A stretch of DNA of 52,454 nucleotides from Blastocatellia bacterium. GTDB lineage: Bacteria; Acidobacteriota; Blastocatellia; HR10; J050. Position numbers and translations under genes: made by a program. The notes under the pieces are model-generated. The model did not search any database and was not told where the DNA came from. It saw nothing but the letters and a program-made list of their open reading frames with translations. The DNA lies in assembly GCA_026985075.1 (NCBI GenBank), contig JALSQX010000036.1, forward strand, positions 1-52,454, given 5' to 3'. Shown here piece by piece: positions 1-52,454 of the stretch (within the stretch, counting starts at the first letter, position 1; every line of letters starts with the position of its first letter).

Positions 1-2
1 CC

Positions 3-491
3 ATCGGCATCCCGCCGTTGCGCCAGCGGCCCGAGGATATCGGACCACTGGTCAAGCATTTTGTCCCCGTCTATGCGCGGAAGTATCGCAAGAGCGTCTC
101 CCGCATCTCGGAGGAGGCGCTGGAGCGTCTGCTGGCTCACGATTGGCCAGGCAATGTGCGCCAACTGCTCACCGTCCTGGAATGCGCCGTGGCCTGTGCT
201 GAAGATGATCAAGTCACTATCGGAATAGACGACCTGGGAGAGTGGCTCACGGCGAGCATGGAGAGGTCCCGCGGGGCCGGTCCCGCCGGTTCAGATGCCG
301 CTCGCCGACCAAGCCCGCTCATCGTTCCGAACATTCATCGGATGACATTAGAGGAGATCAAGGACTGGATCATCGAGGAGCGGCTCCGTCAGTATGGAGG
401 CAACGTGAGTCGAGCGGCCAGAAGTCTGGGTCTCAGTCGGGCCACGCTCCACGCCTGGATCAAGAAGCGAGCCACTGCCCCTCGAGAGTGA
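3..491 (+). CDS. Sigma-54-dependent activator, NtrC family (3' end only)
   Basis: The gene enters from the left edge; only the last ~162 codons are present and the reading frame is open from base 3. It begins inside the AAA+ domain at the conserved block IPPLRQRPEDI, continues with the sensor-2 motif WPGNVRQL, and ends in a Fis-type helix-turn-helix (NVSRAARSLGLSRATLHAWI). These are the hallmarks of bacterial enhancer-binding proteins, which contact sigma-54 RNA polymerase and remodel it using ATP. The GAFTGA loop and the signal-sensing domain lie outside the window. Downstream, after ~340 bp, are three tandem palindromes and a strong -24/-12 promoter, so this protein is the obvious candidate regulator of the secreted-protein locus that follows (inference). 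Confidence 0.93.
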   Translation: MGIPPLRQRPEDIGPLVKHFVPVYARKYRKSVSRISEEALERLLAHDWPGNVRQLLTVLECAVACAEDDQVTIGIDDLGEWLTASMERSRGAGPAGSDAARRPSPLIVPNIHRMTLEEIKDWIIEERLRQYGGNVSRAARSLGLSRATLHAWIKKRATAPRE

Positions 492-660
492 GACTCGTTC
501 TGGACGCTCCTGAGAGCGTGGAGATTCACCCGAGGAGGCGAAAGGAAGGCGTCGAAGGCTCCTGTGCGTTCCTCCCGAGCGTCACTTCTATCGGGGAGAC
601 GAGGAGGACTCCCTGGGGGACTCCTGTAGTGGCGGCGTGGAACATCCCTTGCTCCATATC

Positions 661-762
661 TCGGCGCCGCTCTGCGCCACAAAAACGCGCTCGAGGAGCG
701 CCAGATGCCCTCTTGCGCGGCATTGCCCCTGTGTTTCGGCGCCGCCCCATTCCACAAAAACG
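661..762 (+). repeat. Two-copy degenerate repeat, 75-bp period
   Basis: The core TCGGCGCCGC followed by CCACAAAAACG is seen at 661-687 and again at 736-762, offset exactly 75 bp. It contains the palindrome GGCGCC. The stretch 492-828 has no convincing gene; open frames across it lack ribosome sites and homology. It may be a decayed repeat or part of the control region of the following operon. Confidence 0.45.
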
Positions 763-828
763 AGCGGAACTCCCATTGGACTCGCGAACGTCGCTTTCTC
801 CGCACGACCCTCCCCGTCCGGGGAGCAG

Positions 829-887
829 TGTCAAAAGATGCGACGGGGATGTCAAAAATGGCGACACATGTGTCAAAAGAATTGACA
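829..887 (+). promoter_or_regulatory. Three tandem 17-bp palindromes (putative upstream activator sites)
   Basis: Three related sites lie at 829-845 (TGTCAAAAGATGCGACG), 850-866 (TGTCAAAAATGGCGACA) and 871-887 (TGTCAAAAGAATTGACA). The third is a perfect inverted repeat, TGTCAA-N5-TTGACA. Centre-to-centre distance is 21 bp both times, two helical turns, so all sites face the same side of the DNA. The last site is 90 bp upstream of a -24/-12 element. This is the classic layout for an enhancer-binding protein, and such a gene ends 340 bp upstream. Confidence 0.8.
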
Positions 888-976
888 GGGCCCGGTCATT
901 CGACAAGTCGTTCGCGATTCGCCCAATTCGCTCATACTCAATACGTTAGACACGCTGAGCGCAGATTGCGCGAGTT

Positions 977-992
977 TGGCACAGAGTTTGCA
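977..992 (+). promoter_or_regulatory. Sigma-54 (-24/-12) promoter
   Basis: TGGCACAGAGTTTGCA matches the consensus TGGCACG-N4-TTGCW at all positions but one, with invariant GG and GC at correct spacing. The expected start near 1003 leaves a short leader, AGGAG at 1016-1020, then the ATG at 1029. It sits downstream of three activator-like palindromes. Confidence 0.85.
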
Positions 993-1028
993 CAAGTGAG
1001 CGGGAGTATGCCGATAGGAGCCAACGGA

Positions 1029-2054
1029 ATGATGAACATCCGTGACTACCTGATCATCATCTTCTCGGCTGGCCTGGCGGCGCTCAGCGTGACCGGAGTG
1101 ACCGTCAGGGGGATGCCCTCCCAACTCCGACTGGCCAAATCCCAAATCATCCTGGGAACCAACTCTCATCCTTTCTCCTTCCCCGAAACATTTGCCGTAG
1201 ATCGTGCGGGCAATATTTACGTGGCCGATGCGGACCGGGCAACGATCTTCAAGTTTGACGCTCGGGGGAAACTCCTCTGGAAGCTGGCTGGCGTACCGTC
1301 TGGTGAGAACCGATTCCGGGGCATCGCCGACCTCACTGTCGATGCCCAGGATCGCGTGTGGGTTCTGGAAGGATTCCGCTCGGTGGTGCATGCCTTCACG
1401 CCGTCCGGTCGGCATCTGCGTTCGATCCATTTGAGGCATATTGTCCGAAGGATCGCCGTCAATCGTCGCGGGGAGATCATCGCCAACTCCAGCGGTCCTC
1501 ATCTTTTCGATGTCTACTCGCCCGGGGGTCGCTATCTCCGCAGTTTCGGGCGAAGGCGCGAATATGCCAGCCGCGAGGCGGACTACGAACTCAACACCGG
1601 TCATCTGGCTATAGGGCCCAACGATGAAGTGTATTTCAGCTTTTTCTACCCGCCGCGGATTCGCGCCTATCAGGGTGACGGTCTTTTGCAGTGGGAGACG
1701 GCGATCTCTTTTGATCGGCCATTACCTGAGCCGCGCATCTCCCAGACGAGGCAGGGCGGGAATATAGCCATTTCGTTCAATTATCATCTGGCCTCATTGG
1801 ACCTGGATGTGGATGAGGCGGGGCGGATCTACTGCCTGGTTGCCGGACGGCCCAGGGTTATTGCTCTGACGCAAGGCAGCGATCGAGTGGACATTTTCTC
1901 CCCGGGAGGGGAGCGTCTCGGTTCCTTGAGGCTTCCGGCCCGCTTTCATCGGCTGGCTGTGCGGCAGGATTACCTGTACCTGCTGGCTAATCGGAAGCCC
2001 ATTCGACTTGAACGATTCTCCCTCACGGGAGGGATGGGACCGACTGCTCCGTAA
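1029..2054 (+). CDS. Secreted 6-bladed beta-propeller (NHL-like) protein
   Basis: This 341-residue protein begins at ATG 1029, chosen because AGGAG lies 8 bases upstream and an N-terminal membrane/signal segment (IIIFSAGLAALSVTGV) follows; longer open-frame extensions upstream cross the promoter. The body holds repeated propeller blades with turns such as VDRAGNIYVADADR, VDAQDRVWVLEGF and VDEAGRIYCLVAG, typical of NHL/6-bladed propellers. No catalytic residues are recognised, so it is probably an extracytoplasmic scaffold or binding protein. It is the first gene after the sigma-54 promoter and is followed 24 bp later by a small cysteine-rich peptide gene. A second propeller gene follows at 2441. 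Confidence 0.85.
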   Translation: MMNIRDYLIIIFSAGLAALSVTGVTVRGMPSQLRLAKSQIILGTNSHPFSFPETFAVDRAGNIYVADADRATIFKFDARGKLLWKLAGVPSGENRFRGIADLTVDAQDRVWVLEGFRSVVHAFTPSGRHLRSIHLRHIVRRIAVNRRGEIIANSSGPHLFDVYSPGGRYLRSFGRRREYASREADYELNTGHLAIGPNDEVYFSFFYPPRIRAYQGDGLLQWETAISFDRPLPEPRISQTRQGGNIAISFNYHLASLDLDVDEAGRIYCLVAGRPRVIALTQGSDRVDIFSPGGERLGSLRLPARFHRLAVRQDYLYLLANRKPIRLERFSLTGGMGPTAP

Positions 2055-2078
2055 GGAGGAGCAACTTCACAACCTTCG

Positions 2079-2429
2079 ATGAGAAAGAAGAAGGCGACCT
2101 CCTTGCTTCTTCTGATGCTTGGTTTGATGGTGACGATTCCCTCCAACCGGGCATTGTCATTCAGGAGCAGCGAGAACTGGAGGGGAGTAACGGTTCCTCC
2201 TCATACTGGAACTATTGCTGCTGCCCAGTTGGACTGCCACTGGCCGTTACGGGCCGGATACGCCTGTTCGGATGGCTTTGCGTGCTATGATCAGTGGTGC
2301 GAGCGCAGCCCCTGGCCTTCTGATTGTGCGTGTCACTCTGCGGTGCCGTGCTTGTGTTGCGATTTCACGACGGGGCTCTGCTATGAAACCTACATTACTC
2401 AGTGTGAACCTCTTCCCTGTGTATTTTGA
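2079..2429 (+). CDS. Small secreted cysteine-rich protein (12 Cys)
   Basis: The 116-residue product has a basic start (MRKKKATS), a leucine-rich hydrophobic core and a probable signal cleavage near residues 25-28. The mature part carries 12 cysteines, including C-x-C and CLCC motifs, suggesting a disulfide-rich extracellular peptide. AGGAGG at 2054-2059 is rather far (19 bases) from the ATG. I do not recognise a family. It lies between two beta-propeller genes in the sigma-54-driven locus, a pairing that recurs with the next cysteine-rich gene. Function unknown; a secreted toxin, signal or structural peptide are all possible. Confidence 0.75.
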   Translation: MRKKKATSLLLLMLGLMVTIPSNRALSFRSSENWRGVTVPPHTGTIAAAQLDCHWPLRAGYACSDGFACYDQWCERSPWPSDCACHSAVPCLCCDFTTGLCYETYITQCEPLPCVF

Positions 2430-2440
2430 CGAGGAGGTGC

Positions 2441-3583
2441 ATGATGATGAGACGATTCACCAGCGCGATAGTTGTGATCCTTTTCGCCACGAGTTGGAGT
2501 CTGGCCGGGACAGAGACGCTCACGCCCGTGCTCCGGGTCACGTTGGGGGCCAAGACGAAGAATGTCTTCAGAGCCGTCCTCGGCCAGGATGGGAACGTCT
2601 ACCTGGTGGAGATCCAGCGAGAGCGAGGTCGCCTCACCGGCCCGGGAACGCTCCGCGTCTTCGACCGCTCGGGGCGCAAGCTGAGGGAATTCACCAGCCC
2701 CGATCTCATCCTCCCCGTCGTCGGCGTGGATGCCGATGGCACGATCTACTATCCCTCGTTCGAACCGACCGCCGAGGGAGAGTGCAGCCTCATTCGCGTT
2801 CTCTCGCCGGATTTCCGGCCACTCGGCGTCATCTTGACGCCGTGGACCAAGGTCGAACGGATTTTGCCCACCGCCGATCGCCTCTATCTGATTGCCCTCC
2901 GCGGAGAGCGGAAAGAAGCCATCGATGGGCACCTGGTGCACGTCTACACCAAAGAGGGACGATTCCTCACCGCCTTCGCCCGTTGGGATGAGCGCATCCT
3001 CTCGCTCGATGAGCGCATCAATGCAGCTCTCTATTCCTCGGTGGTCATCGATGGCGCTCGTCATCAGGTCGTCTTCTGTCGCCAGAACGAGTTCGCGCCC
3101 GAGGTTTACGACCTGGATGGACATCTGAAACGACGTGCACCCAACTTGCTGCAACACGAGGCCGATGTGGCGGTCAAGGTGCGGGGCGTGTATATCCTCG
3201 GCGATTGGCTCCTGTTCGATGTCGCGCGGCTGGACGCCAGTGGGCGACCGAGAACCGAGCTGTACCTGGTTGATCCCGCGACGATGGACATCATTCGGGT
3301 GATGGACGTCCCCGGCCAATGGGGACAATTGGTGGGCGTTGATCAACGAGGCTATCTCTACTTCTTCAGTCATCGTCAGCAACTGGAACTGCTCGTCGCC
3401 CACCTCTCGCCCGAACCGATTCGACCACATGAGGGTTCGGCACCAAAGGCGGAGAAGCCCGTTGAGCGGGCCACAAAGCTGGCCGGTGAAAACTTGATGT
3501 TGGATGATGAGCAGGAAAAATCTCCTGGTGCAACCGGCTCGTTCCCGAGTCAGGGTGACAGCCGCCAGAAGGAGGCCGTATGA
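2441..3583 (+). CDS. Secreted 6-bladed beta-propeller protein with C-terminal tail
   Basis: About 380 residues. ATGs at 2441, 2444 and 2447 all follow GAGGAGGTG; the last gives the best spacing and a clean signal peptide (RRFTSAIVVILFATSWSLAG). Blade-like segments include LGQDGNVYLVEIQRE, VDADGTIYYPSF and VDQRGYLYFFSHRQQ. The last ~55 residues are polar and low complexity, probably disordered. The gene overlaps the next one by 4 bases. A 226-bp segment (3176-3401) is copied almost exactly at 6558-6783, where it forms a truncated derivative. Confidence 0.85.
   Translation: MMMRRFTSAIVVILFATSWSLAGTETLTPVLRVTLGAKTKNVFRAVLGQDGNVYLVEIQRERGRLTGPGTLRVFDRSGRKLREFTSPDLILPVVGVDADGTIYYPSFEPTAEGECSLIRVLSPDFRPLGVILTPWTKVERILPTADRLYLIALRGERKEAIDGHLVHVYTKEGRFLTAFARWDERILSLDERINAALYSSVVIDGARHQVVFCRQNEFAPEVYDLDGHLKRRAPNLLQHEADVAVKVRGVYILGDWLLFDVARLDASGRPRTELYLVDPATMDIIRVMDVPGQWGQLVGVDQRGYLYFFSHRQQLELLVAHLSPEPIRPHEGSAPKAEKPVERATKLAGENLMLDDEQEKSPGATGSFPSQGDSRQKEAV
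3176..3401 (+). repeat. 226-bp direct repeat, copy 1
   Basis: This part of the second beta-propeller gene is repeated in the same orientation at 6558-6783. I count two mismatches, GGGCGTTGATC against GGGGGTCGATC, in 226 bp. The near-identity points to recent duplication or gene conversion. Confidence 0.9.
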
Positions 3584-4179
3584 TCAAACAACTATGGCGA
3601 GGGCTCCTCTTGTTGGCTTTGAAGGCAACGAGTTCTCAGACCCTGAAGCGTGTTGTCTGGCAAATGGGTCTGGCTATACTTGTGTACTGTGGTGGGCCTT
3701 TTGATGCGAGTCCGGACTCGGTAGGGAATGTTTACGCTCATCCCATTTCTTCCTGTCGCAATTACCGTTGGACAACCTCACCCACGATGAGTGCGTCCAG
3801 GAACTCACACACACATCACAATAGGTTCTCAAAGGCGGCCAGTGCTACTGAGGTTTGTCAGATCATCCCACCAATATTCGGGCCACTGGAATGCGATTTA
3901 TCAACGGTCATCATCGTCTTTCCAGACTGTCCGGAACTCATGCGATGTATCGATCGGTGTACCTCTGATGCCGAAGACGATGTTCGAAGCCTTCAGAATA
4001 CCGTAGAAGCGAATATCGTTCAAGGGTGTCTGGCCTGTTGCTTTCTGGAGGATCCGGTGCTCGCGGCAACTTGTTGTGCCGCCGTTATAGCGACTCAGAT
4101 CAACTTTTTTCAGAGTGAATGCAGAAGGATCCAGCTAGACATGGATCTCTGTATTGAACGGTGTTCCTGTGGAGAATGA
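3580..4179 (+). CDS. Secreted cysteine-rich protein
   Basis: A 199-residue protein whose ATG overlaps the preceding stop (ATGA), implying translational coupling. The N-terminus contains a hydrophobic stretch (VVWQMGLAILVYCGG) that could serve as a signal or anchor. The mature region holds about 15 cysteines, many as pairs or spaced motifs (CIDRC, CLACC, ATCC, CIERCSC), so extensive disulfide bonding or metal binding is likely. No known family was recognised. Its position directly after a beta-propeller gene repeats the propeller/cysteine-rich-peptide pairing seen at 1029-2429. Confidence 0.75.
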   Translation: MIKQLWRGLLLLALKATSSQTLKRVVWQMGLAILVYCGGPFDASPDSVGNVYAHPISSCRNYRWTTSPTMSASRNSHTHHNRFSKAASATEVCQIIPPIFGPLECDLSTVIIVFPDCPELMRCIDRCTSDAEDDVRSLQNTVEANIVQGCLACCFLEDPVLAATCCAAVIATQINFFQSECRRIQLDMDLCIERCSCGE

Positions 4180-4330
4180 TCGCCATGGGAGCTTCATTGG
4201 CCCATAGTCATGTGAAGGATCATTGCCACTCCAAGCTGGAAGGGTGCGAGCGATTAAGGCAACATCTAGCCGGGTCGGCGAGGACTCGCGCCCCACGGAC
4301 ACAGGCATTATACGCGATGGGAGGTGAGCG

Positions 4331-5080
4331 ATGAATCGATATAGGTTGATGGTTACTTACTTCGTCGTCCCACTACTGTTTCTTCTCGCGATTTCTTTAC
4401 TCGCTCGGAGTCAGCGCGAACCGACGGCGTTGCTCCGGGAGATCGAAGCGCATCGACAGCGCATCCAGGATGTGCTCCTGGAAGGCGTGCTCATCACGGA
4501 GACGAAGCATCAGGGTGTCATCAAGCGCGTCGAACGCCCCTTCGTGGCAGCATTCAAACGACCCAACCGGTTCCGCTTCGAGATCAAAGGCGAAGCCTCC
4601 GTGCTCATGGTGTCCGATGGCGACTGGATGTGGACGTTTCGTGGGAGAAGCCAAACGTATACCCAGAGGCCGGCTCCCACTCACCTTCCGGCGTTCGACC
4701 ACTGGATGGGTCTGCCCATTCCCCTTCAGATCAGAAGCGTCCCGGTCCTCATCGTGCCCACGGCGGATGTGATTCACAGCATCACACTGGTCGGTCGGGA
4801 GTCTCTGCACCTCTGGTCGGGAGAGGACGTTCTTTGCTCTCTCCTCACTGCTCAGATGAATCAGGAGATGCTGAGCGGATACGATCGTGGGCGGGTGAAG
4901 GTATGGGTTGGCGTCCGGGATTTCATCCCCTGGAAGATCGAGAGTACGTTCGGCTCGGCGTCATCCGATCAGCGGGAGAGCCGAGTGACTCTGGCCATCA
5001 CCTCGGTGAAGGTCGATGAGGGGCTTCCCGATGCCATGTTCGCGTTCGCGCCTCCACCAGAGGCTCAATTGGTGCAGTGA
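4331..5080 (+). CDS. LolA-like secreted protein
   Basis: A 249-residue protein with an N-terminal signal or anchor (YFVVPLLFLLAISLLA) and the half-barrel pattern of LolA/LppX-like proteins: an amphipathic helix (LLREIEAHRQRIQDVLLEG), then strands with PFVAAFKRPNRFRFEI and VLMVSDGDWMWTFRG, and a C-terminal VKVWVGVRDFIPWKIES. This family usually holds lipid or lipoprotein acyl chains at the outer membrane or periplasm. GGGAGGTG before ATG 4331 supports the start. It sits among secreted cysteine-rich peptides and may carry or sense a lipid-like ligand for that locus (inference). It is not the housekeeping LolA. Confidence 0.7.
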   Translation: MNRYRLMVTYFVVPLLFLLAISLLARSQREPTALLREIEAHRQRIQDVLLEGVLITETKHQGVIKRVERPFVAAFKRPNRFRFEIKGEASVLMVSDGDWMWTFRGRSQTYTQRPAPTHLPAFDHWMGLPIPLQIRSVPVLIVPTADVIHSITLVGRESLHLWSGEDVLCSLLTAQMNQEMLSGYDRGRVKVWVGVRDFIPWKIESTFGSASSDQRESRVTLAITSVKVDEGLPDAMFAFAPPPEAQLVQ

Positions 5081-5200
5081 GCCGCTTGCCAGAGCGTGAG
5101 CTCAACGCGATGGTGAATCGTGGACGCCGTCCATGGGCTTTTGCACAGGCTGTTCCGGGAGTGAGGCATATATGGAGAAACGTCAGGGAGGTGATGGACG

Positions 5201-5383
5201 ATGAAGCGTACGATACTGACGATGATGCTCCTACTGCTCCTGCTTTTTCTACCTCACACAGTCAATCTGAGCTGTCCGCTGGTTGAATCGTGCGCCGAGT
5301 ATGATGGCGTCACGTGCTGCCAATGGTTTTTCTGGACGGAAACGCAGGGTTGGGTTGAGGCGTCTTGTCCAACCTGGGAGTAG
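5201..5383 (+). CDS. Short secreted cysteine-rich peptide
   Basis: A 60-residue peptide with GGGAGGTG ahead of ATG 5201. Residues 1-22 form a strong signal peptide (MKRTILTMM followed by a run of leucines). The mature ~37 residues have five cysteines and end in W-x4-C-x2-W-E. The peptide at 27662 ends similarly (W-x3-C-x2-W-T), and each peptide gene is followed by a gene for a related secreted partner (5648 and 27990). This suggests a duplicated two-gene module. Activity unknown. Confidence 0.72.
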   Translation: MKRTILTMMLLLLLLFLPHTVNLSCPLVESCAEYDGVTCCQWFFWTETQGWVEASCPTWE

Positions 5384-5469
5384 CCATTGGCTCGCGCCGG
5401 AATCGCTCACCGGCTGATGTCCACAATGATGGATGCCAAGAGGCACGGGCCAGTAGATTCACTGATGGA

Positions 5470-5545
5470 TGCAAGATGCGTGATTTGTCTCTCTTCGGTA
5501 AGGAGTCACTCATGGCCTGGCGAGCCACACCGAGGAGATGAAAAA
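5470..5545 (+). repeat. Dispersed repeat element, copy A (partial)
   Basis: Contains AAGGAGTCACTCATGGCCT, GAGCCACACCGAGG and GATGAAAA, the same ordered blocks found near 26.7, 33.3, 48.6 and 52.1 kb. The hairpin core (GCGCAAGCTG...) is degenerate here. It lies between the short peptide gene and the secreted partner gene, in a gene-free gap. Confidence 0.55.
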
Positions 5546-5647
5546 AATTGAGGAGATACCGATGACCATGGAGGCGACGGATGGAGGCCGATCAGCCAGG
5601 GGTTGAATCTGCGTCCATCTGCACCCCTTATTGAAGGAGGTGACGAA

Positions 5648-6430
5648 ATGAGAAGTGTGCCATTTCGTTTCACAGTCACATCGTTGCTCGTTCTCTTCGC
5701 CCCCTTGGGTGAGATCACCGAGCTACAGGCACAAGATCTCCCCCCCATGACCCCAGCCATTGATCGAGAAGGTGGTCAGGGGCACGTCGTCACGGCGTCG
5801 AACGCCGCACAGGAAGCCCCCGTCAGGGCTCAGGTTGAGGTCCTCCTGGGCAAACGCACCTATGGAGATGGATTCATGACGCTCACCAATGTGAGTGATG
5901 ATCCCATCCTCGCCGTACGCGGCGTCTGGGAGTTCGGCGTCCGCGATGGCGGATTTGTTCCCCGCGGATGGAATTTTGGAGGCGCGAGCTTCATTCCGAA
6001 AGGGGGATGGAAACCGGGAGAAGAGGTCACCGTACCGATACTCGCACCTCCCGGTTTCATCGTCGGCGAGCCACACGAACTCCACCATGTCGCCGTCCGG
6101 ATCACGGGAGTGGTCTTCATAGACGGGAGCCGCTGGGGCGAGGAGGGCGACCTCGTCTATAGCCGGTTGGAACGGGAGATCGCCGAGATGCGCGTCATCG
6201 CCGAGCGGTTGCGCGAGGGATGTCAGAGATTGCCCGCCCAGATGATCGCCGATCAACTGAGCGCCACTCAAACGACTGGAGGATCTGGCCTGTACGGGCT
6301 CTTCCCCGGCATGAGGTATCGCATCCTGTTCCGAAAGATGCTGCTTGATGAGCAGGGCATGTTGCGGTCTGATGCCGTAGACGTGCTGAATCGGGTGATC
6401 GCGGCACTGAAAGACCCATTCGCTCGCTAA
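5648..6430 (+). CDS. Secreted protein, partner of cysteine-rich peptide (unknown family)
   Basis: A 260-residue protein; ATG 5648 follows AGGAGGTGACGAA and starts a signal peptide (FRFTVTSLLVLFAPLGE...LQAQ). A beta-rich middle domain contains MTLTNVSDDPILAVRGVWEF and VAVRITGVVFIDGSRWGEEG. A helical C-terminal domain follows and ends LFRKMLLDEQGMLRSDAVDVLNRVIAALKDPF. The product of 27990-28667 shares this plan: NVSDHPVAAIEGTF, VTVTGIVFADGSTWG, VVLRKRLLDEDGRL...VKQLIADVESPF. Each is preceded by a small cysteine-rich peptide gene. The fold resembles an Ig-like sandwich (inference); no function is known. Confidence 0.8.
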   Translation: MRSVPFRFTVTSLLVLFAPLGEITELQAQDLPPMTPAIDREGGQGHVVTASNAAQEAPVRAQVEVLLGKRTYGDGFMTLTNVSDDPILAVRGVWEFGVRDGGFVPRGWNFGGASFIPKGGWKPGEEVTVPILAPPGFIVGEPHELHHVAVRITGVVFIDGSRWGEEGDLVYSRLEREIAEMRVIAERLREGCQRLPAQMIADQLSATQTTGGSGLYGLFPGMRYRILFRKMLLDEQGMLRSDAVDVLNRVIAALKDPFAR

Positions 6431-6491
6431 TTCGGATGAGTCCAACGAGAGATCCCCGACGGTCTGTTAAGGGAAGCGTGGTAATGAGACG

Positions 6492-6800
6492 ATGAGCGAG
6501 TCTGAGCGTATTGAGGCCCCCCGGTCTCGTTGGAACGGAGCCGCTCACGCCTGTGCTAAGGTGCGGGGCGTGTATATCCTCGGCGATTGGCTCCTGTTCG
6601 ATGTCGCGCGGCTGGACGCCAGTGGGCGACCGAGAACCGAGCTGTACCTGGTTGATCCCGCGACGATGGACATCATTCGGGTGATGGACGTCCCCGGCCA
6701 ATGGGGACAATTGGTGGGGGTCGATCAACGAGGCTATCTCTACTTCTTCAGTCATCGTCAGCAACTGGAACTGCTCGTCGCCCGACTTGCCCATCCGTAG
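6492..6800 (+). pseudogene. Internally deleted copy of the beta-propeller gene at 2441
   Basis: The open frame of 102 codons consists mainly of a 226-bp segment copied from 3176-3401 with two mismatches, joined to a short stretch resembling the start of the mature donor protein (CTCACGCC-GTGCT in both). The signal peptide and most blades are missing. It reads as an internal-deletion derivative of a duplicated gene. If translated it would give a cytoplasmic 1-2 blade fragment. Confidence 0.75.
6558..6783 (+). repeat. 226-bp direct repeat, copy 2
   Basis: Second copy of the segment at 3176-3401, same orientation, two mismatches. Its left junction lies immediately after a short region similar to the 5' end of the donor gene, consistent with deletion inside a full-length duplicate. 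Confidence 0.9.
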
Positions 6801-6981
6801 GCGATTCCAATAGCACACAGATGAACACAGAAAAAGCGAGATTCTCACAGATCGACCACGAAGACAAGCGGGGTCCATCTCGCTCCCCACCGTGGAAATC
6901 CATGGACCATTAACCATAGAAGCGGCAGGATCACCACAGACAATTGTGGGTTATAATTGAGGCTCGGGAGATGACCGGGTT

Positions 6982-8163
6982 ATGAGAACATCGGCCGATG
7001 TGGTCATCATCGGCGGAGGATGCATGGGCACGAGCGTGGCCTATCATCTGGCCCGCCGCGGCGTAACCGATGTGGTCCTCGTCGAGCGCGCGCCCCGGCT
7101 GGGCATGGGATCGACCGGACGCAACGCCGGCGGCGTTCGCCATCAGTTCTCCCACGAAGCCAACGTCCGCCTCTCCATCGAGTCCATCCGATTCTTCGAG
7201 CACTTCGCCGAAGAAGTGGGTACCGAGATCGACTTCCATCAGGATGGCTACCTGTTCCTTCTCTCCTCCGATGAGCACGTCGAGCGATTCCGTCGCAGCG
7301 TAGAGATGCAGCGTCGGCTCGGCGTGGACGTCGATTGGTTGACGCCCTCCGAAGCCGAGAGGCTCGCACCGGGACTTCGGGTGGATGGGGTGATCGCGGC
7401 CACGTTCTGTCCTCGCGATGGAATTGCTGATCCTCATGGCGTCACGCACGGCTTCGCCAGAGCGGCCCGGGCGGCGGGCATCGACATTTGTCGTCACACC
7501 GAGGTCCTGAACATCAATGTGCAGGGCGGACGGATTGTCTCCGTGGAGACCTCAGCGGGCACCATCGGGACGCCGGTGGTGGTCAACGCCACCGGACCGT
7601 GGGCGCGCCGCATCGGCCAGATGGTCGGGCTCGACATCCCCGTCCTCCCCTATCGCCGACATATCTTCATCGCGCGACCCATGGGAGAGACATCCCATCC
7701 AGAAGTCGCTCAGGCATGGGAGGTGCCGGATTCGCGCATCATGGTCATCGACTTCGAGACGACCTTCTACTTTCACCGCGAAGGGCCAGGGATTCTGTTC
7801 GGCATGTCTGATCCTGATGAACCCCCGGGATTCGACATGACGGTGAATTGGGCATTCCTGGAAAAGGTCACTCCCGTGGCCGTGCGCCGCTTGCCCGCGT
7901 TGGCCCACGCCGGCGTGCAGCGCGCCTGGGCCGGGCTCTATGAAGTCACCCCCGATGCCATGCCCATCATTGGCCCGGCTCCTCACATCGAGGGCTTCTT
8001 TATGATCAACGGATTCAGCGGTCACGGATTTCAACACTCTCCGGCCGCCGGTCGCATTCTGGCCGATCTCATCTGTGGGCGATCGCCGGGAATGGACATC
8101 ACGCCCTTCGCCTATGAGCGCTTCCTGAAGGGTGAGGGTGAATCGGAAATTCAGGTGGTGTAA
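6982..8163 (+). CDS. FAD-dependent oxidoreductase, DAO / sarcosine oxidase beta-like
   Basis: A 393-residue flavoprotein with an N-terminal Rossmann FAD motif (VVIIGGGCMGTSVAYHLARRG), followed by STGRNAGGVRHQFS, the FAD-contacting segment of the DAO family. The C-terminal motif is MPIIGPAPHIEGFFMINGFSGHG. Such enzymes oxidise secondary or tertiary amino acids (sarcosine, glycine betaine derivatives, proline-like substrates); the exact substrate cannot be read from sequence. The gene seems monocistronic. A TATAAT at 6952-6957 lies upstream without a clear -35 box, next to the small inverted repeat CCACA-N6-TGTGG (6934-6949). Confidence 0.9.
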   Translation: MRTSADVVIIGGGCMGTSVAYHLARRGVTDVVLVERAPRLGMGSTGRNAGGVRHQFSHEANVRLSIESIRFFEHFAEEVGTEIDFHQDGYLFLLSSDEHVERFRRSVEMQRRLGVDVDWLTPSEAERLAPGLRVDGVIAATFCPRDGIADPHGVTHGFARAARAAGIDICRHTEVLNINVQGGRIVSVETSAGTIGTPVVVNATGPWARRIGQMVGLDIPVLPYRRHIFIARPMGETSHPEVAQAWEVPDSRIMVIDFETTFYFHREGPGILFGMSDPDEPPGFDMTVNWAFLEKVTPVAVRRLPALAHAGVQRAWAGLYEVTPDAMPIIGPAPHIEGFFMINGFSGHGFQHSPAAGRILADLICGRSPGMDITPFAYERFLKGEGESEIQVV

Positions 8164-8360
8164 CGCACTGAGACCTCTCTCCCCAATCGGTGATGATCCC
8201 GGGAAGGTATCCCTCCCATTCAGTATGGAGAGCCGAACGCACCAGAAGGAACCGGTGCCCACATATCCCCCCGGCGATTCGCCGAACATTCGCGCTGATG
8301 AGCCGTCGATCATGAAGGCGCCAGCTCCGCCGCCCGGCGATGAGACATGAGAACCACGCG

Positions 8361-8390
8361 ACGACAAAGTGGATCGGTTCCGGTTATAAT
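8361..8390 (+). promoter_or_regulatory. Putative sigma-70 promoter of the group 3b hydrogenase operon
   Basis: ACGACA (8361-8366) and a perfect TATAAT (8385-8390) are separated by 18 bp. GGAGG (8398-8402) follows, 8 bases before ATG 8411, so the leader is very short. The rest of the 8164-8410 gap shows no gene. In contrast to the second hydrogenase operon, no -24/-12 element is seen here. Confidence 0.5.
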
Positions 8391-8410
8391 ACCGGGCGGA
8401 GGCCTGGCGC

Positions 8411-9580
8411 ATGATGGGAGCATCGGGGATTCAGGTCGGCGATGTCGTCGTCATCGAACGGGCGCATTTGGAGCGACTATTCGACGCTTTGCGCCAGAGA
8501 GGTTATCAGATTGTCGGCCCGACGGTGCGCGATGAAGCGATCATCTACGATCTCCTGACGTCCGCCGAAGACCTCCCCATCGGCTGGACCGATGAGCAGG
8601 ATGGAGGGTACTACCGGCTGAAACGGCGTAATGACGAGGCGGTGTTCGGCTATGCCGTTGGTCCACACTCGTGGAAGAAGTTCGTTCATCCTCCGGCTCT
8701 CCGATTATGGCGGGCAGAGCGGGAGAATGGCCGCTTTCGCGTCATCGAAGAGACGGAGATGGGGCCTCCATTCGCCTTCATTGGCGTTCGCTCATGTGAG
8801 CTCCACGCGCTGGCGATTCAAGACAAGATCTTCCTCGAAGGAGCCTTTGTCGACCCCGTATACAAGGCGCGCCGCTCTGGCGCGTTCATCGTGGCCGTGA
8901 ACTGTGGACAGGCGGGCGGCACCTGCTTCTGCGCCTCGATGAACACGGGACCTCGGGTCACCTTTGGATTCGATCTGGCGTTGACCGAACTCCTGGATGC
9001 CGAGCGCCATGAGTTCATCGTCGAGGTTGGTACAGAGCGGGGAGCCGAACTCCTCGGCGATGTCCCCTGCCGGGCGGCGAACGACGCCGAACGAGCGGCG
9101 GTCGATGAGCTGGTGGCCAAGACAGCGGCGCACATGGGGCGCACCATGGAAACGGGCGATATCAAGGAGTTGCTCTATCGCCACTACGAACATCCTCGCT
9201 GGGACGATGTGGCCCGTCGTTGCCTCACCTGCGGCAATTGCACCATGGTTTGCCCGACCTGTTTCTGCACCACGGTAGAAGAGGTGACCGATCTCTCGGG
9301 CCAGCGAGCCGAGCGATGGCGAAAATGGGATTCCTGTTTCACACTGGATTTCACTTATCTGGCCGGCGGTCGCGTTCGCGCGTCGGCCAAAGCGCGCTAC
9401 CGCCAGTGGATGACACATAAGCTGGCGACCTGGATCGATCAATTTGGAACCTCGGGGTGCGTCGGTTGCGGGCGGTGTATCACCTGGTGTCCGGTGGCCA
9501 TTGACATCACCGAAGAGGTCCGCGCCATTCGGGAGAGCGAACGGACGGAGAGCGCCCCTTCACCGGGAAAGGAGCAATGA
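8411..9580 (+). CDS. hydB: Group 3b [NiFe] hydrogenase beta subunit, 4Fe-4S protein
   Basis: This 389-residue protein matches the sulfhydrogenase beta subunit family: an N-terminal region with [16 protein letters not shown] and a C-terminal pair of ferredoxin motifs, [16 protein letters not shown] (~275) and [12 protein letters not shown] (~350). It passes electrons between the hydrogenase module and the NAD(P)H-binding gamma subunit. It heads a five-gene operon with overlaps or gaps of a few bases. Group 3b enzymes are cytoplasmic, bidirectional and NADP(H)-linked; some also reduce sulfur or polysulfide. Confidence 0.92.
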
Positions 9581-10044
9581 GCATGGAGACGCTCAAACCC
9601 CTTCTGGCCGAACATCCCTTCTTCGAGGGATTGGAGCCTCGTCATCTCGACCTGATCGTCGGATGTGCCACCAACGTGCGGTTCGATGCCGGAACCTTCA
9701 TCTTCCGCGAAGGCGAGGAAGCCAACGCCTTCTACATCATTCGTCATGGTCAGGTCGCGCTGGAGATTTTCGTTCCTCAGCGAGGGCCGATCACCATCGA
9801 GACCATCGGCCAAGGCGAAGTGCTCGGATGGTCGTGGCTCTTTCCACCTTACCACTGGCACTTTGACGCGCGCGCCGTCACGCTCACTCGAGCCATCGCT
9901 CTGGATGGGAAATGTCTGCGCACCAAATGCGAAGAAGACCACGACCTCGGTTACCAACTGGTCAAACGATTCGCCCATATCATCATGCAGCGGTTACAAG
10001 CGACGCGCCTTCAGCTTCTGGACGTCTATGGCGTTCATTCCTGA
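9577..10044 (+). CDS. Cyclic nucleotide-binding domain protein in hydrogenase operon
   Basis: A 155-residue stand-alone cNMP-binding beta-roll (Crp N-terminal type): [42 protein letters not shown] and [21 protein letters not shown]. There is no C-terminal helix-turn-helix, so it is not a DNA-binding Crp. The ATG overlaps the previous stop (ATGA), and AAAGGAG precedes it. Its position between the beta and gamma genes suggests allosteric control or an assembly role for the hydrogenase (inference). The phosphate-binding RA motif seems kept as ARA. Confidence 0.9.
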
Positions 10045-10051
10045 TCGACCG

Positions 10052-10972
10052 ATGAGCATAGGAGCTCCTCAGCCGATGGTCCCCCATCCTTATCGCGTTC
10101 GCCGGCGGCGGCGCGAAACGCACGATACGTTCACGCTGGAGCTTCAACCGGCATCCCGGGAGGGGACGGCGCAAGAGAAGCCGATCATGCGAGGAGAGAG
10201 CGCCGAATGGGATATTCCGGCCACCGCCTCTCAGCCGCTCTCCACCATCCCCGCCTTCCTTCCCGGTCAGTTCAACATGCTCTATGTCTTCGGCGTGGGC
10301 GAAGTCCCCATTTCGATCAGCGGCGATCCGGCCGACCCGACGACCGTCGTGCACACCATCCGCGCCGTGGGGACGGTGACCACGGCATTGCGCCAGCTTC
10401 GGCCCGGCGATATGGTGGGGGTGCGAGGACCGTTCGGTAGTCACTGGCCGTTGAGCGACGCCGAAGGGAACGACGTCGTTCTCATCGCCGGGGGCATCGG
10501 ACTGGCGCCGCTCCGTCCGGCCGTGTATCGAATCCTGGCCGAGCGCGTCAAATATGGTCGCGTCGTCCTCCTCTATGGCACGCGTACGCCGGCTGACATC
10601 CTCTATCGGCGCGAACTCGCCCGATGGCGCGGTCATTTCGATTTTGACGTGCTCATCACCGTCGATCACGCTCTTGGCAATTGGCGCGGCAATGTTGGTG
10701 TGGTCACGACGCTCATCGCCCGCGCCCCGTTCGATCCGCTCAATACGGTGGCCATGATATGCGGTCCCGAAGTGATGATGCGATTCGCCGCACGAGAACT
10801 CGTCCGGCGTGGCGTCCCTGCCGAGCGTATCTTCATCTCCATGGAACGCAACATGAAATGCGCCATCGGATTCTGCGGTCACTGCCAGTTTGGACCGACG
10901 TTCGTGTGCAAGGACGGGCCGGTGTTTCCTTATCGGAGCGTGAAAGACTTGTTGACCATTCGGGAGTTGTGA
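10052..10972 (+). CDS. hydG: Group 3b [NiFe] hydrogenase gamma subunit, FAD/NAD(P)H-binding
   Basis: A ferredoxin-NADP reductase-like protein, 306 residues from ATG 10052; ATG 10076, with AGGAG 11 bases upstream, is an equally good start. Order of parts: FAD-binding barrel ([19 protein letters not shown]), nucleotide-binding fold ([29 protein letters not shown]), [11 protein letters not shown], and a C-terminal [2Fe-2S] loop ([18 protein letters not shown]...C). It exchanges electrons with NAD(P)H. An insertion of roughly 30 residues (~36-66) separates the first strand from the PGQF motif, which I have not seen as typical. Confidence 0.92.
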
Positions 10973-10973
10973 G

Positions 10974-11753
10974 ATGCCACGATCGCGCAAACCCAAACTC
11001 GCCGTCTGGAAGTTCGCCTCTTGTGATGGCTGCCAGTTGAGCCTGCTGGACTGCGAAGACGAGTTGCTCGCCGTGGCCGGAGAGGTGGACATCGCCTATT
11101 TCCTGGAAGCGTCGCGAGCCGTCGTCAAAGGCCCCTACGATCTCTCCCTGGTTGAAGGGTCGATCACCACGCCGCGCGACGCCGAGCGCATTCATAAAAT
11201 CCGTCGAGCCTCCAGATATCTGGTGACCATCGGCGCCTGCGCCACGGCCGGGGGCATTCAAGCGCTGCGCAATTTCAAAGACGTGAACGAATTCCTCTCC
11301 ATCGTCTACGCGACGCCGGCGTACATCGAGACGTTGAAGACATCGACGCCGATTGCCGATCACGTCACCGTGGATTTCGAGTTGCGCGGCTGTCCGATCA
11401 ACAAACGACAACTCATCGAGGTGCTCAGCGCCTTCCTTCACGGGCGCCGACCGAACACGCCGCCTCACAGCGTGTGCATCGAGTGCAAGCGACGCGGAAC
11501 GGTGTGCGTGATGGTCGCGCGCGGGACGCCCTGTCTGGGGCCGGTCACTCATGCCGGCTGCGAGGCCCTCTGTCCCTCCTATCATCGCGGTTGTTACGGG
11601 TGCTTCGGTCCCATGGAAACGCCCAATACCGCATCACTGAGCGCCTGGTGGCAGCGCCTGGGCGTGGGCGAGGAAGACGTGGTACGCGTGTTTCGCGGAT
11701 TCAACGCCTATGCCGATGCCTTTCGCAGGGAGAGCGAGCGCCATGAGCAATAA
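10974..11753 (+). CDS. hydD: Group 3b [NiFe] hydrogenase small (delta) subunit
   Basis: A 259-residue NADH dehydrogenase 20-kDa-like subunit. The proximal cluster motif is [19 protein letters not shown] near the N-terminus; further cluster ligands are seen in [19 protein letters not shown] and the C-terminal [11 protein letters not shown]...[26 protein letters not shown]. It lacks a Tat signal, as expected for a cytoplasmic enzyme. It follows the gamma gene by one base and its 3' end overlaps the large-subunit gene by 11 bases. Confidence 0.94.
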
Positions 11754-13038
11754 AATCCGAACGATCAAGGTCGATTACCTGGCGCGCGTCGAGGGCGAAG
11801 GAGCGCTTCTCGTCAAGCTGAAGGCCGATCGTGTCATCGACGTGAAGCTGAAGATCTTCGAACCGCCGCGCTTCTTCGAAGCGCTGTTGCGGGGACGGCA
11901 TTACAGCGAAGCGCCCGATATCACCGCTCGCATCTGCGGCATCTGTCCCATCGCCTATCAGATGAGCGCCGTTCACGCCATCGAACGAGCGTTCGGCGCG
12001 AGCGTCGACGGCCCTCTGCGCGCCCTGCGCCGACTCATCTACTGTGGTGAGTGGATCGAGAGTCACATGCTGCACGTCTATATGCTCCACGCGCCCGATT
12101 TCCTCGGCTATCCTGATGCCATCCAGTTGGCGCGCGAGCATCGGGACATCGTCCAGCGCGGATTGCAATTGAAGAAGACGGGCAACGAGATCGTCGCTCG
12201 ACTCGGTGGCCGCGAAATCCATCCCATTAACATCAAGGTCGGTGGTTTCTACAAGGTGCCCACGCGGCGAGAGTTGCAGCCGCTGGCCGAGAAACTGAAA
12301 TGGGCGCGGGAGGCGGCAGTGGAGACGGTCCGCTGGACGGCCTCGTTCCCCTTCCCCGAATTTGTCAGCGATTATCAGTTCGTCGCCCTTCGCCATCCGG
12401 ATGAATATCCCTTCAATGAAGGCCGCCTCGTCTCCAATAAAGGTTTGGACATCGCCGCCGATCAATACGATCAATTCTTCATCGAGGAGCAGGTTCCCCA
12501 TTCCAACGCGCTGCACTCGAGGCTCAAAGATGGCAGCGCCTATCTGGTCGGGCCACTGGCTCGCTACAATTTGAATTTCGATCATCTCTCACCATTGGTG
12601 CAAGAGGTGGCGCGAGAGGTGGGACTGGAGCCCCCCTGTGGCAATCCTTTTCAGAGCATCGTCGTTCGCAGTCTGGAGACGCTCTATGCCTGCGATGAAG
12701 CGCTGCGGCTCATCGAAACGTATGAACAGCCTGAAGCGCCCGCCATCGATATCGAGCCGCGAGCGGCGACAGGATACGGATGTACGGAGGCGCCCCGAGG
12801 CATTCTCTACCATCGATATCGGCTCGACGAGCGCGGCATGATTCTCGACGCCAAGATCGTCCCCCCGACGGCGCAAAATCAAAAGACCATTGAAGAAGAT
12901 CTGCGACGATTCATCCCCAATCGGTTGAACCTGCCACTGGAAGACCTCACCTGGCAGTGCGAACAGGCGATTCGCAATTACGACCCTTGCATCTCCTGTG
13001 CCACCCATTTCCTGAAGGTGAACATCGAGCGGGAATGA
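11743..13038 (+). CDS. hydA: Group 3b [NiFe] hydrogenase large (alpha) subunit
   Basis: 431 residues from ATG 11743 ([20 protein letters not shown]). The L1 motif [11 protein letters not shown] and the L2 motif [11 protein letters not shown] supply the four cysteines that bind the Ni-Fe site. A short tail (FLKVNIERE) follows the final histidine and should be removed by a maturation protease; two such proteases are encoded at 18339 and 18914. It is the last gene of the operon. The 400-bp gap after it contains the promoter of the second hydrogenase. Confidence 0.95.
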
Positions 13039-13133
13039 GGGGCACACGGGTCCTGCACTTCCCACACGACTCGCCGGAGATTTAACCCGTTCGACGAGCA
13101 AAATCGCCCAATCCGCTCTTTGAGCGCCAGCGA

Positions 13134-13153
13134 GACGGAAACCCTTCTCCGTC
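13134..13153 (+). promoter_or_regulatory. Inverted repeat upstream of sigma-54 promoter (possible activator site)
   Basis: GACGGA-N8-TCCGTC is a perfect 6-bp inverted repeat centred about 80 bp upstream of the -24/-12 element at 13221. The distance suits an enhancer-binding protein site, but it is a single copy and differs from the TGTCAA-type sites at 829-887. Confidence 0.35.
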
Positions 13154-13220
13154 GAACTCGGTAACTGATTGAGAATCAACAACAACCCGCCGTCACGAGA
13201 GCGATGGGCGCGACCACCAA

Positions 13221-13236
13221 TGGCACGAAAGTTGCA
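13221..13236 (+). promoter_or_regulatory. Sigma-54 (-24/-12) promoter of the uptake hydrogenase operon
   Basis: TGGCACGAAAGTTGCA is a complete match to the consensus TGGCACG-N4-TTGCW. Expected transcription start is near 13247, followed by AAGGAGG and the leader frame at 13281, then hybO at 13439. Sigma-54 control of uptake hydrogenase is known in Ralstonia and Bradyrhizobium through HoxA; no hoxA homologue is present here. Confidence 0.88.
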
Positions 13237-13280
13237 TATTCAATAGTGGAGACGGGCGTAGACAAGGAGGGGAAAGGATC

Positions 13281-13523
13281 ATGGATGTGGTACTGGCGTT
13301 GAACGACGTTGCCGAACTTCTCAGCAAACTGGAAGCCAAGAGCCTCCGGAGGCGGAATGGCCGCGGGCAACCGGTCAGGAAGAGAGGCTACCGATTCAGA
13401 AGTTTGTCACCCCCTGAGGTGGCAGGAAGGAGGGAGCCATGTCGCAGGCCAGACGCCGTGGACCATTCGACAGTTCAGAAAGCGGTCGCCTCGATCGCCG
13501 CGAATTCGTCAAACTCTGCTTGA
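13281..13523 (+). CDS. Possible leader ORF upstream of hybO
   Basis: ATG 13281 is preceded by a strong AAGGAGG and follows the sigma-54 promoter. The 80-codon frame starts MDVVLALNDVAELLSKLEAK, then turns very arginine-rich and runs 85 bases into hybO in another frame. The first ~22 residues look like a genuine helix; the rest looks like out-of-frame reading. It may be a remnant or a translated leader. I recognise no family. Confidence 0.3.
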   Translation: MDVVLALNDVAELLSKLEAKSLRRRNGRGQPVRKRGYRFRSLSPPEVAGRREPCRRPDAVDHSTVQKAVASIAANSSNSA

Positions 13524-14569
13524 TGGCGGCGGCGGCCGTGGGCTTGCCGGCCTCGGCCGCCCGAAAGATGGTGGAGGCCGTTGATCATGGCCTCAAACCA
13601 TCGGTCATCTGGCTGTCCTTCCAAGAGTGCACCGGGTGCACAGAATCGCTCCTGAGAACCAGCCATCCAGGACTCGCCGACCTCATCCTCGACGTCATCT
13701 CACTGGATTATCATGAAGCGTTATGCGCGGCCGCCGGAGAGCAGGCCGAAGCGGCGCGACGCCGAGCCATAGAAGAGCACGCCGGCCAGTACGTGTGCGT
13801 CATCGAGGGGGCGATCCCCACCAAGGATGGTGGAATCTACTGCCGGATCGGCGGGCGTACGGCGCTGGAGATCGTAAAAGAAACGGCCAGGCGGGCGGGA
13901 GCGATCATCGCCATCGGATCATGCGCTTCGTTCGGCGGCGTGCCCTCGGCCGATCCCAATCCCACCGGAGCGAAGGGAGCTCCGCACGTTCTGAAGGATA
14001 GACGGGTAGTGACCATTCCCGGCTGCCCGGCCAATCCTTACACGTTTCTCGGCGTGGTTCTCCAATTCGTCACGTTTGGCACGCTACCGGCGCTCGATGA
14101 ATGGGGACGTCCCTTGTTTGCCTATCGGCGAACGATTCATGAAGATTGCCCGCGCCGTCCCCACTTCGACGCCGGCCGGTTTGCCGAAACCTTCGGCGAC
14201 GAGGGGCATCGGAGGGGCTATTGTCTCTACAAGCTGGGATGCAAAGGACCGCAGACCCACGCGCCGTGCGCGCTGAAACGGTTTGGCGAAGTGGGCGCGT
14301 GGCCCATCGGCGTCGGGCACCCCTGTGCCGGCTGCACCGAGCCACATCTGGCTTTTCGGGTTCCCATTCACACCACGGTGAAGATCGAGCATCCCACTCC
14401 ACCCTCCACGTTCCCCTCCACGGCCCCCGAGCGCGGAAAGGTCAGTCCCGTGGCGACGGGCATCGCTGGCCTGGTGGGTGGGGCGCTTCTCGGCGCCGGT
14501 TTCCGATGGGCGAGAAAACTGGACGAGGAGGAGTCACCGCCCGAAGCGTCCGAGGAGGTGTCATCATGA
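13439..14569 (+). CDS. hybO: Uptake [NiFe] hydrogenase small subunit, Tat-exported
   Basis: 376 residues; AAGGAGGGAGCC precedes ATG 13439. A twin-arginine signal (RLDRREFVKLCLMAAAAVG) leads a mature part with ECTGCTESLLR (proximal cluster), GSCASFGGVPSA, TIPGCPANPYTF and C-terminal cluster ligands in HEDCPRRPHFDAGRF, YCLYKLGCKGPQTHAPC and VGHPCAGCTEP. A C-terminal hydrophobic helix (ATGIAGLVGGALLGAGFRWA) anchors it in the membrane. Gene order small subunit, Fe-S, NrfD-like, large subunit equals E. coli hybOABC, so a periplasm-facing quinone-linked H2-uptake enzyme is expected. Confidence 0.94.
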   Translation: MSQARRRGPFDSSESGRLDRREFVKLCLMAAAAVGLPASAARKMVEAVDHGLKPSVIWLSFQECTGCTESLLRTSHPGLADLILDVISLDYHEALCAAAGEQAEAARRRAIEEHAGQYVCVIEGAIPTKDGGIYCRIGGRTALEIVKETARRAGAIIAIGSCASFGGVPSADPNPTGAKGAPHVLKDRRVVTIPGCPANPYTFLGVVLQFVTFGTLPALDEWGRPLFAYRRTIHEDCPRRPHFDAGRFAETFGDEGHRRGYCLYKLGCKGPQTHAPCALKRFGEVGAWPIGVGHPCAGCTEPHLAFRVPIHTTVKIEHPTPPSTFPSTAPERGKVSPVATGIAGLVGGALLGAGFRWARKLDEEESPPEASEEVSS

Positions 14570-15444
14570 CGATGAATCGACGCGCTCTGCTCAAGGGACT
14601 GGGAGCCGTGGGAGTGGCCACGGCGACAGGCGCGCGCCCGGTGACAGCGCGCTCGCGCCGGCCAGTTGCCGAAGACGCCGTGGGCATGCTGTACGACGCC
14701 ACCCGGTGCATCGGCTGCAAGACCTGTATGGTGGCTTGCCGAAGAGCCAACCACTTGCCCTATGAGAAACCCGGACATCCGTGGGATGATCCGGTCGATC
14801 TCTCGGGAAGGACGAAGACCGTCATTCAGCGCTACCGGGGCCGGGAAGGCCAGTCCTACATGAAGAGACAATGTCTCCATTGTCTCGATCCGGCGTGCGT
14901 CTCCGTGTGCATGATCGGAGCGATGCACAAGAGCGAAGGGGGTATCGTGGCCTACGATCCCGACCGGTGCATCGGCTGCCGATATTGTCAGGTCGCATGC
15001 CCGTTCGACGTCCCCCGATTCCAGTGGGACTCGCCGACGCCCAAGATCGTCAAGTGCGAGATGTGCCGCCACTTGCTGGCTCGGGGACGACGCCCCGCCT
15101 GCTGCGAGGTCTGTCCCACTGGCGCGGTGCAGTTCGGGAAACGAAAGGCTCTCCTGGCGGAGGCCAAACGCCGCATCGCTCGTCACCCGGACCGGTATGT
15201 TCCCAAGGTCTACGGGGAATCCGACGCCGGGGGAACCCAGGTCCTCTATCTCTCTTCAGTCCCCTTCGAGAAGTTGGGGCTCCCCCATCTGGGGACTGAG
15301 CCCATCCCCAGGCTCTCTGAAACCGTGCAACACGGCATCTACAAGGGCTTCATCGTGCCGGCCGCTCTCTACGTTCTGATCGGAGCGGCAGTTCGACGCC
15401 ATCACCGTCAGCGGTCGGTCGATGGACGGAAGGAGGAGACATGA
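14566..15444 (+). CDS. hybA: Hydrogenase-2-type Fe-S electron carrier
   Basis: 292 residues from ATG 14566, overlapping the hybO stop (ATGA). A twin-arginine leader (NRRALLKGLGAVGVATA) precedes four cysteine clusters: CIGCKTCMVACRRAN, CLHCLDPACVSVCMIGA, CIGCRYCQVACPFDV and CEMCRHLLARG...CCEVCPTGA, so four [4Fe-4S] centres are likely. A C-terminal membrane helix (GFIVPAALYVLIGAAVRR) holds it at the membrane. In E. coli HybA relays electrons from HybO to HybB and quinone. Confidence 0.93.
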   Translation: MTMNRRALLKGLGAVGVATATGARPVTARSRRPVAEDAVGMLYDATRCIGCKTCMVACRRANHLPYEKPGHPWDDPVDLSGRTKTVIQRYRGREGQSYMKRQCLHCLDPACVSVCMIGAMHKSEGGIVAYDPDRCIGCRYCQVACPFDVPRFQWDSPTPKIVKCEMCRHLLARGRRPACCEVCPTGAVQFGKRKALLAEAKRRIARHPDRYVPKVYGESDAGGTQVLYLSSVPFEKLGLPHLGTEPIPRLSETVQHGIYKGFIVPAALYVLIGAAVRRHHRQRSVDGRKEET

Positions 15445-16622
15445 ATCCACACGTTCATGCCTTACCCGAAGCGACGCTCCCCCGGTCGTTCCGCCTCCTC
15501 CGCATCCTGGTCGGCGCCGGAGTGGTGATGATGCTCTGGCGATTCCTGGCCGGTCTGGGGGCGACCACGGCACTCAACGATGGATATCCCTGGGGGCTCT
15601 GGATCGCCTTCGACGTCGTCACGGGAACGGCTCTAGCCTGCGGCGGTTATGCCATCGCCATTCTCGTCTACGTGCTGAATAAAGGAGCGTATCACCCCCT
15701 GGTGCGCCCGGCCCTGGTCACCAGCGCGCTCGGGTACACCTTGGCCGGACTGGCTATCGTCCTGGACGTGGGACGGTACTGGAATCTCTACAAGGTGCTC
15801 TACGTGTGGCGATGGAATCCGAACTCGGTCTTGCTGGAAGTAGCCCTCTGCATCATGGCCTATGTGGTCGTGCTGTGGATCGAACTCTCGCCGGCTTTCC
15901 TGGAGCGATGGCGCCAGAGCGCATCGAGGGCGCTCCGATGGATCTCCCAGAAGGGCGATCCCATCCTGCAGCGAGCGCTCATCTGGATCATCGCTCTGGG
16001 CATTCTGCTGCCCACGATGCATCAATCCTCTCTCGGTTCACTGCTGCTGATCGCCACCCACAAGCTGCATCCCCTGTGGCATACGCCTTTGCTTCCCCTG
16101 CTCTTCCTCATCTCCTGCATCGCCATGGGATATGCAGTCGTTGTATTCGAATCGGCGTTATCCAGTCATTTGTTCCATCGGCGTGTGGAGAAGCGCATGC
16201 TGGCCTCCTTGTCTTCGGTCATGGTGGGTGTGCTGTTGGTTTATCTCATCGCTCGGTTCGCCGATGTAGTTGTTCGAGGGCAACTCGCCGCGGCGTTCCG
16301 CTTCGATGGCTACAGTCTGCTGTTCCTCGTCGAGGTGGCATTATTCCTGGCGCCGGCATTGATGCTCCTCTCTCGGCGGGCGCGGTCCCGTTCGGGATCG
16401 CTCTTCCGCGCCGCCATGCTGATGATGTTGGCCGGGGCGTGGTATCGATTCGACGTCTATCTCATCGCATTCAATCCGGGGAGAGGATGGATCTACTTTC
16501 CATCGGTCCCCGAGTTGGTGATCAGCATGAGCATCGTGGCACTGGAGATCCTGGGCTATGTGGCCATCGTCCGGAGGTTCCCGATTCTCGGTGGGCTCAC
16601 CGCGGCCACCGTTGAACGTTAG
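15441..16622 (+). CDS. hybB: Hydrogenase-2-type membrane subunit, NrfD/PsrC family
   Basis: 393 residues with about ten predicted membrane helices, for example LVGAGVVMMLWRFLAGLGA, ALVTSALGYTLAGLAIVLDV and VMVGVLLVYLIARFADVV. The conserved N-terminal NDGYPWGLWIAFDVVTGTAL is characteristic of HybB/NrfD proteins, which are haem-free integral quinone reductases. Its start overlaps the hybA stop by 4 bases. It links H2 oxidation to the quinone pool. Confidence 0.92.
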   Translation: MNPHVHALPEATLPRSFRLLRILVGAGVVMMLWRFLAGLGATTALNDGYPWGLWIAFDVVTGTALACGGYAIAILVYVLNKGAYHPLVRPALVTSALGYTLAGLAIVLDVGRYWNLYKVLYVWRWNPNSVLLEVALCIMAYVVVLWIELSPAFLERWRQSASRALRWISQKGDPILQRALIWIIALGILLPTMHQSSLGSLLLIATHKLHPLWHTPLLPLLFLISCIAMGYAVVVFESALSSHLFHRRVEKRMLASLSSVMVGVLLVYLIARFADVVVRGQLAAAFRFDGYSLLFLVEVALFLAPALMLLSRRARSRSGSLFRAAMLMMLAGAWYRFDVYLIAFNPGRGWIYFPSVPELVISMSIVALEILGYVAIVRRFPILGGLTAATVER

Positions 16623-16631
16623 GAGGTGCCT

Positions 16632-18332
16632 ATGGGCAGACGCATCGTCATCGATCCCATCACTCGCATTGAAGGTCATCTCCGCATTGATGTGGAGGTG
16701 GATCGGGGCGTCGTCCGCAACGCTTGGGCGTCCGGTCAAATGTGGCGGGGGCTGGAACTCATCCTCCAGGGGCGAGATCCGCGTGATGCCTGGTTCTTCG
16801 CCCAACGCATCTGCGGCGTTTGCACCACCGTTCATGCCATCACTTCGGTGCGCGCCGTGGAGCAGGCATTGGGCCTGGAGATCCCTCTCAACGCGCAATA
16901 CATCCGCAACCTCATCCTCGCCGCTCATGCCCTGCACGATCATGTGGTGCACTTTTACCACCTCTCGGCATTGGACTGGGTGGACATCACCACCGTCCCC
17001 AAAGCAGATCCCGGAAAAGCCTCCCGACTCGCCGAGACGCTCTCTTCCTGGCCGGGCAACAGTCGTCGAGAGCTTCACGCGGTGAAGCAACGAATACGCG
17101 CGATTCTGGACAGCGGTCAACTGGGCATCTTCGCCAACGGCTACTGGGGTCATCCGGCGATGAAGCTCCCGCCAGAGATCAATCTGCTGGCCGTCGCCCA
17201 TTATCTCCAGGCGCTCCAATACCAGCGCAAAGCCAATCAGATCGTCGCCATACTGGGCGGAAAAACGCCCAACATCCAGAATCTGGCCGTGGGCGGAGTG
17301 ACCAATCCCATCGATCTCGATCATCAGGACGCCCTCAACATGGAAAAACTCTACTGGATCAAGGAGCTGTTCGAAGAGGTGGCGGCATTCATTCAACAGG
17401 TGTACCTGCCGGATGTCATCGCCATGGGAGCCGGATATCCCGAATGGCTGGGCTACGGAGCGGGAGTCACCAACTACCTGGCCGTCCCCGACATGCCTCT
17501 GGATACCCGGGGCACGACGTTCGATTTGCCGGGCGGCACCATCTTTGATGGTCGCCTGGAGACGGTGAGGACGTTCCAGAGCTTCGCCGACCCCTACTTC
17601 CGGGACAATGTGACCGAATGCATCGCTCACTCCTGGTATCGAGGGCACTGGACCCGACCGCCCTGGGAAGAGGAGACCATCCCCCACTACACGGCGTTCG
17701 ATCCGCGTGGAAAATACTCCTGGGTGAAAGCGCCTCGATTCGGTGGACGCCCCATGCAGGTGGGACCGCTGGCGCAAGTGCTGGTGGGCTACGCCTCGGG
17801 GCATGCGCTCATCCGCAAATGGGTGGATGAGGCGTTGTCACGGGCGTCCTCCCTGGCCGGCACCCGGATCGGCCTCGCGGCGCTCCACTCCACATGGGGA
17901 CGGCATCTGGCCCGGGCCGTGCGCGCCGCCGTCCTCTCGGAATTGGGACTGAAGCACTGGGAACGCCTGGCCGAGAATGTCGCCGCCGGAGATACCGACA
18001 TCTACGTGGCACCCACCTTCCCACCGGGCGAGCAGCGCGGATATGGATTCCACGAAGCGCCTCGCGGCACCCTCTCGCATTGGGTGGTCATCCGGGACGG
18101 GCGCATCGCCAACTACCAGGCGGTAGTCCCCTCGACCTGGAACGCCGGGCCGCGAGATGAGGACGGACAGATGGGACCTTACGAAGCCTCGTTGATCGGG
18201 AATCCGGTGATCGATCCGGAACGACCGCTGGAAGTGTTGCGCACGATTCACTCCTTCGATCCCTGCATGGCCTGTGCCATTCACCTCATCGATCCTGACG
18301 GCCACCAGGTTGTGCGGGTCGAGGTTCACTGA
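16632..18332 (+). CDS. hybC: Uptake [NiFe] hydrogenase large subunit
   Basis: 566 residues from ATG 16632 after AGGAGGTG; the protein starts MGRRIVIDPITRIEGHLRI, canonical for group 1 large subunits. L1 is RICGVCTTVHA; L2 is SFDPCMACAIHLID. The four cysteines bind the Ni-Fe(CN)2CO site. The last 15 residues after the final histidine (LIDPDGHQVVRVEVH) are the maturation peptide. All four ligands are standard cysteines, so it is not a NiFeSe enzyme. Confidence 0.95.
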   Translation: MGRRIVIDPITRIEGHLRIDVEVDRGVVRNAWASGQMWRGLELILQGRDPRDAWFFAQRICGVCTTVHAITSVRAVEQALGLEIPLNAQYIRNLILAAHALHDHVVHFYHLSALDWVDITTVPKADPGKASRLAETLSSWPGNSRRELHAVKQRIRAILDSGQLGIFANGYWGHPAMKLPPEINLLAVAHYLQALQYQRKANQIVAILGGKTPNIQNLAVGGVTNPIDLDHQDALNMEKLYWIKELFEEVAAFIQQVYLPDVIAMGAGYPEWLGYGAGVTNYLAVPDMPLDTRGTTFDLPGGTIFDGRLETVRTFQSFADPYFRDNVTECIAHSWYRGHWTRPPWEEETIPHYTAFDPRGKYSWVKAPRFGGRPMQVGPLAQVLVGYASGHALIRKWVDEALSRASSLAGTRIGLAALHSTWGRHLARAVRAAVLSELGLKHWERLAENVAAGDTDIYVAPTFPPGEQRGYGFHEAPRGTLSHWVVIRDGRIANYQAVVPSTWNAGPRDEDGQMGPYEASLIGNPVIDPERPLEVLRTIHSFDPCMACAIHLIDPDGHQVVRVEVH

Positions 18333-18338
18333 GGGAAC

Positions 18339-18917
18339 ATGAATCGACGGGAACATTACTGCGAGATGGGATCGCCCAGACGCGTGGTCATCCTCGGCCT
18401 GGGCAATGTCCTCATGGGAGACGATGGTCTGGGCCCTCGCGTCATCGAGCGGTTGGAGGCCGAATACGAATTTGGCCGGGATGTGACTTTCATGGACGTG
18501 GGCACTCCCGGTCTCCACCTTGTGGAGTATCTCATTGATGCCGATGTCCTCATCGTCATCGATGTGGCCAAGGGCGACGGTCGCCCGGGCGAATTGCGCC
18601 GGTATCGAGGCTCGCAGATGTTGCCCTCCCCGCCTGCCTGGCGCCTGACCGCCCACGATCCCGGTTTGAAGGAAGCCTTGTGGACGTTGCAGCTTCATGG
18701 TCGAGCGCCCAGCCAGGTATTGCTTCTCGCCGTCATTCCAGCCAAAATAGAGATCGGCCTGGGGTTGAGTCCCCGCGTCCAGGAGGCCATACCACTGGTG
18801 ATAGCGGCCGTGGTGCAGGAAGTGAAGCGATGGGGCATCCCCGTGCGGAAGCGCATCCCATCGGGCGAAACCGTCGGTGGGATGCGCCCCGCACCTGAGC
18901 GAGGCGAAGCGCGATGA
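18339..18917 (+). CDS. Hydrogenase maturation protease (HybD-like)
   Basis: 192 residues with the nickel-binding glutamate replaced in the usual E/D position by aspartate: VVILGLGNVLMGDDGLGPRVIERL, then FMDVGTPGLHLVEYLIDADVLIVIDV and a histidine in LTAHDPGLKEAL. The family clips the C-terminal peptide of hydrogenase large subunits after nickel insertion. Lying 6 bp after hybC, it most likely processes HybC. The C-terminal ~30 residues extend beyond the usual ~160-residue length. Confidence 0.9.
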   Translation: MNRREHYCEMGSPRRVVILGLGNVLMGDDGLGPRVIERLEAEYEFGRDVTFMDVGTPGLHLVEYLIDADVLIVIDVAKGDGRPGELRRYRGSQMLPSPPAWRLTAHDPGLKEALWTLQLHGRAPSQVLLLAVIPAKIEIGLGLSPRVQEAIPLVIAAVVQEVKRWGIPVRKRIPSGETVGGMRPAPERGEAR

Positions 18918-19393
18918 CTTCTGAGCAGAATCCGCTCATCATCGGCGTCGGCAACATGGACTGCGGCGATGACGCCGTGGGCCTGTTGGTCGTGCGCCAA
19001 TTGCGCCGAACCCTTCCCGACCAGATAGGGATGCGGGAAACCAACGGTGACGCTCTGGAACTCATGGAACTCTGGCGCGGCAGCGAACGGGTCATCCTCA
19101 TCGACGCCATTCAATCGGGCGTCGAGCCGGGAACGATTCACCGATGGGAAGTCCACCATGGACCGCTGCCCGGTCGTTGGTTCGCCCACTCGACGCATGC
19201 GCTGAGCGTGGCCGAAGCCATCGAAATCGCCCGGGCGCTGGGAGAACTCCCGTCATGGTTCGTCGTCTATGGGATCGAAGGTCGCCAGTTCGAGGTCGGC
19301 GCCGAACTCTCCCTGCCGGTCAGGCGGGCGATGCCCGAACTCCTGCGCCGGATCAGGCAGGATGTCCACCGCCTCTCCGACCCAGGGAGATGA
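18914..19393 (+). CDS. Second hydrogenase maturation protease
   Basis: 159 residues; start overlaps the previous stop by 4 bases. Motifs LIIGVGNMDCGDDAVGLLVVRQL, ILIDAIQSGVEPG and STHALSVAEAIEIA fit the M52 family, and STHALS contains the nickel-binding histidine. It is more like the proteases that serve cytoplasmic group 3 enzymes, so it may process the large subunit at 11743 (inference from there being two hydrogenases and two proteases). Confidence 0.88.
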   Translation: MTSEQNPLIIGVGNMDCGDDAVGLLVVRQLRRTLPDQIGMRETNGDALELMELWRGSERVILIDAIQSGVEPGTIHRWEVHHGPLPGRWFAHSTHALSVAEAIEIARALGELPSWFVVYGIEGRQFEVGAELSLPVRRAMPELLRRIRQDVHRLSDPGR

Positions 19394-19407
19394 GGAGGAT
19401 CTGACTC

Positions 19408-19671
19408 ATGCACGAGTTCTCTCTGATGCTGGATCTCATCCGCCAGGTGGAAGCGCTCGCTCGCCAGCGCGGCGCGCAACGGGTCACCTCCATCAAGCTG
19501 CGATTGGGACCGCATGCTCATCTGTCGGCTTCTCATCTTCGCGACCTCTTCCCTCTGGTCGCCCGAGGAACGATGGCCGAAGGAGCGCGAGTGGACATCA
19601 ATGTCCGGGTCGATCCAGATGACCCGTACGCTCACGACGTGCTGCTGGAGAGCGTGGAAATGGAGGTGTGA
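19408..19671 (+). CDS. hypA: HypA-like nickel chaperone lacking the zinc ribbon
   Basis: Only 87 residues, against ~115 for typical HypA. The N-terminus MHEFSLMLDLIRQVE keeps the nickel-binding Met-His-Glu. The fold continues through VTSIKLRLGPHAHLSASHLRDLFPLVARGTMAEGA and closes with a typical last strand (LLESVEMEV). The whole segment with the two C-x2-C zinc motifs is absent and the protein contains no cysteine. GAGGA precedes ATG 19408. HypA normally works with HypB, yet no hypB is found here. Confidence 0.82.
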   Translation: MHEFSLMLDLIRQVEALARQRGAQRVTSIKLRLGPHAHLSASHLRDLFPLVARGTMAEGARVDINVRVDPDDPYAHDVLLESVEMEV

Positions 19672-22091
19672 TGCCGGAAGACGCGCGATCGACGAAAACA
19701 ACCAGCGGAACGGCCCATCGTCGCCTGCGCGTCGTCATTCGCGGCGCCGTGCAAGGCGTGGGATTCCGTCCTTTCGTCTATCGACTGGCCGCCGAGTTGA
19801 ACCTCACCGGTTGGGTGCTCAATTCCTCGCAAGGCGTGTTCATCGAAGTGGAAGGCGCTCGACAGCCACTGGAGAGCTTCTTGTTCCGTCTGGACCGCGA
19901 ACGACCGCCCCGTTCGTTCATTCACAGTCTGGAGTATTCATTCCTCGATCCCGTCGGCTACGCGCGATTCGAAATCCGAACAAGCGATGACCGGGGAGAC
20001 AAAACGACACTGATTCTGCCCGACATCGCCACGTGCTCCGACTGTTTGAGGGAGATCTTCGATCCCGCAGATCGTCGCTACCGTTATCCATTCACCAACT
20101 GCACCAATTGCGGCCCCCGCTTCTCGATCATCGAAGCACTGCCTTACGATCGATCGCACACCACGATGAAACGTTTTGTCATGTGCGCGCAATGCCGCGC
20201 CGAATACGAGAATCCACGAGATCGCCGCTTTCACGCTCAACCCAATGCCTGTCCCCACTGCGGCCCGCACCTCGAACTCTGGGATGGCACAGGGAGGGTC
20301 CTCGCGACGCATCACGAGGCCCTGCTCGCAGCGGCCGAGGCCATTCGCCGTGGTCTCATCGTCGCCGTCAAGGGATTGGGGGGATTCCATCTCATCGTCG
20401 ATGCGCGCTGTGACCGGGCTGTCCGGCGGTTGCGGACGCGCAAGCGCCGGGAAGAGAAACCCTTCGCCTTGATGTATCCGTCGCTCGAACTCGTCAAAGC
20501 GCATTGTGAGGTCTCCGAACTGGAAGAGCGTCTTCTCACCTCGCCGGAATCGCCCATCGTCCTGCTTCGGCGCAAGTCCACCAGGCCGCCCGATCCGGCA
20601 TCGAAGATTTCTCCGGCGGTGGCGCCCCACAATCCCACTCTCGGCATCATGCTCCCGTATACGCCGCTCCACCACCTGCTGCTGGCCGAGCTGGGATTCC
20701 CCGTAGTCGCCACCAGCGGGAACCTCTCGGATGAACCCATATGCATCGACGAGCGGGATGCGCTCGTCCGACTCGGCGATATCGCCGACCTGTTTCTCGT
20801 TCACAATCGACCGATCGCCCGTCACGTGGATGATTCCGTGGTGCGCATCGTGTTGGGGCGGGAGTTGGTGCTGCGCCGCGCTCGCGGTTATGCGCCCCTG
20901 CCGCTCCCGCTGAAACGTTCATCTCCACCATTGCTGGCCGTGGGCGCTCACTTGAAAAACACCGTCGCCCTCACGGTTGACCATCAGGTGTTCATCAGCC
21001 AGCACATCGGCGACCTGGAGACGGCGGAGGCCTTCACCGCGTTTCAGCGCGTCATCAGCGACTTGCAGCGACTTTATGATGTTCGTCCCACCGTCATCGC
21101 TCGTGACGCGCATCCGGAGTATCTCTCGACCAAGTACGCCCGGAATCACGGCGCGCCGAGCATCGACGTTCAACATCACGTGGCCCACGTTGTCTCCTGT
21201 ATGGCGGAGAACGAACTGGAGGGTCCCGTGTTGGGCGTGGCCTGGGATGGAACCGGATACGGGCCGGATGGGACCATCTGGGGCGGCGAATTCCTGCGCG
21301 TGGAAGGGGACGCCTGGGTCCGCGTGGCTTCCTTCCGAACGTTCGGCCTCCCGGGAGGCGAGCGAGCGATCAAAGAGCCCAGGCGCTCAGCGCTCGGATT
21401 GCTCTATGAGATCTTCGGCGCCGCACTATTCCAGATGACCGACCTTGAACCGGTGCGGGCATTCACTGGCCGGGAACTCGCCGTCTTGCAGACGATGCTT
21501 CAGAAGCACCTCAACGTGCCGCGAACGTCCAGCGTCGGACGGTTATTCGATGCCGTGGCTGCCATTGCCGGACGGCGTCAGAGAATACGCTTCGAGGGAC
21601 AGGCCGCGATGGAACTGGAGTTCTCGCTGAATGGCATCCGCACCGATGCGACCTATCCATTCCGGATCGTGGAACCGGTGCCCTCCCCTGTCCGGCTCGC
21701 CGCCGGCGCCTCGTCGCCCATTTACATCATCGATTGGGAACCGATGATGCGGGAGATCGTGGACGATGTTCGTCGTGGCGTCGCCCTCGGAGAGATCTCG
21801 GTCCGATTCCACAACACGTTGATCGAAGCCATCGTGGCGATAGCCGAGCGCGCGGGGGAAGAACGCCTCGTGCTCACCGGGGGGTGCTTTCAAAATACCT
21901 ATTTGACCGAACGAGCCGTCCACCGCCTGCGCGCCGAGGGCTTTCGTCCCTACTGGCACCAGCGGATTCCACCCAACGATGGCGGTATCGCCCTGGGACA
22001 AGCGGTGATCGCCGGGTGGCGATGGAAGGAGGATGTCGACGACCATGTGCCTCGCCGTTCCTGGAAAGATTGTGAGTATCAGTGGCGATGA
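19671..22091 (+). CDS. hypF: Carbamoyltransferase HypF
   Basis: 806 residues; GGAGGTG precedes ATG 19671, which overlaps the hypA stop. Domain order: acylphosphatase-like (RGAVQGVGFRPFVYRLA), two zinc fingers (CSDCLREIFDP...CTNCGPRFS and CAQCRAEYENP...CPHCGPH), a YrdC-like domain (VKGLGGFHLIVDARCD, RKRREEKPFALMYP, VVATSGNLSDEPI) and a Kae1-like carbamoyltransferase domain (HVAHVVSCMAEN, AWDGTGYGPDGTIWGGEF, LTGGCFQNTYL). It makes the thiocarbamate on HypE that becomes the cyanide ligands. The 3' end overlaps hypC by 47 bases. Confidence 0.95.
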   Translation: MPEDARSTKTTSGTAHRRLRVVIRGAVQGVGFRPFVYRLAAELNLTGWVLNSSQGVFIEVEGARQPLESFLFRLDRERPPRSFIHSLEYSFLDPVGYARFEIRTSDDRGDKTTLILPDIATCSDCLREIFDPADRRYRYPFTNCTNCGPRFSIIEALPYDRSHTTMKRFVMCAQCRAEYENPRDRRFHAQPNACPHCGPHLELWDGTGRVLATHHEALLAAAEAIRRGLIVAVKGLGGFHLIVDARCDRAVRRLRTRKRREEKPFALMYPSLELVKAHCEVSELEERLLTSPESPIVLLRRKSTRPPDPASKISPAVAPHNPTLGIMLPYTPLHHLLLAELGFPVVATSGNLSDEPICIDERDALVRLGDIADLFLVHNRPIARHVDDSVVRIVLGRELVLRRARGYAPLPLPLKRSSPPLLAVGAHLKNTVALTVDHQVFISQHIGDLETAEAFTAFQRVISDLQRLYDVRPTVIARDAHPEYLSTKYARNHGAPSIDVQHHVAHVVSCMAENELEGPVLGVAWDGTGYGPDGTIWGGEFLRVEGDAWVRVASFRTFGLPGGERAIKEPRRSALGLLYEIFGAALFQMTDLEPVRAFTGRELAVLQTMLQKHLNVPRTSSVGRLFDAVAAIAGRRQRIRFEGQAAMELEFSLNGIRTDATYPFRIVEPVPSPVRLAAGASSPIYIIDWEPMMREIVDDVRRGVALGEISVRFHNTLIEAIVAIAERAGEERLVLTGGCFQNTYLTERAVHRLRAEGFRPYWHQRIPPNDGGIALGQAVIAGWRWKEDVDDHVPRRSWKDCEYQWR

Positions 22092-22299
22092 TCCCCTCTT
22101 GCGTATGGGGAAAGTGAGCTTCGGGGGCATCGTCAAAGAGGTCAACCTCTCCTACGTGCCGGAAGCCGAAGTCGGTGACTATGTGATGGTGCATGTCGGA
22201 TTCGCCATCAGCATTGTGGATGAGAAAGAGGCCGAACGCGTGTTCGAATACCTCCGGCAGATGGACGAGCTCATCGAACTCCAGGAGGACGCCCGATGA
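22045..22299 (+). CDS. hypC: Hydrogenase assembly chaperone HypC/HybG
   Basis: 84 residues starting [12 protein letters not shown], with the essential cysteine 2. ATG 22045 is chosen over 22033 because the family requires Cys2 at the processed N-terminus and AAGGAGG (22026-22032) has usable spacing to it only. It forms a complex with HypD and delivers the Fe(CN)2CO unit to the large subunit. Only one hypC is present for two hydrogenases. Confidence 0.94.
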
Positions 22300-23396
22300 G
22301 ATTCATCGACGAGTATCGCGACGCGCGCGCCGCCCGGCGCTACGCTCGCGCCCTGGCGCGCCTGACGACGCGACCGTGGACGATCATGGAGATCTGCGGC
22401 GGTCAGACGCACACCATTGTGAAATTCGGTATCGACGAGCTCCTGCCTCCAGAGATCACGCTGGTGCATGGTCCTGGCTGTCCGGTGTGCGTCACGCCCA
22501 TCGAACTCATCGACAAGGCCATTGACATCGCGTCCCGACCGGACGTCATCTTTTGCTCGTTCGGCGACATGCTGCGCGTGCCGGGCACGGAGAAAGATCT
22601 CCTCACGGTCAAAGCCCATGGCGGCGACGTGCGGATCGTTTACTCTCCGCTCGATGCCCTGGAATTAGCCAAGCAGAACCCTCATAAAGACGTCGTCTTT
22701 TTTGCCGTGGGATTCGAAACCACGGCACCGGCCAATGCCATGGCCGTCTTTCAGGCGCATCGGCAAGGGGTTGATAATTTCTTCCTGCTCGTCTCGCACG
22801 TTCTCGTCCCTCCAGCGATGGAAGCCATCCTCTCCTCGCCGCATAACCGGGTGCAAGGATTCCTGGCCGCCGGCCACGTCTGCACCGTCATGGGATATAC
22901 CGAGTATGAACCCATCGCCAGGACATACCAGGTGCCCATTGTGGTCACCGGGTTCGAACCGCTGGATATTCTGCAAGGCGTTTACATGTGCATCAAGCAA
23001 TTGGAGGAAGGACGCGCCGAGGTGGAGAATCAGTACACCCGTTCGGTCCGCCGGCGCGGGAATCCATCGGCGCAGCAACTCATCCGGGAAGTCTTTCAGG
23101 TCGTCTCCAGGAAGTGGCGTGGCGTGGGAGAGATTCCCCGTAGCGGACTGGGGTTGCGGGAAAAGTATGCGCAATTTGACGCCGAACGGCGATTCGGCGT
23201 GGCCCATTCCACGATCGAAGAGCCGGCCGAATGCATGAGCGGGCTCATCCTGCAAGGGGCGATGTCTCCCCACCAGTGTCCGGCGTTCGGCACCCGATGC
23301 ACGCCCGAGCATCCACTGGGCGCCCCCATGGTGTCGTCCGAAGGAGCGTGTGCCGCTTACTATCGGTATCGGAGGTCCCCGGTCGATACACCGTGA
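22296..23396 (+). CDS. hypD: Hydrogenase formation protein HypD
   Basis: 366 residues, overlapping hypC by 4 bases. Conserved motifs: [28 protein letters not shown] (CxxC) and [11 protein letters not shown], with C-terminal [4Fe-4S] ligands around [18 protein letters not shown] and [10 protein letters not shown]. It is the iron-sulfur scaffold on which the Fe(CN)2CO group is built together with HypC and HypE. Confidence 0.95.
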
Positions 23397-23418
23397 ATCC
23401 AGCTTGAGGAGCGAAGCT

Positions 23419-24474
23419 ATGGAGTCCGAACGAGATTTCACCCCTCAATGTCCTATTCCCCTCACCGAATATCCTCACATTCTGCTCGCCCATGGCGGCG
23501 GGGGCGAACTCATGCACCACCTCATCGAGAAAATGTTTCTGCCCGCATTCCGCAACGCGCTGCTCGACGCTCAACACGATGGGGCTGTGCTCGATCTGGA
23601 GGGCATTCGGTTGGCTTTCACCACCGATTCGTACGTCGTCCATCCGCTCGTCTTCCCCGGCGGTACTATCGGCGATCTGGCCATCAACGGCACAGTCAAT
23701 GACCTGGCCATGTGCGGCGCGCGCCCGCTGTTTTTGAGCGCGGGCTTCATCCTGGAAGAAGGTTTACCCATGGAGACGCTCTGGCACATCGTTCAATCCA
23801 TGCAACGGGCCGCCGAACGAGCCAAGGTGCAACTGGTCACCGGCGACACCAAAGTCGTCGATAAAGGGAAAGGCGATGGTCTGTTCATCAATACAACCGG
23901 CATTGGCATCATCGAACACAACTGCCTCATCGCTCCCCATCGCGTTCAACCTGGCGACGCCATCCTCCTCAATGGTGATATCGGACGCCATGGCATCGCC
24001 ATCATGGCGGTACGCGAAGGGTTGGCGTTCGAAAGCCCCATCGAGAGTGATACGGCTCCATTGGCGGATCTCGTGCTTCAGCTTCTGCAGGCCGGCATTG
24101 ATGTGCACTGCCTCCGCGATCTCACCCGGGGCGGATTGGCGAGCGCGTTGAATGAGATCGCTCGAGCCGGTGGAGTGCACATCCATATTGAGGAGAGTGC
24201 TATCCCCGTGTGCGAAGACGTGCGTGGGGCGTGCGAGATCTTAGGACTCGATCCGCTCTACGTCGCCAATGAAGGGCGATTGGTCGCCTTCATCGGTCCG
24301 ACGGATGTCGAGCGAGTCCTGACGATCATGCGCGCACATCCTCTGGGTGCCGATGCTCGTCTGATCGGTCGCGTCACCGATGATGACCCCGGTCTGGTGA
24401 CGATGACGAGCGCCATTGGCGCCCGGCGCGTCGTGGATATGCTGAGCGGCGAGCAGCTCCCACGAATCTGCTGA
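23419..24474 (+). CDS. hypE: Hydrogenase expression/formation protein HypE
   Basis: 351 residues from ATG 23419 (GAGGAG upstream). A PurM-like ATPase with [35 protein letters not shown] and [17 protein letters not shown], ending with the essential PRIC tail whose cysteine carries the thiocarboxamide and then thiocyanate. It dehydrates the carbamoyl group transferred by HypF. It is the last gene of the maturation cluster; hypB is absent. Confidence 0.95.
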
Positions 24475-24689
24475 AGCGGGGAGCATGACGCGAAGCCACG
24501 CCGGAATGGGATGTTCATCGAGAGCGGCGAACACCCCATCGTTCCCCTCATCACAGTGTGCCATGAAGCCGCGTCATCGATCGATCCCCCCCGTTCGAGG
24601 ACCGGGAAGATGAGAACCGGGTTTCCGGGGCGAGAGCGGCAAGAGTATGAGATCTTCATACGGTGGATTCTCGCCGCTGAATGCGGGAC

Positions 24690-24719
24690 TTGCCCTCATA
24701 TCTTTTCACCGGCAATAAT
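24690..24719 (+). promoter_or_regulatory. Putative sigma-70 promoter of the DUF2207 gene
   Basis: TTGCCC (24690-24695) and AATAAT (24714-24719) are spaced by 18 bp, 25 bp before ATG 24745. The rest of the 24475-24744 gap shows no gene. Confidence 0.4.
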
Positions 24720-24744
24720 ACAACATCATCGACCGGAGGCGGCT

Positions 24745-26439
24745 ATGAAGCGAATCTCCCTCTTCATTCTTCTGGCGCTCCTCGGGCTCCTCTTTGCTCC
24801 CTGCGAGGCTTCGGCGAAGAAGAAGAGCTATTTCATCGCCGATTATGACGTCGTGATGGATGTCGAGGAGAACGGGGATGTGCGCGTCAGCGAGACCATT
24901 CGTTATGCTTTCACTCGGGGCACATTCACCTATGCCTATCGCACCGTTCCTCTCACCGGATTCGAAGACATCGACGTCATCTCGGTGACCAGCCCCGATG
25001 GTCCTTTGAGGCTCACGCGCGCCGAGGTGACCGAAGGTTGGACGAGGAGACTCCAACTGCGATGGTCATTCCCTGCGACCGATCAATCGCGGACGTTTCG
25101 CATCGACTACATCGCTCGTGGCCTCGTCAAAAGCGAACGCGGACAGAACGTGATCGACTGGAACGCCGTCGGTCGAGACTGGAACGTGCCCATTCGAGAT
25201 ATCGACGTACAGGTGAAACTCCCGTGGAGATTCGCCTCTGGCATAGAGACGGATCCGCCGGCCGAGATTCATCGGTTGGACGGAGAGACGTTCATTTCTT
25301 TTCACCACGATGCCCTGCGTCCACGACAACGCTTTCATATCGTCGTGCGATTCCCTGGAATGATCGCCAGTGCTTCTCCATCGGAGATGAGATATGGTCT
25401 CCGCATCTTGTTGATGCTCATCTCCGGGAGCCTCGTCATCGGAGTTCTCCTGCTGACCTTCGTGCGCCGAGTCGGACGGGTTGCCGCCCCAGCCGTCTCC
25501 ACCGCAGTGACGAGTTACCCCGATCCGCAAATCACCATCGCTGAAGCCGCCGGACTCGTCTATGCGCACAGTGGTCGTCCGAAAGCGGCCATCTCGGCCA
25601 TCGTATTCGATCTGGCGCGGCGCGGACTCATCAAAATCGAGAGCGTGATCAGACGCCGATTCCTGGGGAGTCGCTCATTCGACATTCGCGCTCAGGTCAT
25701 CGAACATCCTCCGGGCCTGCCGCCATGGGAGGAGAAAGTTCTCGCTGCGCTCGAACATGAGCACGACTTGAAGGCGTTCAGCCGAAAGAGAGGACTCTTC
25801 TCGGACATCCTGGATGAGCTCACGGCGCGGCTCCGATCGATCGGCCTCATCTCGACGGAACGCGAGCAACAGCGACGCCGCTGGATTCTCATGGCCACCG
25901 TGGCGCTGGGAGTGGCCGTGATCTTCCTCATTCTGGTCGTGATCAGTGTGTGGCGGGAGTTATTGGCCCCGGCGATTCTCGGTCTCCTGGCCAGCACCGG
26001 CCTCCTCATCGTCAGCTCGGCCATCGATACGCGCACGCCTCGCGGCGCAGCACTCAAACGAGCATTCCAGAACTACGGCCGCGGGCTGAGAGAGGAAATC
26101 GAACGCCTGATGGACACAGAGCCGGCGCACGCTATAGCTATGTTGATCGAGCATCTGCCGCTGCTCGTGCTGGACACCAAGGTGAACCGCCGCTGGTTCC
26201 AGATGTTGAAGAAGAAATGGCAACGGAGCGAAGCGACGTTCGCCGTGCCCGAATGGATGGAATTGAAAGATCAGGCGGGACAACAACTGGCCACGGCGAT
26301 GGCGGCCACCGAGTGCTTTGGTCTGTTCACCGACAGCGTCGTCTATGTGGCCGCGTATAGTGGCGGAGGATATGGCGCAGGGGGCGGAGCGGGCGCAGCC
26401 GGAAGCGGAGCCGGCGGTGGAGGCGGTGGCGCCGGATAA
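24745..26439 (+). CDS. DUF2207 domain membrane protein
   Basis: 564 residues; GGAGG precedes ATG 24745. Signal peptide (RISLFILLALLGLLFAPCEA), an extracytoplasmic DUF2207 region (YDVVMDVEENGDVRVSETI, VIDWNAVGRDWNVPI), a membrane helix (ILLMLISGSLVIGVLLLTFV), a winged-helix-like cytoplasmic segment (AISAIVFDLARRGLIKIE), two further helices, and a glycine-rich tail. This domain order is standard for DUF2207 proteins, which are widespread but not functionally defined. It appears to be transcribed separately from the hyp genes. Confidence 0.88.
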   Translation: MKRISLFILLALLGLLFAPCEASAKKKSYFIADYDVVMDVEENGDVRVSETIRYAFTRGTFTYAYRTVPLTGFEDIDVISVTSPDGPLRLTRAEVTEGWTRRLQLRWSFPATDQSRTFRIDYIARGLVKSERGQNVIDWNAVGRDWNVPIRDIDVQVKLPWRFASGIETDPPAEIHRLDGETFISFHHDALRPRQRFHIVVRFPGMIASASPSEMRYGLRILLMLISGSLVIGVLLLTFVRRVGRVAAPAVSTAVTSYPDPQITIAEAAGLVYAHSGRPKAAISAIVFDLARRGLIKIESVIRRRFLGSRSFDIRAQVIEHPPGLPPWEEKVLAALEHEHDLKAFSRKRGLFSDILDELTARLRSIGLISTEREQQRRRWILMATVALGVAVIFLILVVISVWRELLAPAILGLLASTGLLIVSSAIDTRTPRGAALKRAFQNYGRGLREEIERLMDTEPAHAIAMLIEHLPLLVLDTKVNRRWFQMLKKKWQRSEATFAVPEWMELKDQAGQQLATAMAATECFGLFTDSVVYVAAYSGGGYGAGGGAGAAGSGAGGGGGGAG

Positions 26440-26461
26440 CCTCACGTAGTGTGCCTCACTG

Positions 26462-26489
26462 AGAGACGCCCTGTACGGGGGCCGTCTCT
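26462..26489 (+). terminator. Hairpin after the DUF2207 gene (possible terminator)
   Basis: AGAGACG (26462-26468) pairs with CGTCTCT (26483-26489), with further CC/GG pairing inside. The position 23 bp after the stop suits a terminator, but no T-run follows, so it may act only with Rho or as an mRNA stabiliser. Confidence 0.4.
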
Positions 26490-26527
26490 GGCCCCTCGCG
26501 TGATCTCCCGGGCCTGTCCATTCATCT

Positions 26528-26547
26528 CTCCCTTGAAAATAAGGGAG
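26528..26547 (+). repeat. Small palindrome
   Basis: CTCCCTT-GAAAAT-AAGGGAG, a perfect 7-bp inverted repeat with a 6-base loop, in the gene-free stretch 26440-27060. It resembles the TTCGAAAAGGG block of the dispersed repeat nearby and may be a decayed piece of it. Confidence 0.45.
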
Positions 26548-26639
26548 GCCGATCCACGCCGATTCTTTCCCTTCCTTCTGTGATTGTCCGCTGGGCCATC
26601 GTGGATCGAACCCCGAACCGCTGACGACGGACCACGGGC

Positions 26640-26790
26640 ATTCTCTTTTCATCCCCTCGGTGTGGCTCCCAGGCCATGGCTGCTCCCTTCGAAAAGGGGG
26701 TGTGTGGCGCAAGCTGTCAGCTTGCGCTCCCTCATTTTCATCCTTCGTGGCGTGCGTGAGCGCATGGGTGATTCCTTTGAAAATAAATTC
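26640..26790 (-). repeat. Dispersed repeat element, copy B
   Basis: Read on the minus strand it shows the ordered blocks of the family: a hairpin whose arms are GCGCAAGCT and AGCTTGCGC with a 3-base loop (26707-26727), CCTTTTCGAAGGGAGC, GGCCTGGGAGCCACACCGAGG and GATGAAAA. A second partial unit follows in tandem (TTTTCATCC again at 26735). The flanks hold no gene. Confidence 0.65.
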
Positions 26791-26793
26791 CGC

Positions 26794-26840
26794 ACAGATT
26801 CACCAATTAACTGATAATTTTTATCAATCAGCGAATCTGT
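26794..26840 (+). repeat. Nested inverted repeats in an A+T-rich island
   Basis: Outer arms ACAGATTC (26794-26801) and GAATCTGT (26833-26840) enclose an inner perfect palindrome TGATAA-TTT-TTATCA (26812-26826), nearly concentric. Base composition is much more A+T-rich than the surroundings. It could be a remnant of a small mobile repeat or a protein-binding site. I cannot assign it. Confidence 0.5.
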
Positions 26841-26955
26841 CTATTCGTGCCTTTTTCACCTCTTCGCTGTGGCTCGGCCCGTGCGACAAGCATCCCGAGC
26901 ATGAGCTCACGGACCTCCCCGCGTGGAGAACCCAGTGGCAGAGTCACGCGACCGA

Positions 26956-26977
26956 GGGGCGAAAACGTTTCCGCCCC
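26956..26977 (+). repeat. 22-bp near-perfect palindrome
   Basis: GGGGCG, then AAAACGTTT, then CCGCCCC: arms match at all but one position pair. It lies ~110 bp upstream of a small open frame with a good ribosome site (27068), so it could be an operator. No promoter is evident between them. Confidence 0.4.
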
Positions 26978-27067
26978 CTGGGGGGAGCATTTCCTTGTGG
27001 GCCAAGCGATTTGTTGGCAGAATAGAGGCGGATCAACTCTGATCCGACGAAGGAGGAGATCCCAGGC

Positions 27068-27196
27068 ATGAGCAACGATGGGAACCGGAGATCACTCCTC
27101 GCCGGCGACGCTCGCCCGGCCGCCGATTCATGGATGCCTCCACCCCCGGGAGTTCATGAGTGCTTGATGGACCCCCACAGGCCGGGGCGTCCCTGA
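27068..27196 (+). CDS. Small ORF of 42 codons upstream of HTH gene
   Basis: ATG 27068 has AAGGAGGAG about 10 bases upstream. The product starts MSNDGNRRSLLAGDA and is proline-rich, with one cysteine and no hydrophobic segment. It ends 30 bp before the helix-turn-helix gene. No family recognised. It could be a leader peptide. Confidence 0.35.
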   Translation: MSNDGNRRSLLAGDARPAADSWMPPPPGVHECLMDPHRPGRP

Positions 27197-27226
27197 CCCG
27201 ATCACCGAGGGCCCTGGAGGATGGCG

Positions 27227-27457
27227 ATGCTCAAGTGTTACTGTCACCGCTGCCAGCAGGTGACCGAACACATCACAATGGTGGAAGCGGCCCGTCGGCT
27301 GCGCAAAAACCGCAAGACCATTCGCGCCTGGATGGAGGCGGGAGGGTTGGCCCACATAGTGCTGCCCAGCGGGCGGCGGCTCCTCTGCACCTTCTGCTTG
27401 CTGTTCCCTCAGGGACCAAAGTCTCGCCTCGACCGACGACCTGGGAGAGGAGGCTGA
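27227..27457 (+). CDS. Small zinc-finger/HTH protein, MerR- or excisionase-like
   Basis: 76 residues from ATG 27227 (GGAGG six bases upstream; ATG 27221 abuts the SD). A C-x-C-x2-C zinc knuckle (MLKCYCHRCQQV) leads a helix-turn-helix, TMVEAARRLRKNRKTIRAWMEAGG, followed by VLPSGRRLLCTFC with a further C-x2-C. The four to five cysteines could bind one zinc. The protein at 50656 has a related layout (CPLCGG plus a Q-S-T-L-Q-E-W helix). It lies just before the regulated peptide module at 27.6 kb and may control it (inference). Confidence 0.65.
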   Translation: MLKCYCHRCQQVTEHITMVEAARRLRKNRKTIRAWMEAGGLAHIVLPSGRRLLCTFCLLFPQGPKSRLDRRPGRGG

Positions 27458-27548
27458 ATGCTGCTCGGACTGGTCGGACATGGGGTGGCTGGCGGATTGA
27501 GCGCGACGGCTGCCAATTGTAAAAACTTGTAAAATATTTGGGTAATTT

Positions 27549-27637
27549 TGTCCAGTTTAGGCCGATTATGTCCAGTTCAGACCAGTTCTGTTCATTGACA
27601 AGGTGAGCGCTCTTCATATAATGGAACTGTCAATGAA
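27549..27637 (+). promoter_or_regulatory. Strong sigma-70 promoter with flanking inverted and direct repeats
   Basis: TTGACA (27595-27600) and TATAAT (27617-27622) are both perfect, spacer 16 bp. A perfect 10-bp inverted repeat flanks them: TTCATTGACA (27591-27600, covering the -35 box) and TGTCAATGAA (27628-27637, at the start site). Upstream are direct repeats TGTCCAGTTTAG (27549) and TGTCCAGTTCAG (27569), 20 bp apart. A repressor binding the inverted repeat would block the promoter. Confidence 0.8.
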
Positions 27638-27661
27638 TTTTTTGAAGAGGAGGATGAAGAT

Positions 27662-27871
27662 ATGCCTGATCTGTTGAAACGATGGTTCCGGGTTTCAGTA
27701 TTCACATGTCTCTGTCTCTATACGGTTGCTCTTGCTCCATGGATCTTGAGGGCGGCAGCAACGGAATGCCGCGCTTCCTGGGCTTTATTTGGCGACCAAT
27801 TCTGTTTAGCCATCTATTGCCGCGAAGACTTCAGAAGCCGGTGGGAGCTCGTATGTGTGGAGTGGACCTGA
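27662..27871 (+). CDS. Short secreted cysteine-rich peptide (second module)
   Basis: 69 residues; AGGAGG lies 8 bases before ATG 27662. Hydrophobic N-terminal signal (FRVSVFTCLCLYTVALAPWIL), then a mature part of ~38 residues with four cysteines that ends W-x3-C-x2-W-T. The 60-residue peptide at 5201 has the same size, signal and ending. Both precede genes for related secreted partners. Role unknown; a disulfide-rich secreted peptide is the plain reading. Confidence 0.72.
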   Translation: MPDLLKRWFRVSVFTCLCLYTVALAPWILRAAATECRASWALFGDQFCLAIYCREDFRSRWELVCVEWT

Positions 27872-27989
27872 CATGCACACCTGTCTGTGAGCCACTGCAG
27901 AACGAGTGATTCCGCGGAGATAGAAACCGGGAGTCTTATCGTTTTCTCCTCTCTTTCCGGGATGAAAAACATACATTCGGAGGTGTAAA

Positions 27990-28667
27990 ATGAAACTTGA
28001 GCATATGAGAAGGAAGAAGCTGGAAATGGGGATGGCCGTGGTTGGTTTTCTCGTGATGCTGGGGTGTCTGTCACCCATCCGAGCTCAGTATGGGGTTCCT
28101 ATTCATACCAGCGTGACCGACGACGGTGCGACCATCGAGAATGTCAGCGACCATCCTGTGGCTGCTATAGAGGGAACCTTCACCTATCGATCATCTGAAG
28201 GAAAACTGGTCACGTCGGCCTGGAGGCAATTCTTTCGCGTTGCTTTCCTCAAGGATGGAGACACCTTCGAGCCAGGCCAACGACTTTCGTTTCCCAAAGA
28301 GAGCCGATTGCCTGATGGGTCCAGGGAAGACTTGAATTACGTTGATGTCACAGTCACTGGTATCGTTTTTGCCGATGGATCTACTTGGGGAACGGCTGAC
28401 GCATTACGCTCGAGGATCACGGAGCGGGCAGCGGCGCTCCGATTGCAGCTTCGAGATGCTCTGCTGCTGCTGGAACGAATGTCGCCAGAAGAGATCGAAT
28501 CCCTGCTCCACAAACCCGGGCTCCTCATCCAAGGGCGGGTCGAGAGCGGCTTTGCCAAGGTCGTGCTCCGCAAGCGGCTGCTCGACGAGGATGGCCGGCT
28601 GGTTCCCGACCCCATCGACCGAGTGAAGCAATTGATCGCCGACGTTGAATCTCCCTTCAGTAACTGA
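27990..28667 (+). CDS. Secreted protein, paralogue of the 5648 product
   Basis: 225 residues; GGAGGTG before ATG 27990. Signal peptide MGMAVVGFLVMLGCLSPIRAQ, beta-rich domain with TIENVSDHPVAAIEGTFTY and VTVTGIVFADGSTWGTADA, and a helical end VVLRKRLLDEDGRLVPDPIDRVKQLI. These match the 5648-6430 product segment by segment. Transcribed with the cysteine-rich peptide at 27662 from the regulated promoter at 27595. No enzyme motif seen; possibly binds, protects or displays the peptide (inference). Confidence 0.82.
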   Translation: MKLEHMRRKKLEMGMAVVGFLVMLGCLSPIRAQYGVPIHTSVTDDGATIENVSDHPVAAIEGTFTYRSSEGKLVTSAWRQFFRVAFLKDGDTFEPGQRLSFPKESRLPDGSREDLNYVDVTVTGIVFADGSTWGTADALRSRITERAAALRLQLRDALLLLERMSPEEIESLLHKPGLLIQGRVESGFAKVVLRKRLLDEDGRLVPDPIDRVKQLIADVESPFSN

Positions 28668-28694
28668 TCCATCCGCCAGGAAAGCCGCTTTTTG

Positions 28695-28800
28695 TCGATG
28701 CCGGGCGATAGTCGGTTCTGCCGCCACTTTGTCGCACCCGACAAGCTGGAAGCTTGTCGGACGATGCCGGGCGGTCGTTCATACTGCCACCCGCTGTCGC
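28695..28800 (+). repeat. Imperfect direct repeats enclosing a 10-bp hairpin
   Basis: CGATGCCGGGCG occurs at 28696 and 28762, each followed by a degenerate CTGCC-CAC-TGTCGC block. Between them lies a perfect hairpin with arms CCGACAAGCT and AGCTTGTCGG and loop GGA (28738-28760). The gap 28668-28918 contains no gene. The hairpin could also terminate the 27662-28667 operon, although it has no T-run. Confidence 0.55.
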
Positions 28801-28918
28801 CCGGCTCATCCGTGCGTAGAGACTCCACGGCATGAGATCCCTGCAGCCCGGCCTTTCGACACTGTGAGCCTCTCACGCCCTTGCCATTTGTGACGGGCAT
28901 CCGCTCTCCATTCCCGGC

Positions 28919-28947
28919 TTGCTCCAGAAGCCACACTCCTCTATAAT
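28919..28947 (+). promoter_or_regulatory. Putative sigma-70 promoter with ~210-nt leader
   Basis: TTGCTC (28919-28924), 17-bp spacer, perfect TATAAT (28942-28947). The leader from ~28954 to 29164 is unusually long and contains possible stems: GAGTGA (29010)...TCACTC, GGAAC-CAAA-GTTCC and ACTCCCACCGGGTGAGT. It precedes the disrupted Crp/Fnr gene. No known riboswitch class recognised. Confidence 0.5.
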
Positions 28948-29164
28948 TCCAGGCGAGTTCGACCCGAATGTAGATTTGTGCTTCTCAGCGGGGGAGAGGA
29001 AACCCGTATGAGTGACTGAGGAACCAAAGTTCCAAACCATTCACTCCCACCGGGTGAGTGATGGGGGTTTGTCTCTCGCCAGGGAGCACTTGCTGACGTC
29101 GAGTGGTGAACGGTAGACGGGGAATCATGAACAGGTTGTTTTTGACCTTGAAGGAGGGGGAAAC

Positions 29165-29778
29165 ATGGAATTGGCATCGAATCCGCCTTGCGGGAGGAAC
29201 GAATTCTGCGGGTTATGCTATCGGCTCCCTGAGCTCTGGTCCCGGATCGAGCATACTACGACCCTGGTCCAATACGCGGCCAGACGACGGCTATTTGAGG
29301 AAGGCGGTCCGTCCAAGCATGTCATTGCGGTGTGTTCGGGCGCCGTTCGTCTTCACGCGCACCGAGCAAACGGCGGCCAGATCATATTCCGCATCGCCCA
29401 CACAGGTGACTGCTAGGTCTGGTGGCCGTGTTCCTGAATCAGCCCTATACCTTCTCGGCCGAGACGGTGCTTCCTTCTCAACTGCGCCTGGTGCCTCGGC
29501 GCATCATCTTGTGGACGCTTGAGGCGAAGCCCGAACTATGGAGCCCTCTCGCCCGGGAGATCGCTCGGCGACATTATGAAATGGTCGAACAACTGAAAAA
29601 ATCACCTCAAGAGCGATTCCTGAATCTGCTGCTGCGATTTGCCGTTCCCGTCGAGTCACAGGAGCGAACACACTCCTCCCATCACGTCGGTCTGATCAAT
29701 CAGCAATTGGCCGACTTGGTGGGCATCTCCGAGCGCCGTCTGCGGCACTATCTGGCTGAACCGAAGGCCGGGGCCTGA
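29165..29778 (+). pseudogene. Crp/Fnr-family regulator, frameshifted
   Basis: AGGAGGGGG precedes ATG 29165. The first part has an N-terminal cysteine group (C-x5-C-x2-C) and a cNMP-like beta-roll up to FRIAHTGDC, then TAG at 29414-29416. Adding one base after GAC TGC restores the family continuation L-G-L-V-A-V-F-L-N-Q-P, and the second part runs to 29778 with a helix-turn-helix (NQQLADLVGISERRLRHYL). Either the gene is recently dead or the sequence has a one-base error. As written, the second half might be made from the GTG at 29422. The HTH end is short. Confidence 0.8.
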
Positions 29779-30119
29779 TCACGCGACGTCATGGATGGCT
29801 CATCATCACCGATCTTCAAGGGTTGAGAGCATTGTCAGAAACGTCGCGGTGACGGCAGCATCAGCGGGACATTGCTCGGGCAACACAAGAAACCTTGTCG
29901 ACCGGGAGCGCCTCTCATCACTGAGATACTGAGGACATCGGCCAAGAATCCTCCTCGTTGCACCCTCGTGTGCGACCCATTCAGGATCGGATCGGCGGGG
30001 ATACTGGAGCCGCGGGCGACGCCTACAGCTCTTCTGCTTTGCCGCTTCAGGGCGGATGAGACATTCAAGATAGCCGCCACAGTTTCGTGTAGAGCCGCCC
30101 CTCACATATCTTCGCCACT
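29779..30119. other. Gene-free gap
   Basis: Between the disrupted Crp/Fnr gene and the convergent DUF309 gene. Open frames here are short, without ribosome sites or recognisable motifs. No clear terminator hairpin was found for either side. Confidence 0.5.
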
Positions 30120-30518
30120 TCATCCTCGAAGCCAGATCTTTGGTCGTCCTTCAGGACGGTGACGACCGGTGCGGGCTTCTTCTACCGTGAAGTCGAAAAA
30201 TCCATCCAAAGCATCGATGAAGGCTCGCAGATCGAGTGACATGAATAGCGCTGGCAGTTGCTCCAATCGCGCTTTGGCCTTGCGATACATCGTCCGAGCG
30301 GCGCCGAATCGACCGAGTTCGTAGTGATAGAGCGCCACCGCCGCCATGATGAGGCCCTGATAAAAGAGTTTCTCTCGCCCACAAGAGACGAGCCAGAGGC
30401 TCTCCAGGACCTCGTGGCACCGGAAATATTCTCCGGCATTGAACAGCTCGATGCCCCGGAGGTATTCCGCCGGATATCGCTCCTGGTGCTCGTCAGTGCA
30501 GATGCGTTGAGCAGTCAC
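30120..30518 (-). CDS. DUF309 domain protein
   Basis: 132 residues. The DUF309 signature is clear: RGIELFNAGEYFRCHEVLESLW, GREKLFYQGLIMAAVALYHYE and GAARTMYRKAKARLEQLP. These are small helical proteins of unknown function with conserved H and E residues. It is last in a minus-strand operon, overlapping the dehydrogenase gene by 4 bases. Confidence 0.88.
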   Translation of the reverse strand: MTAQRICTDEHQERYPAEYLRGIELFNAGEYFRCHEVLESLWLVSCGREKLFYQGLIMAAVALYHYELGRFGAARTMYRKAKARLEQLPALFMSLDLRAFIDALDGFFDFTVEEARTGRHRPEGRPKIWLRG

Positions 30519-31513
30519 AAGGCATCGATGATGGCCTGGGTGAATTCCGTCGTCGTCGCCTGCCCGCCAAGATCCCGAGTGCGAACCTCCCCGGCGAGCA
30601 GCACGCGATGCAACGCTTCGGTGATACGCCGGGCGGCTTCGCGCTCGCCGATATACTTGAGCATGAGAATGGCCGAAAGGAGCAACGCGGTAGGATTGGC
30701 CAGATTCTTCCCGGCGATATCGGGCGCCGTCCCGTGCACGGCCTCGAACACGGCTACGCCGTCGCCCAAATTGGCGCCCGGTGTCACGCCCAGCCCGCCG
30801 ACCAGCCCCGCCGCCAGATCGGAGATGATGTCGCCGTAGAGGTTTTCCAGCAACAACACATCGAATTGCTGCGGATTCATGACCAACTGCATGCAGGCAT
30901 TATCGACGATCTTATCGTCGGCATCGATATCCGGGTATTCCCGCGAGACGCGCCGGAAACAGTCCAGAAACAACCCATCGGACAGCTTCATGATGTTGGC
31001 CTTATGAACCGCCGTGATCTTCCGCCGGCCTTCGCGGCGGGCCAACTCGAAGGCGAAACGGGCAATGCGCAGCGAGGCCTTCTCGGTGATGATCTTGAGC
31101 GACTCGACGACTCCGGGGACGACGATGTGCTCCAATCCCGAGTAGAGATCCTCGGTATTCTCCCGGATCACCACCAGATCGATCTCGCCGAACTTGCTCG
31201 GCACGCCGGGCAGACTGCGAATGGGACGCACATTGGCATAGAGATCGAGGGCCTTGCGCAGGCGCACGTTGATGCTCGGATACCCTTCGCCCACCGGCGT
31301 CGTCACCGGCCCCTTGAGAGCGACGCGATTGACTTTGATGGATTGAATGACGCTGCTGGGCAGCGGATCACCGAATTGATGCCAGGCTTCCGAACCGACG
31401 ACGTGCTCTTCCCAGGCGATCTCCACGCCACTGGCTTCGATGATGCTCACCACTGCCGCGGTCACTTCAGGACCGATGCCCTCGCCAGGGATGAGGGTGA
31501 TACGATGCGTCAT
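30515..31513 (-). CDS. Isocitrate/isopropylmalate dehydrogenase family enzyme
   Basis: 332 residues of the decarboxylating beta-hydroxyacid dehydrogenase family. N-terminal TLIPGEGIGPEVTAAVVSII, substrate motif SINVRLRKALDLYANVRP, VIRENTEDLYSGLEH, the catalytic lysine region VHKANIMKLSDGLF and NLYGDIISDLAAGLVGGLGV. The S-x2-N-x-R-x2-L pattern and the ENTEDLY(S)G loop fit NAD-type isocitrate dehydrogenase, homoisocitrate or tartrate-type enzymes better than LeuB. Overlaps both neighbours by 4 bases, so it is translationally coupled to the amidohydrolase. Confidence 0.9.
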   Translation of the reverse strand: MTHRITLIPGEGIGPEVTAAVVSIIEASGVEIAWEEHVVGSEAWHQFGDPLPSSVIQSIKVNRVALKGPVTTPVGEGYPSINVRLRKALDLYANVRPIRSLPGVPSKFGEIDLVVIRENTEDLYSGLEHIVVPGVVESLKIITEKASLRIARFAFELARREGRRKITAVHKANIMKLSDGLFLDCFRRVSREYPDIDADDKIVDNACMQLVMNPQQFDVLLLENLYGDIISDLAAGLVGGLGVTPGANLGDGVAVFEAVHGTAPDIAGKNLANPTALLLSAILMLKYIGEREAARRITEALHRVLLAGEVRTRDLGGQATTTEFTQAIIDAL

Positions 31514-32952
31514 TGCTGAGCCTCGCGTGGGGTCGGCTTAACCACTTTGCCGCCCTTGATGACCATCACTACATTGCGGAAGGCGCGCATGTCGAAGAGG
31601 GGATCGCCGTCGATCAGAATCACATCGGCGAACTTGCCGGGTTCGATGGTCCCCAATACTTTCTCTTTGCCCAACGCCTCGGCACCATTTCGAGTGTACA
31701 TCTGGATCACTTCCATAGGAGGCAATCCAGCCTGGGCATAGAACTCCAGATCCCGATAGATGCGTCCGTGCGGCACGAGATCCGATCCCGTGTCCGGGCC
31801 GATGGCCAGCTTGACGCCCAAAGAGCGGGCTCGCACCGCCGAGTGATAAGCATCACGCAGGGCTTCCTGGGGATCATACCCTCGCAGCGTTCGCCACTCG
31901 CTGATCACCCGACGCCAGATGGCTGCGCGTTGCTTCAATCCCTGAAGCCATTCTGGCGGAAGCCGATCGGCGAGCGGTGGCTCGATCAGTTGATCGTCAC
32001 TGCGCAGGAGAGGATCGATCTGTTGGGCCTGCAGTTGAAACAACGTCGGCACCAGGATGATGTTCTTCCGCACCATCTCCCGCAGCAGAAGATCATCGCC
32101 CACCCGCAATACGGCGCTGTGCTCCAGCGTATCGACGCCCGCTTCGATGGCCAGGCGAACCGCTTCTTCGTAAGGGACATCGGTATGCGCAGCGACCTTC
32201 AAGCCGGCATCATGGGCCTCTTCGATGATGGCCCGCATCTCCCGCAACGTGGGCAATGGGCGCCGCGCCGTCAGTCGCACTTTGATGAAATCAACGCCCT
32301 TGGCGATGAGGTCACGGACCTTGCGACGCGCGTCCCGAGGTCCATCGAATTCCAGCAGATTGGGGAAGAGGGGAGCCTCGGGCTCTCTCCTCACCAACTG
32401 CGGCCCGGCGGCGAACAGTCGCGGACCGACGGCTTCGATCTGCTCGCGAAGCGCCAGAACCATCTCGCTCGAACCCATCTCTCGAATCGTGGTCACGCCG
32501 GAGAGGAGATCCAACCGGGCATTCCGCAGAATGACTGTCTTCAATTTCTCCGGCGCATTGGTGAACTCGCGATCGTCTTCGCCGAGCCCCAATCCTTCCA
32601 GATGATTGTGAGCATCAATGATGCCGGGGAGAATGGTTTTCCCCTGAGCGTCGATGATATCCACTCCGGGGGGGATGGCGATGCGACCCCGACGACCGAC
32701 GGCCTTGATCTTATCGCCGGCGATCAAAACCACGGCATCATCGTAAGGCACATGCCCCGTGCCATCAATCAACCAGCCGCCGACAATGGCCAATGTGGGC
32801 TCCAATTCGGCGAGGTCGCCCTCGGAGGGAGTCTCTCCCGACCCATTGGCCGGATCACCGTTGCCTCCCATTTCCAGTGCGGGCACCGTCAACCAAACGG
32901 ATACAATCAGCGTGAGGGTCAACAGCAGCGTGTTCTGTCGCGTCATCATCAT
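31510..32952 (-). CDS. Secreted amidohydrolase family protein
   Basis: 480 residues with a signal peptide (NTLLLTLTLIVSVWLTVPAL). Metal-dependent hydrolase motifs in order: GKTILPGIIDAHNHLEG (H-x-H), DFIKVRLTARR (lysine), GLKVAAHTDVP (H), GVDTLEHSAVL (H), KLAIGPDTGSD (D) and GTIEPGKFADVILIDGDPL. This is the imidazolonepropionase/Xaa-Pro dipeptidase-like subtype common in acidobacteria; substrate unknown (often dipeptides or cyclic amides). First gene of the minus-strand operon. Confidence 0.9.
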   Translation of the reverse strand: MMMTRQNTLLLTLTLIVSVWLTVPALEMGGNGDPANGSGETPSEGDLAELEPTLAIVGGWLIDGTGHVPYDDAVVLIAGDKIKAVGRRGRIAIPPGVDIIDAQGKTILPGIIDAHNHLEGLGLGEDDREFTNAPEKLKTVILRNARLDLLSGVTTIREMGSSEMVLALREQIEAVGPRLFAAGPQLVRREPEAPLFPNLLEFDGPRDARRKVRDLIAKGVDFIKVRLTARRPLPTLREMRAIIEEAHDAGLKVAAHTDVPYEEAVRLAIEAGVDTLEHSAVLRVGDDLLLREMVRKNIILVPTLFQLQAQQIDPLLRSDDQLIEPPLADRLPPEWLQGLKQRAAIWRRVISEWRTLRGYDPQEALRDAYHSAVRARSLGVKLAIGPDTGSDLVPHGRIYRDLEFYAQAGLPPMEVIQMYTRNGAEALGKEKVLGTIEPGKFADVILIDGDPLFDMRAFRNVVMVIKGGKVVKPTPREAQQ

Positions 32953-33025
32953 TCCTCATTCCATCTCGCCGTGGCATCTCGGTGGGCTCTCCGGCCGCTG
33001 CCTCGATGTCCTCTGTCTCACACTC

Positions 33026-33054
33026 ATTATACGGATGGGAAAAAGGTTCGGCAA
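33026..33054 (-). promoter_or_regulatory. Putative sigma-70 promoter of the minus-strand operon
   Basis: On the minus strand, TTGCCG (33054-33049), 17-bp spacer, TATAAT (33031-33026), about 75 bp upstream of the amidohydrolase start at 32952. Confidence 0.6.
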
Positions 33055-33244
33055 TGACCTTTTCCGGCGTTCTGCCACGACTCGGGCCTCGGCCGACTCC
33101 GAGTAACCGAAAGTCGATGTTCAGAACCCGAATCGGAGCACCATCGGATGGGACGGAGCCTCACGATGAGGCTCGCCGGGCGAGGGCGAAATAGTCCCAT
33201 TACAGGCCTGTCCACCAGCGGCCGCCGTTCATGCTCAGATCATG

Positions 33245-33440
33245 GATGGGATTTCAAGGGAGACAGCCATGACCCCACGGGCCACACCGAGGGAATGAAA
33301 ATGGGCTCCCTCGTTGAGGGAGCGTCGCGCAAGCTGGCCGCTTGCTCGACTTCTTCGAAGGAGTCACCTATGGCCTACGGAGCCACATCGAAGGGAGGGG
33401 TGGAGCGCAAGATGGCATCGTGCGTCACTTTTCCGAAGGA
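33245..33440 (+). repeat. Dispersed repeat element, copy C (tandem units)
   Basis: Two consecutive units. Each shows GGCC(A/T)-ACGG-GCCACA(C/T)CGA followed by GGAG(C)-GCGCAAGCTGG or GGAGCGCAAGATGG hairpins, then TTCGAAGGAGTCAC or TTCCGAAGGAGACC. Same block order as at 5.5 and 52.1 kb. The region 32953-33582 otherwise has no gene apart from the promoter at 33026. Confidence 0.65.
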
Positions 33441-33582
33441 GACCGCCCAGGCGAATGTGAGCTTCATACCGGGATGGCGAAGATGATCCGGACTGCTCCA
33501 AGCAATGGTCACCGACCACCACACTGACGCCTCGGGGAACCTCCAATCAATGTCCCCCAGAGACCAAGCGCAAAGGGACGCC

Positions 33583-34164
33583 TCAGGAGAGCGCCAGGGC
33601 CACCATGTTCGCGGCTTGGGCCCAACCTCGTCCATCGGCGATGTCCGTGGCCGGAATCGCGATGGCCTCCACATCACCACGGGTCGGCGTCGTGTCAATC
33701 AGGGAGGAGTCGTAGATAATCAGTCCGCCGCCGTGGACCTGCGGTTCATATGGATATAGCGAGGGCCGGTTGATAAGAACCGTAGGGTGAGGGGTCAGCG
33801 ACGGACCGACGGGGTGGGTCGAAATGGTGATGTGGTATCCAGGTGTGCCCTCCTGCGCTGATTCGGGCGCAGGAGACCAGGAGACATGATGACCCTGACG
33901 CAATTCGGATTCAACCAGCCAGTGCTCCCGGTGGAGCACTCCTGGTCGAGGCAACTCGATGGGAGGGCGCCCATAGCGGGCCAGGACCGCTCCAGGAACG
34001 AGGCTCTCATGTCCGTCCCATTCCTGACTGTCAACCTCTCTCACTCTCTCGACTTCCGCCGCTGCCTCGAGATCTCCTCCAGAGAGTTCTCCACCTCTTG
34101 TGAAGATGAACTCATCGGCAGCCCCCGCTCCTCGTTTCACTGTCTGACGCGGTCCTTTTATCAT
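33583..34164 (-). CDS. 2-oxoacid:acceptor oxidoreductase gamma-subunit-like protein, diverged or decaying
   Basis: 193 residues from ATG 34164 (GGAGG at 34175-34179 on this strand). The C-terminal half is recognisable: HHVSWSPAPESAQEGTPGY, HPVGPSLTPHPTVLINRPSL, GGGLIIYDSSLID and AIPATDIADGRGWAQAANMV. These correspond to the gamma domain of pyruvate/2-oxoacid:ferredoxin oxidoreductases. The N-terminal glycine motif G-x-G-G-Q-G is not present, the first ~85 residues match nothing I know, and the end stops early after NMVAL; inserting one base would extend it. No alpha or beta subunit gene is near. A -24/-12 promoter lies directly upstream. Confidence 0.55.
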   Translation of the reverse strand: MIKGPRQTVKRGAGAADEFIFTRGGELSGGDLEAAAEVERVREVDSQEWDGHESLVPGAVLARYGRPPIELPRPGVLHREHWLVESELRQGHHVSWSPAPESAQEGTPGYHITISTHPVGPSLTPHPTVLINRPSLYPYEPQVHGGGLIIYDSSLIDTTPTRGDVEAIAIPATDIADGRGWAQAANMVALALS

Positions 34165-34223
34165 CTTCCAATATCCTCCCTGAAGCCCTGAGCCCGTAAC
34201 CCACGACTTCACGTCATCTCATA

Positions 34224-34239
34224 TGCAAACACTGTGCCA
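34224..34239 (-). promoter_or_regulatory. Sigma-54 (-24/-12) promoter, leftward
   Basis: The minus strand reads TGGCACAGTGTTTGCA, one mismatch from the consensus. The predicted start near 34212 gives a ~48-nt leader with GGAGG before ATG 34164. No palindromic activator site was recognised to its right. Confidence 0.7.
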
Positions 34240-34460
34240 CGAGTGCGTCCCTCAGCGACACTCGCTAATCACATGATCCTCAACACCTTGCCTTTTGCCC
34301 CTGACACCGGTGAGGCGAACGAGCGGGGCAAATCGCCCACCGGGATGGGCCAATTCACCCGCCTCCGCTTCCCCCTGGCGCTCCCATCCGAGCCCGCAGA
34401 GAGCGGGGAAGTCTCGTCAACCGGAGGGGTTGGGAAGATCACCGACTCCTCCGTTGAGTC

Positions 34461-34476
34461 CGGAATGGGGTTTGCA
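34461..34476 (+). promoter_or_regulatory. Weak sigma-54-like element upstream of the NapC gene
   Basis: CGGAATGGGGTTTGCA keeps the GG and GC doublets and TTTGCA at the right distance but departs at the C-A-C part (about 11 of 16). AAAGGAG follows at 34496. Chance occurrence is quite possible. Confidence 0.3.
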
Positions 34477-34516
34477 TAGCAGGTTACCTTCAAAAAAGGA
34501 GCGGGGTCACGCATCC

Positions 34517-34672
34517 ATGGAAATTCGCGCCCAAGAGGAACAGCTCGGCGGCGATGGCCGCTCGCCGCATCCCTTCGGCAACGGTGCCGAGCGGTGCTCG
34601 GACCGGCGGACAGATGAGCGATTTCCGAGGTGGGAGGAGCGCTTCTCGGGGTGGCACCGTGAATCCTCCTGA
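34517..34672 (+). CDS. Possible 51-residue ORF upstream of NapC gene
   Basis: ATG 34517 lies 15 bases after AAAGGAG and ends 12 bp before the cytochrome start. The product (MEIRAQEEQLGGDG...) is polar and arginine-rich with one cysteine. No family recognised; it may be spurious. The remainder of 34240-34516 shows no gene. Confidence 0.25.
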   Translation: MEIRAQEEQLGGDGRSPHPFGNGAERCSDRRTDERFPRWEERFSGWHRESS

Positions 34673-34684
34673 GGGGTGATGAGA

Positions 34685-36184
34685 ATGGACAAAAAACTTG
34701 GACCAGCGATACAATTTCCCGCCATGGACGTGTTGAAGCAGCGGTGGCGCAATGAGTGGCTGTGGGCGTTCATCAGACTCTTCGGGCGGAATATCATCAC
34801 GGCTCTGGGGGCTACCCTCACCACCACCAGTGCGCTGCTCATCCTGGCTCTGGCGATATTAGGCGCTCTTCGCCTTTATGACACCCCGTATGTGGGCATC
34901 ATGGCTTTTCTCGTGCTCCCGGGATTTTTCATTCTCGGACTCATCCTGATCCCTCTGGGCGTATATTGGGAGCGCAAGCGGGCCACTCAGTGCAGCGGGG
35001 GCGCTCACAACCCACCGCCTTATCCGCAGATTGACTTCAATCAACCTCAGGTTCGTCGCATGGCGGGTATTATTGCCACGCTCACGGCGGCCAACATTTT
35101 CATCCTCTCGCTGGTCAGTTACCAAGGGGTGGTCTTCATGGATTCGGTCGCGTTTTGTGGAACGGTGTGTCATACGGTAATGGAACCGGAATACACCGCC
35201 TATCTGCGTTCTCCCCACGCTCGCGTCAAGTGCGTGGAGTGTCATATTGGTCCGGGAGCTCCCTGGTTCGTTCGATCCAAGTTGTCGGGCGTCGGACAGG
35301 TTCTGGCTGTCACCTTCGGAACCTATGATCGTCCCATCCCCACGCCGGTCCGGAACTTGCGCCCCTCCCGGGATACCTGCGAACAGTGTCACTGGCCGGA
35401 AAAGTTCACCGGCGACCGGATCAAAGTCATCACTCGATTTTCCCAAGATGAAGCCAACACGCCATTGAAAACGATTCTGGTCATGCATATCGGTGGCGGC
35501 AATCAAGGTCGGGGCGGCATTCATAGCTGGCATATCGATCCCCATAAACAGACCATGTATATTGCCGTTGATCCGCAACGACAGGTCATCCCGTGGGTGC
35601 AAGTGAAAAACGCCGATGGGACGGTGACCGAATTCGCTATCAAAGACGGCACGCTCACGACCGAGCAGATGGCCACCGCCGAGAAACGCGTGATGGATTG
35701 CATCGATTGCCATAATCGCCCCACGCATATCTACCAGCTTCCCGGCGAGGCGATGGACGAAGCGATGGCCGCCGGACGGATCGATCCCACGCTGCCCTAC
35801 ATCAAGAAAGTCGGCGTCCAGGCCCTCGAGCAGGCCACTGGTCCGAAGCCCGCGGCACTGGAACACATCGCCCAGCAGGTGCGCACCTATTATCAACAGA
35901 ATTATCCCGACGTCTATGTCGCTCGCCGCCAGACGATCGAAGCGGCCATTCGCGAAATGCAGGCGATCTATCGTCGAAACGTCTTCCCTCAGATGAACGT
36001 CACCTGGGGCACCTATCCGAACAACATCGGCCACCAGCACTTTTCGGGGTGCTTCCGCTGCCACGATGATGAGCACGTGAGTGAAGATGGACGAACCATT
36101 CGCCAGGATTGTGACCTCTGCCATACCATCCTGGCCTGGGAGGAAGAGAATCCGGAAGTGCTCCAGCAACTGCAAATCCGATAA
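34685..36184 (+). CDS. NapC/NirT-type membrane multihaem cytochrome c (6 haems)
   Basis: About 499 residues from ATG 34685 (GAGGGG 8 bases upstream; ATG 34679 also possible). Three membrane helices (IITALGATLTTTSALLILAL, MAFLVLPGFFILGLILIPL, IIATLTAANIFILSLVSY) precede six CxxCH motifs: CGTVCH, CVECH, CEQCH, CIDCH, CFRCH, CDLCH. NapC/NirT proteins take electrons from quinol and pass them to periplasmic reductases. Extra length and haem number set it apart from four-haem NapC. No obvious partner reductase is in the window. Confidence 0.88.
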   Translation: MDKKLGPAIQFPAMDVLKQRWRNEWLWAFIRLFGRNIITALGATLTTTSALLILALAILGALRLYDTPYVGIMAFLVLPGFFILGLILIPLGVYWERKRATQCSGGAHNPPPYPQIDFNQPQVRRMAGIIATLTAANIFILSLVSYQGVVFMDSVAFCGTVCHTVMEPEYTAYLRSPHARVKCVECHIGPGAPWFVRSKLSGVGQVLAVTFGTYDRPIPTPVRNLRPSRDTCEQCHWPEKFTGDRIKVITRFSQDEANTPLKTILVMHIGGGNQGRGGIHSWHIDPHKQTMYIAVDPQRQVIPWVQVKNADGTVTEFAIKDGTLTTEQMATAEKRVMDCIDCHNRPTHIYQLPGEAMDEAMAAGRIDPTLPYIKKVGVQALEQATGPKPAALEHIAQQVRTYYQQNYPDVYVARRQTIEAAIREMQAIYRRNVFPQMNVTWGTYPNNIGHQHFSGCFRCHDDEHVSEDGRTIRQDCDLCHTILAWEEENPEVLQQLQIR

Positions 36185-36268
36185 TCCTCCCCGTCCCCCC
36201 TCGATGGCCTTGTGGCGATCACCCTCCCGGATGAACAGCGCCCGACTGACTTCGAGGGAGGGTGTGCG

Positions 36269-36290
36269 AAAACATGACAGCGGGTGTTTT
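36269..36290 (+). promoter_or_regulatory. Inverted repeat upstream of sigma-54 promoter
   Basis: AAAACA (36269-36274) and TGTTTT (36285-36290), centred ~145 bp upstream of the -24 element at 36423. The overlapping TGTGCGAAAACATGACA shares about 11 of 17 positions with the activator-like sites at 829-887. Suggestive only. Confidence 0.3.
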
Positions 36291-36422
36291 ATTTCAAGCA
36301 TTGCTCTCCGGAACGAACGGCCCGGCCGCGCCAGTCGGCGAATCCGCCTGGCAGAGCTAATCCTTTCATTGTGAAGAGATTGGTGCCACCGGAGGTGACC
36401 ATGACCGAGCCCGCACTTTCTG

Positions 36423-36438
36423 TGGCACTCGGTTTGCT
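36423..36438 (+). promoter_or_regulatory. Sigma-54 (-24/-12) promoter of the metal efflux operon
   Basis: TGGCACTCGGTTTGCT matches the consensus at all but one position. Predicted start near 36449; AGGAGG at 36472-36477 follows, then the TolC-family gene. The 240-bp gap 36185-36422 holds no gene. Confidence 0.8.
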
Positions 36439-36478
36439 TTAACTGGACGGTTCGAGAACGCCGTTGATGTGAGGAGGT

Positions 36479-37939
36479 ATGGTGAAACACGCTCACTCGA
36501 TGACCGGTTGGAGGAAGCCGCTCCCGATGCTCGCCTCCCTTCTACTGTTCTTCGCCAGCCCGATGCCACTCAGGGCTATCCCCCAAGCTGACCACCGGCC
36601 GCAGCGAGAAACTGTCACATCGCCCGCCTCCGGCGAATCAACCTCGCCTGGAGGAAAACCCGCGGACGGGCACCGCCGGCGCTCGCTTTCGCCCAACCGG
36701 GCGGAGGCCGCGCAACTGGTCCAACAGGTGGCCATCCGGGCGGCGAGCCAGACCGAACCCGTGGTCACTTTGGACGAGCTCATTGGAGAAGCACTCGCCA
36801 ACAACCCGCAGATTCAGGCCGCGCGGCGGATGGTCGACGCCAAACGACTCCAGATTCAACCCGCCCGCACGTTGCCCGATCCCGTCATCGGGTTCCAGAC
36901 CATGGGCAATCTGATCCCACCGACGCTCCAGTCGGGCGATCCGAGTAGCGCGCGAACGATCAGCATCACGCAACCCATCCCCTTCCCGGGCAAGCTCGCG
37001 CTCAAAGGGAAGATGGCCGCCATGGCCGCCGACGCCGAGTGGTGGCAATACGAGTACGTGCGGCGCGATGTGATCGCCCGGGTCAAGACGACGTACTATC
37101 AGCTCTACTATGTCACCAAAGCCATCGACATCGTGAAAAAAGATAAGGACTTGCTGGAGAAGTTCGAGCGCATCGCCGAGGCCAAGTATCAGGTCGGCGA
37201 GGGCATTCAGCAGGACGTCTTGAAAGCCCAGGTGGAGATCTCCCGGCTTCTGGATCGGCTGACCGTTCTGGAGGAGCGGCGAGACACGCTGGTGGCTCAG
37301 TTGAACAGCCTGCTCTACCGACCGCCGGAGGCCCCTCTGGGGCGCCCGGCCGAGATCCGGCAAGCGGAGTTTCCGTACTCTATGGATGAGCTCTATCGAA
37401 TGGCCCTCACTCAATTCCCCCTTCTCAAGCGTCAACAGCGGGAAATCGACCGCTACGAGTATGCCGTCCAACTGGCCAAGAAAAATTTCTACCCCGATTT
37501 TGAAGTCGGATTCCGCTACTTCAACCGGACGCCCATGCCCGAGATGTACGAGCTCATGTTCAAGGCCAAGGTGCCTCTTTACTTCTGGCGCAAGCAACGC
37601 CCGGCCTTGCACAGCGCCGCCTCCGAGTTGGCCAGTGCGCGCAAGCGTTACGACCAATTGACGGCCCTCCTCTACTTCCAGTTGAAAGATCGCTATCTGG
37701 CGGCGACGACGGCGGCGCGACTCGTCGAACTCTATGGAACGGCCATCGTACCTCAAGCCACATTGGCCCTGGAATCATCGGTGGCCGCTTATCAGGTGGG
37801 GAAGGTGGATTTCCTCACCTTGCTGAATAATCTCATCACCCTGCTCGATTACGAGTTGAAGTATTACGAATCGCTGGCCGATTATCAGAAAGCGCTCGCT
37901 GAACTCGAGCCGTTTGTGGGCATCGAGCTGACCAAATAG
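36479..37939 (+). CDS. TolC-family outer membrane efflux protein (CusC/CzcC-like)
   Basis: 486 residues. The AGGAGG is only one base before ATG 36479, so GTG 36482 or ATG 36500 may be used. Signal peptide (LPMLASLLLFFASPMPLRA), a variable linker, then two OEP repeats: VTLDELIGEALANNPQIQAA...ISITQPIPFPGKLALKG and the second from SMDELYRMALTQFPLLKRQQ...GKVDFLTLLNNLITLLDYELKYYE. It forms the outer membrane channel of the tripartite RND system encoded next. Confidence 0.9.
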   Translation: MVKHAHSMTGWRKPLPMLASLLLFFASPMPLRAIPQADHRPQRETVTSPASGESTSPGGKPADGHRRRSLSPNRAEAAQLVQQVAIRAASQTEPVVTLDELIGEALANNPQIQAARRMVDAKRLQIQPARTLPDPVIGFQTMGNLIPPTLQSGDPSSARTISITQPIPFPGKLALKGKMAAMAADAEWWQYEYVRRDVIARVKTTYYQLYYVTKAIDIVKKDKDLLEKFERIAEAKYQVGEGIQQDVLKAQVEISRLLDRLTVLEERRDTLVAQLNSLLYRPPEAPLGRPAEIRQAEFPYSMDELYRMALTQFPLLKRQQREIDRYEYAVQLAKKNFYPDFEVGFRYFNRTPMPEMYELMFKAKVPLYFWRKQRPALHSAASELASARKRYDQLTALLYFQLKDRYLAATTAARLVELYGTAIVPQATLALESSVAAYQVGKVDFLTLLNNLITLLDYELKYYESLADYQKALAELEPFVGIELTK

Positions 37940-37965
37940 CTCATGACGTCCAGGAGGATGAAAGG

Positions 37966-39585
37966 ATGACGGAGAGACCGACACGGGATCCTGAGAACCA
38001 GGAAGATGTTCTTGAGATTCTCCGAAATACCATTGATGACCCCTCGTCACCTCAACGCAACCAGCCGGTCGGCGAGGAGGTGATCCGGACCGAGGCTTCC
38101 CACGCATCCGGGCGCGCAAGAGCGCAGCGCGTCCTCTTCGGTCTGGTCGCTCTGGTCGTGGTCGTAGGAGCGGCCAGCGCCATCGCCCCGGATATCGTCC
38201 CATCCTGGTTGGGAGGAGAATGGGGGCGCCACTCAACGGATGGCGCTCAGCACTCGGAGCATGGCGAGCGCAAGATTCTCTACTGGTACGATCCCATGCA
38301 TCCGTCCTACACCTCGGACAAACCGGGCATCGCTCCCGATTGCGGCATGAAACTCGTCCCCAAATACGCCGACGAAGCCGAAACGATGGCGGCCGACGCG
38401 GCATCGATGAGTTCGCAGCAACACCAGGGGCATGGCGAGCGCAAGATTCTCTACTGGTACGATCCCATGCATCCGTCCTACACCTCGGACAAACCGGGCA
38501 TCGCTCCCGATTGCGGCATGAAACTCGTCCCCAAATACGCCGATGAAGTGGAAGCCATGAAGGATATGGCCCCGGGCACGATCAGGCTGAGCACAGAGAA
38601 GCAGCAAATGATCGGCGTGAGGACCGAGGAAGCGAAAATCGTGCCCCTCAAGAAGACGATTCGCACGGTGGGGCGCATTGATTACGACGAGACGCGCATC
38701 GCCCGCGTCCACACCAAGGTTCCAGGATGGATCGAGAAGGTGTACGTCGATTACGTGGGACAAATCGTCAAGAAAGGACAACCGCTGTTCACCATCTACA
38801 GTCCGGAACTCGTCGCCACTCAGGAAGAATTTTTGCTCGCTCTGAAAGCGCGCGGGCAATTGGTGGAGAGTCGCTTCGAGGAAGTCGCGCGCGGGGCAGA
38901 GAGTCTGTTGGCCTCGACGCGCCGGAGATTGGAACTCTGGGATATCACCGATGAACAAATCGAGCAACTGGCGCGCACCGGAGAGGTGCAAAAGACGCTC
39001 ACCCTTTATGCGCCGGTCGATGGCGTCGTGCTCAAACGGAATGCCTACGAACAGATGCGCATCACGGCGGACACCAACGTCTATGAGATCGCCGATCTCT
39101 CCACCATCTGGGTCTATGCCGACATCTATGAGTACGAGATGCCATTCATTAAAGAGGGTCAACCGGCGACCATGAAGCTGGCGTACTTCCCCGGCGAGAC
39201 GTTCCGAGGGAAGATCGTGTACGTCTATCCCTACCTGGAAGGCAAGACGCGGACGCTGAAGGTGCGTATGGAATTCCCCAATCCCGATCTGAAGCTCCGC
39301 CCCGATATGTACGCCGATGTGGAGATCGATGTCCCGCTGGGCAAGTCGCTGGTCGTCTCCGAAGAGGCGGTCATCGATACGGGCATGCGCCAGTTCGTCT
39401 TCGTCGATCGCGGGAACGGATACTTCGAGCCTCGCGATGTCAAGTTGGGACTCAAAGTCGACGATCACTACCAGATCCTGGAAGGCCTCAAACCGGGCGA
39501 GCGCGTGGTGACCTCGGCCAACTTCTTGATCGATTCCGAAAGTCGGCTGAGCGCGGCTCTGGGAGGGATGTCGCACGGTCATTAG
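37966..39585 (+). CDS. RND periplasmic adaptor (CusB-like) with two identical metal-binding domains
   Basis: 539 residues; one N-terminal membrane helix (VLFGLVALVVVVGAASAIAP), then two exact copies of a 38-residue heavy-metal-binding unit (YWYDPMHPSYTSDKPG...DCGMKLVPKY), then the adaptor core: IGVRTEEAKIVPLKKTIRTV, barrel-sandwich VPGWIEKVYVDYVGQIVKKG, YAPVDGVVLKRNAYEQM, and a C-terminal VVTSANFLIDSES. Such units with Met/Cys/His ligands are found in Cu/Ag-type adaptors. A conserved HGE linker sits before each copy. Confidence 0.92.
   Translation: MTERPTRDPENQEDVLEILRNTIDDPSSPQRNQPVGEEVIRTEASHASGRARAQRVLFGLVALVVVVGAASAIAPDIVPSWLGGEWGRHSTDGAQHSEHGERKILYWYDPMHPSYTSDKPGIAPDCGMKLVPKYADEAETMAADAASMSSQQHQGHGERKILYWYDPMHPSYTSDKPGIAPDCGMKLVPKYADEVEAMKDMAPGTIRLSTEKQQMIGVRTEEAKIVPLKKTIRTVGRIDYDETRIARVHTKVPGWIEKVYVDYVGQIVKKGQPLFTIYSPELVATQEEFLLALKARGQLVESRFEEVARGAESLLASTRRRLELWDITDEQIEQLARTGEVQKTLTLYAPVDGVVLKRNAYEQMRITADTNVYEIADLSTIWVYADIYEYEMPFIKEGQPATMKLAYFPGETFRGKIVYVYPYLEGKTRTLKVRMEFPNPDLKLRPDMYADVEIDVPLGKSLVVSEEAVIDTGMRQFVFVDRGNGYFEPRDVKLGLKVDDHYQILEGLKPGERVVTSANFLIDSESRLSAALGGMSHGH
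38259..38372 (+). repeat. 114-bp perfect direct repeat, copy 1
   Basis: Identical base for base to 38430-38543 and in frame (offset 171 bp = 57 codons). Encodes one metal-binding unit of the adaptor. The separating 57 bp code for a Met/Ala/Glu-rich linker. Confidence 0.95.
38430..38543 (+). repeat. 114-bp perfect direct repeat, copy 2
   Basis: Second copy, no mismatches found including synonymous positions, implying recent duplication or ongoing gene conversion. Confidence 0.95.
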
Positions 39586-39683
39586 AAGGCATCGAGTTCA
39601 TGGAAGGCGCCTGGCATGGACTCGTCCGAGGAAACAACCGCGATGGATGGAACCACTGGAAATGAGCGGAGAGAGAGAACGCC

Positions 39684-42600
39684 ATGATTGAGAAACTCAT
39701 CGAGTGGAGCGCGAAGAACAAATTTCTCGTTTTCTTGCTCACCTTCTTCGCCATCGCCTGGGGGTTGTGGGCGATGAAGAATACGCCGCTGGATGCCATC
39801 CCCGATCTCTCCGACGTCCAGGTGATCGTTTTCACCGAGTGGCCGGGACGAAGTCCGGATCTGGTCGAAGATCAGGTCACCTATCCGATCGTCACCAGTT
39901 TGATCTCGGCCCCGCGAGCGAAAGTCGTGCGGGGATATTCGTTCTTCGGCTTCTCATTCGTCTATGTGATTTTCGAGGATGGCACGGACATCTACTGGGC
40001 GCGGAGTCGCGTGCTCGAATATATGCAAAGCGTGGCGGGCAGCTTGCCCGAGGGCGTGACGCCGACGCTGGGGCCGGATGCCACCGGCGTCGGTTGGGCC
40101 TTCGAGTACGCGCTGGTGGATCGGACGGGGCGCCACGATCTCTCTCAATTGCGCACCATCCAGGACTGGTACGTGCGCTACTGGTTGGCGGCCGTCCCCG
40201 GCGTATCGGAAGTGGCCAGCGTTGGCGGCTACGTCAAACAATATCAGATCGAGCTGGATCCCGACACCTTGCTGGCCTATAACCTGCCGGTCACCCAAGT
40301 CATTCGCGCCATCCGCCGGAGCAATAACGACGTCGGCGGCCGCGTGGTCGAATTCACCGGACGCGAATATATGATTCGCGGCCTCGGTTATATCAAACGC
40401 GTCTCCGACATCGAACGCATCCCCGTGGGCACCGATGGCCGAGGGACGCCGATCACCATTCGCGATGTGGCCAAAGTTCATCTGGGACCGGATATTCGCC
40501 GGGGCGTGGCCGAACTCAACGGCGAAGGAGAGGTCGTCGGCGGCATCGTCGTCGTCCGCTACGGCGAGAACGCCCTGGAGGTGATCGAGCGCGTCAAAGA
40601 GAAGATCGAGGAGATCAAGAGAGCGCTCCCCGAAGGCGTCGAGCTCATTCCCGTCTATGATCGTTCGGAACTCATCTTGCGGGCCGTCGATACGCTCAAA
40701 GAGAAGCTCATCGAAGAGAGCCTCATCGTGAGTCTGGTCTGCATCCTCTTTCTCTTCCACTTCCGCAGCGCGCTGGTGGCTATTCTCACGCTTCCCATCG
40801 CCATTCTCATGTCGCTGGTGGCCATGTATTACATGGACATCAACTCCAACATCATGTCGCTCGGCGGCATTGCCATTGCCATCGGAGCGATGGTGGACGC
40901 CGCCATCGTGATGATCGAGAACGCGCACAAGCGCCTGGAGCACTGGGAACACACTGGCCGAGCCGGAGATCGGATGGAGGTGATCATTCGCGCCGCCAAG
41001 GAGGTGGGCAAACCGCTCTTCTTCTCGCTCCTCATCATCACCGTATCGTTCATGCCGGTGTTCACTCTGGAAGCCCAGGAAGGACGGCTATTCAAACCGC
41101 TGGCGTATACCAAGACATTCGCCATGTTCTTCGCCTCGATTCTCTCGGTGACGCTGGTTCCGGTATTGATGGTGCTGATGATTCGTGGGAAGATCGCCCC
41201 GGAGCACCAAAATCCCATCTCTCGCTTCCTCATCCGCGTTTACAATCCCATCGTCCACGCTGTGCTGCGATTCCGCAAGACGACGCTGGCCCTGGCCGTC
41301 CTGGTCTTGCTGGCCACCATCCCGGCGTTCACCCGGCTGGGCAGCGAGTTCATGCCCCCGCTCTACGAAGGCTCGCTCCTCTACATGCCCACCGGGCTGC
41401 CGGGGATGTCGATCACCCAAGCGCAGCAGATCCTGCAATTGCAAGATCGCATCATCAAACAGTTCCCCGAAGTGGCCTCGGTGTTTGGCAAAACCGGTCG
41501 CGCGCGCACGTCGACCGATCCGGCGCCACTGGAGATGATGGAGACGACCATCGTCCTCAAGCCGGAGAGCCAATGGCGCACGGTGCGACAGGATCGTTGG
41601 TATTCGTCTTGGGCGCCTCATTGGCTGAAACGACCGCTCGGCTGGATCTGGCCCGAGACGCGCCCGCTCACTCCGGAAGAACTCATCGATGAAATGGATC
41701 AAGCGCTCCGCCTCCCCGGCATCAGTAATTCCTGGACCATGCCCATCAAAGGGCGCATCGACATGCTCACCACCGGCATTCGCACGCCCATCGGCATCAA
41801 AGTCCTCGGTCCCGATCTCCAGGTCATTCAACAGATCGGCCAACACATCGAGCAAGTCCTCAAGGACGTGCCGGGAACGCGCAACATTTATGCCGAGCGC
41901 GTGGTCGGCGGTTATTTCTATGACTTCGAGATCGACCGCGATGAAGCCGCTCGATATGGACTGACCGTGGGAGACGTAGAAGACATCATCGAGACGGCCA
42001 TCGGAGGGAAAAACATCGCCCAGACCGTCGAGGGCCGTGAGCGATTCCCCATCAATGTTCGCTACGCGCGCGAACTGAGAGATGAACCTCAAAAGCTGGA
42101 GCGCGTGCTCGTCGCCACGCCAACGGGAGCGCAAGTCCCCTTAGCGCAATTGGCGCATATCCGACCTTCGATGGGACCGCCGGTGATTAAAAGTGAAGAC
42201 GGGGAACTGGTCGGGTACGTCTACGTCGATGTGGCCGGCCGCGATCTGGGCAGTTACGTCGACGAAGCGCGGCGCATCGTTCAGGAGCAGGTGCCCATGC
42301 CCCCGGGGTATCATCTCGTCTGGAGCGGGCAGTATGAGTACATGCAACGGGCCAAGCAACGGTTGCTCTACGTGATCCCGTTGACCCTTCTCATCATCTT
42401 CGTGCTGCTCTATCTGAACTTCCAGTCCGTCACCAAAACGATGATCGTATTGCTGTCGGTCCCCTTCGCGCTGGTGGGGGGCATCTGGCTACTCTATCTG
42501 CTCGGTTACAACTTGAGCGTCGCCGTTTGGGTCGGCATCATCGCTCTGGCGGGGGTGGCGGCGGAAACCGGCGTGGTGATGATCGTTTACCTGGACGAAG

Positions 42601-42917
42601 CGTATGAAGAACGCCTGCGCGCCGGGAAAATGAAGACGATGCGCGATCTCTATGACGCCGTCATCCATGGCGCTGTAATGCGCGTGCGACCGAAGATGAT
42701 GACGGTCACGGCCATCATGGCCGGACTGCTTCCCATCATGTGGAGTCACGGCACGGGCGCCGATGTCATGAAACGCATCGCCGCCCCCATGGTCGGCGGC
42801 ATGGTCACGTCAACGATTCTGACGCTGGTCATCATTCCGGTGATTTATGACATGTGGCGGGGGTTTCAATTACGACGACAGGCGAAAGCCCATATACCGG
42901 GTGACGCAGCACATTGA
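39684..42917 (+). CDS. cusA: Heavy-metal RND efflux pump (CusA/CzcA family)
   Basis: 1077 residues, starting MIEKLIEWSAKNKFLVFLLTF with the first helix. Family motifs: AIPDLSDVQVIVFTEWPGRSP, the helix-4 segment MSLGGIAIAIGAMVDAAIVMIENAHK, FMPPLYEGSLLYMPTGLPGMS and ERVVGGYFYDFEIDRDEAARYG. Together with the methionine-rich adaptor this suits the monovalent Cu/Ag group, though Zn/Co/Cd cannot be excluded. It pumps metal from periplasm to outside, driven by protons. Symbol given by family. Confidence 0.9.
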   Translation: MIEKLIEWSAKNKFLVFLLTFFAIAWGLWAMKNTPLDAIPDLSDVQVIVFTEWPGRSPDLVEDQVTYPIVTSLISAPRAKVVRGYSFFGFSFVYVIFEDGTDIYWARSRVLEYMQSVAGSLPEGVTPTLGPDATGVGWAFEYALVDRTGRHDLSQLRTIQDWYVRYWLAAVPGVSEVASVGGYVKQYQIELDPDTLLAYNLPVTQVIRAIRRSNNDVGGRVVEFTGREYMIRGLGYIKRVSDIERIPVGTDGRGTPITIRDVAKVHLGPDIRRGVAELNGEGEVVGGIVVVRYGENALEVIERVKEKIEEIKRALPEGVELIPVYDRSELILRAVDTLKEKLIEESLIVSLVCILFLFHFRSALVAILTLPIAILMSLVAMYYMDINSNIMSLGGIAIAIGAMVDAAIVMIENAHKRLEHWEHTGRAGDRMEVIIRAAKEVGKPLFFSLLIITVSFMPVFTLEAQEGRLFKPLAYTKTFAMFFASILSVTLVPVLMVLMIRGKIAPEHQNPISRFLIRVYNPIVHAVLRFRKTTLALAVLVLLATIPAFTRLGSEFMPPLYEGSLLYMPTGLPGMSITQAQQILQLQDRIIKQFPEVASVFGKTGRARTSTDPAPLEMMETTIVLKPESQWRTVRQDRWYSSWAPHWLKRPLGWIWPETRPLTPEELIDEMDQALRLPGISNSWTMPIKGRIDMLTTGIRTPIGIKVLGPDLQVIQQIGQHIEQVLKDVPGTRNIYAERVVGGYFYDFEIDRDEAARYGLTVGDVEDIIETAIGGKNIAQTVEGRERFPINVRYARELRDEPQKLERVLVATPTGAQVPLAQLAHIRPSMGPPVIKSEDGELVGYVYVDVAGRDLGSYVDEARRIVQEQVPMPPGYHLVWSGQYEYMQRAKQRLLYVIPLTLLIIFVLLYLNFQSVTKTMIVLLSVPFALVGGIWLLYLLGYNLSVAVWVGIIALAGVAAETGVVMIVYLDEAYEERLRAGKMKTMRDLYDAVIHGAVMRVRPKMMTVTAIMAGLLPIMWSHGTGADVMKRIAAPMVGGMVTSTILTLVIIPVIYDMWRGFQLRRQAKAHIPGDAAH

Positions 42918-42929
42918 GGGGAGAAGAAG

Positions 42930-43514
42930 ATGAAACGCAAGATGATCATAGCTGTTCTCATTGTCGTCCTGTCCGGAGCAACGCTCGTGATCATTCAAAT
43001 GCGCCGGCACGGATTCAGCGCCCGGGAAAATCCTTCCTGGCTGGAAGCGGCCATCGCGCGGCGGCTGCGGAACTTCGCCATCCCGGCGAGCGCCAGGAAG
43101 ACGACGAATCCCTACCCGTTCACCGATGCCCGACGGCGGTCGGCTCGTGACCATTTCATCGCCCATTGTGCCGTGTGTCACGGACCGGATGGCCGAGGGA
43201 ACACACCGATCGGCCGTAACCTTTATCCGAAAGTGCCCGACTTGACGAGCGCCGAGACACAGCAGCTCACTGACGGCGAACTGTACTATATTATTTCGAA
43301 CGGCGTTCGCTTCACCGGCATGCCCGCGTGGGGCGATGAAGATCGTCCGGAATCCATATGGGAACTGGTCGCCTTCATTCGCCGTCTCCCGCACCTCTCT
43401 CCCGAAGAACGCGAGCAGCTCGAGAAGCTCTTTGAGAGCCGCGAGCACGGAGAAGAAGGCGAAGCAACCGGGACGCATACTCATGGCCCGGAGGCCGAGC
43501 CGCATCATCACTGA
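42930..43514 (+). CDS. Membrane-anchored cytochrome c with His-rich tail
   Basis: 194 residues; GAGGGGAGAAGAAG precedes ATG 42930. N-terminal anchor (MIIAVLIVVLSGATLVIIQM), one haem motif CAVCHGPDGRGNTPIGRNLYP, axial methionine in GVRFTGMPAWGDEDRPE, WELVAFIRRLPHLSPEE, and a histidine-rich end (THTHGPEAEPHHH) likely to bind Cu, Ni or Zn. It lies 12 bp after the efflux pump gene, so a periplasmic redox role tied to metal stress is plausible. Confidence 0.9.
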   Translation: MKRKMIIAVLIVVLSGATLVIIQMRRHGFSARENPSWLEAAIARRLRNFAIPASARKTTNPYPFTDARRRSARDHFIAHCAVCHGPDGRGNTPIGRNLYPKVPDLTSAETQQLTDGELYYIISNGVRFTGMPAWGDEDRPESIWELVAFIRRLPHLSPEEREQLEKLFESREHGEEGEATGTHTHGPEAEPHHH

Positions 43515-43547
43515 GGAGTCACGAGCACTGGCGTGAAGGAGGATGCG

Positions 43548-44072
43548 ATGAAACGAAACACACGATCAAAGAGGTATCCTTTGGTGAGCCAACGGTGGTT
43601 GGTTCTCGCCGCCATCGGAATCGGACTGGCCATTGCCCTGTATTGGACGCGTCACGAGGATCGACCGGCATCCCCGGCACAGACGGTTCAATCGGAATTC
43701 ACACCCATATCTCCAGAGAGTGCGGAGCGCGTGCCTCCCTTTCATCCGACGGTCGAGGCGGCCAGACCTCTGCCACGGACGCTTCCGGCGAGCTGGTTCC
43801 GCAACCCGTTGGTGGCACGAGCCTATGCCATCGCCGAGCGCCTCCCCGAAGTTCTCGTCCAACAACCCTGTTATTGCTGGTGCGATCAGTTCGGTCACGG
43901 CAGCTTGTTGGATTGTTACGCCTCGGATCATGGTGCGACCTGACTGATCTGTATCAAGGAGGTGCTCCTTGCCGACCAGATGACGCGAAGTGGGAAAACG
44001 CCGGTCGAGATTCGTCAGGCCATCATTCTCGGCGATTGGAAAACTATTGAGTTGATTCCAGGAGAACATTGA
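43548..44072 (+). CDS. CYCXC-family selenoprotein (in-frame TGA = selenocysteine)
   Basis: AAGGAGG precedes ATG 43548. N-terminal anchor (WLVLAAIGIGLAIALYW), then QQPCYCWCDQFGHGSLLDCYASDHGAT and a TGA at 43941-43943. Past that TGA the same frame continues LICIKEVLLADQMTRSGKTP, then VEIRQAIILGDW, stopping at 44072, which is the normal C-terminal part of CYCXC/PCYCGC proteins (usually C-x2-C after DHGA). The TGA takes the place of the first cysteine (residue 132, C135 follows), and a SECIS-like hairpin sits right after it. A naive call would end the gene at 43943. Lipid-anchored or membrane-bound redox protein; function unproven. Confidence 0.85.
43955..43971 (+). promoter_or_regulatory. Putative bacterial SECIS hairpin
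   Basis: CAAGGAG-GTG-CTCCTTG: a perfect 7-bp stem with a GUG loop. The first loop base is G, 18 nt after the TGA (43941-43943). Known bacterial SECIS elements have a loop G roughly 16-37 nt after UGA on a short stem, which this satisfies. It lies inside the coding sequence. Confidence 0.75.
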
Positions 44073-44112
44073 ATTGAGGAAGGCATCATCACCACTTTTT
44101 CTGGAGGATATC

Positions 44113-44496
44113 ATGACGAAAACGCTTTCCCTGGTCACCGCCTTCTTCCTCTTGATGACCGGCGCCTGGGCGCTGGGGCACGAGCCTCACGAACCCAAGG
44201 CCAAAAAAGTCACGCTCATCGGCGAAGTCATTGATACGGTGTGCTACGTCAGCCATGAGTCGCGTGGTCCAGAGCATGCGCCATGCGCCCGCGCTTGCGC
44301 CGAACAAGGGATCTCGCTGGGCATTCTGGAGGAGAAGACGGGCAAGGTGTACATCTCCCTGCCCGTCGATCATACCAATCCCAACGCCAAACTGATGAAC
44401 TTCATCGCCCAGCGCGTGAAAGTGACCGGGACGGTCTTCAGCCGAGGCGGACTGACCGGCATTTATATAAAGACGGTCGAACCCGCCGCCAAATGA
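44113..44496 (+). CDS. Small periplasmic protein, unknown family
   Basis: 127 residues; GGAGG five bases before ATG 44113. Signal peptide (LSLVTAFFLLMTGAWALG) and a histidine/proline start of the mature protein (HEPHEPK) that could bind metal. Then VTLIGEVIDTVCYVSHESRG, a cysteine pair region PCARACAEQGISLGILE, and beta strands VKVTGTVFSRGGLTGIYIK resembling an OB-fold. It lies 40 bp after the selenoprotein and may work with it. Not identified further. Confidence 0.8.
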   Translation: MTKTLSLVTAFFLLMTGAWALGHEPHEPKAKKVTLIGEVIDTVCYVSHESRGPEHAPCARACAEQGISLGILEEKTGKVYISLPVDHTNPNAKLMNFIAQRVKVTGTVFSRGGLTGIYIKTVEPAAK

Positions 44497-44502
44497 GAGA
44501 AG

Positions 44503-45705
44503 ATGAAGAGCGTCACACACAATATGATCCGGGACCACGAGATCTCCGAGAGACGATGGACTGGCCTCGGAGCGGGCATCGTGTGGAGGCATGGGATGGT
44601 CTTCTCCATGCTGATGGCTTGGATCGTTCTCGGGGTGGCCGCCTCTCCTGCTCTTTCAATTCCACCCATCCAGACAGCCCTTCCAAAAGGCGAACCCCCC
44701 TCCTCTGGAGCAGGGCTCGGACCATCCCCGAGAACGGTCCAACGATGGAGTCGACAACTTCACGCGCGGTTGGATCGAGCGGCGGCAGCCGCCGAAGTCA
44801 TCATTCAAGCGAGCCCATTCTATCGTCGAGCCGAAGCACTGATCGAAGCCGGCCGGCGCGCCGATGCGCGCCTTCAACTGGAACGGGCTCGGGCCATTGT
44901 AGATGAAGCCCGCTCCACCCTCGGAGACGAGCCGCTGTTGCAGCACTTTGCTCACCAACTCGAAGCGCGGCTGGCTCCGTCTGCTCCCCACACGGAGACG
45001 CGCATCGAGTCGTGGACGTTCAGCCGCATGGCCGGTTCCCCCACTCAGATGAAGGAAGCGGAACGGCGCATCGGCGCCGCGCTGGTTCAATTTCAGACGC
45101 GCTATCGACGACTAGTCCAGCAAGCCCTCATCCGGTTGCAGCCCCTGCGTCACGCGATGGAGCGCATTCTTCGCCAGGAAGGGATACCCGTGGACCTCAT
45201 CGCCGTGGGGCTGGTCGAAAGCGCATATGATCCCCGAGCCCGGTCCCGAGCGGGCGCCAGAGGCATCTGGCAGTTCATCGAGCCGACCGCTCGTCGATAT
45301 GGGCTCATCCATCGAGACCAGGAAGATCGGCGAGACGAGCTGGTCGCCTCCACGCGGGCGGCGGCACGATATCTGCGGGATCTTCACCGACGATGGGGAG
45401 ATTGGCTCTTAGCCTTGGCGGCCTATAACGCCGGAGAAGGGCGCGTCGAGCGGGCGATTCGCGCCACGGGCACTCGGGACTTCTGGGAATTGGCGCGACG
45501 CCAGGCGCTGCCATCGGAGACCATCGACTATGTTCCTCGCATCCTGGCCGCCATTCGTATCTTGAAGCGACCGCGCACATACGGATTCGTCGCATCCCAT
45601 ATCGATCGCGGAGCGTTCGCCACGGGCAGCCGAAATCGATACCACGATCCAGAGACGGACCGTGCGTTGCTTCATCTTCATTTCGGGAGGGATGAACGGA
45701 GATGA
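44503..45705 (+). CDS. Lytic transglycosylase, SLT domain
   Basis: 400 residues. A membrane/signal segment (GMVFSMLMAWIVLGVAASPAL), a helical region with an LERAR-type coil, then the Slt domain: DLIAVGLVESAYDPRARSRA with catalytic glutamate in VES, GARGIWQFIEPTARRYG and LLALAAYNAGEGRV. Resembles MltD-type enzymes without LysM repeats. It cleaves peptidoglycan to 1,6-anhydromuropeptides. Its stop overlaps the next gene. Confidence 0.9.
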   Translation: MKSVTHNMIRDHEISERRWTGLGAGIVWRHGMVFSMLMAWIVLGVAASPALSIPPIQTALPKGEPPSSGAGLGPSPRTVQRWSRQLHARLDRAAAAAEVIIQASPFYRRAEALIEAGRRADARLQLERARAIVDEARSTLGDEPLLQHFAHQLEARLAPSAPHTETRIESWTFSRMAGSPTQMKEAERRIGAALVQFQTRYRRLVQQALIRLQPLRHAMERILRQEGIPVDLIAVGLVESAYDPRARSRAGARGIWQFIEPTARRYGLIHRDQEDRRDELVASTRAAARYLRDLHRRWGDWLLALAAYNAGEGRVERAIRATGTRDFWELARRQALPSETIDYVPRILAAIRILKRPRTYGFVASHIDRGAFATGSRNRYHDPETDRALLHLHFGRDERR

Positions 45706-46499
45706 TCACAAGGATGAAAACGAAAGCCATCATCATAAGCCTGATGACGGGCGCGGTGGCCCTGGTTCTCGCCGAGCCGGCACTCGCTCAACCATTTGAA
45801 TTCTCCGTCAAGCACCGTCACGTGCTTCGCCATTGTCGGGGGACGCTGATCATCGGTCCGGAGACGATTCAGTATCGAACCTCTCGCAAAAAAGATGCTC
45901 GCATCTGGCGCTACGCGGATATCAAGCGCATCGAAATCCGCTCGCCTCGCGTCATTCACATCGTCACTTACGAGACTCAGGGGACAGTGTGGAGCACGAC
46001 GCGCAGGTTTGAATTCAAGTTGTTGGACGGAGAGATCACGGCAGCGGTGAGCGATTTTCTCTTGCGGCGCGTCACACGACCTTTGGTCCTCAGCGTGCTA
46101 CCGACCATCGAGCGCCAGCCCACATTCGTCATTCCGGCGAAACATCGGCACCGCCGCGGAGGCTGTGAGGGGCTCTTGAAAGTATATCCCGATGCCCTCG
46201 TCTTCGAATCGCAAAATCCCAGGCACACCCGATACTGGCGTTACCAGGATATTCAACAGATCGGTCGGTTTGGGCCTTATCGATTCGAAGTCGCTACATA
46301 TGAACATCAGATGGGAGGTCCGGACCGCGTGTTTCATTTCGAACTCAAGGAGCGGCTGGACGATCCGATCTATGATTACCTCTGGGTGCGCGTCAATCGA
46401 ACGAAATACTATCCCTACGAGCCGGAAGAACCCATTCGGGCCACGCCGACTAAAGAGGTGGTCCGCATCTCCACCACCAGAAGGGCATCCCAGAGGTGA
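45702..46499 (+). CDS. Secreted protein with two PH-like repeats
   Basis: 265 residues with a signal peptide (AIIISLMTGAVALVLAEPALA). Two similar ~85-residue units: FSVKHRHVLRHCRGTLIIGP...IWRYADIKRIEIRSP and VIPAKHRHRRGGCEGLLKVYP...YWRYQDIQQIGRFGP. The pattern C-x-G-x-L-x(9-12)-Y/F-x(8-12)-WRY-x-DI is typical of acidobacterial PH-like (bacterial GRAM/SHOCT-linked) domains. Each unit keeps one cysteine. Function unknown. Start overlaps the previous stop by 4 bases. Confidence 0.82.
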   Translation: MITRMKTKAIIISLMTGAVALVLAEPALAQPFEFSVKHRHVLRHCRGTLIIGPETIQYRTSRKKDARIWRYADIKRIEIRSPRVIHIVTYETQGTVWSTTRRFEFKLLDGEITAAVSDFLLRRVTRPLVLSVLPTIERQPTFVIPAKHRHRRGGCEGLLKVYPDALVFESQNPRHTRYWRYQDIQQIGRFGPYRFEVATYEHQMGGPDRVFHFELKERLDDPIYDYLWVRVNRTKYYPYEPEEPIRATPTKEVVRISTTRRASQR

Positions 46500-46524
46500 G
46501 ACCGATGACCAGGGATGGTGACCC

Positions 46525-47601
46525 ATGAAACCCCGGTTGGCGTTGGGATTGCGCTGGAAATTGAACCTCCTCTTTGGCGCCATTCTGTTGGTGACCATGA
46601 GCGCCTTTGTGGGCCTCGATCTCTACCACGAGCGACGATCCTTGATGATCGAAAGAGCGCATCACCTGGAGACATTAGCCCGGCACCTCGCCTGGTCGAT
46701 CCGGCGTGCTGAGACCCGAAATCGAGAGGAACTCCTCATCCACTATGAGCGCGCACTCAATCACACGGGGAGGGAACATTACCGCGCCCTCATCCTCGAT
46801 GCCCGATCGACCATCGTGGCGGCGACCGACCCGCTTCTTCTCGGCACGCGCCTGGAAGGAGCATCGGCATTGGCGAACTACGAGACGTTCCCGAGCGCGC
46901 CGCCCGCTCAAGTCTTCATTCGAGATACTTCGGAGATGGTCGTGACCTTCCCCGTCTTCATTCCCGGCGGAGCGAGATCCCAGGCGGGCCAACTGTTGAC
47001 CATCCTCATCGCTGGTCCACTGACCGACATTGGCACCACGCTGACGGCGTCCTTGATCACCCATTCATTTCATCTCCTGGTCACCGCCCTGGCCATGATG
47101 TTGGCCATCAACGTGGTCCTCTCCCGATTCCTGTTGCGACCGATTGAGCTTCTCTCAGTCAGCATGAGACAGATGGAGCGCGGCGACTGGAAGGGCGATC
47201 TTCCTGTCAAGACCGATGATGAAATCGGGCAACTCCTCAAGGCTTTTAATCGGCTGGGACGACATTTAGAGGGCACTATTCGTCGGCTGATGAGAGCCGA
47301 ACGGCTGGCGTCATTGGGCTTAGTCGCAGTGTATTTGAACCGGGAATTGAGACGGCCCATCGAGCGCATTCGAGCCAGTGCCAAGTATCTCTGCCAGCAC
47401 AACGCGTTCGATCAAGAATCGGCCCGGGCCGTGGGATGCATTTTTGATCAGACGGAGAGGATGTTCGCCATCAGCGAGAAATTCAACCAGGATTTCACCA
47501 CCCTCCTCGAAGACCATCGCACTCAATCTGGTGATCCCGATGACCCGGAGAATGAGGATCAAGCCGCCATACCGGTCAATCACGCACAACCCGTTCGATA
47601 G
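46525..47601 (+). CDS. Membrane sensor-like protein with HAMP and degenerate kinase segment
   Basis: 358 residues. Helix 1 (LNLLFGAILLVTMSAFVGLDL), an extracytoplasmic sensor of ~130 residues, helix 2 (LLVTALAMMLAINVVLS), a HAMP domain (RFLLRPIELLSVSMRQMERGDW) and a segment like the kinase dimerisation helix: RAERLASLGLVAVYLNRELRRPI. In kinases this reads ...GELAAGVAHEIRNPL; here the phosphoacceptor histidine is asparagine. There is no ATP-binding domain. It could be a signalling scaffold or a dead kinase fragment that works with the adjacent VWA protein. Confidence 0.85.
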   Translation: MKPRLALGLRWKLNLLFGAILLVTMSAFVGLDLYHERRSLMIERAHHLETLARHLAWSIRRAETRNREELLIHYERALNHTGREHYRALILDARSTIVAATDPLLLGTRLEGASALANYETFPSAPPAQVFIRDTSEMVVTFPVFIPGGARSQAGQLLTILIAGPLTDIGTTLTASLITHSFHLLVTALAMMLAINVVLSRFLLRPIELLSVSMRQMERGDWKGDLPVKTDDEIGQLLKAFNRLGRHLEGTIRRLMRAERLASLGLVAVYLNRELRRPIERIRASAKYLCQHNAFDQESARAVGCIFDQTERMFAISEKFNQDFTTLLEDHRTQSGDPDDPENEDQAAIPVNHAQPVR

Positions 47602-47603
47602 GA

Positions 47604-48539
47604 ATGACCGTGAGATGCATTCCGCCTCATCCCCTCCATAGCGTCCTCGGAGCCATGGCCCTCACCGTCATGGTCCTATCGAGCGATCTGCCAGGGAAAA
47701 CCGAAGTCCGCGATCGATCCCAGCGCCAACCGATCATCAATCTGGACAGCGAGCTGGTCGTCGTAGATGTCACCGTCACGGATGCTCAGGGCCGGCCCGT
47801 CATCGGTCTGAAGAAAGAGAATTTTCGCGTGTATGAGGATCACGTTCTCCAGGAGATCGTCTTTTTCGACACCAGCGATCATCCGGTGAGTATCGGACTG
47901 GTGCTGGATCGAAGCATGAGCATGATGGACATGCTCGATGACGTTCGTGCTGCCGTCACAGCCATGGTAGAGGCCGGAACGAAAGAGGACGAGATCTTCC
48001 TCATGGCGTTCAATAACAAGGTGGAGCGGCTCTCCCCATTCACGATCCAGGGAGCGCCATTGATGCGATCAGCAGAGCAGCTCACCGCCTCCGGGCCGAC
48101 GGCGCTCTATGACGGCATCCGGAAAGGATTGGCCTATGTGATCCATGGGCGACACCGAAAGAAGGCCCTCATCGTCGTCACCGATGGGATGGATAATAGC
48201 AGCAAGATCACGCATTCCCAGCTTCGGAGTCTCGCCAGAGAGCGCGGCGTGCCCATCTATATCATCGGCTTGTCATTGGCCGCCGCCCAAATAAGTGATT
48301 TGTCGGAGATCACCGGTGGGAAGCTCTTCTATGCCTTCACGCCGCCGACCATTCGCCAGGCTTGCATGCGCATCTCGGTCGAACTTCATCAACAGTACAC
48401 CTTGGCGTATTATCCGCGAAAGCCACTTCGAGAGGGAGAATGGAGAACCATTCAGGTCGACGTCGTAGGTCTCGCCCCTCATGCTGGGCAACAGGTTCGA
48501 TTCAAGAAGGGCTATTATGTGAGACGGCCATACAAGTGA
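47604..48539 (+). CDS. VWFA-related secreted protein (acidobacterial type)
   Basis: 311 residues, ATG 47604, two bases after the previous stop. N-terminal hydrophobic signal (VLGAMALTVMVLSS), the preface typical of the acidobacterial VWFA-related family (SELVVVDVTVTDAQGRPVIG, ENFRVYEDHVLQEIVFF), then the VWA domain with MIDAS residues DRSMSM, SGPTALYD and VTDGMDNSS, and a closing LHQQYTLAYYPRKPLREGEW. Such proteins are abundant in Acidobacteria and support the host assignment. Probably extracytoplasmic protein binding. Confidence 0.9.
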   Translation: MTVRCIPPHPLHSVLGAMALTVMVLSSDLPGKTEVRDRSQRQPIINLDSELVVVDVTVTDAQGRPVIGLKKENFRVYEDHVLQEIVFFDTSDHPVSIGLVLDRSMSMMDMLDDVRAAVTAMVEAGTKEDEIFLMAFNNKVERLSPFTIQGAPLMRSAEQLTASGPTALYDGIRKGLAYVIHGRHRKKALIVVTDGMDNSSKITHSQLRSLARERGVPIYIIGLSLAAAQISDLSEITGGKLFYAFTPPTIRQACMRISVELHQQYTLAYYPRKPLREGEWRTIQVDVVGLAPHAGQQVRFKKGYYVRRPYK

Positions 48540-48583
48540 TTGAAGGTCCGACTCCTCCGACGGCGGATCACACTCTGATTCCC

Positions 48584-48690
48584 ATGGGAGATCACCCCTG
48601 TGCCAAAGCACCCACCGAGGATGAAAATGAGGCAGCGCAGGCTGGTCGCTTGCGCCACATCCTGCTTTCAGGGGGGTGACCAAGCAATCC
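48584..48690 (+). repeat. Dispersed repeat element, copy E
   Basis: GGGAGATCACCCCTGTG, CACCCACCGAGGATGAAAA, then the hairpin region GCGCAGGCTGGTCGCTTGCGC-like (48634-48654) and CTTTCAGGGGGGTGACC. Same block order as copies C and F. It lies between the VWA gene and the convergent TrmO-FmdE gene. Confidence 0.6.
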
Positions 48691-48801
48691 CCTCCCGCCA
48701 ACAGACAGTCGCCGAGCGTCTTCAGCGGGATGATCTTCACCCACCCGGGCGAGCCGCGCCATGTCGAGATGGTCGCTCGGCCCCGGGGGATCGTCCATCG
48801 C

Positions 48802-49692
48802 TCACTCATGAGCGCTTCTCAACGGGCGAGGATCGCGTTCTCCGCCAGAATGCGATTCATCGAAGGAGTGAAATTGAAAAACGCTCGACTCCGCCGCCGC
48901 CAGGACGTCTTCGAATGAACGGGATGGTGGTATGACCAGCGTGTACACGTATCGACGTAACCCATGGGCCAGAATGACGGCGTCGCGATCGTGGAGTCCG
49001 AAGGTGCCTCGACCGAAGCCGACGTTGAACAAGGCCATCAACGTATCGATCAGACATCCTCGCGCCTGAGGGGCGATGACTTTCAATCCTGGAGGATCGC
49101 GATAATCGAAGAGGACCGAACGAGCGTGTTCCACAATGCGAGCGGCCAGCGCCAATCCGCCACATCGCTCGCCGTGGAAATTCTCCGCTTCGATGAGCAG
49201 GGCGGCGAGGGCAGCATCTCGGCTCGCCGGTCGGCCGATTGGCTCGTTGCGCACGGCGGCGATGGCATCGAATCGGCGAAAGTAAGGCTTCATATCGATC
49301 ACCGGCGTGCCATCGACGAAATCGAGGCGATCCACCCGAATGCGATTCCCCTCAATGGCCACAATACGGACGGCCGAGAGACCGATGGGATTGGGCCGCG
49401 TCGGCGAGCGCACGGCGAACACGCCATGGAGTCCGGCTTCGCCCTGATCGCGCACTCCTCGCGGAGTGACCAGGAGCTTATCGCGCCCCGCTTCATGCAA
49501 CCAGGCGAGCACCCACAGATGGCTATGCTTCTCCAGATGACGTAATCCAGCCGTGTACGCATCAAATACTTCGATGAGAGCCGGTACACCCAATGTGGGC
49601 ATATCCGATCGCTGTTTCACCGATGAGCGAACGACGCCGATGGGGTTCACCGTGATCTCTGACACGTCCTCTTCCTCCTCATCCGATGACAT
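48802..49692 (-). CDS. TrmO (TsaA-like) domain fused to FmdE-like domain
   Basis: 296 residues. Residues ~10-145 are the TrmO/TsaA barrel, with VNPIGVVRSSV and the signature FAVRSPTRPNPIGLSAVRI; TrmO uses SAM to methylate t6A37 in tRNA. Residues ~165-275 resemble FmdE (formylmethanofuran dehydrogenase subunit E): AENFHGERCGGLALAARIVEHA, IAPQARGCLIDTLMALFNVG and GRGTFGLHDRDAV. FmdE-like domains bind metal through H-G-x-x-C. The combination is unusual; the methylated substrate of the fusion may not be tRNA. Confidence 0.82.
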   Translation of the reverse strand: MSSDEEEEDVSEITVNPIGVVRSSVKQRSDMPTLGVPALIEVFDAYTAGLRHLEKHSHLWVLAWLHEAGRDKLLVTPRGVRDQGEAGLHGVFAVRSPTRPNPIGLSAVRIVAIEGNRIRVDRLDFVDGTPVIDMKPYFRRFDAIAAVRNEPIGRPASRDAALAALLIEAENFHGERCGGLALAARIVEHARSVLFDYRDPPGLKVIAPQARGCLIDTLMALFNVGFGRGTFGLHDRDAVILAHGLRRYVYTLVIPPSRSFEDVLAAAESSVFQFHSFDESHSGGERDPRPLRSAHE

Positions 49693-49707
49693 GCTCTCCC
49701 AGAGAGA

Positions 49708-50544
49708 TCATTCATTGAGTCCAAGACGGGAGAGTAACTCCACAAACCCGGAATCCACGCGCAACCGGTCCAGTTTGGGATCTACCTTCAATCACACCAG
49801 CCATCCACTTCGATCTTCGTATGCCTTCTCCAACCACTCCAGGGCGTGATCACGCTCGTCAAGCTCAGCATAAATGATGGCGATCACGTATGGCGAGACG
49901 TATCTTCGTGCCGATCGTTTCTTCGCTTCGTCGATCATTCGAAGAGCCTCTGCTTGCTGGCCCGCCACGGCGTAAGCATGGCCGAGGAGCGCCCAAAAGC
50001 TGGGATCATCATTGTCGTGAGCGAGGACCTGGCAGAACTCCGCAACGGCCTCCCGGGACATCCCCCTCTGTTCGTATGCCCAAGCCAGCTTGATGCGCGC
50101 CGAGAGGAAATGGGCGTCCATCTCCAGCGCCCTTTGACAGGCTTCGATGGCTCGATCGTAGTGACGTTCGAAGTACAGAACCCATCCGATATTGGTATTG
50201 ATGATGAGGGAGAGCGGATCGAGTTCACGAGCTTGACGCAGCTCTTCATGGGCTTCTTCAAATCGTCCCATCCCCGCCAAATACAACCCGTACCAATGAT
50301 GTGCTGGAGCACAGCTCGGATTCAATGCGATGGCTCGTCGAAACGCCCGTTCAGCGTTCTCCCACTCCCAGTCATAGAACGTGTGCGTGAATCCTAACGA
50401 GGCGTAGGCGTCCGCTAACGTGCCATCGATGTCCAACGCCCGCTTGGCCGCTGCTTTAGCTCGAGGAGCTGCCACGCGTGGGAGCATGACGTCACCGAGG
50501 ACGAATTCCCCGAACCGATGAATGGCTGATCTCTCGCCCGTCAT
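49708..50544 (-). pseudogene. TPR protein fragment with in-frame stop
   Basis: From ATG 50544 the frame encodes about six TPR-like repeats (AYASLGFTHTFYDWEWENAE, NPSCAPAHHWYGLYLAGMG, INTNIGWVLYFERHYDRAIE) and stops at TGA 49792-49794 after RSGWLV. The next codons in frame, LKVDPKLDRLRVDSG...LLSRLGLNE, are the usual C-terminal end of acidobacterial winged-helix/TPR regulators; a tryptophan-to-stop change explains the break. The N-terminal DNA-binding or kinase domain is missing too. An extended -10 promoter is still present at 50568. Confidence 0.75.
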
Positions 50545-50567
50545 AATAATCTCACAAATTCCTCACG

Positions 50568-50576
50568 ATTATATCA
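50568..50576 (-). promoter_or_regulatory. Extended -10 promoter for the TPR remnant
   Basis: The minus strand reads TGATATAAT (TGn-TATAAT), 24 bp upstream of ATG 50544. No clear -35 box at 17 bp. Confidence 0.45.
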
Positions 50577-50655
50577 TGGTTTCGTCAAGACTTTCACAGT
50601 CATTTTCCGTAGATTGGGGTTGTCTCACCCAGAGCTCATAAGGAGGAACTCGGAC

Positions 50656-50976
50656 ATGGGGCGGACCAAAGAAGTCATGATCACCTATCATCGCCGGCGC
50701 ATGCGTAAACGTCGGAGGCGAAGGATCAATATCTGTCCTCTCTGCGGAGGCCGTCTGGACAGGATCACGCTGGCGACCGCTGTTGAGTTCACGAGAATCG
50801 ATCAATCCACTCTCCAAGAGTGGATCACTCTGGGAAAGTGTGCTCGTCAGAGGATTCATCATCGCTTTCCTTTTTCTGATCCTCTTTCAACCGCGACTAC
50901 GAGGGGTACCATCTCTATCTCGGGAACCATCCAGATGAGGATACTCCTGGATGGAGTGAAGAAGCTCAGGGACTGA
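50656..50976 (+). CDS. Small zinc-finger/HTH protein
   Basis: 106 residues; AGGAGG nine bases before ATG 50656. An arginine-rich N-terminus (YHRRRMRKRRRRR) is followed by a zinc knuckle ICPLCGGRLD and a helix-turn-helix ITLATAVEFTRIDQSTLQEW. The layout resembles the protein at 27227. Residues past ~65 are probably not ancestral, because the DNA from 50889 on codes in another frame for an unrelated secreted protein remnant. A second zinc ligand pair is not obvious. Confidence 0.6.
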   Translation: MGRTKEVMITYHRRRMRKRRRRRINICPLCGGRLDRITLATAVEFTRIDQSTLQEWITLGKCARQRIHHRFPFSDPLSTATTRGTISISGTIQMRILLDGVKKLRD

Positions 50977-51945
50977 CCCATGACAACAGTCATTGGTTCA
51001 TCAACCAGAGAGATGCTCTATGGAAAATCCCGGTCGATCAGAACCTCGCCTCACTTCCCTCCCCGGGTACCGCGGGTGTTGAACGGGTTTTGCTAGGGTT
51101 CATACCCAGCTTACTTTTGCTGGTTACAACCACTTCGGCGATCCCAGCTATTACACCTTCGGCGGCCAAGGCTACATTCTAATCCCCATCGAAGGCGGTC
51201 CCCCGGGCCTGGCCGTGTTCAGAGCCGATGCGCTCCAATACGTCGATCATGCGCCGTTCGCAGGGCAAGCTCACGCACCGTGGGTCGCCGTTGATCCTCA
51301 AGGACGTATAGCTCCAACGACGACGATGTCGCTGCCATCAATAAGTATGTCATCACCTGGAATGCGCTGAGGAACAGCCGGAATCTGATACTTTCAAAAG
51401 CACCTCCCCTCCCTCTCTTCGATGAGGCGGGCTCTCCCGTTCGACTTCAAGGCGTGCAGGGAGGAGTGATCTCACCAAGCGGACGGTTATTGTATGTGGT
51501 GGCCAATGGCATCCACGTGTTCGACCTTTCAACCGGCAAGAGAATCCAGCGATCGACGAACGGATATGGATATTTCAATTACGAGTTCCACCCCGGTGGC
51601 ACCATCCAAGAAGAGCCTGAAGGAATCACGATCTGGGATCTGGATGACGGTCGCGCCCTGGGCATCAGGGGTCAGCTTCACGTCTTGTTGCTGGACAACG
51701 ATTGGCCCGATGACGACGACGTTTATGTGAAACACTATACGCACACGATCTACGTTGACGGAAAACACAGTGGTGATGAAGGAGGTCGGCCCTGGGATCC
51801 GTTCAACACAGTAGAGGAAGCCCATAATCTCGCCTGGGATGGGGCCCGGATCAAGATCAAGGCCGGATCGTATCCCGAGACGTTGAGGATCTCGAAACGG
51901 GTTGAAGTCGTCGCCGATGGGGGAACAGCCACCATCGGGCAATGA
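50889..51945 (+). pseudogene. Decayed secreted beta-propeller/beta-helix-like protein
   Basis: Protein-like segments continue through three frames. 50889-~51090: NRDYEGYHLYLGNHPDED, then SHWFINQRDALWKIPVDQN. About 51101-51305: FAGYNHFGDPSYYTFGGQGY and HAPWVAVDPQGR. About 51305-51945: SSNDDDVAAINKYVITW, SPSGRLLYVVANGIHVFDLS and IKIKAGSYPETLRISKRVEV, the last like the start of a right-handed beta-helix. At least two frameshifts separate them and the beta-helix is cut off at 51945. The last open piece (51454-51945, 163 codons) could still be read but lacks a signal peptide. Confidence 0.7.
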
Positions 51946-52049
51946 CGCTCTACGACCGAGAGGTGGAACCTGGAGCGCACGCCTCCGGCAGGCCGCTTCT
52001 CAGAGATGAGCGAAGTGGGCGGGACGCCGGCGCTCCCAGAGGATTGTTG

Positions 52050-52182
52050 AGGTCTCCATGGGCTCGCGTACATCACGAAATGGCCGAAAAGCAAGATAGC
52101 GCAGGTTGACACCTTGCGTCATCCCCTATTTTCGAAGGGGTCAGTCAAGGCCTGACGAGCCCCACCGAGGGGATGAAAAGAG
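52050..52182 (+). repeat. Dispersed repeat element, copy F
   Basis: GCGCAGGTTGACACCTTGCG hairpin (~52099-52118), TTTTCGAAGGGGTCAG, AAGGCCTGACGAGCCCCAC, CGAGGGGATGAAAA. Best-preserved order of the family's blocks. Confidence 0.65.
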
Positions 52183-52454
52183 CCTGTCAGAGAATCTCTG
52201 CATTCTCTGCGCCTCTGCGGTGATTTTCGGATGAGAGTGAGCATTGACCTTACGAGCGAGACCTTTTCCACACTCTGTTCTCTATGGGGGAGTGCGTCCA
52301 ATAACCCGATGGCTGGGCGAGATGCCCTAACGCTTTCAGGTCGCGCTCATCCTACTCTCCAGGGTGATACTCTCAAGCTGCTGAATCGCCAACGCTTACC
52401 TGAAAACAAGAAACAGCCATTCGGATGGTATGCAGCTTGCCTGTGTGAATAACG
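52183..52454. other. Gene-free right end
   Basis: Includes CATTCTCTGCGCCTCTGCGG, a sequence type often seen as scars of dispersed repeats in environmental genomes (from memory). The 73-codon open frame at 52231-52452 has no ribosome site or family resemblance. Confidence 0.4.

Follow-up and report, generated by a model that had tools for sequence, protein, structure and literature searches.

A CYCXC-family gene with a very probable selenocysteine UGA codon in a likely cusCBA-cytochrome c operon of a Blastocatellia bacterium

The CYCXC family protein, also known as hypothetical protein OS_HP4 (PF13798), is counted among the high-confidence predicted selenoproteins and carries the selenocysteine (Sec) within a UxxC motif (PMC13188914). 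The same source credits the OS_HP4 entry to Zhang and Gladyshev 2007 and to an Olavius symbiont. Since the NCBI name of the corresponding model NF041379, 'CYCXC family (seleno)protein', already includes the selenoprotein label, the gene described here is a further member of a known selenoprotein family, albeit one that was listed for years as merely hypothetical. Like the family, it has the CYCxC motif, and in its C-terminal C-x2-C pair the Sec comes first. Whereas the OS_HP4 work of 2007 concerned a deltaproteobacterial symbiont (according to the references of PMC13188914), the present member belongs to the Acidobacteriota and is located in an operon with cusCBA and a cytochrome c gene, which is a new setting for a CYCXC gene. 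A likeness to the CcmH domain is new as well, suggestive but unproven.

The window, i.e. the whole stretch of 52,454 nt that was analysed, contains a reading frame on the forward strand (43548-44072) which starts with ATG 43548 and holds an in-frame TGA as codon 132 (43941-43943, forward strand). A strong ribosome-binding site AAGGAGG (43536-43542, forward strand) is found 5 nt upstream of the start codon. The terminal stop is likewise a TGA (44070-44072). Translated with TGA as U, the frame yields a predicted CYCXC-family selenoprotein of 174 residues with Sec132. The original prediction that the frame passes through the TGA into the C-terminal part of the family is borne out by the translation and the family scores, apart from the number of sense codons that follow, which is 42 up to the stop and not 43. 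The TGA does take the place of the leading Cys in a C-x2-C pair (U132-L-I-C135). Under the standard code the product ends after 131 residues; as anticipated, a standard gene caller would thus cut the protein short and lose its active pair.

The N-terminus is positively charged and followed by one hydrophobic segment, a putative signal anchor spanning residues ~17-33 (43596-43646, forward strand). Such a layout points to a membrane-anchored protein whose domain lies outside the cytoplasm. In some homologues a lipobox-like Gly/Ala-Cys replaces the hydrophobic anchor. The CYCWC motif is located at residues 108-112 (43869-43883, forward strand), and its alignment columns C52, C54 and C56 are invariant. 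The complete invariant set of the alignment consists of C-x-C-x-C, His, Cys, His and Cys/Sec-x-x-Cys. Scored against NF041379 the read-through protein reaches 96.9 bits (E 5.3e-28; curated cut-off 90 bits), and against the Pfam model PF13798 (PCYCGC) 32.1 bits (cut-off 25 bits). With both cut-offs exceeded and both the CYCxC motif and the C-terminal UxxC present, the assignment to the CYCXC family stands.

The original prediction had singled out two comparisons, the column of residue 132 among homologues and the Sec machinery of the genome. In homologues from the phylum this column is occupied by TGA 11 times and by Cys 33 times, hence by one of the two in all 44 sequences. The 11 TGA genes come from ten genomes plus the locus L026 of the Acidobacteria MAG J050. 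L026 encodes a homologue with 85% overall amino-acid identity to the window protein and keeps the TGA. For this pair, NG86 puts dN/dS at ~0.25 upstream of the TGA and ~0.16 over the 40 codons downstream, whereas YN00 gives 0.32 and 0.50, respectively, the latter being imprecise as it is based on few changes. The estimates point to purifying selection on both sides of the TGA. A tRNA-Sec is found in 9 of 10 genomes with the TGA form and in 34 of 70 genomes with Cys forms only (p = 0.017, Fisher test treating related genomes as independent). The sole genome with the TGA form and no tRNA-Sec, G253, has selB. Placing the two states on the tree needs four changes, at least three of them on well-supported branches. 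Since the phylum contains both TGA and Cys forms, separated by no fewer than three to four changes, it offers a good set for timing the gain and loss of Sec. In one Cys-form homologue (L039, genome G365) another TGA occurs a few residues beyond the end of the domain and is probably a normal stop.

The genome (5.2 Mb, 98.7% complete) contains all four components of the Sec machinery: a tRNA-Sec with the anticodon UCA (72.8 bits), selB (371 bits), selA (577 bits) and selD (L019, 369 bits). Neither this search nor the column comparison, both proposed along with the original prediction, refutes it. Moreover, selD is itself a selenoprotein gene: it carries an in-frame TGA at HGAG-U-ACK with a hairpin 17 nt later and so constitutes an internal control for the marking of Sec codons in this genome.

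A hairpin CAAGGAG-GTG-CTCCTTG follows the TGA of the CYCXC gene at 43955-43971 (forward strand), with a 7-bp stem and the loop GTG. The published limits for bacterial SECIS elements are a spacing of 16-37 nt, a G in loop position 1 or 2 and a loop of 3-9 nt (PMC13188914). We coded these rules by hand for the scan. The predicted loop G (G43962) lies 18 nt after the TGA, and the hairpin satisfies the rules for spacing, loop and, just, for energy, its -7.5 kcal/mol being exactly at the limit of -7.5 kcal/mol. It resembles bacterial SECIS elements such as those of the E. coli formate dehydrogenase mRNAs in being a hairpin 3' of the UGA with a loop G at 16-37 nt, but differs from them by its shortness (7-bp stem, 3-nt loop) and a sequence that is fixed within its clade. 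The same test is passed by 92 of the 1900 TGA trinucleotides in the window (~5%) and by 1.5% of synonymous recodings of the CYCXC gene. Folding of the 60 nt around the TGA gave no advantage over shuffled sequences (z = -0.41). On its own, the hairpin supports Sec weakly.

Since the hairpin is ordinary by itself, the weight rests on the conservation of the TGA column, the hairpin and a Leu codon between genomes. Five TGA genes (the window gene, L026 and the genes of G235, G275 and G291) retain the pattern CAAGGAG-GNN-CTCCTTG, which is absent from the Cys homologues compared. The pattern includes the rare Leu codon CTT, which accounts for 5% of the Leu codons in window genes and is kept across diverged relatives. 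The codon series AAG GAG nnn CTC CTT occurs in four diverged lineages; with the codon usage of the window, the chance of finding it in three further lineages was computed as ~2e-7. TGA genes that are more distantly related carry another hairpin of this kind, whose loop lies 21-22 nt after the TGA with a G in loop position 1 or 2. In total, a hairpin of -6.6 to -9.2 kcal/mol with such a G is present in 11 of 11 TGA genes and in 2 of 33 Cys genes. Judged from this comparison of sequences, decoding of UGA codon 132 as Sec is very probable. SelB and tRNA-Sec would decode the codon, with help from the hairpin whose loop G follows it by 18 nt. The 5' arm together with the first loop base (43956-43962) also reads AAGGAGG, a perfect Shine-Dalgarno core shared by the five genes of the clade, which may be a by-product of the Lys-Glu codons or may slow the ribosome.

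The CYCXC gene is preceded on the same strand by genes for an outer-membrane efflux protein of the CusC/TolC type (36479-37939, PF02321), a CusB-type adaptor with heavy-metal-binding domains (37966-39585, PF16576 and PF19335), a CusA/CzcA heavy-metal RND efflux pump (39684-42917, TIGR00914 with 1245.8 bits) and a c-type cytochrome with one CxxCH (42930-43514, PF13442 and PF00034). The gaps are 12 nt between CusA and the cytochrome and 33 nt between the cytochrome and the CYCXC gene, and the genes likely belong to the same operon. A small exported protein is encoded 40 nt 3' of the CYCXC gene (44113-44496, forward strand). No Pfam or NCBIfam match was obtained for it; it contains three Cys (VCY, PCARAC) and has one paralogue in the genome (contig C53). 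L026 preserves the gene order of the window, including the small protein beside the CYCXC gene. Around the other CYCXC loci that were examined, no relative of the cus operon, the cytochrome or the small protein was present. The cus neighbourhood is thus common to the window and L026 only, and the link to metal is a local one.

Based on these features we propose that the gene encodes a selenoprotein of the CYCXC (OS_HP4 / PCYCGC) family that is membrane-anchored and extracytoplasmic. The Sec-x-x-Cys pair, C-Y-C-x-C, the further invariant Cys and the two invariant His would most likely form a redox or soft-metal site. The protein probably partners the adjacent CusCBA-type pump and the c-type cytochrome, either as selenol/thiol oxidoreductase or within a metal-thiol relay. 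Given the anchor, a periplasmic location appears plausible, and some redox or metal-thiol role is somewhat favoured. The protein is most likely a selenol/thiol oxidoreductase or a metal-thiol handler of the periplasm.

A refinement of this assignment, fully compatible with Sec, would regard CYCXC/PCYCGC as a distant branch of the CcmH-type thiol oxidoreductases of cytochrome c maturation, the Sec form of which acts on Cys pairs of periplasmic clients, perhaps apo-cytochromes or similar proteins including the cytochrome encoded by the adjacent gene. The predicted structure of the CYCXC protein, with Sec modelled as Cys, is confident and all helical (pLDDT 94.9). A sequence search found no solved structure for it, and Foldseek returned no significant PDB match. 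VIA-align ranks the N-terminal domain of CcmH first among PDB structures (2kw0; Z 3.1, rmsd 3.7, 67 aligned residues), yet this similarity is very weak, with a Foldseek E of 8.2 and a Z that helical proteins can reach by chance. When the CYCXC profile was compared with one of 30 acidobacterial CcmH, the probability was 90.9; against the CxCGC type it was 89.9, and here C-x-C-x-C, a fourth Cys and the Sec column faced cysteines of CcmH. A first CcmH profile of only five sequences had given 22. Real profiles score 26.6-37.1 and column-permuted controls at most 20.9, but the signal derives mostly from the C-terminal helical hairpin, which is a common pattern. The acidobacterial CcmH of the phylum sample (L075-L104) comprise a CxxC and a CxCGC type.

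Compared with the N-terminal domain of CcmH (PF03918; 2kw0), CYCXC proteins share the C-terminal helical hairpin and Cys columns that match the CxCGC subtype. They differ by an extra insert with a conserved His and by the UxxC pair, and the similarity is below the accepted threshold for homology. The Pfam model PF03918 is matched by none of 34 CYCXC members (E up to 10). CcmH is present in 21 of 24 CYCXC genomes versus 33 of 95 others, a co-occurrence confounded by lineage. The gene beside the CYCXC gene does encode a cytochrome c; the window genome itself, however, yields no CcmH match and carries ResB, of the other maturation system. We thus take the kinship as a lead rather than a result, and the underlying reading, a CcmH-type branch acting on periplasmic clients, as doubtful on balance. 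The broader idea that CYCXC/PCYCGC is an overlooked CcmH-like branch, in which several lineages use Sec instead of the attacking Cys and the present member serves a metal pump-cytochrome operon, is likewise rather unlikely. If true, it would provide a first testable function for a selenoprotein family of unknown role.

A still less probable reading is that the protein acts mainly as a soft-metal binder (copper or mercury type) for CusCBA, with Sec raising the affinity and not serving redox catalysis. It accommodates the invariant residues of the domain, six Cys/Sec and two His, as well as the position of the gene directly 3' of cusC, cusB with its heavy-metal-binding domains, cusA and the cytochrome gene. 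Against it, Cus genes adjoin the CYCXC gene solely in the window and in L026, and the redox motif usually seen in selenoproteins is UxxC (PMC13188914). If either the link to the metal pump or the likeness to CcmH holds, a hypothetical selenoprotein family gains a concrete, testable role.

That TGA 43941 is a true stop, be it in a pseudogene, by sequencing error or for a 131-residue product, is most improbable: TGA is the commonest stop codon among window genes, but it stands at one column in the independent genome L026 and nine further genomes, conservation extends beyond it, the hairpin is kept and the Sec machinery is present. Retention of the TGA in independent genomes led us to reject a sequencing error or pseudogene. 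Genome-wide recoding of TGA was rejected as well, TGA being the ordinary stop in 11 of 16 window genes. A restart past the TGA (in-frame GTG 43962, ATG 43980 or TTG 44052) would lose the invariant Cys motifs and was also discarded.

Elsewhere the window holds a hydrogenase cluster (8411-24474) with two nickel-dependent large subunits (11710-13038 and 16626-18332), a small subunit, NrfD, HypF, HypD and a SelD-like protein that is probably HypE. The C-terminus of the first large subunit reads DPCISC, with Cys and not Sec at this site.
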